A stretch of DNA of 64,000 nt from NCBI GenBank assembly GCA_014444615.1, contig PVXE01000002.1, positions 124,001 to 188,000 of the forward strand. The letters run 5' to 3'. This DNA is from Tagaea sp. CACIAM 22H2 (GTDB lineage Bacteria; Pseudomonadota; Alphaproteobacteria; CACIAM-22H2). The notes below the pieces were generated by a model. The model was given only the letters and a program-made list of their open reading frames with translations, was not told the DNA's origin and made no database searches. The translations under genes were made by a program, and so were the position numbers. Positions 1 to 64,000 of the stretch are shown here, in pieces (within the stretch, counting starts at the first letter, position 1; every line of letters starts with the position of its first letter).

Positions 1-1107
1 ACCATAGCCGGCACACGCCCCGCAGCCCGACGGCATCAGAATGGCGCCGGCTTCGGCCAGTGCGGCCAGCGTGCCGTCGGCCGCCGCTTCGGCGGTCGCG
101 CGCGCGGTCGCGGGGGCGACGAGCAAGCGTACGTTGGGCGCCACGCGTTTGCCGCGCAGCACGCTCGCCGCCATGCGCAGGTCGTTGATCTTCGCGCCCG
201 TGCAGGCGCCGATATAGGCTTGATGAATGGCCACACCGCGCTGCTCGGCGGCAGGGCCGGAATTCGCCGGGCTGTGCGGGGCGGCGACTTGCGGGGCCAA
301 GTCGCTCGCATCGAATTCCTCGACGCGTAGATATTCGGCCCCCGCATCGCCTTGCCAGCGCGCCGTGTCGATGTTGGTCACGCCGCGCTCGGCGAGGAAA
401 TACTCGGTCACGGCGTCGGGCGCGATCAGGCCGACTTGCGCGCCCAATTCGGCGGCCATGTTGCAAAGGGTCATGCGCTCGAACATCGGCAGGCCGGAAA
501 TCGCGTCGCCCGCGTATTGCACGACCTGATACTCGGCGCCGCCCATACCCAGGCGCTTGCACAGCGCGAGCATCATGTCCTTGGCCGAGACCATCGGCCC
601 GAGCTTGCCGCGCCAATTCAGCAGAATGGTGCCGGGCGTTTTCAGCCAGATCTCGCCGGTGACGACGGCGCCGCACATTTCGGTGGCGCCGACGCCGAAC
701 ATGAAACAACCGAACGCGCCGCCGGTGGGCGAGTGGCTGTCGCCGCCGACGACGAACATGCCGGGGCGCAGATGGCCGTTCTCCGGCAGCACGACATGGC
801 AAATACCCTGCATGTCGTGAAAGCGCTCGATCTTGTGGTCGCGCACGAATTCGCGCGTGAGTTTCAGGATCGATGCGCTTTCCGCATCGACCGCGGGCAC
901 GTAATGGTCGCTGACGACGACGACCTTGCTCGGGTCCCAAATCGACGCACCCAAGCGCTTCAGCATCGGCTGCAAGCGGCGCGGGCCGCCGGAATCGTGC
1001 ATCATCGCGAGGTCGATGTTGCAGGTCACGACTTCGCCCACATCGACATGCGCCCGCCCGGCGGCGCGCGCGACGATCTTCTGGGTGAGGGTTTGGGGCC
1101 TGTTCAT
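1..1107 (-). CDS. Aconitase/3-isopropylmalate dehydratase large-subunit family protein (3' end outside window)
   Basis: This [4Fe-4S] hydro-lyase would isomerise a hydroxy-acid such as isopropylmalate, citrate or homocitrate. 369 codons are visible from ATG at 1107, and the frame is still open at base 1, so the C-terminus lies outside the window. The cluster cysteines are visible as C302 in GACTGAK and C362/C365 in GCGAC, the usual one-plus-CxxC pattern of LeuC/aconitase. GDSHSPTGG near residue 120 is the substrate/cluster loop. The first cysteine motif reads GACTG rather than the common GSCTN, which suggests a divergent LeuC-like subgroup. These proteins need a separate small subunit, which may lie beyond the left edge. 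Which hydroxy-acid is used cannot be told from sequence alone. Confidence 0.85.
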   Translation of the reverse strand, partial: MNRPQTLTQKIVARAAGRAHVDVGEVVTCNIDLAMMHDSGGPRRLQPMLKRLGASIWDPSKVVVVSDHYVPAVDAESASILKLTREFVRDHKIERFHDMQGICHVVLPENGHLRPGMFVVGGDSHSPTGGAFGCFMFGVGATEMCGAVVTGEIWLKTPGTILLNWRGKLGPMVSAKDMMLALCKRLGMGGAEYQVVQYAGDAISGLPMFERMTLCNMAAELGAQVGLIAPDAVTEYFLAERGVTNIDTARWQGDAGAEYLRVEEFDASDLAPQVAAPHSPANSGPAAEQRGVAIHQAYIGACTGAKINDLRMAASVLRGKRVAPNVRLLVAPATARATAEAAADGTLAALAEAGAILMPSGCGACAGYG

Positions 1108-1413
1108 GCCTGTTCGCGGGACCTTGGTATTTTTAAGTCCGATGCGACGAATCGGGCGGGGGCCCGTTCCGTCGCCGGACTAGCTATAAAGATATAGCTT
1201 TATATCTTTTTGTCTAGCCGCCGCGTGACAGCGCTGACCGAACGGAAAGTCCGGCCCGACGATGCGGCCGCCGCCGCATTTGCGACTATGTTGAACGGCC
1301 TAAATTCGGGCCGGACGACTTTACGCTTCACGGCAATTCTAGTCGCGCCGCGCGTCAGCGGCGCAAGGGAACGCGATACGATCAAGCGCCCTCAGCAAGC
1401 CCAACCAAAAGCG
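1108..1413. other. Intergenic region upstream of the aconitase-family gene
   Basis: About 306 bases lie between the start of the aconitase-family gene and the stop of the sigma-54 regulator, both on the minus strand. Bases 1183-1210 form an AT-rich island containing two nested dyads. The remainder is GC-rich, and I see no convincing conserved gene in it; short open frames exist but look like noise. Confidence 0.6.
1185..1209. promoter_or_regulatory. AT-rich nested palindrome, probable operator
   Basis: Arms AAAGATATA (1188-1196) and TATATCTTT (1201-1209) are perfect 9-bp inverted repeats around GCTT. A second dyad, TATAAAG (1185-1191) and CTTTATA (1198-1204), overlaps them. It lies about 80 bases upstream of the aconitase-family start, where a repressor site would be expected. 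It is not GC-rich enough for an ordinary intrinsic terminator. Confidence 0.45.
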
Positions 1414-2685
1414 CTATGGCCGCGCGTATTTCCAGATCGTCGTCCGCGAAACGCCGAGCAGTCGCGCGGCTTCGCTGCGGTTGCCGCCGGTTTTCGCCAA
1501 CGCGTCGCGCACACGATCCTTGATCGCGGCTTTCGCGGCGTCGTCGAGAGAGCCCGATGCGGCCCCGCGCGATGGGGCGAAATCCAGCGTCGTTTCGGGA
1601 AAGAGATCGTCGACATCGATGATGTCGCCGTCGCCCAAGGCTGCCGCGCGCTCGACGCGATTGCGCAGCTCGCGCACATTGCCGGGCCAATCATGCGCAA
1701 TCATCGCGTCGATCGCTTCGGGCGCGAATTCCTTGCGCGGTGCCGTCGGCAGGAAACCGCGCGCAAGCTCCGCGATGTCCTCGATTCGGGCGCGCAGGGG
1801 CGGCACGGCCAGGGCGATCACGTTCAGGCGGAAATAGAGATCCTCGCGGAACGCGCCCGCGCGCACACGCTCGGCGAGATCGGCATGCGTCGCCGCGACG
1901 ATCCGCGCGCGAAAGGGCAGATCCGCTTTGGCGCCGAGCGGGCGGAATTCGCGCGCCTCGACCAGCCGCAGCAGTTTCGCTTGAAGATCGAGCGGAAACT
2001 CAGCGACCTCGTCCAGAAACAACGTGCCGCCGGCCGCTTCCTCGGCCACGCCAGGGCGGCGTGCGGCCGCCCCGGTGAAGGCGCCTTTCTCGTGGCCGAA
2101 CAATAGGCTCTCCGCGAGGTCGCGCGGGATCGCAGCGCAATTTATCGCCACGAAGGGCGCGGCGGCCCGCGCACTCGCCTCGTGCAGAAAACGCGCGGCG
2201 ACTTCCTTGCCCGATCCTGTCTCGCCGCTCAGCAGAACCGGCAGTTCGGCGCGCGCGGCTTTCAGCAACTGCGTTTCCAGGGCGCGCATCGCCGGCGCGG
2301 CGCCCAATGCGTCGGTTCGCCGCGCAATCCGGGCGCCACCGAGCGCTGCGATCAGCGCGTCGATATCGACGGGCTTGGTCAAGTAGTCGCGCGCCCCGCC
2401 TTTCACGAGGCGCACGGCCTGCGCGATGTCGCCATGCGCGGTCATGAACCAAGTCGGGACGGGGCCGATCGCTTCGACGAGCTTGCGCCACAACGCCTCG
2501 CCGTCGAAATCGGGCAGGCGGATGTCGCTCAACACGATGTCGGGTGCGCGGACACTCGCGGCGGCGACGGCGCCGGCCCCCGTGACGGCGAGTTGCGCGT
2601 CGAACCCTTCGAGCGCCAGGCGCTGAAGCAATGCGGGGCCCAGGATCGGATCGTCCTCGACGAGCAAAATGCGCAGCGCTGTCAC
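1414..2685 (-). CDS. NtrC-family sigma-54-dependent response regulator
   Basis: This 423-aa cytoplasmic transcription activator has three visible parts. The receiver (about 1-115) has acidic D11/D12, phospho-acceptor D54 and K104. The AAA+ domain has Walker A GETGSGK at 154-160, the sigma-54 contact motif GAFTGA at 201-206 and Walker B TLFLDEV near 221-227. A Fis-type helix-turn-helix lies at the extreme C-terminus (NRSEAARLLGVSRTTIWKY). The length is normal for the family. The start ATG at 2685 abuts the stop of the partner histidine kinase. The pair sits directly downstream of the Mnh antiporter genes in the same direction, so it may sense cell-envelope or ionic conditions; that link is inference. 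Confidence 0.95.
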   Translation of the reverse strand: MTALRILLVEDDPILGPALLQRLALEGFDAQLAVTGAGAVAAASVRAPDIVLSDIRLPDFDGEALWRKLVEAIGPVPTWFMTAHGDIAQAVRLVKGGARDYLTKPVDIDALIAALGGARIARRTDALGAAPAMRALETQLLKAARAELPVLLSGETGSGKEVAARFLHEASARAAAPFVAINCAAIPRDLAESLLFGHEKGAFTGAAARRPGVAEEAAGGTLFLDEVAEFPLDLQAKLLRLVEAREFRPLGAKADLPFRARIVAATHADLAERVRAGAFREDLYFRLNVIALAVPPLRARIEDIAELARGFLPTAPRKEFAPEAIDAMIAHDWPGNVRELRNRVERAAALGDGDIIDVDDLFPETTLDFAPSRGAASGSLDDAAKAAIKDRVRDALAKTGGNRSEAARLLGVSRTTIWKYARP

Positions 2686-4065
2686 TTAGGTTTCCCGCAA
2701 CGGAATGGCGATGGCGACGGTGGTTCCCCCCGTCGTACCACGTTCGACGCGCGCCGCCCCCTCTAGATCGCCGAGCAGCGACACGACGGCGTCGAGGCCC
2801 AAACGGGGTGCGCCGGGCGGCGAGGCGCTTCGGCCGAGCAATTGTTCAATCCGCGTATCGTCCATGCCGGGCCCCTGATCGGCGATCGTGCAATGGAGCT
2901 TGCCGCCGGCGACATGCGCCGCGAAGACGACGACCCCGCCGTCGGGCGACGCGGCGCAGGCGTTGAGCAGCAAGTTGAGCAGAACTTGGCGAACGCCGGA
3001 CGCGCCCAGCGCCAGCGCATCGGGAATCTCCAAACGCCAATCCAGGCGCAATCCGCGATTGCGCAAGGCGGGGGCGAGCAGCAGCCGCAGATCGTCGAAA
3101 TCGGCGCGGGTCAGGCGGCGCTCGTCTTCCGGGCGGTGGAAATTCATGATCCGCGACACGATCGCGTCGATCGTCTCGATGCCGCGCGCCACGAATTCGA
3201 GCGAGTCAGCGCGGACTTTCGGATCGTCGCCGAATTTCCGCAGCGTGGCGACCGCGGTGGCGAGGCCGCCAAGGGGATTGCGTACCTCGTGCGCCATCGT
3301 CGCGGCGAGGCGGCCGAGCGCCGCCGTCTGGCCGCGCTCGGCGATATCCGCGCGCAGCTTCTCGCGCTCGGTCAACGCGTCCGCCATACGATTATAGGCG
3401 GCGAGCAGGGGCGCCGTGCGCGCGTCGGCTTGCGCGACGCTTGCGGCCGGGACGCGCCGGACCGCGCCGGTGCCCGCCGACTGCAACAGCGCCAGCACGC
3501 CGTCGGCCGCCCGATTGATCCGCCGGAGCAATAGATAAGCGCCGACCCCGCAAATCAGGGCGATCGCGAAATCGAGCGCGATGACCGCCAGCAGCAGGTT
3601 GCGCTGCGCGTCGCGCAACGATCCGATATCAAGCGCTACGACCAGCGCGTTTTCGCCCGACGGCGGCAGCGCGCGCGAAGCCCACAGCAAACGCGCGTCT
3701 TCGTCGTAAACGACGCGCGATTGGACGAGATCGCGCGGCGGCGGGGCGCTGCTGCGGTTGATCGTTGCCAGGCGCGTGCCGTTCCGGTCGAGCGCCAAGA
3801 GCGCGACCTCCGCGACGCCTTCCTGCACGCCGAAAGCGGCGGCGAAGCGCCGTTCGACGGCCGCCCAGTCGCCGATGGTTGCGTCGTCGGCGATCGCGGC
3901 GGCGAGCCCGTCGAGATAGACCTGCGCGAGACGTTCGGTTTGCCGGTCCGCCGCGCGATCCTTGAAATGAAGCGCCAGATGCGTTGTGCCCGTCGCCGCT
4001 GCGAACACGATGATCGCGGCGAGCAGCGGCAAACGCAACGCTAACGGCAATGCGCCAAGCATCAT
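2686..4065 (-). CDS. Membrane sensor histidine kinase
   Basis: This 459-aa kinase has a first membrane segment near residues 9-27, an extracytoplasmic stretch of about 140 residues and a second membrane segment near 175-200. A HAMP-like linker follows, then a HisKA domain with the phospho-acceptor in AHEVRNPLGG and a HATPase domain with N-box LLNLLLNA and ATP-lid DQGPGMD. It is the partner of the sigma-54 regulator, which begins at the next base. Its own start lies 26 bases after the stop of the MnhG-Usp gene, suggesting cotranscription with the antiporter operon. The ligand of the periplasmic domain is unknown. Confidence 0.93.
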   Translation of the reverse strand: MMLGALPLALRLPLLAAIIVFAAATGTTHLALHFKDRAADRQTERLAQVYLDGLAAAIADDATIGDWAAVERRFAAAFGVQEGVAEVALLALDRNGTRLATINRSSAPPPRDLVQSRVVYDEDARLLWASRALPPSGENALVVALDIGSLRDAQRNLLLAVIALDFAIALICGVGAYLLLRRINRAADGVLALLQSAGTGAVRRVPAASVAQADARTAPLLAAYNRMADALTEREKLRADIAERGQTAALGRLAATMAHEVRNPLGGLATAVATLRKFGDDPKVRADSLEFVARGIETIDAIVSRIMNFHRPEDERRLTRADFDDLRLLLAPALRNRGLRLDWRLEIPDALALGASGVRQVLLNLLLNACAASPDGGVVVFAAHVAGGKLHCTIADQGPGMDDTRIEQLLGRSASPPGAPRLGLDAVVSLLGDLEGAARVERGTTGGTTVAIAIPLRET

Positions 4066-4091
4066 CGCGCCAGAATGGCGCCGTCAGGCAT

Positions 4092-5387
4092 TCAAGGCAA
4101 CAACACGAAACTCGCGCGCGCGGCGAGCGCGGTGTTCGCGTCCTCGCGCAGCGCGTCCAGCACCGACCGGCGGATGGCGAGCGCCGCCATAACGGCGGCG
4201 TCGAAACCGGCGATGCGCCGCTCGATTTCCTCGCGTGTCGCGTCCGCCGCGATTGGATCGGCTTCGCTTGCGTCCCAGCCATGGGCGCGCAGCAGCGCCG
4301 CTTGCGCCGTCACGCCGGCGAGGCTTTGCGCATCGTCGCGCGCGGCGAAGACGGCGATCTTCGCGTCGCGCCACAATCCGGTCGCGGCAAGCGTCGTGGC
4401 GAGGCGCCCGCAGGCGGGCGTCCCGGCGATCAACAGCGCGACGCGGCGGATCGGCCGTGCGGCTTGCACGCGCAAGATCGGCCCGGCACCTCGCGCCGAC
4501 AAATCCGCGGCGAGCTCGTCGGAATCCGCCGCTTTGCGCCCGAAGCGATCGATGCCGGCCGGCACGATCAGCATGTCGTTGCCCGCGGCGAGCGGCAGCA
4601 GCGTATCGAGCGCGCCTTCCGCATGGCGCGATACGGCATCGACCGGCGCTTGGGACGCGCGCGCGTCGAAGTCGGCCAGCGCCTTCGCGGCGCGTTCGCG
4701 CTGTTGCAGTCGCAGCCGGTCGCCCAGCCATTGCGACCAGGCGAGCCCGCCGACGGGTACCGCTTGCGGGCGTTCGGCGAAGCCGGGATCGACGGCGGAA
4801 AGCGCCGTGAGCTTGGCGCCGTGAGCGCGCGCCAGACCCAGGGCGAATTCGCTCGCCGCATCCTGATGGGGACCGCCCGCGAGCCATACCGTCAGCACGC
4901 GCAGCCGGTCCGATTGCGGGGCGGAATATTCCTGCGGCGCGCGAATTTCTTGGGCGCTCATGATCGTGGCTCCGGCTGGCGTTGATGGGGACGCGCGGCG
5001 CTCGCGCGCCGTGCGTTGCGGGGCGATGTCGAACAGATTGCGGGGAAGGTGACCGCGCAGCGCGTCGGCGACGGTCGCCGATGCGATGGGCGCCCCCGAC
5101 ACATAGGCGGCGCGGCCCAACGCATGCGAGGCGATGGGCGACGTCACGAGCAGGAAGACGACGCACAACGTGCCGATGATCAGCGCGTCGAGCGCGACGC
5201 CGCCGCCGCCCAGCGCCCAAGCAGCACCGTAGACAAGGCAGCCCGAGCCCACGACGCCCGCTTTCGTCGCCGCGTGCATGCGCATGAACGGGTCGCGCAG
5301 CCGGATCAATCCCAGCGCCGCGATGCCGACGACGATGGCGCCCGCGAGGATCGCGATCCCCGCCCAGATTTCGAGAAACGCGCTCAT
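4092..5387 (-). CDS. mnhG: MnhG antiporter subunit fused in frame to a tandem Usp domain
   Basis: A single open frame of 431 codons starts at an ATG overlapping the mnhF stop (ATGA). Residues 1 to about 112 are a canonical MnhG/PhaG subunit with three membrane segments and the RLRDPFMRMHAATKAG signature. A roughly 30-residue Arg/Pro/Ser-rich linker follows, then about 290 residues resembling two universal-stress-protein folds. MnhG is normally only about 110-130 aa. An internal ATG at 4961 (residue 143), preceded by a GGAG sequence, could also give a free Usp protein. There is no stop between the parts, so MnhG translation must run into the Usp region. A lost stop or sequencing error is the alternative. 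Confidence 0.85.
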   Translation of the reverse strand: MSAFLEIWAGIAILAGAIVVGIAALGLIRLRDPFMRMHAATKAGVVGSGCLVYGAAWALGGGGVALDALIIGTLCVVFLLVTSPIASHALGRAAYVSGAPIASATVADALRGHLPRNLFDIAPQRTARERRASPSTPAGATIMSAQEIRAPQEYSAPQSDRLRVLTVWLAGGPHQDAASEFALGLARAHGAKLTALSAVDPGFAERPQAVPVGGLAWSQWLGDRLRLQQRERAAKALADFDARASQAPVDAVSRHAEGALDTLLPLAAGNDMLIVPAGIDRFGRKAADSDELAADLSARGAGPILRVQAARPIRRVALLIAGTPACGRLATTLAATGLWRDAKIAVFAARDDAQSLAGVTAQAALLRAHGWDASEADPIAADATREEIERRIAGFDAAVMAALAIRRSVLDALREDANTALAARASFVLLP

Positions 5388-5680
5388 TCGCCGGGCTCCT
5401 GCGCCGGCGGCGATGCGCTCGCGCGCTCCAGCAAGCCGCCGAACGAGACGGCGGCGAGGAAGCCGATCAGCGCGATGCCGAAGGCGATGTCGAGATAGGC
5501 GCGGGCCCCCGTCGCCGCCGCGACCAAGGCGGCGAAGCAGATCGCGAGCAGACCCAGCATGTCGGTCGCGATCGCGCGGTCGGCGGTCGACGGTCCCCGG
5601 ATCAAGCGCCACGCGACGGCGCCGGTCGACAGCCCGACGATGAAGAAGGCGAGAGCGATGCAGATCTCGAGGAAACTCAT
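5384..5680 (-). CDS. mnhF: Na+/H+ antiporter subunit MnhF (MrpF)
   Basis: This 98-aa inner-membrane protein has three hydrophobic helices and the family motif RLIRGPSTADRAIATD near residues 25-40, whose Asp/Arg pair is typical of MrpF. It is a small obligate subunit of the Mrp cation/proton antiporter. ATG at 5680 overlaps the mnhE stop by 3 bases, and its stop overlaps the mnhG start (ATGA), so translation is coupled. An upstream in-frame extension exists but is Arg-rich shadow sequence and was not used. Confidence 0.93.
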   Translation of the reverse strand: MSFLEICIALAFFIVGLSTGAVAWRLIRGPSTADRAIATDMLGLLAICFAALVAAATGARAYLDIAFGIALIGFLAAVSFGGLLERASASPPAQEPGE

Positions 5681-6003
5681 GGCAGCACCTTGCGCGCCTG
5701 CGCTTCGAGCGTGGATTTCATGCCTTCGATTGTGGCTTGTGCGTCGGGCGCATCGATGGCGTGGACGTAAAGCGTTTTCCCGTCGGGCGAGACATCGAGG
5801 CTGGTCGTGCCGGGTGTGAGCGTCACCATATCGGCGAACAACACGATGCTGCCGGGCGACTTGACGTCGAGCGGAACGGCGAGGATCGCGGGACGCAAGC
5901 GATCCGGCGGGCCGATCACGGCAAGCAGCGTCGCCCAGGTCGACTTGGCGAGTTCGAGGGCGAAAACGAGGGCAACTTGCGCCCAGGCGAGGAGTTTGCT
6001 CAT
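5677..6003 (-). CDS. mnhE: Na+/H+ antiporter subunit MnhE (MrpE)
   Basis: This 108-aa protein is short for MrpE (commonly about 150-170 aa): it starts directly at the second hydrophobic part. Residues 1-30 form a membrane helix, and the soluble tail has the characteristic sequence around VTLTPGTTSLDV. ATG at 6003 overlaps the mnhD stop, and its stop overlaps the mnhF start. Short MnhE forms are known in alphaproteobacterial Pha/Mrp operons. No alternative upstream start with MrpE-like sequence was seen. Confidence 0.9.
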   Translation of the reverse strand: MSKLLAWAQVALVFALELAKSTWATLLAVIGPPDRLRPAILAVPLDVKSPGSIVLFADMVTLTPGTTSLDVSPDGKTLYVHAIDAPDAQATIEGMKSTLEAQARKVLP

Positions 6004-7514
6004 CGTGCGAACTCCGCGACTTGGCCGGCATTGCCGAGGACGGCGGCGATATAAGCGTCGCGATCGAGCAACGATGCGGCGGCCGTTTCGGCAAGCGCGG
6101 CGAAAGGCTCGGTCCACAGACCGATCGTCATCGTCGTCGCGCAAAGAAGCGCGATCGGCAGATAGGTCGCGATGCGCTGGCCGCGCGTCCAGGCGGTCCG
6201 TGCCAAGCCTTCCGGCGCGGGTTTCCAGAACGCTTCGTTCCAGATCTTGATCATCGAGTAGAGCGTCAGCAGGCCGACGAAAAGCGCGATGCCGGCGAGC
6301 CAATAGGCTTCCGCTTCGATGCCCGCACGAACCACGGCGTATTTCCCCCAGAAGCCCGACAACGGCGGAATGCCGGCGAGCGACAGGGCGGGGATCAAAA
6401 AGCCGATCGCGAGCAGGGGGGCCGCGCGCCATAGGCCGCCGCACCGTCCCAGCGCGAAGCTGCCGTTCTCGCGCCGTATCGCGCCCGCGACCAGGAACAA
6501 ATTGGCCTTCACGACGATGTGATGGACGATATAGAGGATCGCGGCGGCGATCGCGGCCTGGGTCAGCAGCGCCACGCCGATGATCATGTAGCCAATCTGG
6601 CTGACGATATGGAACGACAATATCCGGCGGATGTCGTAATGCGCGGCGGCCCCGAATACGCCGAATACCATCGTCGCCGCGGCGACCCAGGCGAAGATCG
6701 GGCCAAAGAACGCGACGTCGTGCGCGTAGACCAGCGCGAACAGACGCAAGATCGCGTAGACGCCGACCTTGGTCAGCAGGCCCGCGAAGATCGCCGCGAC
6801 CGGCATCGACGCCGTGTGATAGGCGGCCGGTAGCCAGTTGAACAGCGGGAACAATGCCGCCTTCGCGCCGAACGACACGAGGAACATGACGCCGATCGCC
6901 GCCAGCAAACCTTGGTTCTCCGCCTGCGGCGCCAAACGCGCCAGATCGGCGAAATTGAGCGTGCCGAGCTGGCCGTACAGCAGCCCGACCGCCATCAGGA
7001 ACACGGTCGTCCCGACCAGATTCAAAAACACGTAGCGCAAGCCGCCGTCGATCTGGGCGCGCGTGCGGTCGAGCACCAGCAGGCCGAACGAGGCGATCAG
7101 CATCACCTCGAACCAGACATAGAGATTGAACACGTCGCCCGCGACGAAAGCGCCGCAGACACCCAGCATCAAACTGTGGAACAGCGGCTGGAACCCGGCG
7201 CGGTCGCGCGCCGCCGCGTCCGGCCCCATCGCGTAGATCGATACCGACAGCGCCATCAATCCGGCGATCGCCAGCATGATCGCGGAGAAAGCATCGACGA
7301 CCAGCGCGATGCCGAACGGCGCCGCCCAGTCGCCCATTTGCGTGACCAGGATCGAGCCGTCGGCCGTGCGCGCGACGAGCATCAAGCCCACGGCCAGCAA
7401 CGATGCCGACGCGCTGACGCCGACGACACGCTGAGCGGCGATGTGCGTCCGCAACAGCGCCGTCAAGGCGGCGGCGCAAAGCGGGATCAGCAGGGGGGCG
7501 ACGATCAGCAGCAT
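6000..7514 (-). CDS. mnhD: Na+/H+ antiporter subunit MnhD (MrpD), complex-I-like
   Basis: This 504-aa polytopic membrane protein of the NuoN/NuoM/MrpD proton-pumping family has about 14 predicted helices. The conserved membrane glutamate is in VWFEVMLIASFGLL near residue 137, and the broken-helix lysine/histidine region GAKAALFPLFNWLPAAYHTA is near residues 225-245. It forms one of the two large ion-translocating subunits of the Mrp complex. It lies 3 bases downstream of mnhC and its stop overlaps mnhE. The length matches the family. Confidence 0.95.
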   Translation of the reverse strand: MLLIVAPLLIPLCAAALTALLRTHIAAQRVVGVSASASLLAVGLMLVARTADGSILVTQMGDWAAPFGIALVVDAFSAIMLAIAGLMALSVSIYAMGPDAAARDRAGFQPLFHSLMLGVCGAFVAGDVFNLYVWFEVMLIASFGLLVLDRTRAQIDGGLRYVFLNLVGTTVFLMAVGLLYGQLGTLNFADLARLAPQAENQGLLAAIGVMFLVSFGAKAALFPLFNWLPAAYHTASMPVAAIFAGLLTKVGVYAILRLFALVYAHDVAFFGPIFAWVAAATMVFGVFGAAAHYDIRRILSFHIVSQIGYMIIGVALLTQAAIAAAILYIVHHIVVKANLFLVAGAIRRENGSFALGRCGGLWRAAPLLAIGFLIPALSLAGIPPLSGFWGKYAVVRAGIEAEAYWLAGIALFVGLLTLYSMIKIWNEAFWKPAPEGLARTAWTRGQRIATYLPIALLCATTMTIGLWTEPFAALAETAAASLLDRDAYIAAVLGNAGQVAEFAR

Positions 7515-7517
7515 CGC

Positions 7518-7925
7518 CTAGGCCGCCTTCTTCGCGAGGGGGGCCGGCGGCGGTATCGGGCTTTTCGCCGTGTCGATCGGTGTTTCGGCCGCGTTCAGAT
7601 CGGCCGCATCGACGCTGCTGAATTCCCGATTGGCGCGAACGACCAGCATCAAAGCGAATACGGTCAAGCCGAAACCGATGACGATCGCGGTCAGGATCAG
7701 CGCTTGGGGCAACGGATTCGACGTTCCCGCAGCCAACGCATCGGCGCCCGGCGCCACGAAGGGCGGCAGGGTCGCGCCGAGCCGTCCGCTCGCGAAGATC
7801 GTGAGATTGACGGCGGAACCGAACAGCACGAAGCCGATGAGCACGCGCGGCAGATCATGCGCCAGGAACATATAGACGCCGACGGCGACAAGCCCGCCGA
7901 TGGAAAGCGAGATGACCGGGTCCAT
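7518..7925 (-). CDS. mnhC: Na+/H+ antiporter subunit MnhC (MrpC), NuoK-like
   Basis: This 135-aa NuoK-like protein has three helices and the conserved stretch LPRVLIGFVLFGSAVNL (about 25-41), followed by PLPQALILTAIVIGFG, the family hallmark. The C-terminal 35 residues are polar with Pro/Ala/Lys, as in other Mrp operons. ATG at 7925 overlaps the mnhB stop by one base (TGATG). It sits in the Mrp membrane arm next to MnhD. Confidence 0.94.
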   Translation of the reverse strand: MDPVISLSIGGLVAVGVYMFLAHDLPRVLIGFVLFGSAVNLTIFASGRLGATLPPFVAPGADALAAGTSNPLPQALILTAIVIGFGLTVFALMLVVRANREFSSVDAADLNAAETPIDTAKSPIPPPAPLAKKAA

Positions 7926-8344
7926 CAGAGCGTTTCCTCTTCCATCAAAGACAGGAACAGCGTGGCGACCGTGCCGACGACGGTGATGTAGACGCCCGCA
8001 TCGAACAGGATCGTGGTGCCCAGCGGCAGGACGATGCCGACATCCGGGAACCACCAGAGATGCGTGAGATAGGGCCCGGCGCCGAACAGCGCCGGAATCC
8101 CGCTCGCGGCCGCCAGCAGCACGCCGATGGCGCAATAGCTGGTCGGTGCCAAACGCAGCAGCTTGCGCGTCGGCGCCGCGCCGAAGGCGATCGCGTGAAA
8201 GATCAGGCCGACACCCGCGAGCAAGCCGCCGATGAATCCGCCGCCCGGCTCGTTATGGCCGCGCAACAACACGTAAAGCGATGCGGCCAGCGGCAACCAC
8301 AGCAACATCGGCGCCGAGACGCGCAAGATCAGCGAGGCGCTCAT
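7925..8344 (-). CDS. mnhB: Na+/H+ antiporter subunit MnhB (MrpB)
   Basis: This 139-aa four-helix membrane protein has the MrpB motif [16 protein letters not shown] (about 28-43) and a C-terminal helix with [16 protein letters not shown]. The start ATG at 8344 overlaps the mnhA stop (ATGA). The upstream in-frame extension is Arg-rich shadow sequence. It is an obligate component of the seven-subunit Mrp antiporter. Confidence 0.94.
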
Positions 8345-10644
8345 TTCGCCGCTCCTTTGCGCAGCAACGCCGCGACCGCGAAGGCGGCGATCGCCAGAAC
8401 GGTGATCTCGCCCAGCGTGTCGAGCGCGCGGAAGTCGACCAGAATGACGTTGACGACATTGCGCCCGTTCGCGGCGGCGGCCGAATTCTCGCCGAACCAC
8501 AACGACAGGCGCGGATCGAAGGGGGTGGCGAGGACGCTCGCCAGAACCAGCGCGACTGCGATTCCGGCGATCAGGGCCACGCCCGCGTCGCCAAGCTTCT
8601 CGCGGGCGGTGCGCGTATCCGTTCGGCGCAAGGGCAAGCGCAGCAGTGCTGCCGCCAATATCGCGACCATCAGCGTCTCGACCGAGAATTGCGTGAAGGC
8701 GACATCGGGCGCGCCGAAGGTCAGGAAGATCAGCGCGATCGAGAACCCGACAAGGCCGAGCGCCAGCACGGCCGCGATGGCGGTGCGCGCCATGGCCGTG
8801 GCGGCCGCGCCGATCAGCATCGCCGCGAACAGCAGCAGACGCGGATCGGTCAAATCGTTCGCCGCCGGCCAGGCGGCACCGCCGCGCAAGATCAGCGTCG
8901 CGAGCGTCGCAACCGCCAGCACCAGGAACATCGTCCGCAGATAGCCGCGCAGCGAGCCATGTTGGATGTTCCGCGTGCAGGTCTCTGCGAGTGCGATCAG
9001 CGCTGCAAGACCGCGCTCATACGCGGCGGCGGGCGCAAAGCGGTCGACGACGCGCAACGCCTTGAAACGCGGCACGAGCCGTCCCCACGCGAGATACAGC
9101 GCCACGCCCACAACGATCGTCGCGGCACTCAGCAGCAAAACGGTATTGAAGCCGTGCCAGAGCTTCAGCGGGACGGCGATGGGGCGCCCGAGGATCGCGG
9201 CGGCGGCCGGTTCGACGAATGCGCCGCCGAGCAAGGCGGGCAGGAGACCGGCGATCAGGCCCAGAACGGCGAGGATGATCGGGCCAACGAGCATCGCCGC
9301 GGGCGGATCGTGCGGCTTGTTGGGCGTGGGGGTGGGTGCGCCGAAGAACAGGCGATAAGACATGATCGCCGCGATGGCGACCGTGGCGGCGTTCACGAAG
9401 AAGCCGAGGCCGAGCAGCGCCACGGAGCCGGGGCCGAGATCGAGTTTGGCTTCGTAGATCAGTTCTTTCGCGACGAAGCCGACGAAAGGCGGCAGGCCGC
9501 TCATCGAGAAGGCGGCGAGCGTGGCGGCCAGCGCCGTCAGCGGCATGGCGCGGGCAAGGCCGCGCAGCGCGCTCGCATCGCGCAGGCCCGTTTCGTGATC
9601 GACGATGCCCGCGACCATGAACAACGCCGCCTTATAGAAGGCATGGACGATCAGGAACGTGACGGCGGCGGCGATGGACAGATCGGGCGCGATGCCGATC
9701 AGCATTACCAGCGTGCCCAGTGCCGCGACCGTCGTTTGGGCGAGCACGCGCTTCAAGTCGGTTTCGCGGAAGGCCATCGCCATGCCGGTCGCGGCCGTTG
9801 CGATGCCGAACCCGGCGAGGATCGACTGCCACAGCGCTTCGTCCTGATAGAGCGGATTGAAGCGGGCGAGCAGATAGACGCCGAGCTTCACCATCGTCGC
9901 CGAATGCAGATAGGCGCTGACGGGTGTCGGTGCCGCCATCGCATTCGGCAGCCAGAAATGCAGCGGAACTTGGGCGGATTTGGCGAAGCAGCCCGCGATC
10001 ACCAGCAGCATCGCCGGGATCGCGGCGGGATGGGCAAGGACCGCCTCGCGCGCGGCGAGAATGCCGGAAAGGCTCGTCGTCTCGGCGGCCAGCGCGATCG
10101 GGATAAGGCCGCCCAAAAGCGCCAATCCGCCCGCACCGGTGACCAGCAGCGCTTGCAACGCCGCACGGCGCGCGGCCGGGTTTTCGTGGTCGTAACCGAC
10201 CAGGAAGAACGAGGCGAGGCTCGTCAATTCCCAGAACACGAACAACACGACGATGTCGTCGGCGGTGACCGCCCCCACCATCGCGGTCATGAACAGAATC
10301 AGCACCACGACCAGGCGTCGCAAGCGCGGATCGCCGGCGAGATAGGCGTGCGCATAGATGAAGATCAGCGCGCCGATCCCGGCGATCAGCAGCAGAAAGA
10401 CGAGCGACAACCCGTCGACGCGCAGGCCGCCGGCGATGCCGAGCGACGGCACGGACCAGAAGGGGGCTGTGATCGCGCCGCCATCGCCGATCGTGCCGAC
10501 ATAGCCAAGCGCCATCGCGAACAAGGCGAGGGCGCTGGCCGCACCGAAGGGGGCCACGACGGCGCGGGGAATGCGCGTCGCGGCGAGCGTGGCGGCGGTG
10601 CCGATCAGAATGAACCAAACTGGCGAAAACATACCGATCGCCAT
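8341..10644 (-). CDS. mnhA: Na+/H+ antiporter subunit MnhA (MrpA), NuoL-like
   Basis: This 767-aa protein is first in the antiporter operon. The N-terminal ~500 residues are the NuoL/MrpA pump domain, with the conserved glutamate in [14 protein letters not shown] (near residue 148) and the [24 protein letters not shown] segment. The C-terminal ~250 residues are the NuoJ-like and MrpB-like extension found in MrpA of seven-gene operons ([13 protein letters not shown]). Two starts are possible, ATG at 10644 ([10 protein letters not shown]) or at 10632 (MFSPVW). The Mrp complex exports Na+, Li+ or K+ in exchange for protons and supports alkali and salt tolerance. Confidence 0.95.
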
Positions 10645-10711
10645 TCCAAGCGCCGTGCCAGAACCAGATCGGTGGAATTTCAGAGGGTTAGGACGCTTTC
10701 ATTGCGCGGCT

Positions 10712-10727
10712 GTTCACGCGTGTGAAC
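10712..10727. promoter_or_regulatory. Dyad GTTCAC-N4-GTGAAC upstream of mnhA
   Basis: A perfect 6-bp inverted repeat with spacer GCGT lies about 70 bases upstream of mnhA, in the 289-base gap between mnhA and the divergent ABC operon. A related half-site GGTGAAC recurs near 10754-10760. It could be a regulator site for the antiporter operon. Short dyads arise by chance, so confidence is low. Confidence 0.3.
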
Positions 10728-10873
10728 GGTTACAGCGTTCAATTCGTTCGCGTTGGTGAACGATAGCTTCGCCCTGCTTCAAACAAGAAACCGGTGACGA
10801 AAAAAATTAATAAAAACAGTTATATATAAATATTAACTAAAGCGATATGCGAGGATTCGTCAGTCAAAACATC

Positions 10874-10904
10874 TTGACGCGATATGGTATATCATTGCTT
10901 ATAC
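10874..10904 (+). promoter_or_regulatory. Candidate promoter with internal GATAT-GGT-ATATC operator
   Basis: TTGACG (10874-10879) resembles a -35 element, and TTATAC (10899-10904) or GCTTAT (10897-10902) resembles a -10 element. A perfect dyad GATAT (10881-10885) / ATATC (10889-10893) sits between them. It lies about 30 bases upstream of the ABC binding-protein start, downstream of a strongly AT-rich tract (10800-10840). The arrangement suggests a repressible promoter. Confidence 0.45.
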
Positions 10905-10933
10905 GCGCCTCATTTTCCAGTGCGAGGTTGGCG

Positions 10934-12478
10934 ATGACGAAGCGGCGGACGGTGATCTTGGCGGCAATCGCCGCGGTGGCGATTTCAGGAACGGCGATGA
11001 CGCCGGCCATGGCGCAAGACGCTGATCGGGTTCTGCGGGTCGTCGCGCCGTGGGAAATCGGCGGGCTCGACCCGGCAAGTTCCGGTCATATCTTTGCGCG
11101 CCTTCAAGTCGCCGAGACCCTTGTCGGCGCCGACGACGGCGGATTGCCGGTCCCGTCGATCGCCCAGGCCTGGACGGCATCGTCCGACGGTTTGGTCTGG
11201 CGGTTCGAGATGCGGCCGGGCGCCACGTTTCATGACGGATCGCCACTGAATGCGGCGGCCGTCGCGGCGTCGCTCGATCGCGCGCGCACCAGCGCGGCGG
11301 GAATGCTCGTCAACGCGCCGATCACGGCGATCGCGGCGCAAGGCGGGGCGGTGACGATCACGCTGTCGCGGCCGTTCACCGCCTTGCCCGCATTGTTGAT
11401 GCATTCCAGCGCCATCGTTTTGGCGCCGTCCGCTTACGATGCCAACGGCAAGGTCGTACGGATGATCGGCAGCGGCCCGTATCGCGCGACGCTGGTCGAG
11501 CCGCCGCTGCGCGTCGAACTGGAGCGTTTCGCGGGCTGGTGGGGCCCGGCGCCCGCGATCGCGCGGGCGAGCTATCTTTCGGTCCCGCGCGGCGAAACGC
11601 GCAGCGCCATGGCCGAAGGCGGGCAGGCGGATCTCGTCTATATCGTGCCGCCGGAAGCGGTCGCGCGCCTTCAGCGCAACGCGCGCCTCGATACGCGCGT
11701 GCAGCCCATTCCGCGCACGCGCGTGCTGAAACTGAACGCCGCCGCACCTTATTTCGACGATGTCCGCGTGCGTCAGGCGGTCAGCCTGGGCATCGATCGC
11801 GAAGGCATCGCCGAAGCGATCCTGCGCAGCCCCGCCGTGCGCGCGACTCAGATTTTCGTGCCCAGCCTCGCCGAGTGGCATGTGCCGGATCTGCCGCCGC
11901 TCGACCACGCGCCCGCGCGCGCCAAGGAACTTCTCGCCGCTGCCGGCTGGCGGCCGGGCGCCGACGGCATTCTCGCGAAGGACGGCAAGCGCTTCGCCGT
12001 CACCTTGCGCACGTTCTCGGACCGGCCTGAACAGCCCGCGATGGCGACGGCCATTCAAGCGCAATTGCGCGAGATCGGCATCGACGTGAGCGTTGCGATC
12101 ATGAAAAATGGCGAGATCCCCGCCGGGCATCACGACGGCACGCTGCAGATGGCGTTGTTCGCGCGCAACTTCTCGATCGTTCCCGATCCGATCGGCACGT
12201 TGCTGCAGGATTTCGGGCCGCAAGGCGGCGATTGGGGCGCCATGAACTGGTCGAACGCGGAGCTGATCGCCGCGCTGACCGCGCTTTCAGGGCCCATCGA
12301 TGCGGCCGGCCGTGCCAAGGCGCGCGGCGACGTCGCGCGGATCCTGCAACGCGAACTGCCGATCGTGCCCCTCGCATGGTTCGATTACGCGGTCGCGATC
12401 AATCGCCGCGTCGACGGTGCCAGCATCGATCCGTTCGAGCTTTCGTATCGGCTGTCGGCGATGCGATGGGCGCGCTGA
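10934..12478 (+). CDS. Peptide/opine-type ABC transporter substrate-binding protein (SBP family 5)
   Basis: This 514-aa periplasmic binding protein has a Sec signal peptide (charged MTKRR, hydrophobic core, AMA-Q cleavage near residue 25). The SBP_bac_5 fold is recognisable by GGLDPASSGH, the ETLVG strand, FEMRPGATFHDGSPLNA and RVRQAVSLGIDR. Start ATG 10934 is chosen because GAGG lies 6 bases upstream and the signal peptide begins there. An in-frame ATG at 10847 would add an unlikely leader. It opens an operon with two permeases and a double ATPase. The substrate (peptide, opine, glycoside or nickel chelate) cannot be deduced. Confidence 0.92.
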   Translation: MTKRRTVILAAIAAVAISGTAMTPAMAQDADRVLRVVAPWEIGGLDPASSGHIFARLQVAETLVGADDGGLPVPSIAQAWTASSDGLVWRFEMRPGATFHDGSPLNAAAVAASLDRARTSAAGMLVNAPITAIAAQGGAVTITLSRPFTALPALLMHSSAIVLAPSAYDANGKVVRMIGSGPYRATLVEPPLRVELERFAGWWGPAPAIARASYLSVPRGETRSAMAEGGQADLVYIVPPEAVARLQRNARLDTRVQPIPRTRVLKLNAAAPYFDDVRVRQAVSLGIDREGIAEAILRSPAVRATQIFVPSLAEWHVPDLPPLDHAPARAKELLAAAGWRPGADGILAKDGKRFAVTLRTFSDRPEQPAMATAIQAQLREIGIDVSVAIMKNGEIPAGHHDGTLQMALFARNFSIVPDPIGTLLQDFGPQGGDWGAMNWSNAELIAALTALSGPIDAAGRAKARGDVARILQRELPIVPLAWFDYAVAINRRVDGASIDPFELSYRLSAMRWAR

Positions 12479-13407
12479 TCCGCGCGCTGGCGGCGCGGCT
12501 CGTTCAAGCGGCACTGGTGGCACTGCTGGTCGGCGTCGCGTGTTTCGCGATCGTCGAATTGCTGCCTGGCGATCAAGCGTATCGTGTCGCCTCGGCGCGC
12601 TACGGTGAAGATATGGCCAGCGGCAAGGCCGCCGAGGCGGTGCGCGCCGAACTCGGGCTCGACCGTCCTTGGCCGATCCGTCTCGCCGCGTGGTTGGGCG
12701 GGATCGCGACCTTCGATTTGGGCGTTTCGCTGGTTAGCGGCGAGAACGTCGCGGTCGAGCTAGGCCACCAATTCGGTGCGACGCTCGGGCTGTCGCTCTT
12801 GGCGCTCGCTTTATCGGCGGCGGTCGGTATTCCGTTGGGTATCGCGATGGCTTTGCGCGGCGGGGCGCTCGACGCGGGCGGGCTCGTCGTCGCGGCGGCG
12901 TTGCGCGCGACCCCCGCCTATTTGATCGGGCTTGGCCTGATGCTGCTGATTGCGGTGCAGTGGGGATTGCTGCCCGCGGCCGGTTACGACAACGCCGCCG
13001 CGTGGCCCTTGCCGGCGGCGACGCTGGCGTTGGGCCTTGCCGCGATGTCGATGCGCGTGACGCGCGATGCTGCCGCGCGCGTATTGGCACGCGCCGATAC
13101 GCATTTCGCGCGCACGAAGGGTCTGCCGGAATCCGCAGTGCTGCGCCGCCACGTGTTGCGCAACGCGGGCGTACCGGTCGTCGCGTATCTCGGGGTGCAG
13201 CTGGTTTGGCTGGTCGAAGGTGTGGTGGTGGTTGAGTCACTGTTTTCCTGGCCCGGTATCGGGCATGCGCTGATCCACGCCGTCATCGCCCGCGATGTGC
13301 CGATGCTGCAAGGCACCGCGCTCACGATGGGATTGCTGTTCGTGGCGTTGAACGCGGCGGTCGATCTTCTGTGCTTGGCCATCGATCCGCGCGGTCGGCG
13401 CGCATGA
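12466..13407 (+). CDS. DppB-type ABC transporter permease
   Basis: This 313-aa inner-membrane protein has about six helices and the binding-protein-dependent transport signature around VLRRHVLRNAGVPVVAYLG (EAA loop) and the LVEGVVVVESLFSWPGIG motif typical of DppB/OppB permeases. ATG at 12466 overlaps the binding-protein gene by 13 bases. It would form the channel with the next permease. Confidence 0.92.
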   Translation: MGALIRALAARLVQAALVALLVGVACFAIVELLPGDQAYRVASARYGEDMASGKAAEAVRAELGLDRPWPIRLAAWLGGIATFDLGVSLVSGENVAVELGHQFGATLGLSLLALALSAAVGIPLGIAMALRGGALDAGGLVVAAALRATPAYLIGLGLMLLIAVQWGLLPAAGYDNAAAWPLPAATLALGLAAMSMRVTRDAAARVLARADTHFARTKGLPESAVLRRHVLRNAGVPVVAYLGVQLVWLVEGVVVVESLFSWPGIGHALIHAVIARDVPMLQGTALTMGLLFVALNAAVDLLCLAIDPRGRRA

Positions 13408-14195
13408 ACCGCACGACGCTGTTTCGCGCGATCGGCTTCGCGCTGCTCGCCGCCGTCGCGATTTTCGCCCTTCTGGGGCCGGCGCTGATCGAGGCCGATC
13501 CGCTGCGCCAGAATTTACGCGCGGCGTTGCGCCCGCCTTCGGCCGAGTTCCTGTTCGGCACCGATCATCTCGGCCGTTCGATGCTGGCGCGCCTGGCGTC
13601 CGCCGCACGGCTGTCGCTCGGGCTGGCGGCAGCGGCGGTGCTGCTCGCGGGCATTATCGGTACGGCGCTGGGCGCCATCGCGGCGGCATCGCGCGGCGGC
13701 GCGTTGGATCGCGCCTTGTCGGGGCTGTGCGATGCGACGATGGCGCTGCCCGGTCTGCTGACGGTCGTGCTGATCGCCGCCTTGGCGCCGGGCAAGCTCT
13801 GGCCGCTTTATGCCGGGCTCGTCGCCACGCAATGGGTCGAGTTTTTTCGCCCGGTGCGCGCATTGGCGGCGGGGCGTCTGGCGGCGCCGGACGTCGAAGC
13901 GGCACGATTGTTCGGCTTCGGCGGCTGGCATGTTTTCCGCCGCCATTTGCTGCCCGAGCTGACGCCGCTGGTCGGCATGCTTGCGGCATTCGGCGTGGCA
14001 AGTACGGTGCTGGCGGTTTCCACGCTCAGCTTCGTGGGCATCGGCTTGCGCCCGCCCACGCCGGAATTGGGCAGCATGATGGTCGAGTTGCTGCCGCATT
14101 ACGCCGACGCGCCGTGGCAATTGCTCGCACCAGCACTGCTGCTTTTTGCGACGGTGCTGGGATTGCGTCTGGCCGCCGGCGGAGACGAAGCATGA
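13404..14195 (+). CDS. DppC-type ABC transporter permease
   Basis: This 263-aa permease has the N-terminal helix and ADPLRQNL-type leader of the OppC family, FGTDHLGRSMLARLASAARLSL, and the EAA loop near ARLFGFGGWHVFRRHLLPEL. ATG 13404 overlaps the dppB-like stop (ATGA). It pairs with the upstream permease. The length is normal for the family. Confidence 0.92.
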   Translation: MNRTTLFRAIGFALLAAVAIFALLGPALIEADPLRQNLRAALRPPSAEFLFGTDHLGRSMLARLASAARLSLGLAAAAVLLAGIIGTALGAIAAASRGGALDRALSGLCDATMALPGLLTVVLIAALAPGKLWPLYAGLVATQWVEFFRPVRALAAGRLAAPDVEAARLFGFGGWHVFRRHLLPELTPLVGMLAAFGVASTVLAVSTLSFVGIGLRPPTPELGSMMVELLPHYADAPWQLLAPALLLFATVLGLRLAAGGDEA

Positions 14196-15592
14196 GTGCG
14201 GCACCGATGCTGGCGGTCAAGGGCCTGTCGGTTCACGCGGGCGGCAAAGCGCTGGTGCGCGATGTCGATCTGCGCGTCGCGGCGGGCGAATGCCTGGTCG
14301 TGATGGGCGAAAGCGGCTCGGGCAAGTCGCTGCTGGCGCATGCGATCATGGGCGATCTGGCGCCCGGACTCGTCGCGCGCGGCGAAGTCAGCGTCGCGGG
14401 CGAAAGGATCGATGCGTTGACGCAAGACGAGCGGCGCGCGTTCTGGGGCAAGCGGATCGCGTTGCTGCCGCAAGAGCCGTGGCTGTCGCTCGATCCCTTG
14501 ATGCGCGTCGAAAGCCAGATTGCGGAAACCCATGCGCTGGTCGCCGGGCGCGATTGGGCCAACGCGAAGGCATGCGCGGCCAAGGATCTTGGCCGTTTGG
14601 GGCTTTCGGCGTCCGCGCGGCAATTGCCGTTCCGCCTGTCCGGCGGCATGGCGCAGCGCGTGGCCATCGCCGCGACGATGGCGGCGGAGGCGGGGTTGCT
14701 GATCGCCGACGAGCCGACAAAGGGGCTTGATGCCGATGCTTGCGCCGGGGTCGCCGCGTCGCTGCGTGCGCAGATGGAACATGGCCGCGCCGTCGTGGTC
14801 GTGACCCACGATATCGGTCTGGCCCGTGCCCTGGGCGGGCGGATCGCGGTGATGCGCAATGCCGACATGGTCGAGACCGGCGACACGCGCGACGTTCTGT
14901 CGGCGCCGCGCCACGATTATACGAAGATGTTCGTCGCCGCCGATCCGGCGAAATGGCCGCGTCCGGTTGCGCATACCGGCGGCGCGCCGGTGCTGCGAGG
15001 CGAAAGCCTTTCCGCCGCGCGCGGCGCGAAAACCTTGTTCGAGGCTGTCGATGTCACACTCGCACGCGGCGAGATCGCCTGCGTGCAAGGCCCCAGCGGC
15101 GGCGGCAAGACGACGCTGGGCGCGGTGCTGTTGGGGCTTTTGCCGCCGCAGCGTGGCGTGGTGCGCCGCGCGGACGGCGTGGAAGCGTGGCGCTATCAGA
15201 AACTCTATCAAGATCCGGTCGCGGCCTTCGCCCCGTATTCGAGCCTGCGCATGGCGTTGGACGATGTCGTTCGGCTACACGGCGGCGAATGGGCGGCTGT
15301 CGAGGCGATCCTGGCGCGGTTGTCGGTGCCGCTCGACCTGCTCGATCGGCCGCCCAGCCAAGTCTCGGGCGGCGAGTTGCAGCGTGTGGCGATCGCGCGG
15401 GCGTTGATCGTCGATCCGGTTTTCCTGTTCGCGGACGAGCCGACGTCGCGCCTCGATCCGCCGATCCAGCGCGCGACGATGGAATTGCTGCGCGAACTCG
15501 CCGGCGAACGCGGCCTCGCCATGCTGCTGGTGACGCACGATCCCGACCTTGCCGCCGCGATGTCGGCGCGTGACCCCATCCGAATTGGTTAG
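14192..15592 (+). CDS. Fused double ABC ATPase (DppD-DppF type)
   Basis: A single 466-aa chain carries both nucleotide-binding domains of a peptide-type importer. Domain 1 has Walker A GESGSGKS (about 38-45), signature LSGGMAQR and Walker B LLIADEPTKGLD. Domain 2 starts near residue 265, with Walker A GPSGGGKT, signature VSGGELQR and Walker B FLFADEPTSRLD. Fused DppDF proteins are common in alphaproteobacterial family-5 importers. Start ATG 14192 overlaps the permease stop. It completes a four-gene importer operon, and no clear intrinsic terminator follows. Confidence 0.93.
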   Translation: MSAAPMLAVKGLSVHAGGKALVRDVDLRVAAGECLVVMGESGSGKSLLAHAIMGDLAPGLVARGEVSVAGERIDALTQDERRAFWGKRIALLPQEPWLSLDPLMRVESQIAETHALVAGRDWANAKACAAKDLGRLGLSASARQLPFRLSGGMAQRVAIAATMAAEAGLLIADEPTKGLDADACAGVAASLRAQMEHGRAVVVVTHDIGLARALGGRIAVMRNADMVETGDTRDVLSAPRHDYTKMFVAADPAKWPRPVAHTGGAPVLRGESLSAARGAKTLFEAVDVTLARGEIACVQGPSGGGKTTLGAVLLGLLPPQRGVVRRADGVEAWRYQKLYQDPVAAFAPYSSLRMALDDVVRLHGGEWAAVEAILARLSVPLDLLDRPPSQVSGGELQRVAIARALIVDPVFLFADEPTSRLDPPIQRATMELLRELAGERGLAMLLVTHDPDLAAAMSARDPIRIG

Positions 15593-15743
15593 CCGGCTTT
15601 TCCGCTTGATTGCCCAGTTCCCGAGCGGTGCGTGCATAAAGTTGATGCATAATCATGTTTATCCGGGTTCCGTAATTCAATAGAAGCGCCATTTATTCAT
15701 ATAAATCATTAATAATAATGTATTTATAGTGATTTTGGCGGTC

Positions 15744-15782
15744 TGGCACGCAACTTGATTATTAGGAAAGTATCTTTCCTAA
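15744..15782 (+). promoter_or_regulatory. Promoter/operator of the polyamine-type ABC and M24 hydrolase operon
   Basis: A perfect dyad, TTAGGAAAG (15762-15770) and CTTTCCTAA (15774-15782) with spacer TAT, lies directly before the first ORF. Just upstream, TGGCACG (15744-15750), four bases, then TTGAT (15755-15759) resembles a sigma-54 -24/-12 element with correct spacing but A in place of the -12 C. The predicted start point would fall inside the dyad. The whole 15650-15790 stretch is AT-rich. The likely binder is the XRE-cupin protein encoded at the end of the operon (inference). Confidence 0.6.
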
Positions 15783-15786
15783 AACG

Positions 15787-16959
15787 GTGATCGCGTGCGA
15801 TTGCCGCCAAGCTGCCGAGGTCCATTTGGACGCCACCTTGCCACTGCGCGACGCCATTTCCCCGGCCGAAGCATCGCCGGCATCGGCTCGATTGGGCGAG
15901 GCGCTGTCGGTCGCGGGCATCGTACATGCTTATTCCGGGGCGCCGGCTGTGGACGATGTGTCGTTCGATGTGCCGGCCGGCGGTGTCGCCGCGATATTGG
16001 GGCCCAGCGGTTGCGGCAAGTCGACGATGCTGCGGATCATCTCCGGCCTCGTCACGCCGACGGCGGGTGTCGTCCGCCTCGGCGCACGCGACGTGACCCG
16101 TATGCCAGCGCGCGAGCGGCGCGTGGGCATGGTGTTCCAGAACTACGCGTTGTTCCCGCATATGACCGTGCGCGAGAACGTCGGCTACGGTTTGTCCGGC
16201 CTGAAGGGGGCGGAGAAGCGCGCGGAGGTCGACAAGCTTCTCGCCCTCGTGCGGCTCGAGAAATTCGCCGATCGATTGCCGCGCCAAATGTCGGGCGGCC
16301 AGCAGCAGCGCGTGGCGGTGGCCCGCGCGCTGGCGCCCCGTCCGACATTGCTGCTGCTCGACGAGCCATTCGCCGCTCTCGATCGCGCCTTGCGCGCCGA
16401 TATGCAATTCGAGTTTCTGCGCCTGCAACGCGAACTCGGTATCACGACAATCCTGGTCACGCACGACCAGGAGGAAGCGCAAGCTGTCGCCGATCGACTG
16501 ATCGTGATGAACGCGGGCAAGGTCGAGCAGGCGGGCAGCCCATCGGAACTTTACGATCGGCCGAGAACGTTGTTCGTCAACACCTTCGTCGGCCAGGCGT
16601 CGGTGATCAAAGCGAGCGTCGCGGCCGAAAGCGAGACCGCATCGACGCTGCGCTTGTCGACCGGCGACGAGATCCATTTGCCGCGCCGCAGCGGCTTCAT
16701 GCGCGGTACGAACGTCGTCATCGCCGTGCGGCCGGAGCATGTCGTACTGCACGAGAAGCCCGCGCCCGGCGCCATTCCGGCGCGCCGCATGATGGCCGTG
16801 CCGCAAGGCCCGCTGCGCCTGCACGACTTGCTGCTTGCCGACGGCACGCCGCTGAAAGCCGCGGAGCGCCGGGCGCCCGGCGCCTCCGACGCGCCGCCGG
16901 GCGGCACCGTTCACGTCACTTTCGAGCTCGATCACTGCCGTCTCTATCCGTCGTCATAA
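15787..16959 (+). CDS. Spermidine/putrescine-type ABC importer ATP-binding protein
   Basis: This cytoplasmic ATPase has Walker [10 protein letters not shown]-loop [13 protein letters not shown], signature MSGGQQQR, Walker [13 protein letters not shown] and a C-terminal TOBE-like domain (about 280-385), as in PotA/FbpC-type proteins. The longest reading starts at GTG 15787, five bases after the operator, giving 390 aa. A TTG at 15826, with GAGG five bases upstream, gives 377 aa and may be the better start. It heads the operon with a binding protein and two permeases. Confidence 0.9.
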
Positions 16960-16991
16960 CCCGAAACCGTCCGAACAGGAGAAGGATCATC

Positions 16992-18032
16992 ATGCTCAAT
17001 CGCAAACTCTCCCGCCGTTCCGTCATGGCGGGGCTCGGCGGCCTCGTGGCCGCGCCGATGCTGGGCGTATCGCGCGCCCGTGCGGCGGGCTCCGTCGTCG
17101 TCGCCGCGTTTCCCGGCTCGTGGGAAGACGCCTATCGTGCGGCCGTCGCGCCGGTCGTGAAGGCGGCGGGCACCGAGTTGGTGCTCGCACCCGCGCTGGC
17201 GCAGGATCAGCTCGCGAAGCTTCTGGCGAGCCAAGGCAAGCCCGCGTTCGATGCGATGATGGTATCGCCCGGTCAGACGACCGAAGCGATCGCGCGCGGC
17301 CTGATCGAAAAGGTCGATCCCAGCAAGCTCAAGAACTGGAGCAAGCTGCTGCCGGCCGCGCAGACCGAGTGGGGCCCCAACGTGACGGTCGAGATCACGG
17401 GCTTCGCCTACAACCCGAACCTCGTGCCCAAGCCCAAGACCTATCGCGAGCTGTTCGACAATCCCGTCTATCACGGCAAGGTCGGCTGGGTCGGCTTCGG
17501 CTCGAACACCGCCACGCTGGCCTGGGTCGAAATCGCCAAGGCGTTCGGCGGCAGCGAAGACAATATGGCGCCCGCGTTCAAGATCCTCGCCGAACATCTC
17601 AACAAGGGCGCGGTGATCGCCAATAGCGGCAACCAGCAAATGGCGCTTTACCAGCAGAACGAAATCGCGGTGTTCATTTCCAGCGTGGGCAACGTCGCGA
17701 ATTTGAAGGCGCGGGGCGTGCCGTGCGAGTTCGCGCATCCGACGACGGGTTCGCCCGCCTTGCCGGTGGCGCTGCATCTCGTGAAGGGGGCCGCGAACCC
17801 CGAAGGCGTCTACCAGTATATGGACGCGGCGATCTCGGCCGATGTGCAGCGCAAGCTCGCCCAGCCGCCGTCCGAAATCCTGCCGACGAACACCGACGTG
17901 CCGCTGACCGACAGCCTGAAGTCGTTCATCAGCGACGCCGACATCAAGAATCTGATCTATCCCAACTGGGCGAAGATCAATCCCAACCGCGCTGCGTGGT
18001 CGGCCGAGTTCGACCGCGTGGTGAAGAAGTAA
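16992..18032 (+). CDS. Polyamine-type ABC transporter substrate-binding protein, Tat-like signal
   Basis: This 346-aa periplasmic binding protein is of the PotD/FbpA type (SBP_bac_6/8-like). Its N-terminus carries twin arginines in SRRSVMAG followed by a hydrophobic core and an ARA-A cleavage site near residue 32, suggesting Tat export. A strong ribosome site (AGGAGAAGGA) precedes ATG 16992. The mature start AGSVVVAAFPGSWEDAY resembles spermidine/putrescine-type binders. The ligand is not identifiable; neighbouring amidase and M24 genes hint at a nitrogenous amide or guanidino-type compound (inference). Confidence 0.9.
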   Translation: MLNRKLSRRSVMAGLGGLVAAPMLGVSRARAAGSVVVAAFPGSWEDAYRAAVAPVVKAAGTELVLAPALAQDQLAKLLASQGKPAFDAMMVSPGQTTEAIARGLIEKVDPSKLKNWSKLLPAAQTEWGPNVTVEITGFAYNPNLVPKPKTYRELFDNPVYHGKVGWVGFGSNTATLAWVEIAKAFGGSEDNMAPAFKILAEHLNKGAVIANSGNQQMALYQQNEIAVFISSVGNVANLKARGVPCEFAHPTTGSPALPVALHLVKGAANPEGVYQYMDAAISADVQRKLAQPPSEILPTNTDVPLTDSLKSFISDADIKNLIYPNWAKINPNRAAWSAEFDRVVKK

Positions 18033-18055
18033 CCGGGCGAAGAGGGGAACGCAGG

Positions 18056-18886
18056 ATGACCCGCGGCGGCATTCCGTTCGTGGCGCCGATGCTGGCGCTG
18101 TCGATCGCGGGTTTCCTCGTGCCCCTCGTCGTGCTGGCGGCTTTCAGTTTCAGCGATCCGGCGGGCGGCTTCGGCATGGCGAACTACGTCAAGCTGTTCG
18201 CCGACCCGCTGGCGCTGCAAGTTTTGTTCGACACGCTGGCGCTGGGTTTCAAGGTCGTCGCGTCGACGACCTTGATCGGCTTGCCGATCATTCTGCTGTT
18301 CTGGCATGCGGGCCCGCGCGAGCGCAGCTTGATCGTCTTTCTGACGTTGCTGCCCATGCTGGTCAGCAACGTCGTGCGCACCTTCGCCTGGATCGTCATC
18401 CTCGGCCGCCAAGGGCCGGTCAGCCAAACGCTGGCGCAGCTTGGCTTCATTCCGGCCCCGCGCAGCCTGTTGTTCAACGAGACGGCCGTGGTCGTGGTGC
18501 TGAGCCAGATCGAGTTGCCGCTGCTGCTGCTGCCGGTCATGGCGGTGCTGTCGCGCACCGATCGCAGCCTCGTCTCGGCCGCGGAAACGCTGGGGGCGGG
18601 GCCGTGGCGTATTCTCGCGACCGTCATCCTGCCCTTGGCGGCCCCGGGCATTCTGGCGGGCTGGGTGCTGGTCTTCGCCAGCGCCACAACGTCCTACGTC
18701 ACCCAATCGGTGATTGGCGGGGCGCGGCATATCTATTTGCCGCAATACATCTATCGCGAGGTCGGCGTGCTGTTCCAATGGCCGTCGGCGGCGGCGATCG
18801 CCTTCGTGTTGCTGGCGACGACCGGAATCATCATGGCGGCGATGGCGATGCTGGCGCGCCACCCGAGGCTCGCGTCGCATGGCTAA
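18056..18886 (+). CDS. PotB-type ABC transporter permease
   Basis: This 276-aa polytopic protein has six helices. The EAA-type loop is ETLGAGPWRILATVILPLAAPGI near residues 180-202. A purine-rich ribosome site (AGAGGGGAACGCAGG) precedes ATG 18056, 23 bases after the binding-protein stop. It forms the heteromeric channel with the following permease, whose start overlaps this stop by 8 bases. Confidence 0.92.
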   Translation: MTRGGIPFVAPMLALSIAGFLVPLVVLAAFSFSDPAGGFGMANYVKLFADPLALQVLFDTLALGFKVVASTTLIGLPIILLFWHAGPRERSLIVFLTLLPMLVSNVVRTFAWIVILGRQGPVSQTLAQLGFIPAPRSLLFNETAVVVVLSQIELPLLLLPVMAVLSRTDRSLVSAAETLGAGPWRILATVILPLAAPGILAGWVLVFASATTSYVTQSVIGGARHIYLPQYIYREVGVLFQWPSAAAIAFVLLATTGIIMAAMAMLARHPRLASHG

Positions 18887-19682
18887 CGGCGACCGCCTTT
18901 ATCGCGCCGTCGTATTCGGCCTGGGTTGGCTCGCCGTCGCCTTCATGGTGGCACCGGTTGCCGTCGGTCTCGTCATGTCCTTCACCGCCGGCCAAACGTT
19001 GAAATTCCCGCCCGATGGGTTTTCGCTGCGCTGGTACACGGCGCTGTTCGATCCGGTGCGCTCGGCGCCGATCCACACCGCCATTTGGAACTCGCTGCAG
19101 ATCGCGGTGCTGACGGTTCTTGGCGCGTTCCTGTTCGCGATGCCGGCGGCGTATGGAGCCACGCGCCTCAAAGGCAAAGTCTCGGCGATCGTCGAGCCTT
19201 TGATGTTGGCACCGCTGGTGCTGCCCACGCTCGTCTACGGTCTCGCGGCATTGATTGCGTTCAGCAATATCGGCTTGCGCCCGTCGCTGCCGCTGGTCGT
19301 GCTGGGGCATGTCGTGGTCTTCGGACCGCTGATGTATCGCGCCTGCATCGCCATCGCGCAGCGCCTCGACCCGAGCCTCGAAGAAGCTTCGACGCTGCTC
19401 GGCGTCGGCGCCTTCATGACTTTCTTGCGCATCACGCTGCCGCTGATGGTGCCGGGCATTCTGGCGGGTGCGTTCCTCGTATTCATGCAGTCGCTCGACA
19501 ACGTCTCGGTCTCGCTCTTCCTCGCCGACGCGCGCACATCCGTTCTGCCGCTGCGCATGTTCCAGATGATCGAGGAATCGCTGGATGTGCGTGTCGCCGC
19601 GATTTCGGGCGTGCTCATCGGTGTCGTGTTCGTCGGTCTGTTTTTCGCCCGCCGCGTCCTCGAACCCGCACGCTCCGCTTAA
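18879..19682 (+). CDS. PotC-type ABC transporter permease
   Basis: This 267-aa permease has six helices and the conserved loop EASTLLGVGAFMTFLRITLP (EAA motif) near residues 167-186. ATG 18879 lies inside the end of the previous permease gene, implying translational coupling. Together with the genes at 15787, 16992 and 18056 it makes a complete importer. Confidence 0.92.
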   Translation: MANGDRLYRAVVFGLGWLAVAFMVAPVAVGLVMSFTAGQTLKFPPDGFSLRWYTALFDPVRSAPIHTAIWNSLQIAVLTVLGAFLFAMPAAYGATRLKGKVSAIVEPLMLAPLVLPTLVYGLAALIAFSNIGLRPSLPLVVLGHVVVFGPLMYRACIAIAQRLDPSLEEASTLLGVGAFMTFLRITLPLMVPGILAGAFLVFMQSLDNVSVSLFLADARTSVLPLRMFQMIEESLDVRVAAISGVLIGVVFVGLFFARRVLEPARSA

Positions 19683-19709
19683 AAGAAAGTACCGGAAGGA
19701 ACCCTTGCT

Positions 19710-21119
19710 ATGACGATCATCGCCAAATCGACGCGCCCCACCATCGAAGCTCTAATGGCGGATTTCGCGCCGAATTTCGACTTCGTTCCGCCGCCGCCGT
19801 TGCCCGTGGCGGAGTACGAGGAGCGTCTGCGCCGCGTGCGGCGCGAAGCTGTCGTCGCGGGACACGACGCGATCGTCATCCATACCGGCATGGTCGGCTG
19901 GTTCCACGCCTCCAACGCCTATCTGCGTTACATGATCGATTGGATGCGCGAAGGCGTGTTGATCATTCCGTGCGACAACGACAAGCCGCTGACGCTTCTG
20001 ACCTTCTTCACCGAATCCGTGATCCTGCCGCCGGGCGGCGAGCCCGTGCTGGTCGACGATATCTGGCAGGTCGGCGCGATCGGCCGCGAATACGCCGATC
20101 GGCCCGGCACGTCGGACGAGAAGGCGGGCGAGGCGGCGGCCAAGTTCCTGCTCGATCAATTCGGGCCGAGCGCCCAGATCGGCCGTATCGGCGACGGCAA
20201 GTCGGTCAAGTTCTGGGCGCAGCTTCAGGAATTGATGCCCAAGACGAAGTTCGTCGCCGAGAACGGCATCATCGATCGCATGCAGCGCGTGCGCTCGCCG
20301 CGCGAGATCGATATGTTCCGCGCCGCCGGTCAGTTGATCGATATCGCGACGCAAGCCGCCTATCACGTGACCAAGCCCGGCGTCACCGATCACGAGATCT
20401 TCGGCGCCTTCACCTTCGCGCAGATGTCGCGCGGCGGCGAAACCGGCGACGGGTATCAGATCGGCATCAACGAGTTCGGCACGCATTGCGGCAAACCCTA
20501 TGGCCATGTCGTGCGGCCCGGCGATCTGATCAATCTCTATATCTCGAACGTCACGTTCCGCGGCTACACCGCGCAGACCGCGCGCATGATCGCGGTGGGC
20601 GATATCACCAAGCATCAGGAGAAGGTGATCGTGGCTTGCGTCGAGGGCGTGAAGCGCGCGGAAAAGCTGATCAAGCCCGGCGCCTTGTTCCGCGATATCA
20701 ACAATGCGGCGTTCGAGCCTTATATCGAGGCGGGGCTTTTGACGTCGCCGGAAGCGCGCACCATGCCCTATATCTGGGCGCCGGAGGATGACGGCAGTCC
20801 GCGCTTGGTGAAGCGGCAATATGTCCGCGACATCGATTGGGAAGCGCAAGGCCGCAAGCTGATGCATGTTTATCCCGCGCAATACGGGCCGCATAATCCC
20901 AATCTCGGCCATTCGATCGGCATGGCGGGGGCGGGGAACAGCTTCAACGTCTCGTCCCACAATTATGATCGCTTGGAGGAAGGCATGGTCTTCGTCCTGC
21001 ACACGCAATGGATCGAACCGCTGAACGCGGGCTGCAACGTGGGCGATCTCTACGCCGTCACCAAAGACGGGTTCGAGAATTTGAGCCGCCATACGCCGCT
21101 CGATCTGCATCGTGTGTAA
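19710..21119 (+). CDS. Creatinase-like M24-family hydrolase lacking most metal ligands
   Basis: This 469-aa two-domain protein has a creatinase/prolidase N-terminal domain (about 35-190) and a C-terminal pita-bread M24 domain. Aligned by eye to aminopeptidase P, four of the five metal-ligand positions are replaced: Asp to Y277, Asp to Q289, Glu to H431 and Glu to G445. Only H401 (in LGHSIGM) is kept. Creatinase is the known metal-free member of this fold, so a metal-independent C-N hydrolase is more likely than a peptidase. The gene lies 27 bases after an ABC permease with AGGAA upstream, and before an HbpS-like gene and an amidase. The substrate is unknown. Confidence 0.85.
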   Translation: MTIIAKSTRPTIEALMADFAPNFDFVPPPPLPVAEYEERLRRVRREAVVAGHDAIVIHTGMVGWFHASNAYLRYMIDWMREGVLIIPCDNDKPLTLLTFFTESVILPPGGEPVLVDDIWQVGAIGREYADRPGTSDEKAGEAAAKFLLDQFGPSAQIGRIGDGKSVKFWAQLQELMPKTKFVAENGIIDRMQRVRSPREIDMFRAAGQLIDIATQAAYHVTKPGVTDHEIFGAFTFAQMSRGGETGDGYQIGINEFGTHCGKPYGHVVRPGDLINLYISNVTFRGYTAQTARMIAVGDITKHQEKVIVACVEGVKRAEKLIKPGALFRDINNAAFEPYIEAGLLTSPEARTMPYIWAPEDDGSPRLVKRQYVRDIDWEAQGRKLMHVYPAQYGPHNPNLGHSIGMAGAGNSFNVSSHNYDRLEEGMVFVLHTQWIEPLNAGCNVGDLYAVTKDGFENLSRHTPLDLHRV

Positions 21120-21132
21120 GGAGCGGCGGGCG

Positions 21133-21627
21133 ATGGCCGATCTCAAGGACACGCGCAATCTCACGCTCGCGGGCGGGCTAAAGGTTCTCCACGCGGCAAT
21201 CGCGGCGGCGGAGAAGATCGGACAGCCCATGTGCATCTGCGTCGTGGATCTCGGCGGCAATATTGTGGCGCTGGCGCGCATGGACGGGTCGAAGGCGATC
21301 AGCGTGATCTCGGCCACCAACAAGGCGCGCACGGCCGCTTTGTCGGGCGAACCGACGGGCGGGGCGCATGCGGATGTCGAAATCCAGATCGCGCTGGCGT
21401 CGGAGAATAAATGGACGAACCTGATCGGCGGCTTGCCGATCCGCGTTGGCGGCATCGTGGTCGGGGCCATCGCCGCCGGTTCGGGGACCGGGGCGCAGGA
21501 CCTTGCGGTCGCGCGCGCCGGGGCGGCCGCCATCGCGGGCGCCGATATGTTCGAAGGATTCGTGCCGATGGAGGCCGAGGATACGGGTATCGTGCGCGGC
21601 TCGCATCCGGACAAGGTCCGTGGCTGA
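21133..21627 (+). CDS. GlcG/HbpS-family (DUF336) protein
   Basis: This 164-aa cytoplasmic-looking protein has the GlcG/HbpS family layout: an N-terminal helix (AAIAAAEKIGQPMCICVVD), a central beta region GNIVALARMDGSKAISV, and the conserved C-terminal GGLPIRVGGIVVGAIAAGSGTGAQD. ATG 21133 is chosen because AAGGAG lies 9 bases upstream; an upstream ATG at 21112 would overlap the M24 gene. The family often sits in catabolic operons with no defined role. Some members bind haem or corrinoid. Confidence 0.88.
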   Translation: MADLKDTRNLTLAGGLKVLHAAIAAAEKIGQPMCICVVDLGGNIVALARMDGSKAISVISATNKARTAALSGEPTGGAHADVEIQIALASENKWTNLIGGLPIRVGGIVVGAIAAGSGTGAQDLAVARAGAAAIAGADMFEGFVPMEAEDTGIVRGSHPDKVRG

Positions 21628-23038
21628 CTCCGCCGCCACGATCGCCGCGCATGTGTGCGCGCGCCGGCTGAGTGCCGTCGAAAGCGCTACGGCGGCGCTC
21701 GACGCGATTTCGGCGACCGATCCCGAGATCCATGCTTTCTGCACGATCGATCCGGACGATGTGCTGGCGCAGGCGCGCGCCGTTGACGCCCGCATCTCGA
21801 AGGGCGATGCCTTGCCGCTGGCGGGCGTGCCCGTCGCGATCAAGGACCTGATTCTGACGAAAGGGCTGCGCACGACCTTCGCGTCGCCGCTTTATGCCCA
21901 GAATATCCCCGAGATAGACGATGTCAGCGTCGCGCGATTGCGCGCTGCCGGTGCCATTGTGATCGGCAAGACCAACGCGTCGGAATTCGGCTACGGCCCC
22001 GTCGGGCGCAACAAGCTGTTCTCCACGACGCGCAATCCTTGGAATCCCGTTCTCACAACGGGCGGGTCGAGTGCCGGAACGGGTGCGGCGGTCGCCGCCG
22101 GCATGGTGCCGTTCGGCTTGGGCAGCGACGGCGGCGGCTCGATCCGCATTCCGGCCGCCCTTTGCGGTGTCGCAGGGATGAAAGCGTCGTGGGGGCGCGT
22201 GCCGCTTTTCCCCGGATGCCGCGATGAATCGCAGCCGGGCGCATCGAGTTGGGAGTCGCTGGAACATATCGGCCCGCTGGCGGCCTGCGTCGCGGATCTC
22301 GCCTTATGCCTTTCCGTCGTCGGCGGGCCCACAGCGGACGACAGACATTCCGTGCCGCTGGAACCCGGCGCGTTCGCCATCGCGCCGCCGGAAACGTTGC
22401 GGGGCTTGCGCATCGCCTATAGCGGAACGCTGGGTTTCGCGAAGGTTGAGTGCGATGTCGCGGAGCGCTGCGCGACGGCCGCCGTCGCGTTCGCGCGCGC
22501 GGTCGGCGCCACGTTGATCGAAGCCGATCCACCCGTGGGCGACACGCACGAAGCGTTCGATGCCCTGGTGGCGCTCGATACGGATCGCGATGGCCTCCGG
22601 CGCATGGCGGCGGCGCAAGGCCATGTGTTCGACGGCGCGCTCGGCCGTTTGTTGGCGCGCGACTGGACCGCCGACGAATTCACCGCCGCGATCATGGCGC
22701 GCAAGAAGGTCGCCCGGATAATGGCGCGTTTCATGACCGAGTTCGACCTGTTGTTGACGCCGACGACGGCGTGCGCGGCCTATCCGCTCGAAGCGCCCGA
22801 GCCGAAAGGGTGGACGCCGTTCACGGCGCTCGCCAACCTGACCGGTCAGCCGGCGGCGAGCGTTCCGGCGGGGCTCACCGGCAACGGCCGGCCCGTCGGC
22901 TTGCAAATCATCGGCCGGCATCTCGCCGATGCCCAAGTATTGAGCGCTTGCGCGGCCTTCGAGGCGATCTTGCCTTGGGCGGCGCTTCGGCCAAAAATCG
23001 CCGCTGCGAATCGCGCATTGGGGGCGTTGCCAGTATGA
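21620..23038 (+). CDS. Amidase-signature family hydrolase
   Basis: This 472-aa Ser-cisSer-Lys amidase has its catalytic lysine in VAIKDLI (near residue 75), the Gly/Ser-rich signature GGSSAGTGAAVAAG and the second serine in GSDGGGSIRIPAA. It starts at GTG 21620, overlapping the HbpS-like gene by 8 bases, with AAGG 4 bases upstream. It hydrolyses a C-N amide bond. Placement with the M24 hydrolase and importer suggests stepwise breakdown of an imported amide, but the substrate is not defined. It lacks the features expected of a GatA in a gatCAB operon. Confidence 0.9.
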   Translation: MADSAATIAAHVCARRLSAVESATAALDAISATDPEIHAFCTIDPDDVLAQARAVDARISKGDALPLAGVPVAIKDLILTKGLRTTFASPLYAQNIPEIDDVSVARLRAAGAIVIGKTNASEFGYGPVGRNKLFSTTRNPWNPVLTTGGSSAGTGAAVAAGMVPFGLGSDGGGSIRIPAALCGVAGMKASWGRVPLFPGCRDESQPGASSWESLEHIGPLAACVADLALCLSVVGGPTADDRHSVPLEPGAFAIAPPETLRGLRIAYSGTLGFAKVECDVAERCATAAVAFARAVGATLIEADPPVGDTHEAFDALVALDTDRDGLRRMAAAQGHVFDGALGRLLARDWTADEFTAAIMARKKVARIMARFMTEFDLLLTPTTACAAYPLEAPEPKGWTPFTALANLTGQPAASVPAGLTGNGRPVGLQIIGRHLADAQVLSACAAFEAILPWAALRPKIAAANRALGALPV

Positions 23039-23634
23039 GCAAGGCTGCAAAAGTCGAGAAGATGCCGGCGTCACGCGATCTGCAGATCGGCGCGCGCGTG
23101 CGTCATGCGCGGATCCTCGCGGGGATCCGGATGCGCGAATTGGCCGAGCGGATCGGCTGCGCCGAAAGCTCGATTTCCAAGATCGAGAGCGGCCATGTCG
23201 TGCCGTCGCTGCCGATGTTGCAGCGGATCGTCGAAGCGCTGGGCCGCGATTTGTCGTCGTTCTTCGGCGCGGACCTCGATGCGCCCGCGATCATTCAGCG
23301 TGCCGGGCAGCGCGTTGTGGCGCTGACCGATCCGATCCGCGACGGAAAGGGCATCAAGTACGAACGCATGATCTCGTTTGCGACCGGCAATCTCCTCGAA
23401 GCGAATATCCATATCGTTGAGCCGGGCGGCGGGCGCGAAGATCGCGTGACGCATCAGGGCGAAAGCTTCGGCTATGTCATCGAAGGACAGATCGAACTGA
23501 CGATTGAAAACTCGCCCTACATGCTGTCGGCGGGCGATTCCTTCTCGTACAAGAACCACCTGACCAGCAGCTATCGCAATCCCGGCACGGTCGTCGCGCG
23601 GATGCTGTGGGTCAACACGCCGCAGGTTCATTAG
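23035..23634 (+). CDS. XRE-family transcriptional regulator with cupin sensor domain
   Basis: This 199-aa DNA-binding protein has an HTH_3/XRE domain at about 18-75 (IGARVRHARILAGIRMRELAERIG, then AESSISKIESGHVVPSLPML), then a cupin_2 domain at about 110-190 with GESFGYVIEGQIELTIEN and LSAGDSFSYKNHLTSSYRN. This architecture (PuuR-like) commonly senses a small ligand and represses the neighbouring catabolic operon. ATG 23035 overlaps the amidase stop (ATGA), so it is the last gene of the ABC/M24/amidase operon. It is the prime candidate to bind the dyad at 15762-15782. Confidence 0.92.
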   Translation: MSKAAKVEKMPASRDLQIGARVRHARILAGIRMRELAERIGCAESSISKIESGHVVPSLPMLQRIVEALGRDLSSFFGADLDAPAIIQRAGQRVVALTDPIRDGKGIKYERMISFATGNLLEANIHIVEPGGGREDRVTHQGESFGYVIEGQIELTIENSPYMLSAGDSFSYKNHLTSSYRNPGTVVARMLWVNTPQVH

Positions 23635-23641
23635 TTGCGCG

Positions 23642-23717
23642 TGGCGTCCCCTAGGGGATTCGAACCCCTGTCACCACCGTGAAAGGGTGGTGTCCTAGGC
23701 CTCTAGACGAAGGGGAC
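23642..23717 (-). tRNA. tRNA-Glu (anticodon TTC), CCA encoded
   Basis: The complement reads as a full cloverleaf: acceptor GTCCCCT pairing with AGGGGAC, anticodon stem CCACC/GGTGG around loop CTTTCAC (anticodon TTC), T-loop GGTTCGAATCC, discriminator G and a genome-encoded CCA. It closely matches bacterial tRNA-Glu. It lies between the convergent XRE-cupin and SufU genes. Confidence 0.97.
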
Positions 23718-23762
23718 ATCCTTCGCGAAAGCGGGCCTGTGTACCCGCTTGTGCGGCGCAAA

Positions 23763-24167
23763 TCAAGTGCCGGAAAAGAGCGATTTTACAGCCGAAAACG
23801 GGAGCTTAACGCAGTCATGCCGGCTTTTGTGCCGCGCGACGGGCGCAAACGCGTCCCACGGGGCCGGGGCGGACCCACCCGCAAGCACCGATTCGACCGC
23901 CGCTTGGGCGTCGGCCAATGCCGCGCGGGCGGGTTTGCCGTCGAGCACGCGTGCCAGCGCGGCCGCCGAGGCTTGGCATAACGCGCAGCCGCGCACCTTG
24001 TGGCGGATATCGCGCGCGATACCCTTCTCGAGTTTGCCGTCGAATGTCACGCGATCGCCGCACAGCGGATTGTCGACCGTGACGCCCGTTCCCGGCGGCA
24101 ACGCGGCCGCATGCGTGCGGTCCTTGGAGAGCGCCATCAACGCGTCGTGATACAGCGCGTCGTTCAT
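23763..24167 (-). CDS. sufU: SufU-type sulfur-transfer scaffold protein
   Basis: This 134-aa SufU/NifU-N family protein has three conserved cysteines, C36 in NPLCGD (with D38), C61 in GCALCQASA and C119 in DCVKLPF. These positions form the zinc/sulfur acceptor site in SufU. ATG 24167 overlaps the SufS stop (ATGA). SufU accepts persulfide sulfur from SufS; here both are last in a chain of molybdenum-hydroxylase maturation genes rather than in a sufBCD operon. The start was set by the overlap; the upstream in-frame extension is Arg-rich shadow. Confidence 0.9.
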   Translation of the reverse strand: MNDALYHDALMALSKDRTHAAALPPGTGVTVDNPLCGDRVTFDGKLEKGIARDIRHKVRGCALCQASAAALARVLDGKPARAALADAQAAVESVLAGGSAPAPWDAFAPVARHKSRHDCVKLPFSAVKSLFSGT

Positions 24168-25351
24168 GTCAGCACGCGCTTGGCGTCGGCGAGACCGGCG
24201 AAGAACAGGTCGATATCGTCGTCCTCGCAATAGAGGGCGAACGACGCGCGCGTCGTGCCCGCGAGATCGAATTTCGCGTGCAGCGGTTGCGCGCAATGAT
24301 GCCCGCCGCGCAACGCCACGCCATGCCGATCCATGATCTGGCAGATATCGTGCGGATGCGCCCCCGCGAGATCGAACGACACGACGGGTGCGCGGCCCTG
24401 CAAGCTTTGCGGCCCGATCACGGTCACACCGTCGACCGCGCGCAATCCGTCGAGCAAACGGCCGGTCAAGCGCAGCTCATGCGCTGCAATCGCCGCCCAA
24501 TCGAGCGTGCCGAGCCATTCGCAAGCCGCCCCCAAACCGATCGCGCCGGAAATCGGCGGCGTGCCCGCCTCGAATTTCGCGGGCGCATTGGCCGGCGTGA
24601 AGCCTTGCATGGTGACGCTCGCGATCATCTCGCCGCCGCCCAGGAAAGGCGGCATCGCGTCGAGCAATTCAGATCGTGCCCACAACACGCCCACGCCATG
24701 CGGCGCGAAAGCTTTGTGGCCGCTGAACGCGTAGAAATCGACGCCGAGGGCGGGAATATCGACGGGCCCGTGCGGCGTGCGCTGCGCGCCGTCGAGCAGC
24801 ACGCGCGCGCCCACGCGCTTGGCTTCCGACACGATCGCCGGCACGTCGAGGACCGCGCCCGTCACGTTCGACACATGGGCGAGCGAAACGAGCTTCGTGC
24901 GCGGCGACAGTGCCTGCGGCACAATGCGCCCTTCGCCATCGACCGGTAGGAAATTCACCTTCACGCCGTTGCGCGCCGCCAACATATGCCACGGCACGAT
25001 GTTGGAATGATGCTCGAGCTCCGAGACCGCGATCTCGTCGCCGGGCTTCAGCAGCGCGCCAAAGGATTGCGCGACGAGATTGATGGCTCCCGTGCAGCCG
25101 CTCGTGAACACGATTTCCTCGGCGGGCACCGAAAGATACGCGGCGACTTGGGTGCGCGCCTTCGCGTAAGCCTCGGTCGCCGCTTCGGCCAACCGATGAA
25201 CCCCGCGTTTGACGTTGGCGCGCGCGCCCGTTTCGAATACACGCACCGCGTCGAGAACGATATCGGGCGTTTGTGCCGTGGCGCCGCTATCGAGATAGGC
25301 GATGCGCGGGCCCGGCTGGTTCAGCAGCGGGAAATGCCGACGAAGGGTCAC
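24164..25351 (-). CDS. sufS: SufS-type cysteine desulfurase
   Basis: This 395-aa PLP class-V aminotransferase-fold enzyme has the Schiff-base lysine K213 in FSGHKAFAPHG, catalytic C353 in RGGHHCAQP and cofactor contacts SELEHHSN and LLDGAQ. It removes sulfur from L-cysteine as an enzyme persulfide. It starts at GTG 25351, overlapping the stop of the MoeA-MobA gene (GTGA). It is coupled to sufU downstream and to moco genes upstream. A role in supplying the terminal sulfido ligand of the Mo cofactor through XdhC is an attractive inference, known in principle from NifS4-XdhC in Rhodobacter. Confidence 0.92.
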   Translation of the reverse strand: MTLRRHFPLLNQPGPRIAYLDSGATAQTPDIVLDAVRVFETGARANVKRGVHRLAEAATEAYAKARTQVAAYLSVPAEEIVFTSGCTGAINLVAQSFGALLKPGDEIAVSELEHHSNIVPWHMLAARNGVKVNFLPVDGEGRIVPQALSPRTKLVSLAHVSNVTGAVLDVPAIVSEAKRVGARVLLDGAQRTPHGPVDIPALGVDFYAFSGHKAFAPHGVGVLWARSELLDAMPPFLGGGEMIASVTMQGFTPANAPAKFEAGTPPISGAIGLGAACEWLGTLDWAAIAAHELRLTGRLLDGLRAVDGVTVIGPQSLQGRAPVVSFDLAGAHPHDICQIMDRHGVALRGGHHCAQPLHAKFDLAGTTRASFALYCEDDDIDLFFAGLADAKRVLT

Positions 25352-26955
25352 GCGGATCTCTCCCGCGCCGCACGGAAGGCGGCCAAGGCTTCGGCGGTGT
25401 CGAGATCGACCAGCACGCCGTCGTCCGGCATCGGCACTTCGCAAAGCATGTCTTCGTGTTTACGCATGACGATACGCGCGCCCTGATCGCCGTCGAGGGC
25501 GAGGATCTCGGCGAAGAAATCGCGGCCCCACAAAACGGGATTGCCGCGCTTGCCGTCGAAGGCCGAAACGCAGATCGCGCGGCCCTCGATGGGCGAAAAG
25601 GCGGCGATCAGGCGATCGACATGCGCCGCCGCGACCAAGGGCATGTCGCCGAGCAGCACGACGGCGCCGTCGCAATCGAGCGGCACTTGCGCGATGCCCG
25701 CGCGCACGGAGCTGGCGAGGCCGCTGGCGAAATCCGGGTTCTCGACCACCGCGACATCGGCCGGCAAAGCGGCCTTGGCGCGCGCGGCGTCGTTGCCGAC
25801 GACCACGATCGTATGCGCGGCCTGGGAATTCGTCGCGGCGGTGACGGCGCGCGACAGCATCGTTTGTCCGTCAATCTCGACGAACAGCTTGTTCGCGGGC
25901 GCCATGCGGCTGGATTTGCCGGCGGCGAGCACGATGGCGGCGATCTTCGGCGCTTTGGGTGCGGCCGCTTCGCCCGCACGCGGGGTCGGGCGCGGGATTT
26001 CGGCGAGCAAGCCGCCGACCCCCATACGTGCAATCGCGTCGCGGCCGATGGGCAAGCCCGCCGCGTGGCGGCGCAGCACCCAATCGAAGCCGTTGAGCTT
26101 GGGCGAGCGCGCGCAGCCGGGCAGGCCAATGACAGAGGACGAACCGAAACGCGCGACGAGCAGCAGATTGCCGGGATCGACCGGCATGCCGAAATGCTCG
26201 ACATTGCCGCCCGCCGCTTCGATCGCGGCGGGGATCGCGTCTCGCCGATCGACGACAGCGGAGGCGCCGATGACCAGGATGGGATCGCAACCGGATGCGG
26301 CGCGAAGTTCCTGCGCGATGGCGGCGGCGTCGTGTGCGCAGATGCGCACGGATTCCAGCGTGGCGCCCAAGGCAGCAAGGCGCTGTTTCGTCGCGTCTTC
26401 GGTTTTCTCCAACACGGATGTCTTCGTGCCGGGCAGGCGCGTTTGGATCAGCGCCGCGCGCTTGGGCGTGAAGGGCGCGAAGGTCACGGCGTTCGCCGCG
26501 AGCGCCAAGCATGTCTCCAACGCCTTACGTGGTGCCGCGAAAGGTATGATTTTCACCGTCGCCAGCATCGTGCGCGGCTCGGCCGGGGCGAGATCGGCAA
26601 GCGTTGCGACGGTGATCGCCTCGTCAACCGCGTTGATCGCGTCGATCTTGGCGGCGTCGATGCGTACCAGGCCGGGCGCCTTGGCGAATAGATTGCAGCG
26701 CCCGGTGAAGGGGGCCGCGACCTCGATGCCGTCGCCCGCCAACGCTTTGGCCAACGCATGCGCCGCATCGTCCTCGGCCACGTCGTCGGCGTCGAGCCTT
26801 GCGACCACGACCGATGCCACACCCGCATCGTTCAATGCGGCGATATCGGCCGTGTTGAGCTTGCGGCCTTTGCGCAGCGACACCGCACCCGCGCGCACGC
26901 CATGGGCGAGGATCGCCCCTTCGGCTTGGGCGGGCGGGACGGGGCCGAAAAACAT
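25348..26955 (-). CDS. Molybdopterin-binding (MoeA-like) / MobA-like nucleotidyltransferase fusion
   Basis: This 535-aa two-domain cytoplasmic protein has an N-terminal ~330 residues that resemble the MoeA/MogA-type molybdopterin-binding fold (LVIGASAVVDRRDAIP, PGNLLLVARFGSS, GLPGCARSPKLNGFDWVLRR). The C-terminal ~190 residues are a MobA/MocA NTP-transferase, with LAAGKSSRMAPANKLFVEIDG as the nucleotide-binding loop, VVLLGDMPLV as the Asp metal site and GKRGNPVLWG. Such proteins prepare the dinucleotide (MCD) form of the Mo cofactor used by xanthine/CO dehydrogenase-type enzymes. Start ATG 26955 overlaps the XdhC stop. Confidence 0.88.
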   Translation of the reverse strand: MFFGPVPPAQAEGAILAHGVRAGAVSLRKGRKLNTADIAALNDAGVASVVVARLDADDVAEDDAAHALAKALAGDGIEVAAPFTGRCNLFAKAPGLVRIDAAKIDAINAVDEAITVATLADLAPAEPRTMLATVKIIPFAAPRKALETCLALAANAVTFAPFTPKRAALIQTRLPGTKTSVLEKTEDATKQRLAALGATLESVRICAHDAAAIAQELRAASGCDPILVIGASAVVDRRDAIPAAIEAAGGNVEHFGMPVDPGNLLLVARFGSSSVIGLPGCARSPKLNGFDWVLRRHAAGLPIGRDAIARMGVGGLLAEIPRPTPRAGEAAAPKAPKIAAIVLAAGKSSRMAPANKLFVEIDGQTMLSRAVTAATNSQAAHTIVVVGNDAARAKAALPADVAVVENPDFASGLASSVRAGIAQVPLDCDGAVVLLGDMPLVAAAHVDRLIAAFSPIEGRAICVSAFDGKRGNPVLWGRDFFAEILALDGDQGARIVMRKHEDMLCEVPMPDDGVLVDLDTAEALAAFRAARERSA

Positions 26956-27647
26956 CAGGGCTTCCGGCGCGCCTGGACGATTTGCGCGACGATCGACACC
27001 GCGATTTCGGCGGGCGACAACGCGCCGATATCGAGCCCGACGGGGCCACGAATGCGCGCGAGCGCGGCATCGTCGTGGCCTAGTTCTTTAAGGCGCGCCA
27101 GGCGCGCCGCATGCGTCTTTCGCGAACCCAGCGCGCCGATATAGAAGGCGGGCGATTTGAGGGCGGCGTCCAATGCGGGATCGTCGATCTTCGGATCGTG
27201 GGTCAGCGTGACAATCGCGCTGCGCGTATCGGGCTTCAACTCGGCCATCGCATCGTCCGGCCATTCGGTCGAAACGGCGTATTCTTCGAAACGCTGCGAC
27301 GTGGCGAAGGCACGGCGCGGATCGATCAGCGTGACGCCATAGCCCGCCATCACGCCCATGCGCGCGAGCGGATCGGCGATATGCACCGCCCCGACGACGA
27401 TCAAACGCGGCGGCGGATTATGAACCTGCACGAAGACGGGACCCGCGCCGGTTTGCAGCGTGCCGGATTCGTCGCGCGCCAGCATGTCTTGCATGCCGAT
27501 GATCATGTCGACGTCGAGGCACAGCGGACCTTCGGTGCCGTCCTTGAAGATCAGCTTCTGCGCGCCGGAGCGCAGATTGGTGGCGAGCGCCACCGGCCGC
27601 TTGGCGCGGCGGGCTTCCTGCAACGCGGCGAGAATGGTGGCGTCCAT
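26955..27647 (-). CDS. XdhC-family Mo-hydroxylase maturation factor, Rossmann domain
   Basis: This 230-aa XdhC C-domain has the dinucleotide-type fold RLIVVGAVHIADPLARMGVMAGYGVTLIDPR and the conserved LTHDPKIDDPAL and FYIGALGSRKTHAARLARL motifs. XdhC/CoxF proteins bind the sulfurated Mo cofactor and insert it into the apo-hydroxylase. Here the N-terminal XdhC_CoxI domain is a separate gene 4 bases upstream, so the usual two-domain protein is split. ATG at 27647; the stop overlaps the next gene (TGATG). Confidence 0.9.
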   Translation of the reverse strand: MDATILAALQEARRAKRPVALATNLRSGAQKLIFKDGTEGPLCLDVDMIIGMQDMLARDESGTLQTGAGPVFVQVHNPPPRLIVVGAVHIADPLARMGVMAGYGVTLIDPRRAFATSQRFEEYAVSTEWPDDAMAELKPDTRSAIVTLTHDPKIDDPALDAALKSPAFYIGALGSRKTHAARLARLKELGHDDAALARIRGPVGLDIGALSPAEIAVSIVAQIVQARRKP

Positions 27648-27651
27648 CGCG

Positions 27652-27966
27652 TCAGCCCAATTTCTCGACGAAGACTTGAACCTTGCCGCCGCAGGCGAGG
27701 CCGACTTCCCAGGCTTGCTCGTTCGTCACGCCGAAATCGAGCAAGCGCGGCTTGCCGTCGCCGATCGCGGCGAGGGCTTCCTTGATGACGGCACCCTCGA
27801 TGCAGCCGCCGGAGACCGAGCCCAAGAATTTGCCCTCGCCATCGACGGCGAGCTGCGAGCCCACCGGCCGGGGCGACGAGCCCCAGGTCGTCACCACGGT
27901 GGCAAGCGCCACGTTGCGGCCTTCCTTGCGCCAAGCTTCGGCTTGGTCGAGCACGTCTTCGGTCAT
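27652..27966 (-). CDS. XdhC/CoxI-family N-terminal domain protein
   Basis: This 104-aa protein corresponds to the N-terminal XdhC_CoxI domain: WRKEGRNVALATVVTTWGSSPRPVGSQLAV, GKFLGSVSGGCIEGAVI and the cysteine-containing GLACGG near the C-terminus. The conserved Cys residues in SGGCIEG and LACGG could handle sulfur. ATG 27966 is chosen because it overlaps the coxE stop (ATGA); an ATG six codons upstream is possible. It probably works with the XdhC Rossmann protein encoded next. Confidence 0.88.
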   Translation of the reverse strand: MTEDVLDQAEAWRKEGRNVALATVVTTWGSSPRPVGSQLAVDGEGKFLGSVSGGCIEGAVIKEALAAIGDGKPRLLDFGVTNEQAWEVGLACGGKVQVFVEKLG

Positions 27967-29174
27967 GCGGCCATCCCTCGCCAAACGTAACGGCCCCGAA
28001 TGCGCGGGGCTTCGCCCAGGGCTTCGACCAGCGCTTCGAGCGAGTCGAGATTATGGACCGGGCGGAATTCGTCGACATACGGCAGGATCGCCCGGATCCC
28101 CAAAGATTTGGGTTCGAAGCGGTCGTATCGCAAGAGGGGGTTGAGCCAGACGAGCCGCCCGCAGGATTTGGCGAGGCGCTCGGCCTCCACGGCCAACCCA
28201 TCGCCCGCCTCGCGATCAAGGCCGTCGGTCACCAGCAGCACCGTGGGCGAGCGCGCCAGGCTGCGCCGCGACCAGCGCCAATTGAATTCGCGCAAACACG
28301 CGCCGATGCGCGTCCCGCCGGACCAATCCTCGACCAGCTCGGCGATTTTCGACAACGCCTTGTCGACGTCCTTCTGGCGCATCGCGCGCGTCACGTTCGT
28401 CAAGCGCGTGCCGAACAGAAAGACCTGCACGCGCGCCCGGTCGGTCGCCAGCAGATGCAGGAAATGCAGCAACATGCGCGCGTAGCGTTCCATCGAACCG
28501 GAAATGTCGAGCAGCACGACCAAAGGCGGCTCCTCGACGCGCGGCGCCTTGAAGGCGAGGGTCGCCATATCGCCGCCCGAACGCAGCATCGCGCGGATCG
28601 TCGCGCGATGATCAAGGCGCTGGCCGCGCTTGTCGGGTTTGTGGCGGCGCGTGCGCCGCATCGGGAAGGGCGAGACCAGACGCGCCATGGCGCGTTGCGC
28701 GCGCGCGATCTCGTCGGCCGACATTTGCTCGAAATCCTTCTTTTGCAGGAGTTCGCGCTCGGAGAACGTCATCGCCGCGTCGAAACGTTCTTCGTCTTCC
28801 TGCTGTTCGACCGGGCGCGGGGCGCGATCGACGGTATTGAAGGCATCGGCCACGCGGCGCAACGGCTCCTCCACCTCGCCCTTGTCGTCGCCGACGGGCG
28901 AGGGCGGCAGCAGCGTGCTCATCGCGCGCTCGAGCAGCTTGGGATCGCGCCAGAACATGCGGAACGCTTGGTCGAACACCTCGCGCTGGTCGCGACGGTT
29001 GACCAGTGTGGCGTGCAGCGACCAATAAAGATCGGATTTGCTGGCCACGCCCGCGGCACCCACGGCGCGCACGGCTTCGATCGCGCGGCCGGGCCCCACG
29101 GGAATGCCGGCCGCGCGCAGCAACCGCGCGAAGCGCACGATGTTCTCGACCAGCGTGCCTTCGCCGTCGCTCAT
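27963..29174 (-). CDS. coxE: CoxE-type von Willebrand factor A domain protein
   Basis: This 403-aa protein has a helical N-terminal half, an Arg-rich middle (PFPMRRTRRHKPDKRG) and a C-terminal VWA domain with MIDAS motif DISGSME near residue 233, completed by SGGT and VTDGLD. CoxE partners the MoxR ATPase CoxD in maturing the active site of CO-dehydrogenase-type molybdenum hydroxylases. ATG 29174 overlaps the coxD stop (ATGA). The length is usual for the family. Confidence 0.93.
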   Translation of the reverse strand: MSDGEGTLVENIVRFARLLRAAGIPVGPGRAIEAVRAVGAAGVASKSDLYWSLHATLVNRRDQREVFDQAFRMFWRDPKLLERAMSTLLPPSPVGDDKGEVEEPLRRVADAFNTVDRAPRPVEQQEDEERFDAAMTFSERELLQKKDFEQMSADEIARAQRAMARLVSPFPMRRTRRHKPDKRGQRLDHRATIRAMLRSGGDMATLAFKAPRVEEPPLVVLLDISGSMERYARMLLHFLHLLATDRARVQVFLFGTRLTNVTRAMRQKDVDKALSKIAELVEDWSGGTRIGACLREFNWRWSRRSLARSPTVLLVTDGLDREAGDGLAVEAERLAKSCGRLVWLNPLLRYDRFEPKSLGIRAILPYVDEFRPVHNLDSLEALVEALGEAPRIRGRYVWRGMAA

Positions 29175-30070
29175 GCGGCCGTTTCTTCCACCGCTTGCAG
29201 CAGCTTCATCGCGGTCGTGCCGCGGATGCGGGCGATATCGTCTTGGTACTTGAGCAAGGCGCCCAGCGTGTCGTCGATCGTCGCGGGATCGAGCGCGATG
29301 CGGTCGAGGGCGACCAGCGCGTTGGTCCAGTCGAGCGTTTCGGCCACGCCGGGTTGCTTGAACAACTCCTCGCCGCGCAGCTTCTGCACGAAGCCGACGA
29401 CCTGGCGCGACAGCTTCTCGCCGACGCCCGGACATTTGGCGCGCACGATCTGCAATTCGCGCGCGGCGTCGGGGAAGTCGACCCAGGCGTAGAAGCAGCG
29501 GCGCTTCAACGCGTCGTGGATTTCGCGCGTGCGGTTCGACGTGACGATGGTCAGCGGCGGGGCGGGGGCTTTGACCGTGCCCAGTTCCGGAATCGTCACC
29601 TGCCAATCCGACAGGACTTCCAGCAGATAGGCCTCGAACGGTTCGTCGGCGCGGTCGAGCTCGTCGATCAGCAGCACCGGCGGGCCGGCGGGATCGGGGG
29701 CCAGCGCTTCCAGCAGCGGGCGCCGGATGAGGAAGCGCTCGGAGAAGATCTCGCTTTCCAGCGTCGTCTTGCTGTCGCCGCCCGCTTCGGCGAGGCGGAT
29801 TTCCATCATCTGGCGCGGATAGTTCCACTCGTAGACGGCCGCCGCCGCATCCAAGCCTTCGTAGCATTGCAGGCGGATCAGCTTGCGGCCCAGGCTCGCG
29901 GCCAGAACCTTGGCGATCTCGGTCTTGCCGGTTCCCGGCTCGCCCTCCAGGAACAAGGGACGGCCGAGCTTGAGCGAGAGCAGTAGGGCGGTCGCCAAGC
30001 TGCGATCGGCGACGTAATTCTTCGAGGCGAGCAAGTCGAGCGTGGCTTCGACCGTTTTCGGCAATTCCAT
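29171..30070 (-). CDS. coxD: CoxD-type MoxR AAA+ ATPase
   Basis: This MoxR ATPase has Walker A GEPGTGKT (near residue 44), Walker B PVLLIDELDRAD, sensor-1 IVTSNRTREIHDALKRRC (arginine finger region) and a C-terminal lid. It remodels apo-CoxL for Mo active-site assembly. The start is placed at ATG 30070 (MELPKT), which gives 299 aa. An in-frame ATG at 30106 would add 12 residues, and neither has a strong ribosome site. It is first in the maturation operon and divergent from the chemoreceptor gene across about 265 bases with no other gene. Confidence 0.92.
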   Translation of the reverse strand: MELPKTVEATLDLLASKNYVADRSLATALLLSLKLGRPLFLEGEPGTGKTEIAKVLAASLGRKLIRLQCYEGLDAAAAVYEWNYPRQMMEIRLAEAGGDSKTTLESEIFSERFLIRRPLLEALAPDPAGPPVLLIDELDRADEPFEAYLLEVLSDWQVTIPELGTVKAPAPPLTIVTSNRTREIHDALKRRCFYAWVDFPDAARELQIVRAKCPGVGEKLSRQVVGFVQKLRGEELFKQPGVAETLDWTNALVALDRIALDPATIDDTLGALLKYQDDIARIRGTTAMKLLQAVEETAA

Positions 30071-30335
30071 GGGAGCCCAGTGTCCAGATGCGATGGTCTG
30101 CAGCATCGCACGCCGCCGGGGCGCTCCGGAAGGGTCTTAACTTCGCCCTGCTATGCGTTGATTGTGTGAGGGTTTTTCTCGTGCCCGGCGAAGCAATGTC
30201 GCCATTCTTCCGGCCCGATGATGGGGCCGGGCTGCCGCCGTCGGCGTTACGGCTTTTATTCGCCGTTAATGTTTTGATCTTACTGTCAGAACGGAAAATT
30301 TACGGTTCTGCTTTCTCCCAACTCTGGAGTTCGTC

Positions 30336-32342
30336 ATGCAGCATGACGTGTCCACAAAAGGCCGGATGGGTTTGCGGGGCCGCGCTTTGGCCGCATTCGC
30401 GGCGATTGCCCTGGCCTTCGTGCTTGCGGCGGTGGTCGATCTCTTCGGCGATCGCAGTCGCATCATGGCCGACCGGAACGAGAAGACGCGCGAACTGGCC
30501 GAAGTCGGGCAGGGCATCGCCGCGTATTTCCATTCCTTGGAGACCAGCGGCGCCTTGCCGCGCGACGAAGCGCAGAAGCGCGCTTTGGCGGCGCTCGAGC
30601 AGTTGCGCTACTCGGGCAGCGAGTATTACTGGGTCAACGACTACAACGCGCGGGTGCTGATGCATCCGTTCGTCAAGGCAATCGTTGGCATCGACCTTGC
30701 GACGGCGCAGAACAAGCGCCTGCTGCCGTTGTTCCAGGAATTCGCCCGGATCGCGCGCGAATCCGGCGGCGGGTATCACGATTACCCGTGGCCCAAGCCC
30801 GGCGCGTCGGAAGACCAGCCGAAAATCTCCTACGTCAAAGCGTTCCAGCCTTGGGGCTGGGTCATCGGCACGGGCATCTATGTCGATGACGTGGAGGCCG
30901 CTTTCCGGGTCGAGGCGATCAAACGGGCGATCGCGCTGCTGGTGATCGCGGCGATCATGGTCGCGGTCGTTTGGCTGCTCGACCGGACCCTGCTGCGGCC
31001 GCTGGGCGCGCTGATCGGGACGGTCACGGAAATTTCCGCCGCCCGCTTGGATGTGAGCGTTCCCGCTGTCGATCGCACCGACGAACTTGGCGCGATGGCG
31101 CGCGCCGTCGAGGTTTTGCGCCGCAACGCAATCGCGCGGCGCGACCAGGAAGCCAAGGAGGCCGCTGAACGTGCCAGCCTGGATCGGCGACGCGTGGCGA
31201 TGGAGCGGCACTCCGCCGACCTCAACGCGACCGTTTCGGGGGTTCTCGAAACTCTGTCGGAATCCGCCGCTGCGATGAAGCACTCGGCGCGCAGCATGAG
31301 CGACACGGCCGCCCGCACGCGCGATCAGGCCGGCATGGTCACCGATAACGCCACGAAAAGCTCCGACAATCTGACGACCGTCGCCGCCGCGTCCGAGGAA
31401 ATGCTCGCCTCGATCCGCGAGATCGGCCGCCAAGTTGGCGAATCCGCGAAGATCGCGACCGACGCCGTCGCGGAAGCGAAACGCACCGACGATATCGTCA
31501 AAGGCCTGGTCGAGGCCGCGGGGCAGATCGGCGATGTGGTGAAACTGATCAACGATATCGCGTCGCAGACGAATCTTCTGGCGCTCAACGCGACGATCGA
31601 AGCGGCGCGCGCGGGCGAGGCGGGCAAGGGCTTCGCGGTCGTGGCTTCCGAGGTGAAAAATCTCGCCGGCCAAACTTCCAAAGCGACCGACGAAATCGCG
31701 GGCAAGATCGAGGCGGTGCAGGGTGCAACCGGCAGGGCTTCGGGATCGATCGCCAAAGTGTCGTCGATCATCGCCCAGATCAGCGAGATCGCGGCGGGGA
31801 TCGCGAACGCGGTCGATCAGCAATCGTCGGCGACGCAGGAAATCGTGCGCAACGTGCAAAACGCGAGCGAACTGACGAGTGCCGTGACCAGTTCGATCGC
31901 GCGGGTTTCGACGGGGGCGAGCGAGACCGGCGCGGCGGCGGAAGTCGTGTTGACGGCTTCGGGCGGGCTTGCCGATCAAGCGTCGAGCTTGCGCCGCGAG
32001 ATCGAAAGCTTCCTCGAGCAAATGCAGGATAGCGGCGAACGCCGGCGTTTCGAACGCGTGGAATGCAGCATTCCGATTGTTATCGACCGAAACGGGACGC
32101 GCATCGACGCGACCGCCGCCGATATCTCCCTGGGCGGCTTGCGCGCAGGCATCGAGATTCCCGGCGCGCGTCCCGGCGAATCGGTCACTGTTCATCTCGG
32201 CAAAGTTAAAGTCGCGGCAAGGATCGCGCGCGTGACGGGCGAAGGCGCGTTGGGCCTGATGTTCTCGCTCGCGGGCGACACGGCCGGGCAGGCGTATATC
32301 GAAACGCTGGTTGAGAACGCGCGCCGCGGCAAAGCGGCGTAG
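30336..32342 (+). CDS. Methyl-accepting chemotaxis protein with Cache sensor and C-terminal PilZ domain
   Basis: This 668-aa membrane chemoreceptor has TM1 at about 17-37 and an extracytoplasmic single-Cache domain ([38 protein letters not shown]). TM2 lies at about 195-213, followed by HAMP and a signalling hairpin whose tip reads [16 protein letters not shown] near 411-426. Residues about 565-660 form a PilZ domain with the c-di-GMP motifs RRRFER and DISLGG, so the receptor is predicted to read c-di-GMP as well as an external ligand. It lies between the two halves of the Mo-hydroxylase locus on the opposite strand. Its Cache type often binds small organic acids. Confidence 0.93.
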
Positions 32343-32373
32343 CCGGCAGGCATCGTTCAGAAGCGGCGCCGCC

Positions 32374-32410
32374 GGAAAAGAAAAAGGCCGGCGCCCCGAA
32401 AGACGCCGGC
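32374..32410 (-). terminator. Intrinsic terminator of the coxGSLM operon
   Basis: Read on the minus strand, GCCGGCG (32410-32404) pairs with CGCCGGC (32393-32387) and is followed by CTTTTTCTTTTCC. It lies 26 bases after the coxM stop, between coxM and the convergent chemoreceptor gene. There is no T-run on the plus strand, so it acts leftward. Confidence 0.85.
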
Positions 32411-32435
32411 CCGATAGTCTTGGTACGGGGCGGTC

Positions 32436-33227
32436 TTAGGCCGCCGCCACCGCGCGTTTGGCCATCACGCCGATCAGATGGGCGCGATACTCGGCCGAAC
32501 CGTGGATATCGGAGTTGAGACCGCTCGCCGAGGCTTTGACGCCGTCGAGCGAAGCGGCCGCGAAGCTCTTCGACAGGGCGGCTTCGGCTTCCTTCCAGCG
32601 GAAGACCGAGGCGGCCGCGCCGGTCACCGCGACGCGCACGCCGCCGGCGGTCTTGGCGACGAACACGCCAACCAGCGCATAGCGCGACGCGGGCTGGTCG
32701 AACTTCATATACGCGGCCTTTTCGGCGACGGGGAACGAGACCGAGACGATCAACTCGCCCGCGTCCAGCGCCGTTTCGAACATGCCGCGGAAGAAATCGT
32801 CCGCCGCGATCTCGCGCTTGTTGGTCTTGATCGTGGCGCCCAGCGCCAAGCACGCGGCCGGGTAATCGGCGGCCGGATCGTTATTGGCGATCGAGCCGCC
32901 GATCGTGCCGCGATGGCGCACGGCCGGATCGCCGATCCCGCCCGCGAGTGCGGCCAAGGCCGGGAGCGCCTTCTTCACGTCGGCCGAGGCGGCAACATCC
33001 GCGTGCTTGGTCATGGCGCCGATCGTGACCTTACCGCCGGCGACGGATATGCCGGCGAGGTCCTTGATGGCGCCCAGATCGACGACCGCCGTCGGGCGGG
33101 CAAGGCGCTGCTTGAGGGTGGGGATCAGCGTCTGACCGCCGGCGAGCGGCTTGGCCTCGCCGTCGGCGCCGAGCAGCTTCACCGCGTCGGCGACGCTGGC
33201 GGGTTTGTGATAGGCGAAATCATACAT
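32436..33227 (-). CDS. coxM: Molybdenum hydroxylase FAD-binding medium subunit (CoxM-like)
   Basis: This 263-aa member of the vanillyl-alcohol-oxidase-like FAD family has the two CoxM flavin motifs AGGQTLIP (29-36) and TIGGSIANNDPAAD (about 109-122). It passes electrons from the 2Fe-2S subunit to the respiratory chain. It is the last structural gene, 12 bases after coxL, and is followed by an intrinsic terminator. The length is normal. Confidence 0.93.
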   Translation of the reverse strand: MYDFAYHKPASVADAVKLLGADGEAKPLAGGQTLIPTLKQRLARPTAVVDLGAIKDLAGISVAGGKVTIGAMTKHADVAASADVKKALPALAALAGGIGDPAVRHRGTIGGSIANNDPAADYPAACLALGATIKTNKREIAADDFFRGMFETALDAGELIVSVSFPVAEKAAYMKFDQPASRYALVGVFVAKTAGGVRVAVTGAAASVFRWKEAEAALSKSFAAASLDGVKASASGLNSDIHGSAEYRAHLIGVMAKRAVAAA

Positions 33228-33239
33228 CGTCCGTCTCCC

Positions 33240-35612
<2,373 letters not shown>

Positions 35613-35684
35613 GTCATCCTCCCTGAAACCGCGTGTCGTTTATGAACGTCGGTGTGCCCGCATCTTGTTGACGTGCGGTTGGGA

Positions 35685-36170
35685 TCAGTCGGCGGCGGCT
35701 TTCGCCCCCGCCATCGCCTTGGCGCCGGCTTGCACGGCTTTGACGATGTTGTGATAGCCCGTGCAGCGGCAAATGTTGCCTTCGAGCCATTCGCGAACTT
35801 CGTGTTCGCTGGGATTGGAATTGCGCTTGGCGAGGTCGACCGCGCTCATCACCATGCCGGGCGTGCAGAAGCCGCATTGCAGGCCGTGATGTTCCTTGAA
35901 CGCCGCCTGCATTGGGTGGAGTTCGTTGCCGTTGGCGAGACCTTCGATCGTCGTCACGTTGGCGCCGTCGGTGGCCACGGCCAGCACCGTGCAGCTTTTG
36001 ACCGACTTGCCGTCGATATGCACGACGCAAGCGCCGCACTGGCTGGTGTCGCAACCGACATGCGTGCCGGTCAGACCAAGCTTCTCGCGCAGCAGTTGGA
36101 CCAGCAGCGTGCGGCCTTCGACTTCGGCCGACACCGTGCGTCCGTTCACGGTCAACGAAACTTTGGGCAT
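35685..36170 (-). CDS. coxS: Molybdenum hydroxylase 2Fe-2S small subunit (CoxS-like)
   Basis: This 161-aa iron-sulfur subunit has a plant-type ferredoxin cluster at C40, C45, C48 and C60 (CDTSQCGAC...C) and a second cluster in the helical domain (CGFCTPGM and CRCTGY). It links the Mo site to FAD. It lies 72 bases upstream of coxL and about 100 bases after coxG. The length is normal for CoxS. Confidence 0.95.
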
Positions 36171-36269
36171 GGTGCTCCCCCCATGTGTACGAACTCGTAG
36201 GTGTTCGCGTTGATCAAGTCTCCCGCGCCGGGCGGCGCGGCGTCAAGCGCGTGTAAGTGACGATGGCGA

Positions 36270-36881
36270 TTATCGCGAAGCGAGCCAATAGACCGCCGCG
36301 AGAACGGCGACCAACGCCGGAATCCAGACCATCGGCGACAGGCCGCCGCTGACGGCGGGTGCGGCGGCAACCGGGGCAGGGGCGTTTGTTTGCACTGCGG
36401 CATCGCCGGACCCGGGCGTTGCGGCTTGCGGACCGGCGCGCTCGGCCATCGTGGCGGCGAACTTGCCGAAGAACTCGTCGGCGAGCTTCTTGGCGGTGGC
36501 GTCGATCAGGCGCGAGCCGAGCTGGGCGATCTTGCCGCCGACTTGGGAGTCCGCCGTGTAGCGCAGGATCGTCCCGCCCGGGCCGTCTTCCTCGAGGCTG
36601 ACGACCGCCGAGCCCTTGCCGAAGCCGGCCACGCCGCCTTGGCCTTCGCCCGCGATTTTGTAGCCCTTCGGCGGGTCGATGTCCGACAGCGTGACTTTGC
36701 CCGAAAATTTGGCAGACATCGGACCGATCTTCAGCGCGACCTTGGCCGACATTTCGGTATCGCTGCTTTTGATCAGCTCGTCGCAACCCGGAATGCAGCG
36801 CTTCAACACTTCGGGGTCGTTCAATCCTTCCCACACGGCTTGGCGGGGCAAAGGCAGTTTGTACTCGCCGGAGAGATTCAT
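36270..36881 (-). CDS. coxG: CoxG-like SRPBCC protein with C-terminal membrane anchor
   Basis: This 203-aa protein has a CoxG/SRPBCC lipid-binding-type domain (about 1-145: MNLSGEYKLPLPRQAVWEGLNDPEVLKRCIPGC start, GDxx-free core, TADSQVGGKIAQLGSRLID). A Pro/Ala-rich linker follows, then one C-terminal helix PMVWIPALVAVLAAVYWLASR. CoxG anchors CO dehydrogenase to the membrane in other bacteria. The start ATG 36881 is chosen at the conserved MNLSGEY; the in-frame upstream extension is not CoxG-like. It heads the structural operon. Confidence 0.9.
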   Translation of the reverse strand: MNLSGEYKLPLPRQAVWEGLNDPEVLKRCIPGCDELIKSSDTEMSAKVALKIGPMSAKFSGKVTLSDIDPPKGYKIAGEGQGGVAGFGKGSAVVSLEEDGPGGTILRYTADSQVGGKIAQLGSRLIDATAKKLADEFFGKFAATMAERAGPQAATPGSGDAAVQTNAPAPVAAAPAVSGGLSPMVWIPALVAVLAAVYWLASR

Positions 36882-37067
36882 GACACAGCCGATCGCTGGA
36901 GATTCGCTGGTGAGAGATAGCCCGATCCGCCATATCGGCGTCAATCCACACGAATGTTCCGGCAGCCATGACGTTCGCTCTTGCGAAAACGCCGGTACGT
37001 CTTGACCGCTTCGGATCGATCCTGCACAAACGCGCAACGCTTATGTAGCGCAACCACAAGGGAGGAC

Positions 37068-38048
37068 ATGATGGCGTTTTACGGCAAACTCGCTTTCGCG
37101 ACGGCGGCACTCGGCGCCGTTCTGGCGACGGCGGCACCGGCCAACGCGCAGTTCATCAATATCGTTTCGGGCGGCACGACGGGCGTGTACTACCCGCTCG
37201 GCCAGGCGCTCGAAGCCATCTACGCGCAAGCGATGCCCCAGGCGCGCGTGCAGCATCAGGCGACGGCCGCGTCGGTCGAAAACCTCAACCTCATTCAGCA
37301 GGGCCGCGCGGAAATCGCGTTCACGCTGGGCGATGCGCTGTCGGACGCCGTGCGCGGCAACGCGGAAGTCGGTTTCGCGCAGCCGCTGACCCGCGTGCGC
37401 ACGATCGGCGGTCTCTATTCGAACTATATCCAGATCGTCGCGTCGAAGGAATCGGGCGTGAAGTCGCTCGCCGATCTGCGCGGCAAGCGCATCTCGGTCG
37501 GTGCCGCGCGCTCGGGCACGGAAGTCAACGCGCGCGCGATCTTCCAGGCCGCGGGGCTGGGCTATGGCGGCCCGCAGAACCTCGGCACGGGCTTCTCGCA
37601 AGTCCAGTTCCTGCCGTTCGGCCAGTCGGTCGATCTGATCAAGAACCGCCAGCTCGACGCCACGCTGATCTCGGCGGGCCTGGGTGTCGCCGCGATCCGC
37701 GACGTCGCCGCGACCAGCGATATCGTGATCGTCGCCGTTCCCGCCGACGTGATCACCAAGATCGGCGATCCGGCCTACCAACCCGGCACGGTGCCGGCGG
37801 GCACCTATCGCGGCCAGGACGAGGCGGTCGCGACGGCGCAGATCAAGAACTTCCTGGTGACGTCGGATCGCGTTCCGGACGATCAGGTCTACACGATGAC
37901 CAAGGCGATGTTCGAAAACCTGGACCGCATGGTGGCCAGCGCCGCCGCCGCGCGGGGCATCAAGCTCGAAGATGCTTTCCAGAACCCGCCGGCACCCCTG
38001 CATCCGGGTGCGGCGCGCTACTATCGCGAGCGCGGCCTCTTGAAGTAA
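37068..38048 (+). CDS. TAXI-family TRAP transporter substrate-binding protein
   Basis: This 326-aa periplasmic protein has a Sec signal peptide (ANA-Q cleavage near residue 25) and the TAXI family opening FINIVSGGTTGVYYPLGQALEAIY, followed by EIAFTLGDA and LADLRGKRISVGAARSGTEVNARAI. GGAGGAC lies 3 bases before ATG 37068. It pairs with the fused TRAP permease downstream, separated by a strong hairpin. TAXI binders take up compounds such as glutamate or alpha-ketoglutarate in studied cases; the ligand here is unknown. Confidence 0.94.
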   Translation: MMAFYGKLAFATAALGAVLATAAPANAQFINIVSGGTTGVYYPLGQALEAIYAQAMPQARVQHQATAASVENLNLIQQGRAEIAFTLGDALSDAVRGNAEVGFAQPLTRVRTIGGLYSNYIQIVASKESGVKSLADLRGKRISVGAARSGTEVNARAIFQAAGLGYGGPQNLGTGFSQVQFLPFGQSVDLIKNRQLDATLISAGLGVAAIRDVAATSDIVIVAVPADVITKIGDPAYQPGTVPAGTYRGQDEAVATAQIKNFLVTSDRVPDDQVYTMTKAMFENLDRMVASAAAARGIKLEDAFQNPPAPLHPGAARYYRERGLLK

Positions 38049-38076
38049 TCGAAGCGTCGGGTATCTTGGCGCCAAT

Positions 38077-38117
38077 CCGGCGGCGGCTTTAACGGGCCGC
38101 CGCCGGTTCTATTTCAG
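38077..38117 (+). terminator. Hairpin between TAXI binding protein and TRAP permease
   Basis: An 11-bp perfect stem, CCGGCGGCGGC (38077-38087) with GCCGCCGCCGG (38096-38106), has an 8-base loop and is followed by TTCTATTT. It is probably a partial terminator or mRNA-stabilising structure that gives more binding protein than permease. Confidence 0.65.
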
Positions 38118-38140
38118 CCACTTTTTGTCCGGTCCCGCAC

Positions 38141-40237
38141 ATGACGAACGCCGCTCTGCCGCAAGGCGACGAGGAAATCTCCAAGGAAGCCTTGCGACAG
38201 GCGGAGGAAGCGGCGGGACACGTGCCCACGCTGCACGGTTTCGCGGGCAAGGTCGTGTTCTGGATGGGGGTGATCTTCTCGCTCTTCCAGATTTACACGG
38301 CGGCCTTCAACCCGATTTCCAGCATCATCGTGCGCTCGGTGCATGTCGGGTTCGTGCTGTTCCTCGTCTTCCTGCTGTTCCGTTCGCGGCTGCTGCCCGG
38401 CGAAACACGCGAGCGCGTGCCGTTCTACGATTGGATCCTCGCGATCGCGGCCTTTGCGCTCGGCTTCTATCACTGGGTCTTCCATGTCGAGCTGATGACC
38501 TATCCCGATCCCACGACGATGGATATGGTCGTAGGTACGATCATCATCGCGATGGTGTTCGAAGCCGCGCGCCGCGTGATGGGCGTTGCGCTGCCGCTAA
38601 TTTGCGCGCTTTTCCTGACGTACCTATTCTTCGGCGACAAGCTGCCGTTTCCCTACGGCCATCGCGGCTACGATTTCGATTTGATCCTCCACCAGCTCTA
38701 TCGCGGCGTGGAAGGCATCTACGGCATTCCGATCCAGGTCTCCGCGACCTTCATCTTTCTGTTCATCCTGTTTGGCACCTTCCTCGAGAAGGCGGGGATG
38801 ATCCAGCTGTTCAACGATATCGCGATGGGCACGGTCGGGCATTACACCGGCGGTCCGGCGAAGGTCTCGGTCGTATCGTCGGCGTTGATGGGCACGATCA
38901 ACGGTTCGGGTGTCGCCAACGTCGTCTCGACCGGCCAATTCACGATTCCGCTGATGAAGCGTTTCGGCTATCGCCCGGCTTTCGCGGGTGCCGTCGAAGC
39001 GACCGCCAGCATGGGCGGGCAGATCATGCCGCCGGTGATGGGCGCCGTCGCCTTCATCATGGCCGAAAATCTCGACCGGCCTTACGCGGAAATTGCGCTC
39101 GCCGCGACGATTCCCGCCATTCTTTATTTCGCGTCGGCCTTCTGGATGGTGCATCTGGAGGCCAAGCGGCTGAACCTCTCTGGCCTGCCGAAGGATCAAT
39201 GCCCGTCGGCGTGGCAGGCGATCAAGAAAAGCTGGTATCTGCTGCTGCCGCTGGTGATCCTGGTCTATCTGCTATTCGCGGGCTTCACGCCGCTTTACGC
39301 GGGCACGGTCGGCCTCGGCTTTACCGTAGTGTTGATCCTGGGCGGGCGCATCGCGGCCAAGCTGGGCGCGATGCCGTTCCGCTTTTTCCTGTGGATCGTG
39401 CTAGGCATTCTCGGCGGGCTTTATCTCAAAACCGAGAATCTCAACCTGCTGGTTGGGATCGTCGCGGCGCTCCTGGTGATCACGGCCTTCTTTAAGGGGG
39501 CGGGCGAAACCTATCACATCATGCTCGACAGCCTGGCCGAGGGTGCCCGCAACGCCATCGCGGTGGCGATCGCCTGCGCGCTGGTTGGTGTCATTATCGG
39601 CACGCTGACGATGACGGGCCTTGGCGGCACATTCGCGCGCATCGTCGTGGGCGTGGCGGGGGACAGCAAAATTCTGGCGCTGATCCTGACCATGGTCGTC
39701 TGCCTTGTGCTTGGCATGGGCATCCCGACGATCCCCAACTACATCATCACCGCATCGATGGTGGCGCCGGCGCTGCTCGGCATGGGCGTGGAGCTTCTCC
39801 AGTCGCACATGTTCGTCTTCTATTTCGGCATCATGGCCGATCTGACGCCGCCGGTCGCACTCGCGGCATTCGCGGCGTCGTCGATCGCCAAAGAATCGGC
39901 GATGAAGATCGGCGTCATTGCCGTTCGCGTGGCGCTGGCCGGGTTCGTTATCCCGTTCATGTTCGTCTACGATCCGGCCTTGTTGCTGCAAACCGATGAT
40001 CCTTTGGCGGTGGTCTACATCACCTTTAAAGCGCTGCTGGCGATCGGCCTGTGGGGCGGCGCGGCCAGCGGCTATTTGATCGGGCCCATCAATTGGGTCG
40101 AGCGCGGTGTTGCCACGGCGGCGGCGGCCTTGCTGATCGCCGCCGTGCCGATCACCGATGAACTTGGTTTCGGCCTGTCGGCCGCGTTCATCGCGTGGCA
40201 TTGGTGGCGCACGCGCCAAGCGCCCGCGCGGGCGTGA
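38141..40237 (+). CDS. TRAP transporter permease, fused small (4TM) and large (12TM) subunits
   Basis: This 698-aa inner-membrane protein has an N-terminal ~180-residue DctQ-like helical part and a DctM-like domain with many helices (ALMGTINGSGVANVVSTGQFTIPLMKRFGY, MGIPTIPNYIITASMVAPALLGMG, LTPPVALAAFAASSIAKE). Fused TRAP permeases are the rule for TAXI systems. ATG 38141 follows the hairpin. Its stop overlaps the GTG of the DUF1850 gene. Confidence 0.95.
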   Translation: MTNAALPQGDEEISKEALRQAEEAAGHVPTLHGFAGKVVFWMGVIFSLFQIYTAAFNPISSIIVRSVHVGFVLFLVFLLFRSRLLPGETRERVPFYDWILAIAAFALGFYHWVFHVELMTYPDPTTMDMVVGTIIIAMVFEAARRVMGVALPLICALFLTYLFFGDKLPFPYGHRGYDFDLILHQLYRGVEGIYGIPIQVSATFIFLFILFGTFLEKAGMIQLFNDIAMGTVGHYTGGPAKVSVVSSALMGTINGSGVANVVSTGQFTIPLMKRFGYRPAFAGAVEATASMGGQIMPPVMGAVAFIMAENLDRPYAEIALAATIPAILYFASAFWMVHLEAKRLNLSGLPKDQCPSAWQAIKKSWYLLLPLVILVYLLFAGFTPLYAGTVGLGFTVVLILGGRIAAKLGAMPFRFFLWIVLGILGGLYLKTENLNLLVGIVAALLVITAFFKGAGETYHIMLDSLAEGARNAIAVAIACALVGVIIGTLTMTGLGGTFARIVVGVAGDSKILALILTMVVCLVLGMGIPTIPNYIITASMVAPALLGMGVELLQSHMFVFYFGIMADLTPPVALAAFAASSIAKESAMKIGVIAVRVALAGFVIPFMFVYDPALLLQTDDPLAVVYITFKALLAIGLWGGAASGYLIGPINWVERGVATAAAALLIAAVPITDELGFGLSAAFIAWHWWRTRQAPARA

Positions 40238-40638
40238 ACGCGTTCGCGGTTCTCTGCCTCGGCGTCTGGCCGTCGCTGATCGGGGCGACGGTTCCGACGA
40301 AGGAATTCACGCTCGCCTGGACCCACTCAGTCGAAAAGATCCGGTGGGAGGAGGATTGGCGCGTGACGGACGACAGCAAGATCGTGCCCGTCGCCGCCCG
40401 CATCCAGGGCAGTGGCGCCGGGATGGAACCGCCGCCGGACGCGGTGTTGCGCGACGGCTGGTACCACTACAGCCCCCGCGTCGCGCCGCTGGCGCATGTG
40501 ACATTGCGCCGCTCGGGACTCACCCGCGACTACACGATTTGCTGGGACGGTCAGTGCCGCCCGATGGAAGCGTTGTTGCCGCCGGGGCCCGACGGCACCG
40601 ATCTATTCGCCTGTCCGTCCGGCACGCCGGCGCGTTAG
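40234..40638 (+). CDS. DUF1850 domain protein
   Basis: This 134-aa protein contains the DUF1850 core [14 protein letters not shown] and a C-terminal cysteine-containing tail. DUF1850 proteins are nearly always encoded with TAXI-TRAP transporters, but their role is not established. The start is taken at GTG 40234, overlapping the permease stop (GTGA); an in-frame ATG at 40195 would overlap the permease by 43 bases. Its stop overlaps the convergent tctA stop by 4 bases. Confidence 0.85.
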
Positions 40639-42122
40639 CCGCGCCGATTGGCGAGCTTCCACAGCACCGGCCCGAACAGGGCCAAGGCGGCGAGGGCGAG
40701 CAGCGAGGCCGAGAGCGGGCGCGTCAAGAACACGGTCATGTCGCCCTGACTGATCGTTAGCGCGCGGCGCAGCTCCTGCTCGGCCAGCGGGCCCAGGATC
40801 ATGCCGATGATGACGGGCGCGGTGGGGAAGTCGAAGCGGCGCATGAAATAGCCCGCGATGCCGACCGCATAGAGCAACGCGAGATCGATCACACTTTGGC
40901 TGATGCCATAGGTGCCGATCGTCGCGAACACCATGATGCCCGCATAAAGCCAAGGCTTGGGGATCGCCAGAATCTTCACCCACACCGCGACCATCGGCAG
41001 GTTCATCACCAGCAGCATGACGTTGGCGATGTAAAGCGAGGCGATCAGGCCCCACACCAAAGTCGCTTGCGTTTCGAACAGCAGCGGCCCCGGATTGATC
41101 CCGTAGCTTTGGAACGCCGACAGCATGATCGCGGCGGTGGCCGAGGTCGGCAGACCCAGCGTCAGCATGGGCACGAGCACGCCGGCGGCCGAAGCGTTGT
41201 TGGCGGCTTCGGGACCGGCCACGCCTTCGATCGCGCCCTTGCCGAATTCCTCCGGTTTCGTCGAAAGCTTCTTTTCGATGTAGTAGGACAGGAAGGTCGG
41301 GATCTCGGCGCCGCCCGCGGGCAACGCACCGATCGAAAAGCCGAGCCCGGTGCCGCGCAGCCAGGGCTTCCAACTGCGTTTCCATTCCTCGCGCGTCATC
41401 CACAACGAGCCCGACATCGGCAGCAATTCGTCCTTGCCGTGGGCGTGGCGCGAGGCAAGCCACAGCGTTTCGCCCACCGCGAACAGCCCGACCGCGACGA
41501 CGATCACGTTGATGCCGTCGAGCAGTTCCAGAAGGCCGAAGGTGAAGCGCGCCTGGCCGGTTTGCAGATCGATGCCGATCAGGCCCAGCCAAATGCCGAA
41601 GAACAGGCTTGCGAGGCCGCGCGTCGCCGAATTGCCCAGCACCGCCGAGACGGTGACGAAGGCGAGGATCATCAGGCTGAAATACTCGGCCGGACCGAAA
41701 TTCAGCGCGAGTTCGACGACCAGCGGCGCCACGAAGGTGATTCCGATCGTGCCGATCGTGCCGGCGACGAACGAGCCGATCGCGGATGTCGCGAGTGCGG
41801 CCCCCGCGCGGCCGCGCTTGGCCATCTTGTTGCCTTCGAGCGAGGTGATGATGGTGGCGCTTTCGCCCGGCGTGTTCAGAAGGATCGACGTCGTCGAACC
41901 GCCATACATCGCGCCGTAATAGATGCCCGCGAACAGGATGAAGGCGCCCGTGGCGTCGACCTTGTAGGTGATCGGCAGCAGCAGCGCGATCGTCAGCGCC
42001 GGCCCCAGGCCCGGCAGCACGCCGATCGCCGTGCCCAGCAGCGTGCCGACCAGCGCGAACAGAAGATTGGTCGGCGTCAGCGCGACGGAAAAACCGGTGG
42101 CGAGATCGGCGAGCGTTTCCAT
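40635..42122 (-). CDS. tctA: TctA-family tripartite tricarboxylate transporter permease
   Basis: This 495-aa polytopic protein has TctA signatures [37 protein letters not shown] and [20 protein letters not shown]. It is the large membrane subunit of a secondary, binding-protein-dependent carboxylate transporter. ATG 42122 overlaps the tctB stop by one base (TGATG). It is convergent with the DUF1850 gene, with interlocked stop codons. Confidence 0.95.
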
Positions 42123-42598
42123 CAGAACACCAGTTTTTCGAGGATGCCTTCGCCGATATTGATTCCAAGGCCGACGGAGAAGCCGAGATACGCGAACGCG
42201 GCGAGCGCGAAACCGACGCCGAAATCGGCAACCGGGCGCTTGGAGCCGAAGCAGCGCGAAACGCAGGCGAACATCAGCGCCGACGCCAGGGTGAAGCCGA
42301 GATCGGCGATCGCCGCGAGATTGACGGCGAGACCCAGCGCGATCCAGAACACTGCGCGCCAATCAGGCAGCAGCGTCAATTCGGGATCTTCGTGCGACCA
42401 GCCGCCGCGCAATCCCTGGACGAGCAGTGCTGCGCCCAGCAGCGCCATCGCGCCCGAAATGAAGAAGGGGAATACGGCGGGACCGACGCGCGCGTAAAGC
42501 GGCGAGGCGGGAATCTGCGCCGCTTCGTAATAGACGATGCCCGCGAAGACCAGGACCGCGACGCCGACCCAAGCATCGGCCGTGAGTTTGAAATTCAT
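42122..42598 (-). CDS. tctB: TctB-family tripartite tricarboxylate transporter small permease
   Basis: This 158-aa four-helix protein has the N-terminal sequence [26 protein letters not shown] typical of TctB. It partners TctA. ATG 42598 (MNFKLT) is preferred over an upstream in-frame ATG at 42613, which would begin in the run of bases just after the intergenic hairpin. A strong terminator-like hairpin separates it from tctC. Confidence 0.92.
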
Positions 42599-42610
42599 GA
42601 TTCCCCGGCG

Positions 42611-42660
42611 CAAAGAAAAACCGGCGGTACCGCCCCTGATAAAAGCGGTACCGCCGGTTT
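42611..42660 (-). terminator. Intrinsic terminator between tctC and tctB
   Basis: A perfect 16-bp stem pairs bases 42618-42633 with 42645-42660 (core CCGGCGGTACCGC). On the minus strand the stem ends in a T-run (TTTTTCTTTG). It lies 10 bases after the tctC stop, upstream of tctBA in the same direction. It should cut most transcripts after tctC. Confidence 0.9.
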
Positions 42661-42670
42661 CGAGATCAAA

Positions 42671-43642
42671 TCAGGTGGCGAGACCCAAATTCTTGAGCAC
42701 GCCCTCGATGCGCGCGACTTCGGCCGACACGTAGCGGCCGAACTCGTCGCCGGTCATCAGGATCTGCGTCCAATCGCGCTTGGTGCACTCGTCCTTCCAT
42801 TGCGACGAGTTCGCCATGCGCTCGACCACTGCCGTCAGCGCCGTGCGTTGAGCGGCGCTGATGCCGGGCGCGCCGAACACGCCGCGCCAATTGGCCAGTT
42901 CGACGTCGATGCCCTGTTCCTTCAGCGTCGGTACGTCGATCCCGGCCTGACGGGTGGGCGCCGACAGACCGATCGCGCGCAGGCGGCCGGCCTTGACCTG
43001 TTCGGCGAATTCGCCCCAGCCCGAAACACCGGCCGTGGTCTGGCCGCCGAGCAGCGCCGCCTGGGCGGGGCCGCCGCCGGCGAACGCGACATAGCTCATC
43101 GCCTTGGGTTCAACGCCCAAATTTTGACCGATCATGCCGACCAGGATGTGATCGGTGCCGCCGGCCGAACCGCCGGCCCACGACACGGAGCCGGGATTCG
43201 CCTTCACGGCGGCGGCGAGGCTGCGCATATCGCGATGCGGCGAATTGGGCGGCACGACGACGACTTGATATTCGCCGGTCAGGCGCGCGATCGGCGTCGC
43301 GTCGGTGATCTTGACCGGGCTCTTGTTCGCGATCAGCGAGCCGACCATCACCATGCCCGCGACCATCAGAATGTCGCCCTGGCCGCGCATGCCCAGGAAG
43401 CGGGGCAGTCCGACGGCGCCGCCCGCACCCGGCACGTTCTCGAACTGGAAGTTCTGGACGATACCGGCGGCGCGCATCGCTTGTTCCATCGTGCGGCCGG
43501 TCTGATCCCAGCCGCCGCCGGGGGCCGCCGGGATGTACATGCGCAGACGATCCATCGTCTGGGCGAAAGCGGGAGCCGACATGCCGGCGAAGGCGCCGGC
43601 GGCGAGGGTCGTTTTGAGGAAATCGCGGCGGAGCATCATCAA
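42671..43642 (-). CDS. tctC: TctC/Bug-family tricarboxylate-type binding protein, Tat-like signal
   Basis: This 323-aa periplasmic binding protein starts MMMLRRDFLKTTLAAGAFAG, with the twin-arginine motif RRDFLK and a cleavage site after AFA near residue 27. Bug-family features are YIPAAPGGGWDQTGRTMEQAM, FENVPGAGGAVGL and the VSWAGGSAGGTDHIL loop. A ribosome site AGGAGAGG lies about 11 bases upstream of the first ATG. The ligand is a carboxylate of unknown identity. Confidence 0.94.
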   Translation of the reverse strand: MMMLRRDFLKTTLAAGAFAGMSAPAFAQTMDRLRMYIPAAPGGGWDQTGRTMEQAMRAAGIVQNFQFENVPGAGGAVGLPRFLGMRGQGDILMVAGMVMVGSLIANKSPVKITDATPIARLTGEYQVVVVPPNSPHRDMRSLAAAVKANPGSVSWAGGSAGGTDHILVGMIGQNLGVEPKAMSYVAFAGGGPAQAALLGGQTTAGVSGWGEFAEQVKAGRLRAIGLSAPTRQAGIDVPTLKEQGIDVELANWRGVFGAPGISAAQRTALTAVVERMANSSQWKDECTKRDWTQILMTGDEFGRYVSAEVARIEGVLKNLGLAT

Positions 43643-43821
43643 AGGGGCCTCTCCTGAAGGATTGATTGCGCCGGACTTCGCGAAACGGCCCGGCTCTGAT
43701 GCGGAGAATTTAGCGGAGCCGCCCGCGTAAATGCAAGGTATTGACTTGCCGTCGCTTGCCGGGCGGAGGCGGGGATTGTAGGGTCCGAAAATCTCAATCG
43801 CGCGAGGATCGCATAGGCGGC

Positions 43822-45987
43822 GTGGACGGATTGCGCACCCTGGATATCGGCGCTTTCTTCGTTCGCGCGGTGGACGAGGTCACGCGTTCCGACGCGCTGC
43901 TGGTGGGCTTGGCGCTGGTCGCCGGGCTGTCGATCCTTGCCTTGGCGATGCAGCTCCATCGCCGATTGGAGGAGCTGTCGCGCATCCAGTCGCGGCTGGA
44001 GGAGCGTGAGCAGCGTTTCCGCGATTTCGCCGAAACGACGGCCGACTGGTTCTGGGAGCAGGACAAGCATCTGCGTTTCACTTGGTTTTCGACCGGGGGG
44101 CAGGACCCCTGGGGGCTGGGCTTGGCCAAGCAATACGGCATGCGGATCGAGGAAACGCCGCTGATGGGCGTGAGCGACGCCCAGTTGAAGGCGCATTTGG
44201 CGGCACTCGAACGACGCGAACCGTTCCGGGATTTCACGTTCGAGCGTGTCGACCGGCTGGGGCGCCGGCAGTTCTTCTCCGTCTCCGGTAAGCCGTTCTA
44301 CGATTTCGACGGCAATTTCGCGGGCTATCGCGGCTCGGGCCGCGACCTGACGGCGGAAATGGAGGCGCGCCAAGCGCTGGCGCTCGCGCGCATTTCGGCC
44401 GAGGACAGCGAGCGCACCTTGCGCGACGGCATCGAATCCCTGCGCGACGGGTTCCTGATGCTCGACGCCACGGGCCGGGTCATTCTGTGGAACAAGCGCT
44501 ATGCCGAGATGTTCCCTTACGTCGACGGCAAGCTCGAGCCCGGCATGCTGGGCTTCGATCTGATGATGCTGCACGCCAGTTCGTCGATCTACGACATTCC
44601 TGCGAATGCGCGCGAATCTTGGGCGATGACGGCGCTGGCGCGCCTCAATAACGGCGCGCGTTACGAACGCACGCTGGGCGACGGGCGCACGGTCCGCGTG
44701 ATCGGCATTCCGTCGCACCAGGGCGGACAGATCCACATTCTGCAGGACGTGACGGCCGAGCATCGCATCACGCAGGCCTTGCGCAACGCCAAGGAAGCCG
44801 CCGAAGCCGCCAACGAAGCGAAGTCGAACTTCCTGGCGACGATGAGCCACGAGGTGCGCACGCCGATCAACGGCGTCATGGGGATGGCGGGCCTGCTGAT
44901 CGACACCGATCTCGACGCCACGCAGCGCCGCTATGTCGACGCGATCCGCGACGCGTCGGAAGCGTTGCTTCAGATCATCAACGACGTGCTCGATTTCTCG
45001 AAGCTGGAAGCCGGGCGCTTGGAATTCGAGGATTTGCCCTTCGATCCGCGCGCTTTGGTGCGCGCGACGGTCGATATCGTCCAGCCGCGCGCGCGCGCCA
45101 AAGGCTTGGTTCTGGAATGGAGCTCGACGGGCGATGTGCCGCAGCGCCTGATCGGCGATGCGGGCCGCTTGCGCCAGGTGTTGCTGAATTTGCTGTCGAA
45201 CGCGGTCAAATTCACCGAGCGCGGGCGCGTGGATGTGGAAATGTCCGCCCGGCCCGAAGCGGACGGCCGCAGCCGCTTGATCGTGCGCGTGATCGATACG
45301 GGCATCGGCATCGCATCGGACCGGCTGCCGCTACTGTTCCGCGAGTTCGAGCAGCTCGACGGGTCGATCGCGCGCCGGTTCGGCGGCACGGGGCTGGGCT
45401 TGGCGATCAGCAAGCGCCTCGTCGCGCGGATGGGCGGCGATGTGCGCGCGGATTCGAAACCCGGCCAAGGCAGCGTGTTCTCCTTTGCCGTGCCCTTGCG
45501 CCTGGGGGCGGAGGAAAACCAAGATGCCGGGCGCAAGGATGTCGATTGGTCGCGGGAATTCGCGGCGGTCGCCGCCGGTTTCGGCCGCCCCGTGCGCGTG
45601 CTGATCGCCGAGGACAATCAGACCAACCGCATGATCGTCGAAGCGATGCTGGAGCCGCTGGGCGTGGAGATCGGCACCGCCGAGAACGGCCTGGAAGCGA
45701 TCGAAGCGCAGCGTGCCAAGGCGTTCGACTTGATCCTGATGGACGTCAACATGCCCGAGATGGACGGGTACGGGGCGACGCAGGCGATCCGTGCGATGCC
45801 CGGAATCGCCGGGCGCGTGCCGATCGTCGCCGTCACCGCCAATGCGTTCGAAAGCGACCGCGAAAAGGCGCTGGAAGCGGGGATGACCGACTATATTTCC
45901 AAGCCTTTCCGCAAGACCGCCTTGCTGCGCGCGATGACGCTGGCGCTGGCCCCGGCGGCGACCGGCCGGCCCGACGCGGCGCAATAA
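43822..45987 (+). CDS. Hybrid sensor histidine kinase (PAS-PAS-HisKA-HATPase-receiver)
   Basis: This approximately 721-aa hybrid kinase has one membrane segment near residues 24-43 and a coiled coil, then two PAS domains (FAETTADWFWEQDKHLRF; DGFLMLDATGRVILWNKRY). The phospho-histidine lies in SHEVRTPINGV near residue 343, the HATPase domain has GGTGLGLAI, and the C-terminal receiver has aspartate in LILMDVNMPEMDGYG near residue 641. No simple effector domain is present, so it would relay to another protein. The start is uncertain: GTG 43822 with a weak GAGG upstream, or a TTG at 43741 in the same frame. It is divergent from tctC. Confidence 0.88.
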   Translation: MDGLRTLDIGAFFVRAVDEVTRSDALLVGLALVAGLSILALAMQLHRRLEELSRIQSRLEEREQRFRDFAETTADWFWEQDKHLRFTWFSTGGQDPWGLGLAKQYGMRIEETPLMGVSDAQLKAHLAALERREPFRDFTFERVDRLGRRQFFSVSGKPFYDFDGNFAGYRGSGRDLTAEMEARQALALARISAEDSERTLRDGIESLRDGFLMLDATGRVILWNKRYAEMFPYVDGKLEPGMLGFDLMMLHASSSIYDIPANARESWAMTALARLNNGARYERTLGDGRTVRVIGIPSHQGGQIHILQDVTAEHRITQALRNAKEAAEAANEAKSNFLATMSHEVRTPINGVMGMAGLLIDTDLDATQRRYVDAIRDASEALLQIINDVLDFSKLEAGRLEFEDLPFDPRALVRATVDIVQPRARAKGLVLEWSSTGDVPQRLIGDAGRLRQVLLNLLSNAVKFTERGRVDVEMSARPEADGRSRLIVRVIDTGIGIASDRLPLLFREFEQLDGSIARRFGGTGLGLAISKRLVARMGGDVRADSKPGQGSVFSFAVPLRLGAEENQDAGRKDVDWSREFAAVAAGFGRPVRVLIAEDNQTNRMIVEAMLEPLGVEIGTAENGLEAIEAQRAKAFDLILMDVNMPEMDGYGATQAIRAMPGIAGRVPIVAVTANAFESDREKALEAGMTDYISKPFRKTALLRAMTLALAPAATGRPDAAQ

Positions 45988-46047
45988 GTCATCGCGGGAA
46001 ACCGCAACGCTCTAGCGAAGCGGCGCCGGGCGCCCTACATAGGGCCG

Positions 46048-47904
46048 ATGCGACGACGTTCCCAGCCTTCCGATCCGCTCAACGTGCCCGGCGTCGATCC
46101 CACGCAAGACGTGGGCATGATCCGCCGCCTGTTGCCCTATCTCTGGCCCAAGGATCGGCCGGAGATCCGCATGCGCGTTGCGATCGCGCTGCTGATGCTG
46201 GTCGGCGCCAAACTCGCGACCGTGACCGTGCCGATTTTCTACAAGCGCGCGGTGGACGCGTTGTCGGGTGCTGGCGGGGCGGAGATCGTGGTTCCGATCG
46301 CCATCGTCATGGCCTATGGCGCCGCGCGCGTCATGTCGCAGATCTTTACCGAGCTGCGCGAGATCGTGTTCGCGCGCGTGGCGCATCAGGCGATGCATCA
46401 AGTGGCGCTGGAGACGTTCCAGCACCTCCATCGCCTGTCGCTGCGCTTTCATCTCGACCGGCAGACGGGCGGCCTCAACCGTGCCATCGAGCGCGGGACG
46501 GCCGGTATCGAAAACCTGCTGCATTTCCTGATCTTCCAGATCATCCCGACGATCCTGGAAATCGCGATGGTCTGCGGCATTCTGTGGTGGCTTTACGATT
46601 GGCGTTTCGCCGCCGTCACGCTCGTCACCATCGGGCTATATGTCGCCTACACCTTCGCGATCACGGCGTGGCGCTTGCGCTATCGGCGCAAGATGCTCGA
46701 AGCCGAAGGCGAGGCTTCGACCAAGGCGGTCGACTCGTTGCTGAACTACGAGACGGTCAAATATTTCGGCAACGAGGCGCACGAAGCGCGGCGCTTCGAC
46801 GTCTCGCTCGATTCCTACGAACGTGCGGCGATCCTGTCGAAGACCTCGCTGTCGCTGCTGAACGTCGGCCAGGGCTTCACCATCGCGATCGGTCTGACGG
46901 CGGTGATGTTGCTCGCCGCGACCGAAGTGGCGTCCGGCCGCATGACCGTCGGCGGCTTCGTGCTGGTGAACGCCTATCTCATCCAGCTTTATCTGCCGCT
47001 CAATTTCCTCGGCATGGTCTATCGCGAGGTGCGCCAAGCGCTGATCGATATGAGCTCGATGTTCCGCCTGCTGCATGCGAAGGAGGAGATCGTCGACAAG
47101 CCCGGCGCGCCCGCATTGCGGGTCGACGGCGCGCGGCTGCGCTTCGAACATGTCGGCTTCGGCTACGATCCGCGTCGTGCGATCTTGCATGGCGTGGATT
47201 TCGAGGTCGAGCCCGGTCATATGATCGCCATCGTCGGCGCATCGGGTGCGGGCAAGTCGACGATCTCGCGCTTGCTGTTCCGCTTCTACGACGTCGATAG
47301 CGGGCGCATCCTGATCGACGGGCAGGATATCCGCGATGTGACGCAGGCATCCTTGCGCGCCGCCATCGGAATCGTGCCGCAGGACACGGTGCTGTTCAAC
47401 GACACGATCGGCTACAACATCGCCTATGGCCGGCCCGACGCGTCGCAAGACGAAGTGGTCGCGGCCGCCAAGCTCGCGCGCATCCACGATTTCGTCATGT
47501 CGCTGCCCGACGGTTACGAATCCCGCGTCGGCGAGCGCGGCTTGAAGCTGTCGGGCGGCGAACGCCAGCGCGTGTCGATCGCGCGCACGATCCTGAAGCG
47601 GCCCAAGCTGCTGGTCTTCGACGAGGCGACATCGGCGCTCGATACGCGCACCGAAAAGGAAATCCAGGAATCGCTGCGCCAGATTTCGGCGGGCACGACG
47701 ACGTTGACCATCGCGCACCGCCTATCGACCGTCGTCGATGCCGACCAGATCGTCGTGCTCGACAAGGGGCGTGTCGCCGAGCGCGGCCGCCACACCGAGC
47801 TGTTGGCGCTCGGCGGGCTCTACGCGCAGATGTGGCGCCGTCAGGTCGAGGTGCAGGAAGCCGAAATCCGCGCCGAAGCCGCGCGGCTGGCGGAAAAAGT
47901 CTAA
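46048..47904 (+). CDS. Atm1-type ABC exporter
   Basis: This 618-aa half-transporter has a six-helix membrane domain with the Atm1/ABCB7 signatures RGTAGIENLLHFLIFQIIPTILE and DSLLNYETVKYFGNE. Its ATPase domain has Walker A GASGAGKS, signature LSGGERQR and Walker B LLVFDEATSALD. As a homodimer it exports glutathione-bound or polysulfide sulfur species, or metal-glutathione complexes, in studied alphaproteobacteria. ATG 46048 is the first in-frame ATG. Its stop overlaps the convergent thiY-like stop by 4 bases. Confidence 0.94.
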   Translation: MRRRSQPSDPLNVPGVDPTQDVGMIRRLLPYLWPKDRPEIRMRVAIALLMLVGAKLATVTVPIFYKRAVDALSGAGGAEIVVPIAIVMAYGAARVMSQIFTELREIVFARVAHQAMHQVALETFQHLHRLSLRFHLDRQTGGLNRAIERGTAGIENLLHFLIFQIIPTILEIAMVCGILWWLYDWRFAAVTLVTIGLYVAYTFAITAWRLRYRRKMLEAEGEASTKAVDSLLNYETVKYFGNEAHEARRFDVSLDSYERAAILSKTSLSLLNVGQGFTIAIGLTAVMLLAATEVASGRMTVGGFVLVNAYLIQLYLPLNFLGMVYREVRQALIDMSSMFRLLHAKEEIVDKPGAPALRVDGARLRFEHVGFGYDPRRAILHGVDFEVEPGHMIAIVGASGAGKSTISRLLFRFYDVDSGRILIDGQDIRDVTQASLRAAIGIVPQDTVLFNDTIGYNIAYGRPDASQDEVVAAAKLARIHDFVMSLPDGYESRVGERGLKLSGGERQRVSIARTILKRPKLLVFDEATSALDTRTEKEIQESLRQISAGTTTLTIAHRLSTVVDADQIVVLDKGRVAERGRHTELLALGGLYAQMWRRQVEVQEAEIRAEAARLAEKV

Positions 47905-48857
47905 AGCGCCATCACGAAGCTATCGAGATCGGGTTCCTTGGCGATCAGCTTGGACGACGCCAGGAACTCGGCGAAGCGCTTGTAGCGCGCGCGATCGAGG
48001 GCGGCGGGCGAATGCGCCCAGCGCGGCAGCGTCGATTTCCAGGCGCGGCGGTTGAGCTCGTTGTCGAGCTGCGTGCGGCCTTTCAGGAACAGCTTCCATG
48101 CGTCGTCGGGATTGTTGACGCAGTACTGGGCGCCGCGCTCCACCGCGTCGAGGAAGCCGCGCAAGGCTGGATCTTTGGCCTTCGCGCGTTCGCGGTTGGC
48201 GACGAAGATCAAGCCGTCATGCAGTGGAATGCCGTGTTCCTCCAGGAAGAAGGCGCGGCCCGGCCGGCCCTCGAGGTCGAGCTGATGCAGCTCGAAATTC
48301 CGCAGCGCGCCGATCACGCCTTCGACGCGGCCTGCGAGCAAAGCGGGCGACAGCGAGAAATTGACGTTGATCATCTGCACGTCGTCGATCGACACGCCCG
48401 CCGAGTTCAGCATCGCGCGCACCAACGCGGTCTGTATGCCGGAAATCGAGAAGCCGATCCGCTTGCCCTTGAAATCGGCAAGGGTGCGGATCGGGCCGTC
48501 GGCCAGCGCCGTGATGGTCGACAGCGGCGTGTCGATCAACGCGCCGATACGCATCAGCGGAATGTCCTGCACGGCCTGCAAAACCAGCGAATGCTGATAC
48601 GAGACGGCGACATCGCCGCGGCCCGCCGCGACCAGTCGCGGCGGATCGTTGGGATCGGTCGGCGGCACGATCTTGGCGTCGAGGCCCGCTTCGCGGAAAA
48701 GCCCGAGTTCCTGCGCCGCCATGATCGGCCCATGGTTCGGATTGACGAACCAATCGAGCAGAACCGTGAATTCCTTGCCGGCTTGCGCACGCACGATCGA
48801 CGGGGCGGCGAGAAAAGCGGCGGAAGCGGCGAGAAGGGCGCGGCGGGAGAGTTTCAT
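47901..48857 (-). CDS. thiY: ThiY-type (NMT1/THI5-like) pyrimidine-precursor binding protein
   Basis: This 318-aa periplasmic binding protein has a signal with twin arginines (MKLSRRALLAASAAFLAAP) and a cleavage after VRA near residue 24. The NMT1/THI5-like domain begins FTVLLDWFVNPNHGPIMAAQELGLF, where the DWFVNPNH loop is the hallmark of formyl-aminopyrimidine or HMP binders. It belongs to the thiZXY operon behind a TPP riboswitch, which supports thiamin-precursor salvage. ATG 48857 overlaps the permease stop. Confidence 0.93.
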   Translation of the reverse strand: MKLSRRALLAASAAFLAAPSIVRAQAGKEFTVLLDWFVNPNHGPIMAAQELGLFREAGLDAKIVPPTDPNDPPRLVAAGRGDVAVSYQHSLVLQAVQDIPLMRIGALIDTPLSTITALADGPIRTLADFKGKRIGFSISGIQTALVRAMLNSAGVSIDDVQMINVNFSLSPALLAGRVEGVIGALRNFELHQLDLEGRPGRAFFLEEHGIPLHDGLIFVANRERAKAKDPALRGFLDAVERGAQYCVNNPDDAWKLFLKGRTQLDNELNRRAWKSTLPRWAHSPAALDRARYKRFAEFLASSKLIAKEPDLDSFVMAL

Positions 48858-49597
48858 CGATCGATCCTTTTCGGGTCCCACGGAACAAGCGCCGTCATCA
48901 AGCGATCGATGGCGGCGTAAAAAATCAGCGCGAAGGCGGCGAGCACGATCAACGCCGCGAAGACGAGATCGACGCGCATCTGCGCGTTGGATTGCAGCAT
49001 GACAAAGCCCAAGCCCGCCGAAGCGCCGACCCATTCGCCGATCACGGCGCCGATGGGGGCGATCGCGGCGGCCACGCGAACGCCCGAAGCCAGCGCGGGC
49101 AGGGCGGTCGGGAAGCGCAGGCGCAGCAGGATCAGCGGTTTCCTCGCGCCCATCGTGCGCGCAAGATCGAGGAAGCCGGCATTGGTGCGCGCCAGCCCGT
49201 CATAGAACGCCGACGCGACGGGGAAGAAGATGATGAGCGCTGCCGCCGCGATTTTCGAGGCGATCCCGTAGCCGAGCCACAACACCAACAAGGGCGCGAT
49301 GGCGAAAACGGGGATCGCTTGGCTCGCGACGATTAGCGGCAGCATCCACACGCGTAGCAGACGCGACATCGCCAAAGCCAGCGCGCACGAGAGCCCCGCG
49401 AGCAAACCGACGAACATGCCGAGCACGATTTCCAGGAACGTGATCGCGGCGTTTTCGGCGATGAAACCGGCATTGTCGGCGAAGGCCACGGCGACGCGTG
49501 CCGGGCCGGGCAGGATGTAATGCGGCACGCCGGTCGCGGCGACCAGCGCATACCAGGCGGCGACGAAGCCCAGCGCGATGATCACGGCGCGGATCAT
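48854..49597 (-). CDS. thiX: ThiX-type ABC transporter permease
   Basis: This 247-aa inner-membrane permease has about six helices and the loop DLARTMGARKPLILLRLRFPTALPAL (EAA motif) near residues 145-170. It belongs to the SsuC/ThiX nitrate/taurine/thiamin-precursor group. ATG 49597 overlaps the ATPase stop (ATGA) and its own stop overlaps the thiY start. Substrate assignment rests on the TPP riboswitch and the ThiY-like binding protein. Confidence 0.92.
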   Translation of the reverse strand: MIRAVIIALGFVAAWYALVAATGVPHYILPGPARVAVAFADNAGFIAENAAITFLEIVLGMFVGLLAGLSCALALAMSRLLRVWMLPLIVASQAIPVFAIAPLLVLWLGYGIASKIAAAALIIFFPVASAFYDGLARTNAGFLDLARTMGARKPLILLRLRFPTALPALASGVRVAAAIAPIGAVIGEWVGASAGLGFVMLQSNAQMRVDLVFAALIVLAAFALIFYAAIDRLMTALVPWDPKRIDR

Positions 49598-50310
49598 GCC
49601 GCACCGTCCGCGATCTCGCCGATCAGCTTCGTTTCCATCGCCAGCAGCGACACGTCGTCGAGTGCGCGCGGCGTGGCACCTTGCGGCGACAGCACCGGGC
49701 CGAGTTTCACCGGACGCCCCGCCAGCACGCGGATATCGTGACCCAGGCGCAGCGCCTCGCGCGGATCATGCGTCACCAGCAGCACCGTGCGGCCGGCCAG
49801 CAGCGTCGCGGCGAGCTCTTGCAACCGCCAGCGCGTCGGCGCATCGAGCCCCGCGAAAGGCTCGTCCATCAGCACGACGTCCTGGTCTTCATAGAGTGTG
49901 CGGGCCAGCGCCACGCGTTGGCGTTGACCACCGGAAAGCTCGTGCGGGGCAGCCCCCGCGCGATCGGCGAGCCCGACTTGCGCCAAAAGATCGCGCGCCT
50001 TCGCGAGATCGGCTTTCTCACCGCGCAACGACGCACCGAGCGTCACGTTGCCCAGCGCATCGAGCCAGGGGCAGAGCAGGTCGTCCTGCGCCATCCAGGC
50101 GACGCGCGGGAGCTCGGGCGACACCGCGCCGGGGCCGACCTCGGCTAATCCGGCGAAGGCGCGCAGCAGCGTCGACTTGCCCACGCCCGAGGGGCCCAGC
50201 AAGCATGTGAAACGCCCGGCCGCGAATTCGGCGTCGAGATTTTCGAACAGCGGCACGCCGTCATAGACGAGGCGCGCGGAACGGAGATGGAGCGAAAGCG
50301 GATTCCGCAT
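49594..50310 (-). CDS. thiZ: ThiZ-type ABC transporter ATP-binding protein
   Basis: This 238-aa ATPase has Walker A GPSGVGKS, signature LSGGQRQR and Walker B VVLMDEPFAGLD followed by the H-loop VTHDP. The start ATG 50310 directly touches the TPP riboswitch, whose terminal GTAGGGA supplies the only Shine-Dalgarno-like sequence. No alternative downstream ATG precedes the conserved domain. It energises the pyrimidine-precursor importer. Confidence 0.92.
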   Translation of the reverse strand: MRNPLSLHLRSARLVYDGVPLFENLDAEFAAGRFTCLLGPSGVGKSTLLRAFAGLAEVGPGAVSPELPRVAWMAQDDLLCPWLDALGNVTLGASLRGEKADLAKARDLLAQVGLADRAGAAPHELSGGQRQRVALARTLYEDQDVVLMDEPFAGLDAPTRWRLQELAATLLAGRTVLLVTHDPREALRLGHDIRVLAGRPVKLGPVLSPQGATPRALDDVSLLAMETKLIGEIADGAA

Positions 50311-50382
50311 TCCCTACGCCGGCATGACCCGGATCAGGTTAGACGGGTATGATCTCAGCCAGCCCAGTGCCGGCACCCCGTG
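50311..50382 (-). promoter_or_regulatory. TPP riboswitch (THI element)
   Basis: On the minus strand the conserved TPP aptamer blocks appear in order: CGGGGTGCC, GGCTGAGATC (CTGAGA at 50358-50353), ATACCCG, ACCTGATCCGGGT (50339-50327) and GCCGGCGTAGGGA (50323-50311). These match the thi-box consensus closely. The aptamer ends one base before the thiZ ATG, so thiamin pyrophosphate would hide the ribosome site and shut off the importer. No separate expression platform fits between aptamer and gene. Confidence 0.96.
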
Positions 50383-50442
50383 CGAACGTTTTGGCTATAC
50401 GACGGGTTGACGCGGCGTGCAAGGGGCTCCAGCTTTCTGTGT

Positions 50443-51546
50443 ATGGCGTTGTTTATCGGCTCGGAGATCTATCGGCGTTCGCGCTACGGCTCGAACCACC
50501 CGCTGGCGATTCCGCGCGTCTCGACCTGCATGGATCTGTGCCGGGCGCTCGGCTGGCTGCCGGCGGAACGCTTTCTCGACAGCCCGATCGCGACTCCCGA
50601 TGAATTGGTCCGCTTTCACGATCCCGCTTATATCGACGCGTTGATCGCGGCCGAGGCGGCGCAAAGCGTCGACGACGCGACGTCGGAACGCCACAATATC
50701 GGTCGCGGCGGCAATCCGGTTTTCGGCGAGATTTTTCGCCGCCCCGCGACAGCGTGCGGTGCCTCGCTCGCGGCCGCCGAACGTTTGGCGTCGGGCGCGG
50801 CCACGCGGATCTACAGCCCGGCGGGCGGCACGCATCACGGGCGCAAGGATCAAGCCTCGGGCTTTTGCTATCTCAACGATCCCGTGCTGGCGATTTTGCG
50901 TCTGCTGGATCGCGGATTGACGCGCGTGGCCTATGTCGATCTCGACGCGCATCACTGCGACGGCGTGGAAGCGGCATTGGCGGGCGAGGAACGCGTGCGC
51001 CTGTTCTCGATCCACGAAGCCGGGCGTTGGCCGAATACCGGCGCCGCGCATGAAACGGCGGGCGGCATCGCGGCGAATTTCCCCGTGCCCGCCGAATTGA
51101 ACGACAGCGAATTCGCGCTGCTGGTGGAGGATGCGATCCTGCCCGCACTCGCCGCATTCAAGCCGCAGGCAATGATCGTGCAGGGCGGGGCGGATGCGCT
51201 GGCCGACGATCCGTTGTCGAATCTCGGCTTGTCGAATTTGGCGCTATGGCGCGCGGGTGCGGCTTTGCTGTCGCTGGGCGTGCCGACGCTGATTACCGGC
51301 GGCGGCGGCTACAATCCGTGGAGTGTAGCGCGCGCTTGGACCGGCATGTGGGCGCAGGTCGCGGCGCACGACATTCCCGATCGCTTGCCGCCGGAAGCCG
51401 AAACCCTGTTGCGCTCGCTGACCTGGCATCGGCGCAAGGATCAAGTCCGGCCGGAACATTGGTTCACCACGCTCGCCGACGAACCGCGCGAAGGGCCGAT
51501 CCGCGGGGAAATACGCGCCCTCTTGGGTAACGCGCGCGCGGCGTGA
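50443..51546 (+). CDS. Histone-deacetylase-family amidohydrolase (AcuC/APAH-like)
   Basis: This 367-aa zinc-dependent deacetylase-fold protein has the paired histidines in GGTHHGRKDQASGFCYLND, zinc ligands DLDAHHCDG and the second aspartate in QGGADALADDPLSNLGLSN, with the lid GGGGYNPWSV. Bacterial members deacetylate acetyl-lysine enzymes (AcuC), acetylpolyamines or other amides. ATG 50443 (MALFIGSEIY) is chosen at the conserved start; in-frame sequence back to 50380 is unlikely and abuts the riboswitch. Its end overlaps the region just before the DUF192 gene. Confidence 0.9.
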   Translation: MALFIGSEIYRRSRYGSNHPLAIPRVSTCMDLCRALGWLPAERFLDSPIATPDELVRFHDPAYIDALIAAEAAQSVDDATSERHNIGRGGNPVFGEIFRRPATACGASLAAAERLASGAATRIYSPAGGTHHGRKDQASGFCYLNDPVLAILRLLDRGLTRVAYVDLDAHHCDGVEAALAGEERVRLFSIHEAGRWPNTGAAHETAGGIAANFPVPAELNDSEFALLVEDAILPALAAFKPQAMIVQGGADALADDPLSNLGLSNLALWRAGAALLSLGVPTLITGGGGYNPWSVARAWTGMWAQVAAHDIPDRLPPEAETLLRSLTWHRRKDQVRPEHWFTTLADEPREGPIRGEIRALLGNARAA

Positions 51547-51560
51547 TAGGAATCGCGGCC

Positions 51561-52031
51561 ATGATGATCCAGCGTCGTCTTTTCCTCGCCGGGCTCGCGG
51601 CTTTCGCCGCGTCCCCCGTTCTCGCCCAAAACGCCGCCGGCGTCACCTTCGAGAAGGGGCCGCTGGAAATCGTCAGCGGCGGGAAGACGCATAAATTCAT
51701 GGTCGAATTCGCGGACAACGATCAGCGCCGCACGCTGGGCCTTATGTATCGCCGTCAGATGGCGGCCGATGCGGGCATGTTGTTCGATTTCAAGCGGGAC
51801 TCGCCCGTGGCGATGTGGATGCGCAATACGCTGATCCCGCTCGACATGCTGTTCGCCGACAAGACGGGCCTCATCACGCATATTCACGAGCGCGCCGTGC
51901 CGATGGACGAGACGACGATCGAATCGCGCGGTGTGGTGCGCGCGGTGTTGGAGCTCAACGGCGGGACCGTCCAGCGCCTGGGGATCAAGCCCGGCGACCG
52001 GATGGTCCACGCGATGTTCCCCAAACCCTAG
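51561..52031 (+). CDS. DUF192 family secreted protein
   Basis: This 156-aa protein has a twin-arginine-like signal (MMIQRRLFLAGLAAFAASPVLAQ) and a DUF192 domain at about 40-155: FADNDQRRTLGLMYRRQMAADAGMLFDF, MWMRNTLIPLDMLF, VLELNGGTVQRLGIKPGD. The biochemical role of this family is not established. It starts 15 bases after the deacetylase gene. Its stop codon overlaps the convergent EthD-like stop by 4 bases. Confidence 0.9.
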   Translation: MMIQRRLFLAGLAAFAASPVLAQNAAGVTFEKGPLEIVSGGKTHKFMVEFADNDQRRTLGLMYRRQMAADAGMLFDFKRDSPVAMWMRNTLIPLDMLFADKTGLITHIHERAVPMDETTIESRGVVRAVLELNGGTVQRLGIKPGDRMVHAMFPKP

Positions 52032-52363
52032 GCGCCTTTCAGCGTCGCGACATCTTCCAGCACGAGATGATAGACGCGGCCGGTGAAGAATTTCATCGCC
52101 GCCGCGATTTCGGTGCGCACTTCCTGGCGCACGGGGCTGGCGAGGGCGGCATGCATCGCCGCCAGATCGTCGAAATATAGATCGAAGATCATATAGACGG
52201 GCGGCGCGCCGGCTTCCGTTTCGGCCGGTTTGCGCAAGCGCACTTCGCGGATGCCGGGATAGCGCGTGATCGCGGGCAGGATAGACCCGCGTGCCAGCGC
52301 GTCGAACGCGGCGCGGTCGGCCTCGGCGACGGTGCCTTCGAGTACGGCGGAACGGACGATCAA
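52028..52363 (-). CDS. EthD/Dabb-like ferredoxin-fold protein
   Basis: This 111-aa cytoplasmic protein resembles small dimeric alpha-beta-barrel proteins (EthD type): PAITRYPGIREVRLRKP, PPVYMIFDLYFDDLAAMHAALASPVRQEVR. It lies 12 bases downstream of the GntR gene in the same direction, so it is probably cotranscribed with that regulator. Members often sit in catabolic operons without known chemistry. Function is unassigned. Confidence 0.75.
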   Translation of the reverse strand: MIVRSAVLEGTVAEADRAAFDALARGSILPAITRYPGIREVRLRKPAETEAGAPPVYMIFDLYFDDLAAMHAALASPVRQEVRTEIAAAMKFFTGRVYHLVLEDVATLKGA

Positions 52364-52375
52364 GTTTGACTCCTG

Positions 52376-53089
52376 TTACTTTCCGGCGTCGCGCATGCCC
52401 GCTTCCAGCAGGCGGGCGACGGAGTTTTCGGTCGCGGTCAGATGCGCGTCCATCAGCGCGATGGCGCGTTCGGCATCGCGCTTCAACGCCGCGTCGGCGA
52501 TGGCGGCGTGCTCGGCATGCGCGTCGCGCACTTCGGCGTTCTTCTCGCGATGGCGCAGCAGGCGGACCTTGCGATAACGTTCCGAGTGATCGGCAAGCAT
52601 GTTCCAGAAGCGCAATTGCCAAGGCGAGCCGCAGGCCGCGATCAGCGCCGTGTGGAAGCGGCGATGCAGCGCTTCCCATTGCGCCGCCGTATCGCGATCG
52701 CCGTCGGATGCGGGCAGGGCGGTGCGCGTCAGCAGATGCAGGCTTGCGACGATCTCCGCTTCCCATTGCGCGTCGCCGCGCGCGATCGACGCGGCCAGGC
52801 ACATGCGTTCGATTTCGCGGCGCGTGGCCATCAGATCGCGCAGTTCCGCGATCGACACGTCGCGCGCGCGAGAGCCGCGATTGGCTTCGCCTTCGACAAG
52901 GCTTTCGGAGGTGAGGCGCATCAGCGCCTCGCGGATCGGGGTCAGCCCCAGATCGTAGCGATCCTGTAGATCGGCCGCGCGCAAGCGTTCGCCGGGCATG
53001 ACGTCGCCGTGAAGGATTTCACGGCGAAGCACGCGATAGGCGCGCTCGGATTGGGACAGTTCGTCGATCTCTTCCATGAGCGATGTCAT
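52376..53089 (-). CDS. GntR-family regulator, FCD subfamily
   Basis: This 237-aa repressor-type protein has a winged HTH at about 12-80 (RAYRVLRREILHGDVMPGERL, LTPIREALMRLTSESLV) and an FCD effector domain with the metal/ligand histidines in ALHRRFHTAL and AEHAAIADAA. It is divergent from the FAH-TRAP-SDR cluster across a 108-base AT-richer gap and most likely controls it, sensing a sugar-acid or related organic acid (inference). Confidence 0.92.
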   Translation of the reverse strand: MTSLMEEIDELSQSERAYRVLRREILHGDVMPGERLRAADLQDRYDLGLTPIREALMRLTSESLVEGEANRGSRARDVSIAELRDLMATRREIERMCLAASIARGDAQWEAEIVASLHLLTRTALPASDGDRDTAAQWEALHRRFHTALIAACGSPWQLRFWNMLADHSERYRKVRLLRHREKNAEVRDAHAEHAAIADAALKRDAERAIALMDAHLTATENSVARLLEAGMRDAGK

Positions 53090-53197
53090 TTTTCGTATTG
53101 ACTCTCAGATTTCATAAAATTAGCCTTTCTTCATACGAAGTCAAGTGCGCGAACGGCGGCGAACGTCGTTTTGTGTTTTGCGGCAGGGGGTTGCGGT
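53090..53197. promoter_or_regulatory. Divergent promoter region between gntR and the FAH hydrolase gene
   Basis: These 108 bases contain an AT-rich core with two TTCATA elements 19 bases apart (53111 and 53130) and a short dyad CTTC-ATAC-GAAG (53129-53140). This is a likely site for the adjacent FCD-GntR regulator and for two outward promoters. The exact -35/-10 elements are not convincing by eye. Confidence 0.4.
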
Positions 53198-54115
53198 ATG
53201 GCGAAGAGTGGCGCGGCGCAATGGGCGCTGGCGACGGTCGAGGCTGGCGGAAAGCCGGTCGCGGTGCTGGAAGTCGGCGACAAGCTTTATCGCCTGGGGC
53301 CGTCTCTGGCGCGCGCCGGTCACGCCGGGATCGACAATGTCGTCGATGTTTTCGCCGATTGGGCCAAAACCCAAGTCGCCCTCGACAGGGCCGCGACGCT
53401 GGTCGACGCCGCCGATGCGGTGACGCCTTCGCGCCGTCTCGCCCCATTGCTTTATCCGGGCAAGATCCTGTGCGCGGGCGCCAACTACTTCGATCACCTC
53501 GCCGAGATGGGCATGCCGGGGGCGAAGAAGGAAGACCAGCGTCTGTTCTTCTTCATGAAGCCGCCGCGCAACGCGATCGTGGGCGAGGGGCCGACGGTGC
53601 ATCAGCCGATCGGCACCAAGGCGTTCGACTGGGAAATCGAACTCGCCGCCGTGATCGGCAAGCGCGCGCGCAATGTATCTGTTGAGGATGCCCTGTCGTA
53701 TGTCGCGGGCTACACCGTGTCGATCGATTTCTCCGCGCGCGACCACAACCGCGCGCCGGAGACCTTCTACAAGCTCGACTGGGTCGCCGGTAAGGCGAAC
53801 GACACCTGCTGCCCCACGGGGCCGCGCTTCGTGCCCGCGTCGGCGATCGCGAACCCGCAGGATATCGGCCTGAAGCTGTGGGTGAATGGCGAGCTCAAAC
53901 AGAACGGCCGTTCGACCGACATGATCTTCTCCATCGCCGAACAGATTTCGACGGCGTCGAAGATCATGACCCTCGATCCGGGCGATCTGCTGCTGACCGG
54001 CACGCCCGCCGGCGTGGGTGTGCCCAAACAGACCTTCCTGAAACCCGGCGACAAAGTCGACGCCGAGATCGAGGCGATCGGCAAGCTGTCGGTCGTCATC
54101 CAAGAGCCGCGCTGA
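53198..54115 (+). CDS. Fumarylacetoacetate hydrolase (FAH) family protein
   Basis: This 305-aa cytoplasmic hydrolase or decarboxylase has the metal site DWEIELAAVIGKRA (near 160), the conserved GYTVSIDFSARD and the C-terminal GDLLLTGTPAGVG. The family cleaves or hydrolyses 2,4-diketo acids and similar C-C bonds using Mg2+/Mn2+. ATG 53198 has CAGGGGG 8-13 bases upstream; an upstream in-frame ATG lies at 53171. It is first in an operon with a TRAP transporter and an SDR, consistent with 2,4-diketo-3-deoxy-sugar-acid cleavage (inference). Confidence 0.9.
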   Translation: MAKSGAAQWALATVEAGGKPVAVLEVGDKLYRLGPSLARAGHAGIDNVVDVFADWAKTQVALDRAATLVDAADAVTPSRRLAPLLYPGKILCAGANYFDHLAEMGMPGAKKEDQRLFFFMKPPRNAIVGEGPTVHQPIGTKAFDWEIELAAVIGKRARNVSVEDALSYVAGYTVSIDFSARDHNRAPETFYKLDWVAGKANDTCCPTGPRFVPASAIANPQDIGLKLWVNGELKQNGRSTDMIFSIAEQISTASKIMTLDPGDLLLTGTPAGVGVPKQTFLKPGDKVDAEIEAIGKLSVVIQEPR

Positions 54116-54145
54116 ACCCTCCAACATCCAAGGAGTGAAAAGCCT

Positions 54146-55132
54146 ATGAAGTCGTTTCTGAAGATCGCCGCAGTGGCGTTGCTGCTCGGCGGACTCGCGT
54201 CGGCACCCGCCGTCGCGCAGACCGAGATCCGCATTTCGACGGCCGCCCCCGATCAATCGCCGTTGAGCGACGCTTTCCGCATGATCAAGACGCGGATGGA
54301 AGCGAAGTTCCCCGGCCAGATCCGCGTCTCGGTCCACACGGCCAGTTCGCTGTTCCGTCAGGGCACCGAGTTGCCCGCACTCCAGCGCGGCAACCTGGAA
54401 ATGGCGAGCCCGGTCACGTTCGAGATCGAAGGTCAGTTGCCAGAATATGGCGTGTTCAGCGCCGCCTATCTGTTCCGCGACGCCGACCATCTGATCAAGA
54501 CGTTCCGCTCCGACATCGGCAAGGAATTCGTCGACGACGTCGCGTCCAAAATGGGCATCGTCATCCTCGATACCGGCTATCTCGGCACGCGTACGGTGAA
54601 CCTGCGCATGGACAAGCCGGTGCGTCTGCCCGGCGACCTGGCGGGCGTGAAGATGCGCATGCCGCCGGGCCCGGCCTTCCAGATGCTGGCGAAGGCGTTG
54701 GGCGCCACGGCCGTGTCGATGCCGATCACGGAAGTCTATCTCGGCCTCAAGACCGGCTCGATCGACGCGCAGGACAATCCGATCAACATGACGCGCGACT
54801 GGAAGTTCAACGAAGTGACCGCGCAAGTGATCCTGACGCGCCACCTCGTCCAGCCGGTGTTCTTCGCGATCGCCAAGCCAGCCTTCGACAAGCTCACACC
54901 CGCCCAGCAGGCGGAACTGCGCGCCGCCGCGCGCGAAGCGGCCGATTTCGAAATCGCCAAGACGCTGGAAGACGAGAAATCGGCGGCCGATACGTTCCGC
55001 GCCGCCGGGATCAAGATCGTCGAGCCGGACATCCCCGCGTTCCGCGCGGCGGTGATGGAGCAGTACAAGGAATCCGGCATGATGGCGCGCTGGAAGCCGG
55101 GTCTGGCCGAAAAGGTCGAAGCGATCCGCTGA
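54146..55132 (+). CDS. dctP: TRAP transporter substrate-binding protein, DctP family
   Basis: This 328-aa periplasmic protein has a signal peptide (MKSFLKIAAVALLLGGLASAPAVAQ, AVA-Q cleavage) and a DctP fold: TEIRISTAAPDQSPL, DLAGVKMRMPPGPAFQMLAKALGATAVSMPITEVYLGLKTGSIDAQDNP. The conserved arginine in KMRMPP binds the ligand carboxylate. AAGGAG lies 8 bases before ATG 54146. A strong terminator separates it from the permease genes. Confidence 0.95.
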   Translation: MKSFLKIAAVALLLGGLASAPAVAQTEIRISTAAPDQSPLSDAFRMIKTRMEAKFPGQIRVSVHTASSLFRQGTELPALQRGNLEMASPVTFEIEGQLPEYGVFSAAYLFRDADHLIKTFRSDIGKEFVDDVASKMGIVILDTGYLGTRTVNLRMDKPVRLPGDLAGVKMRMPPGPAFQMLAKALGATAVSMPITEVYLGLKTGSIDAQDNPINMTRDWKFNEVTAQVILTRHLVQPVFFAIAKPAFDKLTPAQQAELRAAAREAADFEIAKTLEDEKSAADTFRAAGIKIVEPDIPAFRAAVMEQYKESGMMARWKPGLAEKVEAIR

Positions 55133-55139
55133 AACGATG

Positions 55140-55170
55140 GGCCCCGGCGCGCGACGCCGGGGCCTTTTTC
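55140..55170 (+). terminator. Intrinsic terminator between dctP and dctQM
   Basis: A perfect 9-bp stem, GGCCCCGGC (55140-55148) with GCCGGGGCC (55156-55164), has a 7-base loop and is followed by TTTTTC. It begins 8 bases after the dctP stop and ends 15 bases before dctQ. It is a classic rho-independent terminator inside an operon. Confidence 0.92.
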
Positions 55171-55184
55171 GATCGGAACAGGCG

Positions 55185-55709
55185 ATGTTGCGACGCGCGT
55201 TCGATATCCTGAGGAGCACGGCCGAGGCCGTTTCCGCGCTGCTGCTCGCGGCGACTTTCACGGTGACGCTGGCGGGCGTGTTCATGCGTTACGTCATGAA
55301 CCGGCCGATCTCCTGGGCCGACGAACTCGGCATGATCATGCTGATCTGGGCGATGTTCATCGCCGACTCCTTCGTCACGAAGGACAAGGACCATGTCGCT
55401 TTCGATATCGTCTGGGATATCGCTTCGCCACGCGCGCGCCGGGTCATCCTGATCCTGCAAGGTGCGTTGTTCGCCGCGATCTTCGCCTATGCGTGGCCGC
55501 TGGTCGCCGACTACATCCTGTTCCTGTGGCGCGAGCGCACCTCGGCGCTCGAGTGGCGCCTCGACTTCGTCTATTCGTGCTTCTTGATCTACATCGCCGC
55601 CTGGGTCGTGCGTTTGGCGTTCAAATGCTACGACGCGATTTTCGGCGATTGGCGCGCGCAAGTGCGCGACGGCGATCCCGCCGACCAAACCAACAATCTG
55701 ATCGGCTGA
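55185..55709 (+). CDS. dctQ: TRAP transporter small permease, DctQ family
   Basis: This 174-aa inner-membrane protein has four helices and the DctQ motif FMRYVMNRPISWADELGMIMLIWAMF. ATG 55185 follows GGAACAGG. It forms the membrane complex with DctM, which starts 3 bases after its stop. The upstream in-frame extension to 55137 runs through the terminator and is rejected. Confidence 0.93.
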   Translation: MLRRAFDILRSTAEAVSALLLAATFTVTLAGVFMRYVMNRPISWADELGMIMLIWAMFIADSFVTKDKDHVAFDIVWDIASPRARRVILILQGALFAAIFAYAWPLVADYILFLWRERTSALEWRLDFVYSCFLIYIAAWVVRLAFKCYDAIFGDWRAQVRDGDPADQTNNLIG

Positions 55710-55712
55710 TCG

Positions 55713-57008
55713 ATGTCCGTCGGAATGACTGCGTTGCTGACCGTCTTCGTCGTCGCGGCGGTGTTGCGCTTGCCGGTCGCGGCGTCGATGTTCGCCTCGG
55801 GCATCGCCTATCTCGCCGTCACGCGCCAGGATATCGGCCTGCTCGCCGACCAGACGCTGAACAGCACGCTGGGTTTGAGCCTGCTGATTGCCGTGCCGCT
55901 GTTCGTGCTGACGGCCAATATCATGAACGCGGTCACGATCTCCGACCGCTTGTGGAACGCCGGCAGCGCGCTGGTCGGCCGGTTGCGCGGCGGCCATGGC
56001 CACGTGACCGTGCTGATGAACCTTGTCATGTCGTCGATGACCGGTAGTGCGGTGTCCGACGTGGCCGGGGCGGGCATGGTCGCGGTGCGGATGATGCGCA
56101 GCCAAGGCGGCTATCCCGCCGGTTTCGCCTGCGCCATCGCCGCCTCGGCCTCGCTGCTCGGACCGCTGATCCCGCCGTCGATTCCGATGGTGCTCTACGC
56201 GCTGCTATCGGGCGCTTCGATCGGCGCGTTGTTCCTGGCGGGTATCGTGCCGGGACTGCTGATGGCGGCGTCGATCTCCGCTTGGATCTATATCGTCGCC
56301 AAACGCCGCAATCTGCCGCGCGGCGAGGTGGTGCCGCTGCGCGCGGTACCCGGCGTTCTGGCGCAGGCGGCCGTGCCGATGACGCTGCCCGCGGTCCTGC
56401 TCGGCGGCATTTGGCTCGGCATCTTCACGCCGACCGAAGCCGCGGCCGTCGCCGCGTTTTGGGCGGCGCTGATCGGCTTCGTCTGGTACCGGAACCTGAC
56501 CTTCGCGAAATTCGTCGATGTGTTCCGCGAATCCTCGCGCCAATCGACGATCGTGATGATGCTGATCGTCTCGTCCTTCATCGTGAATTACGCGATCACC
56601 AACGAAGGTGTCGCCGACGCCGTCGCGCGCTGGTTCGCGGCGAACGAGTTCTCGCAGGTCGGGTTCATGCTGGTCGTGAACCTGATGTTTCTCGTTCTCG
56701 GCACGGTGCTCGACGGCGCGGTGATGCTGCTGGTCTTCGTGCCGATCCTGCTGCCGACGGTGAAGGCGCTGGGCATCGATCTCGTCCATTTCGGCGTCGT
56801 CGTGATCGTGAACTTCATGATCGCGATCATCTCGCCGCCCTATGGGCTCATCCTTTTCGTGCTGTCGGCGCTGGCCAAGGTGCCGATGCGCGAGATCAAT
56901 CGCGAGATCTGGGCCTTCATTCTGCCGCTGGCCGTGGCGCTGTTGCTGCTGATCCTGTTCCCGGCGATCACGCTGTTCGTGCCGCATCTCTTCGGCTACG
57001 TCACATGA
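55713..57008 (+). CDS. dctM: TRAP transporter large permease, DctM family
   Basis: This 431-aa polytopic protein has about 12 helices, with SMTGSAVSDVAGAGMVAVRMM, ASASLLGPLIPPSIPMVLYALLSGASIGALFLAGI and the C-terminal ISPPYGLILFVLSAL motifs of the sodium-driven TRAP large subunit. Its stop overlaps the SDR start (ATGA). It is part of the dctPQM transporter for a carboxylate, likely a sugar acid given the neighbours. Confidence 0.95.
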   Translation: MSVGMTALLTVFVVAAVLRLPVAASMFASGIAYLAVTRQDIGLLADQTLNSTLGLSLLIAVPLFVLTANIMNAVTISDRLWNAGSALVGRLRGGHGHVTVLMNLVMSSMTGSAVSDVAGAGMVAVRMMRSQGGYPAGFACAIAASASLLGPLIPPSIPMVLYALLSGASIGALFLAGIVPGLLMAASISAWIYIVAKRRNLPRGEVVPLRAVPGVLAQAAVPMTLPAVLLGGIWLGIFTPTEAAAVAAFWAALIGFVWYRNLTFAKFVDVFRESSRQSTIVMMLIVSSFIVNYAITNEGVADAVARWFAANEFSQVGFMLVVNLMFLVLGTVLDGAVMLLVFVPILLPTVKALGIDLVHFGVVVIVNFMIAIISPPYGLILFVLSALAKVPMREINREIWAFILPLAVALLLLILFPAITLFVPHLFGYVT

Positions 57009-57733
57009 CGAAACCGGTCGCCTTCGTCACCGGGGCCGCGCAAGGGATCGGCCTTGCCGCCGCCAAGCGCCTCGCCGAGGACGGGTTCCGCGTCTTCGCG
57101 ATGGACCGCACGGCCGACACGCTCGCCGCCGCTTGCGCCAAGCTGCGCGCGGGCGGGCTCGACGTGTTCGCGGCGCCTTGCGACGTGTGCGAACGCGCGT
57201 CGGTCGCGTCGGCGCTCGATCAGGCCGATCGCGTCGACGCGATGGTGACGGCGGCGGGGATATATAACGACGCGCAATTCCTCGACCTGACCGAGGATCA
57301 CTTCCGCCGCATGCTCGATGTGAACGTGATCGGGACGTTCATCCCAGCGCAGGAAGCCGCGCGGCGGATGAAGCCGGGCGGTCGGATCGTCACGATCTCC
57401 TCGCGCGGCGCGCTCGGGGGCACGCGGTTCGCGCATTACGTCGCGTCGAAAGCCGCGGTGATCGGCCTTACGCGCGCGATGGCGATGGAATTGCGCGCCA
57501 AGCAGATCGCGGTGAACTCGGTCGCCCCCGGCTTCACCGACACGCCGATGACGCGCTCGGCCCCGGCCGAGATGTTCGCGGCGTGGGAAAGCCTGGAGCC
57601 GTCGGGCAAGGCCGCTTCGCCCGACGAAATCGCGAACGCGATCGCCTTCCTGGCATCGCCCAAGACCAGCTTCGTGACCGGCCAGACGCTGTTCGTCGAC
57701 GGCGGCAAGTCGCTGGGCGGCCTCGGTATCTAA
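57005..57733 (+). CDS. Short-chain dehydrogenase/reductase (SDR)
   Basis: This 242-aa classical SDR has the cofactor motif TGAAQGIG (9-16), catalytic serine in VTISSRG, YVASK as the Tyr-x3-Lys pair and a C-terminal FVDGG. M/D before the cofactor strand (FAMDRTAD) favours NAD over NADP. ATG 57005 overlaps the dctM stop. Together with the FAH protein it could perform dehydrogenation and then C-C hydrolysis of a keto-deoxy sugar acid, as in the non-phosphorylative L-fucose/L-rhamnose routes; this is inference. Confidence 0.92.
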   Translation: MTKPVAFVTGAAQGIGLAAAKRLAEDGFRVFAMDRTADTLAAACAKLRAGGLDVFAAPCDVCERASVASALDQADRVDAMVTAAGIYNDAQFLDLTEDHFRRMLDVNVIGTFIPAQEAARRMKPGGRIVTISSRGALGGTRFAHYVASKAAVIGLTRAMAMELRAKQIAVNSVAPGFTDTPMTRSAPAEMFAAWESLEPSGKAASPDEIANAIAFLASPKTSFVTGQTLFVDGGKSLGGLGI

Positions 57734-57744
57734 GGCCGCGCGCC

Positions 57745-59826
57745 TCAGACCGTTTTGATCTTCGCCAGGAATTCGTCGAGGGCGGCGTTCAGCGAGCGGC
57801 TGTCGTGCGCGAGTGCGGTGACCGATCCCAAAACGCGGTCGGCGGCTTCTTCGGTTTTCGTGCTCGATTCCGCCACGCTCGCGACGTTGGTGGTGACCTG
57901 CCGTGTGCCGGCCGCCGCTTGCTGGACGCTACGCGAGATCTCTTGCGTCGCGCTGCCTTGCTCCTCGATTGCGGCCGCGATGGCCGTAGCGCCGCCGTCG
58001 ATACGGCGGATCGCCTCGACGATGGCGTTGATCGCGGCGACCGTCCGCTCGGTCGAGGATTGGATGTCCTGGACCTGCCGGGAGATATCCTCGGTCGCTT
58101 TGCCGGTCTGTGTCGCGAGGTTCTTGACCTCCGACGCGACGACGGCGAAGCCCTTGCCGGCGTCGCCCGCGCGCGCGGCTTCGATCGTGGCGTTGAGGGC
58201 GAGGAGATTGGTTTGCTCGGCGATGCCGGCAATCAGCTTGACGACCTCGCCGATTTCCTGCGCGCGCTGGGCAAGATCGGTCACGAGCGTATTCGTGCTG
58301 GCGGCTTGCTCGGCGGCTTCCTTGGCTTCCTTGGCGCTGGATTGGACGCGCGACGAGATTTCGCCGATCGATGCGGTCAATTCCTCGGTCGCGGCGGCGA
58401 CGGAATTGACGTTCTCGGTCGCCGCCTCGGCGGCCGACGCCACGCTGGACGCGTTGCGGCTCGACGATGTCGCGATCTCGCGCATCGCGTTGGCGGTACC
58501 CGACAGATCGGCCGTCGACGCTTCGAGCTTGCCGGTCAGATTTTTCGCGACCGCGTCGAGATCGGCGCAAAGCTTGGCCAAGGCGGCGGCGCGTTTGACC
58601 TGCGCTTCGCGCTGGGCGGCTTGTTCGGCGCTCAAGCGTTCGGCGTTCGCGGCACTTTCGCGCAAGGTTTCCAGCGCATCGGCGACGCTGCCGAATTCGT
58701 CGGCATGGCGCCATTTCGGCACCGGCGTCGCGTAGTCGCCCGTGCCCAAGCGGCCGATCGCCGGGATCAACGCCGCGAAGGCGGCGACCACGCGGCTGCG
58801 CACGGCGAACATCGCGTAAGCCGCCAGCGCCAGCACGAACGCCATCACCGCCGCGGAAATCGCGAAATCAGCAATGGCCTCGGCGCGCATCGTCTCGGCG
58901 CGTTCGACGGCGAGGTCGAGTGCCAGCGTGCCGATCGCGACCATCTTTTCGAACGGCGCGTTGCACACCGCGGTCCATTCGGCCGCCGGTGCCGCCGGCT
59001 GGCCGGAACCGAGATTGGCGAGTATCGCGTCCATCCGGGCGATCGAGGCTTCGGCGGCTTGCTTTGCTTCGGTGACGGCGCGCGCGAGAACGGGCGAAGC
59101 GCCGGGGTTCTTGAGCAGATCGTTCAACTCGTCGAAACGCTTGGCGACGATTCCGCGATAGCGGCCGATTTCCCGATGCTGCTCGGGCGTCATCGCGGCG
59201 CCCGAAGCCACGGTCGGGCGCAGATAGGAGCATTGGGACCCAAAATTCGAACGGATCGTCCAGCTTGTCAGCCGGAACTGCACGAACTCGGCGAAGGTGG
59301 GGTCCGTGCCGCGCACGGTCGTCGCCAAGCGGTCCGAAGTTTGGTCGAAGCGCGCCAGAATGGTGTCGGCTGCGGCGACCCAATCGTTGATGGCGGCGAG
59401 TTGGCGTTGCGCGCGCGGCTTGGCCGCTTCGCGATCGACCGACGCGCCACGCGCGGCCATCGCGGTCATCAGGTCACGCATTTCCGCCGTATCGCGGTCG
59501 GCGCCGGCCACGCCCGAGCGTTGCAAGGCATCGATCGCGCGACCGACCCGCTCCTCGACCAGACGGCGGATCTCGGCGATCTGCGGCCTGGGATCGTCCT
59601 GCGTCTGCAGGGCCGTGGCGATCGATCCGCGCTGCTGGCGCAGGGGCGACAACGCCTCGAAGATCGCGCGATCGGCCTGGGTCAGCGCCGTCACCGTACC
59701 GCTGTTCAGAAAGCGCGTGGCTGCCGTCCAGATGTCGCCAGCGTTCAGGTAGATCAGCGCCAAGGTAAGGGCGCCGAAAAGCGTCATCATGCGGTTGGAA
59801 ACCGAAGTCGTGCGGGCGGACGCCAT
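57745..59826 (-). CDS. Methyl-accepting chemotaxis protein with nitrate/nitrite-type sensor
   Basis: This 693-aa chemoreceptor has TM1 near residues 13-31 and a long helical periplasmic domain of about 290 residues resembling the NIT/helical-bundle sensors, with a cysteine pair (SQCSY and AVCNAPF). TM2 lies near 322-345, followed by HAMP and a cytoplasmic signalling domain with tip [16 protein letters not shown]. The start ATG 59826 is supported by GGAGAAGG 4 bases upstream. Its C-terminus is only 11 bases from the convergent SDR. The ligand is unknown. Confidence 0.92.
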
Positions 59827-60035
59827 GGAGCCTTCTCCGAGGTTGCGGAAGATCGTCGAGCGATACCGCATCCTTTTTCGCGGTAAGGTCTTAAAAAGAC
59901 GTTGCCGTAATGGAGAAATTTCCCCCGGTGGTGGTGTAAGACGGCGTGTCGGCGCGTCTTTTTTCCCGAAAAAGCGTTTCGCTGCCGACGGTTGCCTCGG
60001 CCGCGAAGCCCGTGTAGGGAAGGGGTCCGGGAAAA

Positions 60036-60109
60036 CGGTGTGTAGCTCAGCCTGGTAGAGCGCTTGCTTTGGGAGCAAGAAGTCGCGAGTTCGAATCCCG
60101 CCACACCGA
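60036..60109 (+). tRNA. tRNA-Pro (anticodon TGG), CCA not encoded
   Basis: This is a complete cloverleaf. Acceptor CGGTGTG pairs with CACACCG, D-arm GCTCAGCCTGGTAGAGC, anticodon stem with loop CTTTGGGAG (anticodon TGG), T-loop AGTTCGAATC and discriminator A. The following bases are CCC, so CCA is added enzymatically. Confidence 0.95.
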
Positions 60110-60122
60110 CCCGGATCGCGCC

Positions 60123-62288
60123 TTAAAGCCCGCGCCAGATTTCCGGATTGAGATTGTCCTGGTCGAAGCGCGCCAAGGTCGGATGCGGCATCGGCCGCGG
60201 CTGGGCCCCCATCAAAATCGCCTGGATTTGACGCGCGCGGTGCATCGCGGGCGTGGCAACATTGGCACTTTCGAGAAAGTCCCACAGCACGGCCGAATTC
60301 GCATTCGCATTGAACCCGGCGGCGAAACTGGCGTTCGAGACGAACGCCTCGATCAGGCAGGCGCTGAACCAATTGCCGATCGCGCCGGCGGTCAGTGATT
60401 CGTAGCGCTCGAGGGCGGGGATCAGCGGCTCGTCCGGCATCGTTGCCGTCCCCGCCATGACCGCGTCCAACGTCCGTCCGAGCGCGTCGATCATCGCGCC
60501 GCGCCGGCCCGCCGCACGCGCGATCCGCGCATAGGTCAGCGCGCGCGAGAAGCCGGGCCGCGCCATATAGGCGATTTTGGCGAGGCGCTCGGCTTCCAGG
60601 AAATCGGCGACACGCAACGGCAAGGGCCGATCGGCGTGGCGCGCGCGTTCGAACCGCGCGATTGCCGCGATGTATTCACCCGCCGCCGGCGCTTGCGGCG
60701 CACTCAAATTCAGCGCGACCGCCGGGTTCAACGCGAGGACCGCGATGCGCGATCGGGCGAGGGCGATGAACGGCGCGGGATCGTCGAGCGGCTCGGCTTG
60801 CGGCACGTTATCCACCAGCCTGCCCTCGGCGGCGAGCTGCTTCGCGCGCGCCGGCAGCGCGCCGAAACCATAGGCGAGAAACGGGTCGGCGTCGGGCGCA
60901 TCTAAATCGAGCGGCACCAGCGCGTTCGGGCCGGGCAGCAAGGCATAGAGCGCGAAGCCCTGCGCGATCAGCTCGTGCATCGGGGCAAAATTCCGCGTCG
61001 TGTCGGCGTTCACGATCTCGCTCATGACCAGGGGGGCGAAGCGGGCCAAAACGCCGCGACCGCCCCGCAGCGCGTCGGTTTCGCCGCCTTCAAGATCGAG
61101 CTTCAGGAAATCCCACGCCGTCCAGCCCAAAGCGGCAATCTCGTCGTCGAGCGTGACGACCGGCACGTCGAGCGTGCCGCCTTCGGCCAGACGCGCGTTC
61201 TCCGAATGGCCGGAGATATCGAAACGCGCCGTGCCGGTCGCCGCACCGAGCGCCACGCGGCGATGATGGATGCGCGACGACAAACCGTTCAGCGCGATGG
61301 CGCGCGCACCGCGATCGGCGATCGGCGGATTGGGTTCGAACGCCAGAACATCGGCGCCTGCACGCGCCAAGGTCAACGTATAGACGCCGAGATTGGCGCC
61401 GCCGTCCACCGCCCGCCAGCCCGGGCGCACCAGCGATCGCACGAACGCGAACTCGTCCTCGAACCACGTCTCGCGCTCCAGCAGGATGATCGTCGAGGTC
61501 GAGGTCGGTTCGCGCGGGCAAATCGCGACCGAGCCATCGGTCAATCGCAACGCGTACTCGTCGTCGTGCACGAGAGCGGCGGGCGGCGGCGGCGCGGCGG
61601 CGGCGAAGGCGGCGCTACGCGCGGCGATGCGGCCCGGATCCGCAGCCCAAACGGGATGGCCGGCATGGCGTTCGATCGCGATCGATATGTCGGGGGCTTG
61701 CTGCCCCTTGAAGGCCTCGCCGGCGAGCACGAGAACCGGCGAACCGATCTCGCGCCACAGATGGCGATAGTCGCGGCCGTCGGCGCTGCGGCGATGCGGA
61801 TCGTAGCCGGTGAACGCCTTAAACGAAGCGATCGCCGGATGGCCGGATGCAAGATCGCCCATCGCGCTGGCGGCGTACTCGGCGATGCCGGAATAATCAC
61901 CGGGCGAAAAAACGGGATCGTCGAGCACAAGTGCGCGGACGATCGACGGCCGCGCGCGCGCGATCAGCGCGGCCACGACGGCGCCCAGCGAGATGCCGTA
62001 GATCGTGACGGGCACGCCCGCGAATTCCCGCGCGCATAATGCGCCAAAAACATGCGCCAGCCGTTCCGGCGTGGCGGTTGGCGACGGCGCCTCGCCGTTC
62101 GTGCCCGGTTGATCGAAGGCGACGACGGAAAAATGTCGCGCCAGTTCCGCGATCATCGGCGAGACGATGTCGATATTGCCCATCGTTCCGGGCACGAGAA
62201 GCAAGGGCGGCAGTCCCGACGCCGTTTCGAAACGCGCGCAGACCAGCGCCGTGCCGTCCAGATCGACGGTGAAATCACGGCGGTTCAT
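60123..62288 (-). CDS. Alpha/beta-hydrolase fused to FkbM-family methyltransferase
   Basis: This 721-aa protein has an N-terminal ~225-residue alpha/beta-hydrolase, with nucleophile S100 in GISLGA, oxyanion stretch [10 protein letters not shown] and candidate histidine in HAGHPVW. The acid residue is not obvious. Residues about 265-480 are an FkbM methyltransferase with the SAM loop [11 protein letters not shown] and [18 protein letters not shown]. About 240 further helical C-terminal residues are of unknown type. It overlaps the FkbM gene upstream by 4 bases. Its function is unknown, but the context (GT41, FkbM) suggests modification of a glycan or glycosylated surface protein. Confidence 0.85.
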
Positions 62289-63172
62289 CGCGGAGCCTCC
62301 GCCGACAGCGCCGCGATCATATCCGGGCGCGCGGCGCGCACGGCGACGTAGTTCGCGTTCTCGAAATCCTCGTCGGCCAGCGAGTAGTCCGCGAAGCGCA
62401 CGCCCGACGGGCCGGCCTTGCCGACGCGATAGCCGAGATTCGTCAACATGAAGTGGAAATCGATCAGCAGCCTGTGGGTCAGGATGTTGACGCGGCCATA
62501 TTCGAATTGCAGCGCGTCGATCCGGCCTTCGCCGAGCATCGCGCCGAATCCGTCAAAGACGAGATGTTCGGCCCCCTCGACGTCGATCTTCGCGTAGTCG
62601 ATCCGCGCGATGCCATTCGCGGCGGCATAGCCGTCGGCGCGGCGCACCGGGCAGCGCACAACGCGCGACGGGGCGGCGTGCGGAAACGGCGCGATCGAGG
62701 CGAGTTCGTCGAACCCGGCATAGACATTCACGTCGATCTCGCCGTCGACATGGGCAAGGCCGAACGGGTTGGCGTGCACGCGCGCGTCGTTGGCGAAACG
62801 CCCGGCATAATGCTTGAACGTGTCGGGCACGACTTCGAACCCGTGCACCGCGCAATCGGGCCAGTGGGCGAGGGCCGCCGCCGTCCAATTGCCGCGATTG
62901 GCGCCGATATCGAACGCCATGCGGATGCCCAGCGGGGCAAGTGCACGCACGATCCGCGCTTCGCCGGAAATCTCCAGCGGCGCGCCTTTGGCGGGCGGTG
63001 GCGAGGCAAGGCGTGCCGCCCGGCCGAACAGCCGCGCGAGGTCCGCCAATTCGCCGTTGTCGCCGCGTGCGGCCAGCGCGCGCGCCGCGTTTTCGAAATC
63101 GGCGTCGGGCGCGGCGTCGCCCAAGGCGAGGGCGAGGGCGCGGCGGCGAAGTCCGGCGAGATCATCGGTCAT
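62285..63172 (-). CDS. FkbM-family methyltransferase
   Basis: This 295-aa protein has a helical N-terminal part (about 1-80) and an FkbM Rossmann domain with SAM loop MAFDIGANRGNWTAAAL and IDYAKIDVEGAEHLVFDGFG. FkbM enzymes O-methylate sugars or hydroxyls. Its start overlaps the GT41 stop and its stop overlaps the hydrolase-FkbM start, so the three are coupled. Confidence 0.9.
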   Translation of the reverse strand: MTDDLAGLRRRALALALGDAAPDADFENAARALAARGDNGELADLARLFGRAARLASPPPAKGAPLEISGEARIVRALAPLGIRMAFDIGANRGNWTAAALAHWPDCAVHGFEVVPDTFKHYAGRFANDARVHANPFGLAHVDGEIDVNVYAGFDELASIAPFPHAAPSRVVRCPVRRADGYAAANGIARIDYAKIDVEGAEHLVFDGFGAMLGEGRIDALQFEYGRVNILTHRLLIDFHFMLTNLGYRVGKAGPSGVRFADYSLADEDFENANYVAVRAARPDMIAALSAEAPR

Positions 63173-64000
63173 GTTGCCCTCATTATCGCCCGGCGGGCGA
63201 AAGCGCGATAGGCGCGTTCAAGGCGGTGCATCCAACGCCGCTCGTCGACGAGCGCCGAGTACTTCATCCGATCGGGCAGTCCGGCGCGCAACGCGTTGCG
63301 CCACGCGATGTCGGCGGCGAGTTCGGCGGCGACGCGGACGTAATCCTCCACGCTCGCTGCCCGGCAGCGGTCGAGGCCGAGATGCGCAAGCATCGCCCCG
63401 CTCCAGCGCGACATCATCGTGTCGCCGGTCAGCGAAACGACGGGCACGCCCATCGACAGCGCTTCGAACGTGCTGGTCGATCCGTTGAACGGGAACGGGT
63501 CGAGCACCACGTCCACACCGTGATACGAGGCAAGATGTGCGGCCAAGTCGGCGACATAGGGCCGCACGGCGATGCGCGCGGGATCGATCCCGGCCTTGGT
63601 GAAATGCGCTTGGAAGCGCTGGCGGATTTCGGGTTCGTCCATCGCGCGCGCATGACCCAGCAGCAGCGTCGCGCCCTCGACCGCACGCAGGACCTGCGCC
63701 CAGGTTTCCAGCGTGCGGCCGTTGAGCTTGGTCGGGTTGGAGAACGACGCGAACACGATCGGCGCATTCGCCGCGCGCGGCGCCAGTGTCCGCGCCTCGG
63801 CAAGCCAGGGGTGGATATACAGATTGGGCAGGCGCAGCACGCGCTCGGCGTAGAACTCGTTGCCGTGCCGGGGGACGAGGTGTCGATCGGCGATCAGATA
63901 GTCGATCGCAGCGATGCCGCTGGTCGCCGCATCGAACAGGCTGACTTGCACGGGCGCCGCGCGCCGCCAGGCGAGGCCGGTGCGGTTCTCGTCGAAATGG
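63169..64000 (-). CDS. GT41 (OGT/SPINDLY-like) glycosyltransferase, 5' end outside window
   Basis: About 277 C-terminal residues are visible. The frame is open to the right edge (HFDENRTGLAWRRAAPVQVSL), so the true start and any TPR repeats lie beyond 64000. The GT41 signatures are clear: APVQVS, AIDYLIADRHLVP, VFASFSNPTKLNGRTLETWAQVL and DPFPFNGSTSTFEALSMGVPVVSLTGD. The GxTG-type ending of bacterial OGTs is replaced by SLFDAATSGIAA. It transfers a sugar (GlcNAc or similar) onto a protein or glycan. Adjacent FkbM genes suggest a surface-glycan or flagellin-modification locus. Confidence 0.88.
   Translation of the reverse strand, partial: HFDENRTGLAWRRAAPVQVSLFDAATSGIAAIDYLIADRHLVPRHGNEFYAERVLRLPNLYIHPWLAEARTLAPRAANAPIVFASFSNPTKLNGRTLETWAQVLRAVEGATLLLGHARAMDEPEIRQRFQAHFTKAGIDPARIAVRPYVADLAAHLASYHGVDVVLDPFPFNGSTSTFEALSMGVPVVSLTGDTMMSRWSGAMLAHLGLDRCRAASVEDYVRVAAELAADIAWRNALRAGLPDRMKYSALVDERRWMHRLERAYRAFARRAIMRAT

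Follow-up and report, generated by a model that had tools for sequence, protein, structure and literature searches.

The window analysed here, the whole stretch of 64,000 nt from contig PVXE01000002.1 of Tagaea sp. CACIAM 22H2 (positions 124,001 to 188,000, forward strand), carries an intact open reading frame for an M24-fold protein of 469 amino acids (Table 1). The sole Pfam match of this protein was Peptidase_M24 (PF00557), which was recovered as a whole domain with an E value of 6.2e-25 and a score of 88.6 bits (cut-off, 23), residues 202 to 452 being aligned with profile positions 2 to 208 of 208. NCBIfam matches, on the other hand, were all far below their cut-offs, the best scoring 43.9 bits versus a required 420, and no curated subfamily model thus covers the protein. 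The orthologue on plasmid pAt of Agrobacterium fabrum C58 (ATU_RS25860) was named 'Xaa-Pro peptidase family protein' by PGAP, much as a preliminary description of this DNA had predicted when it expected automatic annotation to return an Xaa-Pro aminopeptidase.

Table 1. Features of the M24 locus, in positions of the window
Feature	Position	Strand	Details and basis
ABC transporter ATPase, PotA/PhnT2-like, with TOBE_2	15787-16959	+	Pfam ABC_tran, E 1e-39; top NCBIfam match PhnT2, below cut-off
Periplasmic solute-binding protein, SBP_bac_8, weakly PhnS-like	16992-18032	+	Pfam, NCBIfam, locus comparison
ABC permease 1, PotB/PotH-like	18056-18886	+	Pfam, NCBIfam, locus comparison
ABC permease 2, PotC-like	18879-19682	+	Pfam, NCBIfam, locus comparison
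M24-fold protein, 469 aa	19710-21119	+	ATG at 19710, stop at 21117-21119, intact
Codons for residues 344-397, holding the insertion of about 48 residues	20739-20900	+	Profile search and MAFFT alignment
HbpS-like protein (PF03928), directly 3' of the M24 gene	21133-21627	+	Alternative GTG start at 21112
Amidase-signature enzyme	21620-23038	+	PF01425, E 6e-100
XRE-cupin regulator, PuuR-like	23035-23634	+	Overlaps the amidase gene by 4 bases

The M24 gene starts 27 bases after the end of the second permease gene, which itself overlaps the first permease gene by 8 bases, and downstream the amidase gene overlaps that of the HbpS-like protein. Since several neighboring genes overlap by 4 to 8 bases, the arrangement indicated that the genes for the importer, the M24 protein, the HbpS-like protein, the amidase and the regulator form one operon. 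Orthologues of the ABC ATPase occupy the matching position in 10 other loci. Of the downstream genes, the HbpS-like gene is conserved only in the four window-clade loci, the amidase gene occurs in the window's genus and was not found in locus L002, and the XRE-cupin regulator is shared by L001, L002 and L029 of the window clade. Matches of the importer to the NCBIfam polyamine and aminoethylphosphonate transporter models were all below cut-off, and a polyamine substrate is therefore not claimed.

A second ABC importer, of the dipeptide/nickel type, immediately precedes the PotABCD-type operon on the same strand (10847-15592, +); its binding protein was identified as SBP_bac_5 by Pfam, and its permease and ATPase reading frames were judged from their translations. 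Elsewhere in the window, the minus strand carries a run of molybdenum-hydroxylase maturation genes (23763-30106), encoding a NifU_N-like protein, a cysteine desulfurase, a MoCF_biosynth/MobA-like fusion, a CoxE VWA protein and an AAA (MoxR/CoxD-like) ATPase, with XdhC split into two adjacent reading frames (XdhC_CoxI and XdhC_C). Also on the minus strand is a reading frame of 767 amino acids with Proton_antipo_M, MbhD and MbhE domains (8341-10644), an MrpA-type antiporter fusion.

M24 metallopeptidases bind two metals through the residues D, D, H, E and E. The corresponding columns were located in the window protein by four alignments, namely, phmmer against Deinococcus radiodurans PepQ (5cdl), an hmmsearch of PDB chains with the family profile, a MAFFT run on 37 M24 sequences (16 members of the family described below and 21 others), and a profile-profile comparison in hhalign between the family and a peptidase (E 1.4e-24). 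All four returned the same five columns, which hold Y277, Q289, H401, H431 and G445 in place of the first Asp, the second Asp, the His, the first Glu and the second Glu, respectively, so that only the His is kept and the D/D/H/E/E set has become Y/Q/H/H/G. The preliminary description had listed these four replacements and the retained H401, and it was right at every position; a shift of the ligand columns, which had been named beforehand as a result that would speak against it, was seen in none of the alignments.

The Y/Q/H/H/G set is invariant in 16/16 members in the MAFFT alignment, and dN/dS values of the window gene relative to its two nearest distinct members were 0.13 to 0.14, showing that the gene is under purifying selection. 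With the replacements fixed in this way at such low dN/dS values, loss of the ligands is due neither to chance nor to sequencing error, and a drifting pseudogene was rejected on the same grounds. Judged by these columns, the protein no longer has the canonical dinuclear metal site. A further residue, absent from the preliminary description, was found to be retained: H259 aligns with H232, the catalytic His of creatinase, within a similar motif (FQSGINTDGAH, with the creatinase 'GAH' His, versus YQIGINEFGTH), and H401 aligns with creatinase His324. Both pairings were obtained with MAFFT and hhalign, and H259 and H401 are candidate catalytic residues.

Relatives were gathered from genomes, metagenome-assembled genomes and plasmids, and the 16 members that were aligned share about 60 to 99% identity with the window protein. 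They come from the Alphaproteobacteria and one further proteobacterial class. Among the sampled plasmid matches, full-length identities stood at about 60% and above or at about 30% and below, with the range in the middle empty, and in a sample of 289 genomes of the window's class E values leapt from 1e-264 to 1e-24; because of these two gaps, we regard the subfamily as discrete. The nearest outside relatives in the 289-genome sample (L051 and L052, E about 1e-24) are of the type with complete metal ligands, as judged by eye from the L052 sequence and from the rows of both in the trees. Occurrence of the members is patchy, with 3 in 385 sampled genomes of the window's class (the window genome counted), 3/23 in its order, 4/151 in family f174 and, outside the class, 1/150 in family f216. 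On plasmids, 61 records matched with at least 80% query coverage, the matches listed all being from Rhizobiaceae; a scan of viral contigs for further sequences found none.

The members also share a feature next to the retained ligand. From the helix end after the PGA motif to the GH motif that contains H401, 57 residues were counted in 16/16 members, compared with 7 to 9 in the other 21 M24 proteins, which places an insertion of about 48 residues just N-terminal of H401 in every member and in 0/21 of the others. Strongly conserved within the insertion are R350, W356, D376-W377, the HVYP motif at 386-389 and the GP pair at 393-394. Because it is highly conserved and runs straight into H401, the insertion probably forms a cap over the active site or part of its lining.

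In both trees the 16 members formed one clade on a long branch with support of 100/100. The combination of invariant Y/Q/H/H/G, H259 and the 57-residue spacing was present in 16/16 members and in none of the 21 other M24 proteins, the signature being unique within this small reference set. Since the signature differs from those of creatinase and ectoine hydrolase and the insertion is confined to the members, the Y/Q/H/H/G proteins are, on these sequence characters, a distinct, small and well-conserved M24 subfamily. Open-licence papers on the subfamily, its gene cluster and related enzymes yielded no description of it, and the subfamily is apparently undescribed.

Comparison with known M24 systems set the subfamily apart from each of them. 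The best PDB sequence match was PepQ 5cdl (E 3e-17 with the profile); like this enzyme, prolidase and aminopeptidase P (M24B), the window protein has the pita-bread domain and retains H401, but it departs from them in the exchange of D/D/E/E for Y/Q/H/G, in the insertion and in an N-terminal half that can barely be aligned. With creatinase (1chm and 7yto) it shares the M24 fold, degraded canonical ligands, both His positions and the motif noted above. In creatinase, E262 and E358 bind the guanidinium group; these positions hold A291 and H431 in 16/16 members, and no acidic residue is found at either. Creatinases display the signature N/A/H/E/H, lack the insertion and belong to a separate clade, and one of the creatinase loci (L045) adjoins a creatininase gene.

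Ectoine hydrolase (DoeA/EutD, TIGR02993, 6twj) is likewise an M24-fold C-N hydrolase of solute catabolism in Proteobacteria without the canonical ligands; DoeA is similar to creatinase and opens ectoine (PMC3187862). By analogy, it is the nearest functional precedent for an M24 hydrolase devoid of the metal site. EutD loci, defined as those with TIGR02993 matches above the curated cut-off, have the signature E/P/Y/M/T, with Tyr at the H401 position and Met at that of H431, and have no insertion. The window protein scored 31 bits against this model (cut-off, 613) and does not carry this signature at the old ligand columns, and ectoine hydrolase was rejected as its identity. In one genome of family f174 (G462), the ectoine hydrolase model was matched 17 times, mostly below cut-off, and this genome thus holds a large paralogous M24 set.

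In the trees, a cluster (84/89) was formed by creatinase and EutD with three other M24 rows of non-canonical type, and the Y/Q/H/H/G family was not part of it. Constraining the family to join creatinase gave a tree 4.3 log units worse (p-AU 0.092), a penalty too small to reject a common origin firmly. A grouping of all M24 enzymes lacking the metal site had support of 78/53 only, and a single origin for all of them is not claimed. The preliminary description had proposed a C-N hydrolase of creatinase type, of which the His pair stands (H259 and H401 for H232 and H324) and the guanidinium-binding Glu pair does not; a grouping with creatinase was not recovered in the trees, though the AU test did not firmly reject it. 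Its remark that H431 differs from classical creatinase and may mark a distinct subgroup was borne out, as creatinase keeps a Glu at this position in the MAFFT and hhalign alignments. Further M24 proteins with degraded ligands, annotated as Xaa-Pro peptidases, were noticed in Sinorhizobium medicae (L039) and on Rhizobium plasmids (L040, L041 and L043), with M/E/H/E/S, E/R/Y/-/S and E/A/Y/M/S among their ligand sets, which suggests that non-canonical M24 proteins may be more diverse than their names imply.

The gene neighborhood was then compared among the 16 loci. A PotABCD-type importer is encoded immediately upstream of the M24 gene in 11 of them, corresponding to 11/11 members of clade I and to several bacterial families. 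Within clade I, the transporter proteins are 49 to 98% identical and the M24 protein is 74 to 99% identical; between the window and the loci of Rhizobiaceae, f174 and f216, the values are 49 to 66% for the transporter versus 74 to 77% for the M24 protein. Because it is the more conserved of the two, the M24 protein is likely the core function of the locus. On A. fabrum C58 pAt, the importer lies upstream of the M24 gene and a flavin reductase gene comes next, and a flavin reductase gene also adjoins the M24 gene in the f174 and f216 loci. Clade II (L013, L014, L015 and L026) has a different, sugar-type ABC transporter nearby, and an Asp/Glu/hydantoin racemase is encoded near the M24 gene in L013 and L014. 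At L028 (G053:C2:9000-28999), D-glutamate cyclase and fused 5-oxoprolinase genes flank the M24 gene, which may point to a D-glutamate/5-oxoproline pathway in that lineage; genes for a second hydantoinase B, an amidase and a TRAP transporter are also found there. Uptake together with C-N bond chemistry is the theme common to the clades, and as the neighboring enzymes differ between clades, no single pathway is indicated.

On balance, the explanation that we prefer, and on which we are evenly divided, is that the protein hydrolyzes an imported C-N compound independently of metal and is neither a creatinase nor a peptidase. The dinuclear site would have been lost from a protein that still has the pita-bread fold and two His residues of catalytic type. 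Lacking the canonical pair of metals, the enzyme would cleave a C-N bond (amide, lactam, ureido or amidino) by hydrolysis in a small solute that the PotABCD-type importer, encoded just upstream, takes up. H259, at the creatinase H232 position, could act on water, either as a general base or by shuttling protons, and the substrate may be polarized and held by H401, H431, Y277, Q289 and the insertion. Metal independence is likely in light of the ligand loss, and we infer C-N hydrolysis, the class of bond and the roles of single residues from sequence and analogy. The C-N reading draws on the gene neighborhood and on the known M24 enzymes without canonical ligands, the relevant neighbors being the amidase in the window, the 5-oxoprolinase, hydantoinase B, D-glutamate cyclase and amidase at L028 and the racemase at L013 and L014. 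Against it, amidases are common genes and three of the amidase-bearing loci belong to a single genus; nor is simple hydrolysis an obvious match for the flavin reductase encoded beside the M24 gene in Rhizobiaceae, f174 and f216.

The same residues would also suit a metalloenzyme holding one metal on new ligands (H401, H431 and H259, with Q289 or Y277 as possible additions), i.e., a three-His hydrolase, lyase or oxygen-dependent enzyme, which we consider unlikely. In 16/16 members, three His residues stand without variation at or close to the former site, the Glu-to-His change at 431 retains metal-binding ability, and the HbpS-like, cupin and flavin reductase neighbors fit redox chemistry. However, the bulk of M24 coordination (the two Asp and the second Glu) has become Y, Q and G, and we know of no M24 protein with a metal ligand set of the H401/H431/H259 type. 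The dimethylsulfoniopropionate (DMSP) lyase DddP offers a parallel, as an M24-related non-peptidase turned metal-dependent lyase, in which the metal ligands are kept around a binuclear, mainly iron center (PMC4108388); a non-peptidase M24 relative can thus retain its metals. Loss of four of the five ligands is also compatible with a catalytically dead scaffold that binds, senses or regulates in response to the imported solute, and non-peptidase M24 pseudoenzymes do exist (PMC3888471). We judge this quite improbable, since the M24 protein is better conserved than the transporter, the former active site shows no drift, its His, Tyr and Gln being fixed, and the catabolic-looking operon already has a regulator.

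Were the protein a true creatinase, or a guanidino-amidinohydrolase, in which residues had drifted, the shared catalytic-His motif and the two kept His positions would be accounted for, and the top creatinase match, 7yto, reached E values of 1e-7 with phmmer and 1e-12 with the profile. Prolidases nevertheless outscored creatinases, and with A291 and H431 at the Glu positions, an insertion foreign to creatinases and no union of the two in the tree, classical creatinase was rejected and the drifted version is most improbable. An ordinary metal-dependent Xaa-Pro peptidase whose ligands were misplaced by alignment has the PGAP name and the prolidases as top PDB matches in its favor, but the concurrence of four alignment methods on the columns and the fixation of the replaced residues in 16/16 members leave it hardly any credit, and the canonical peptidase was rejected on this evidence.

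The label 'Xaa-Pro peptidase', under which public databases name proteins of this subfamily, including the one on the pAt plasmid of A. fabrum C58, is thus probably wrong. More broadly, though with some doubt outweighing our confidence, the subfamily may represent a further independent conversion of the M24 metallopeptidase fold to a C-N enzyme, either metal-free or with a three-His site, that has an active-site set of its own and an insertion resembling a lid and that acts on a nitrogen compound not known so far to be broken down by this route. If the C-N hydrolase reading is true, the metal site would have been lost in at least one more M24 lineage besides creatinase and ectoine hydrolase, and the subfamily would provide a compact comparison set for the passage from a metallopeptidase active site to a metal-independent one, as well as a handle on a transport-coupled catabolic pathway.
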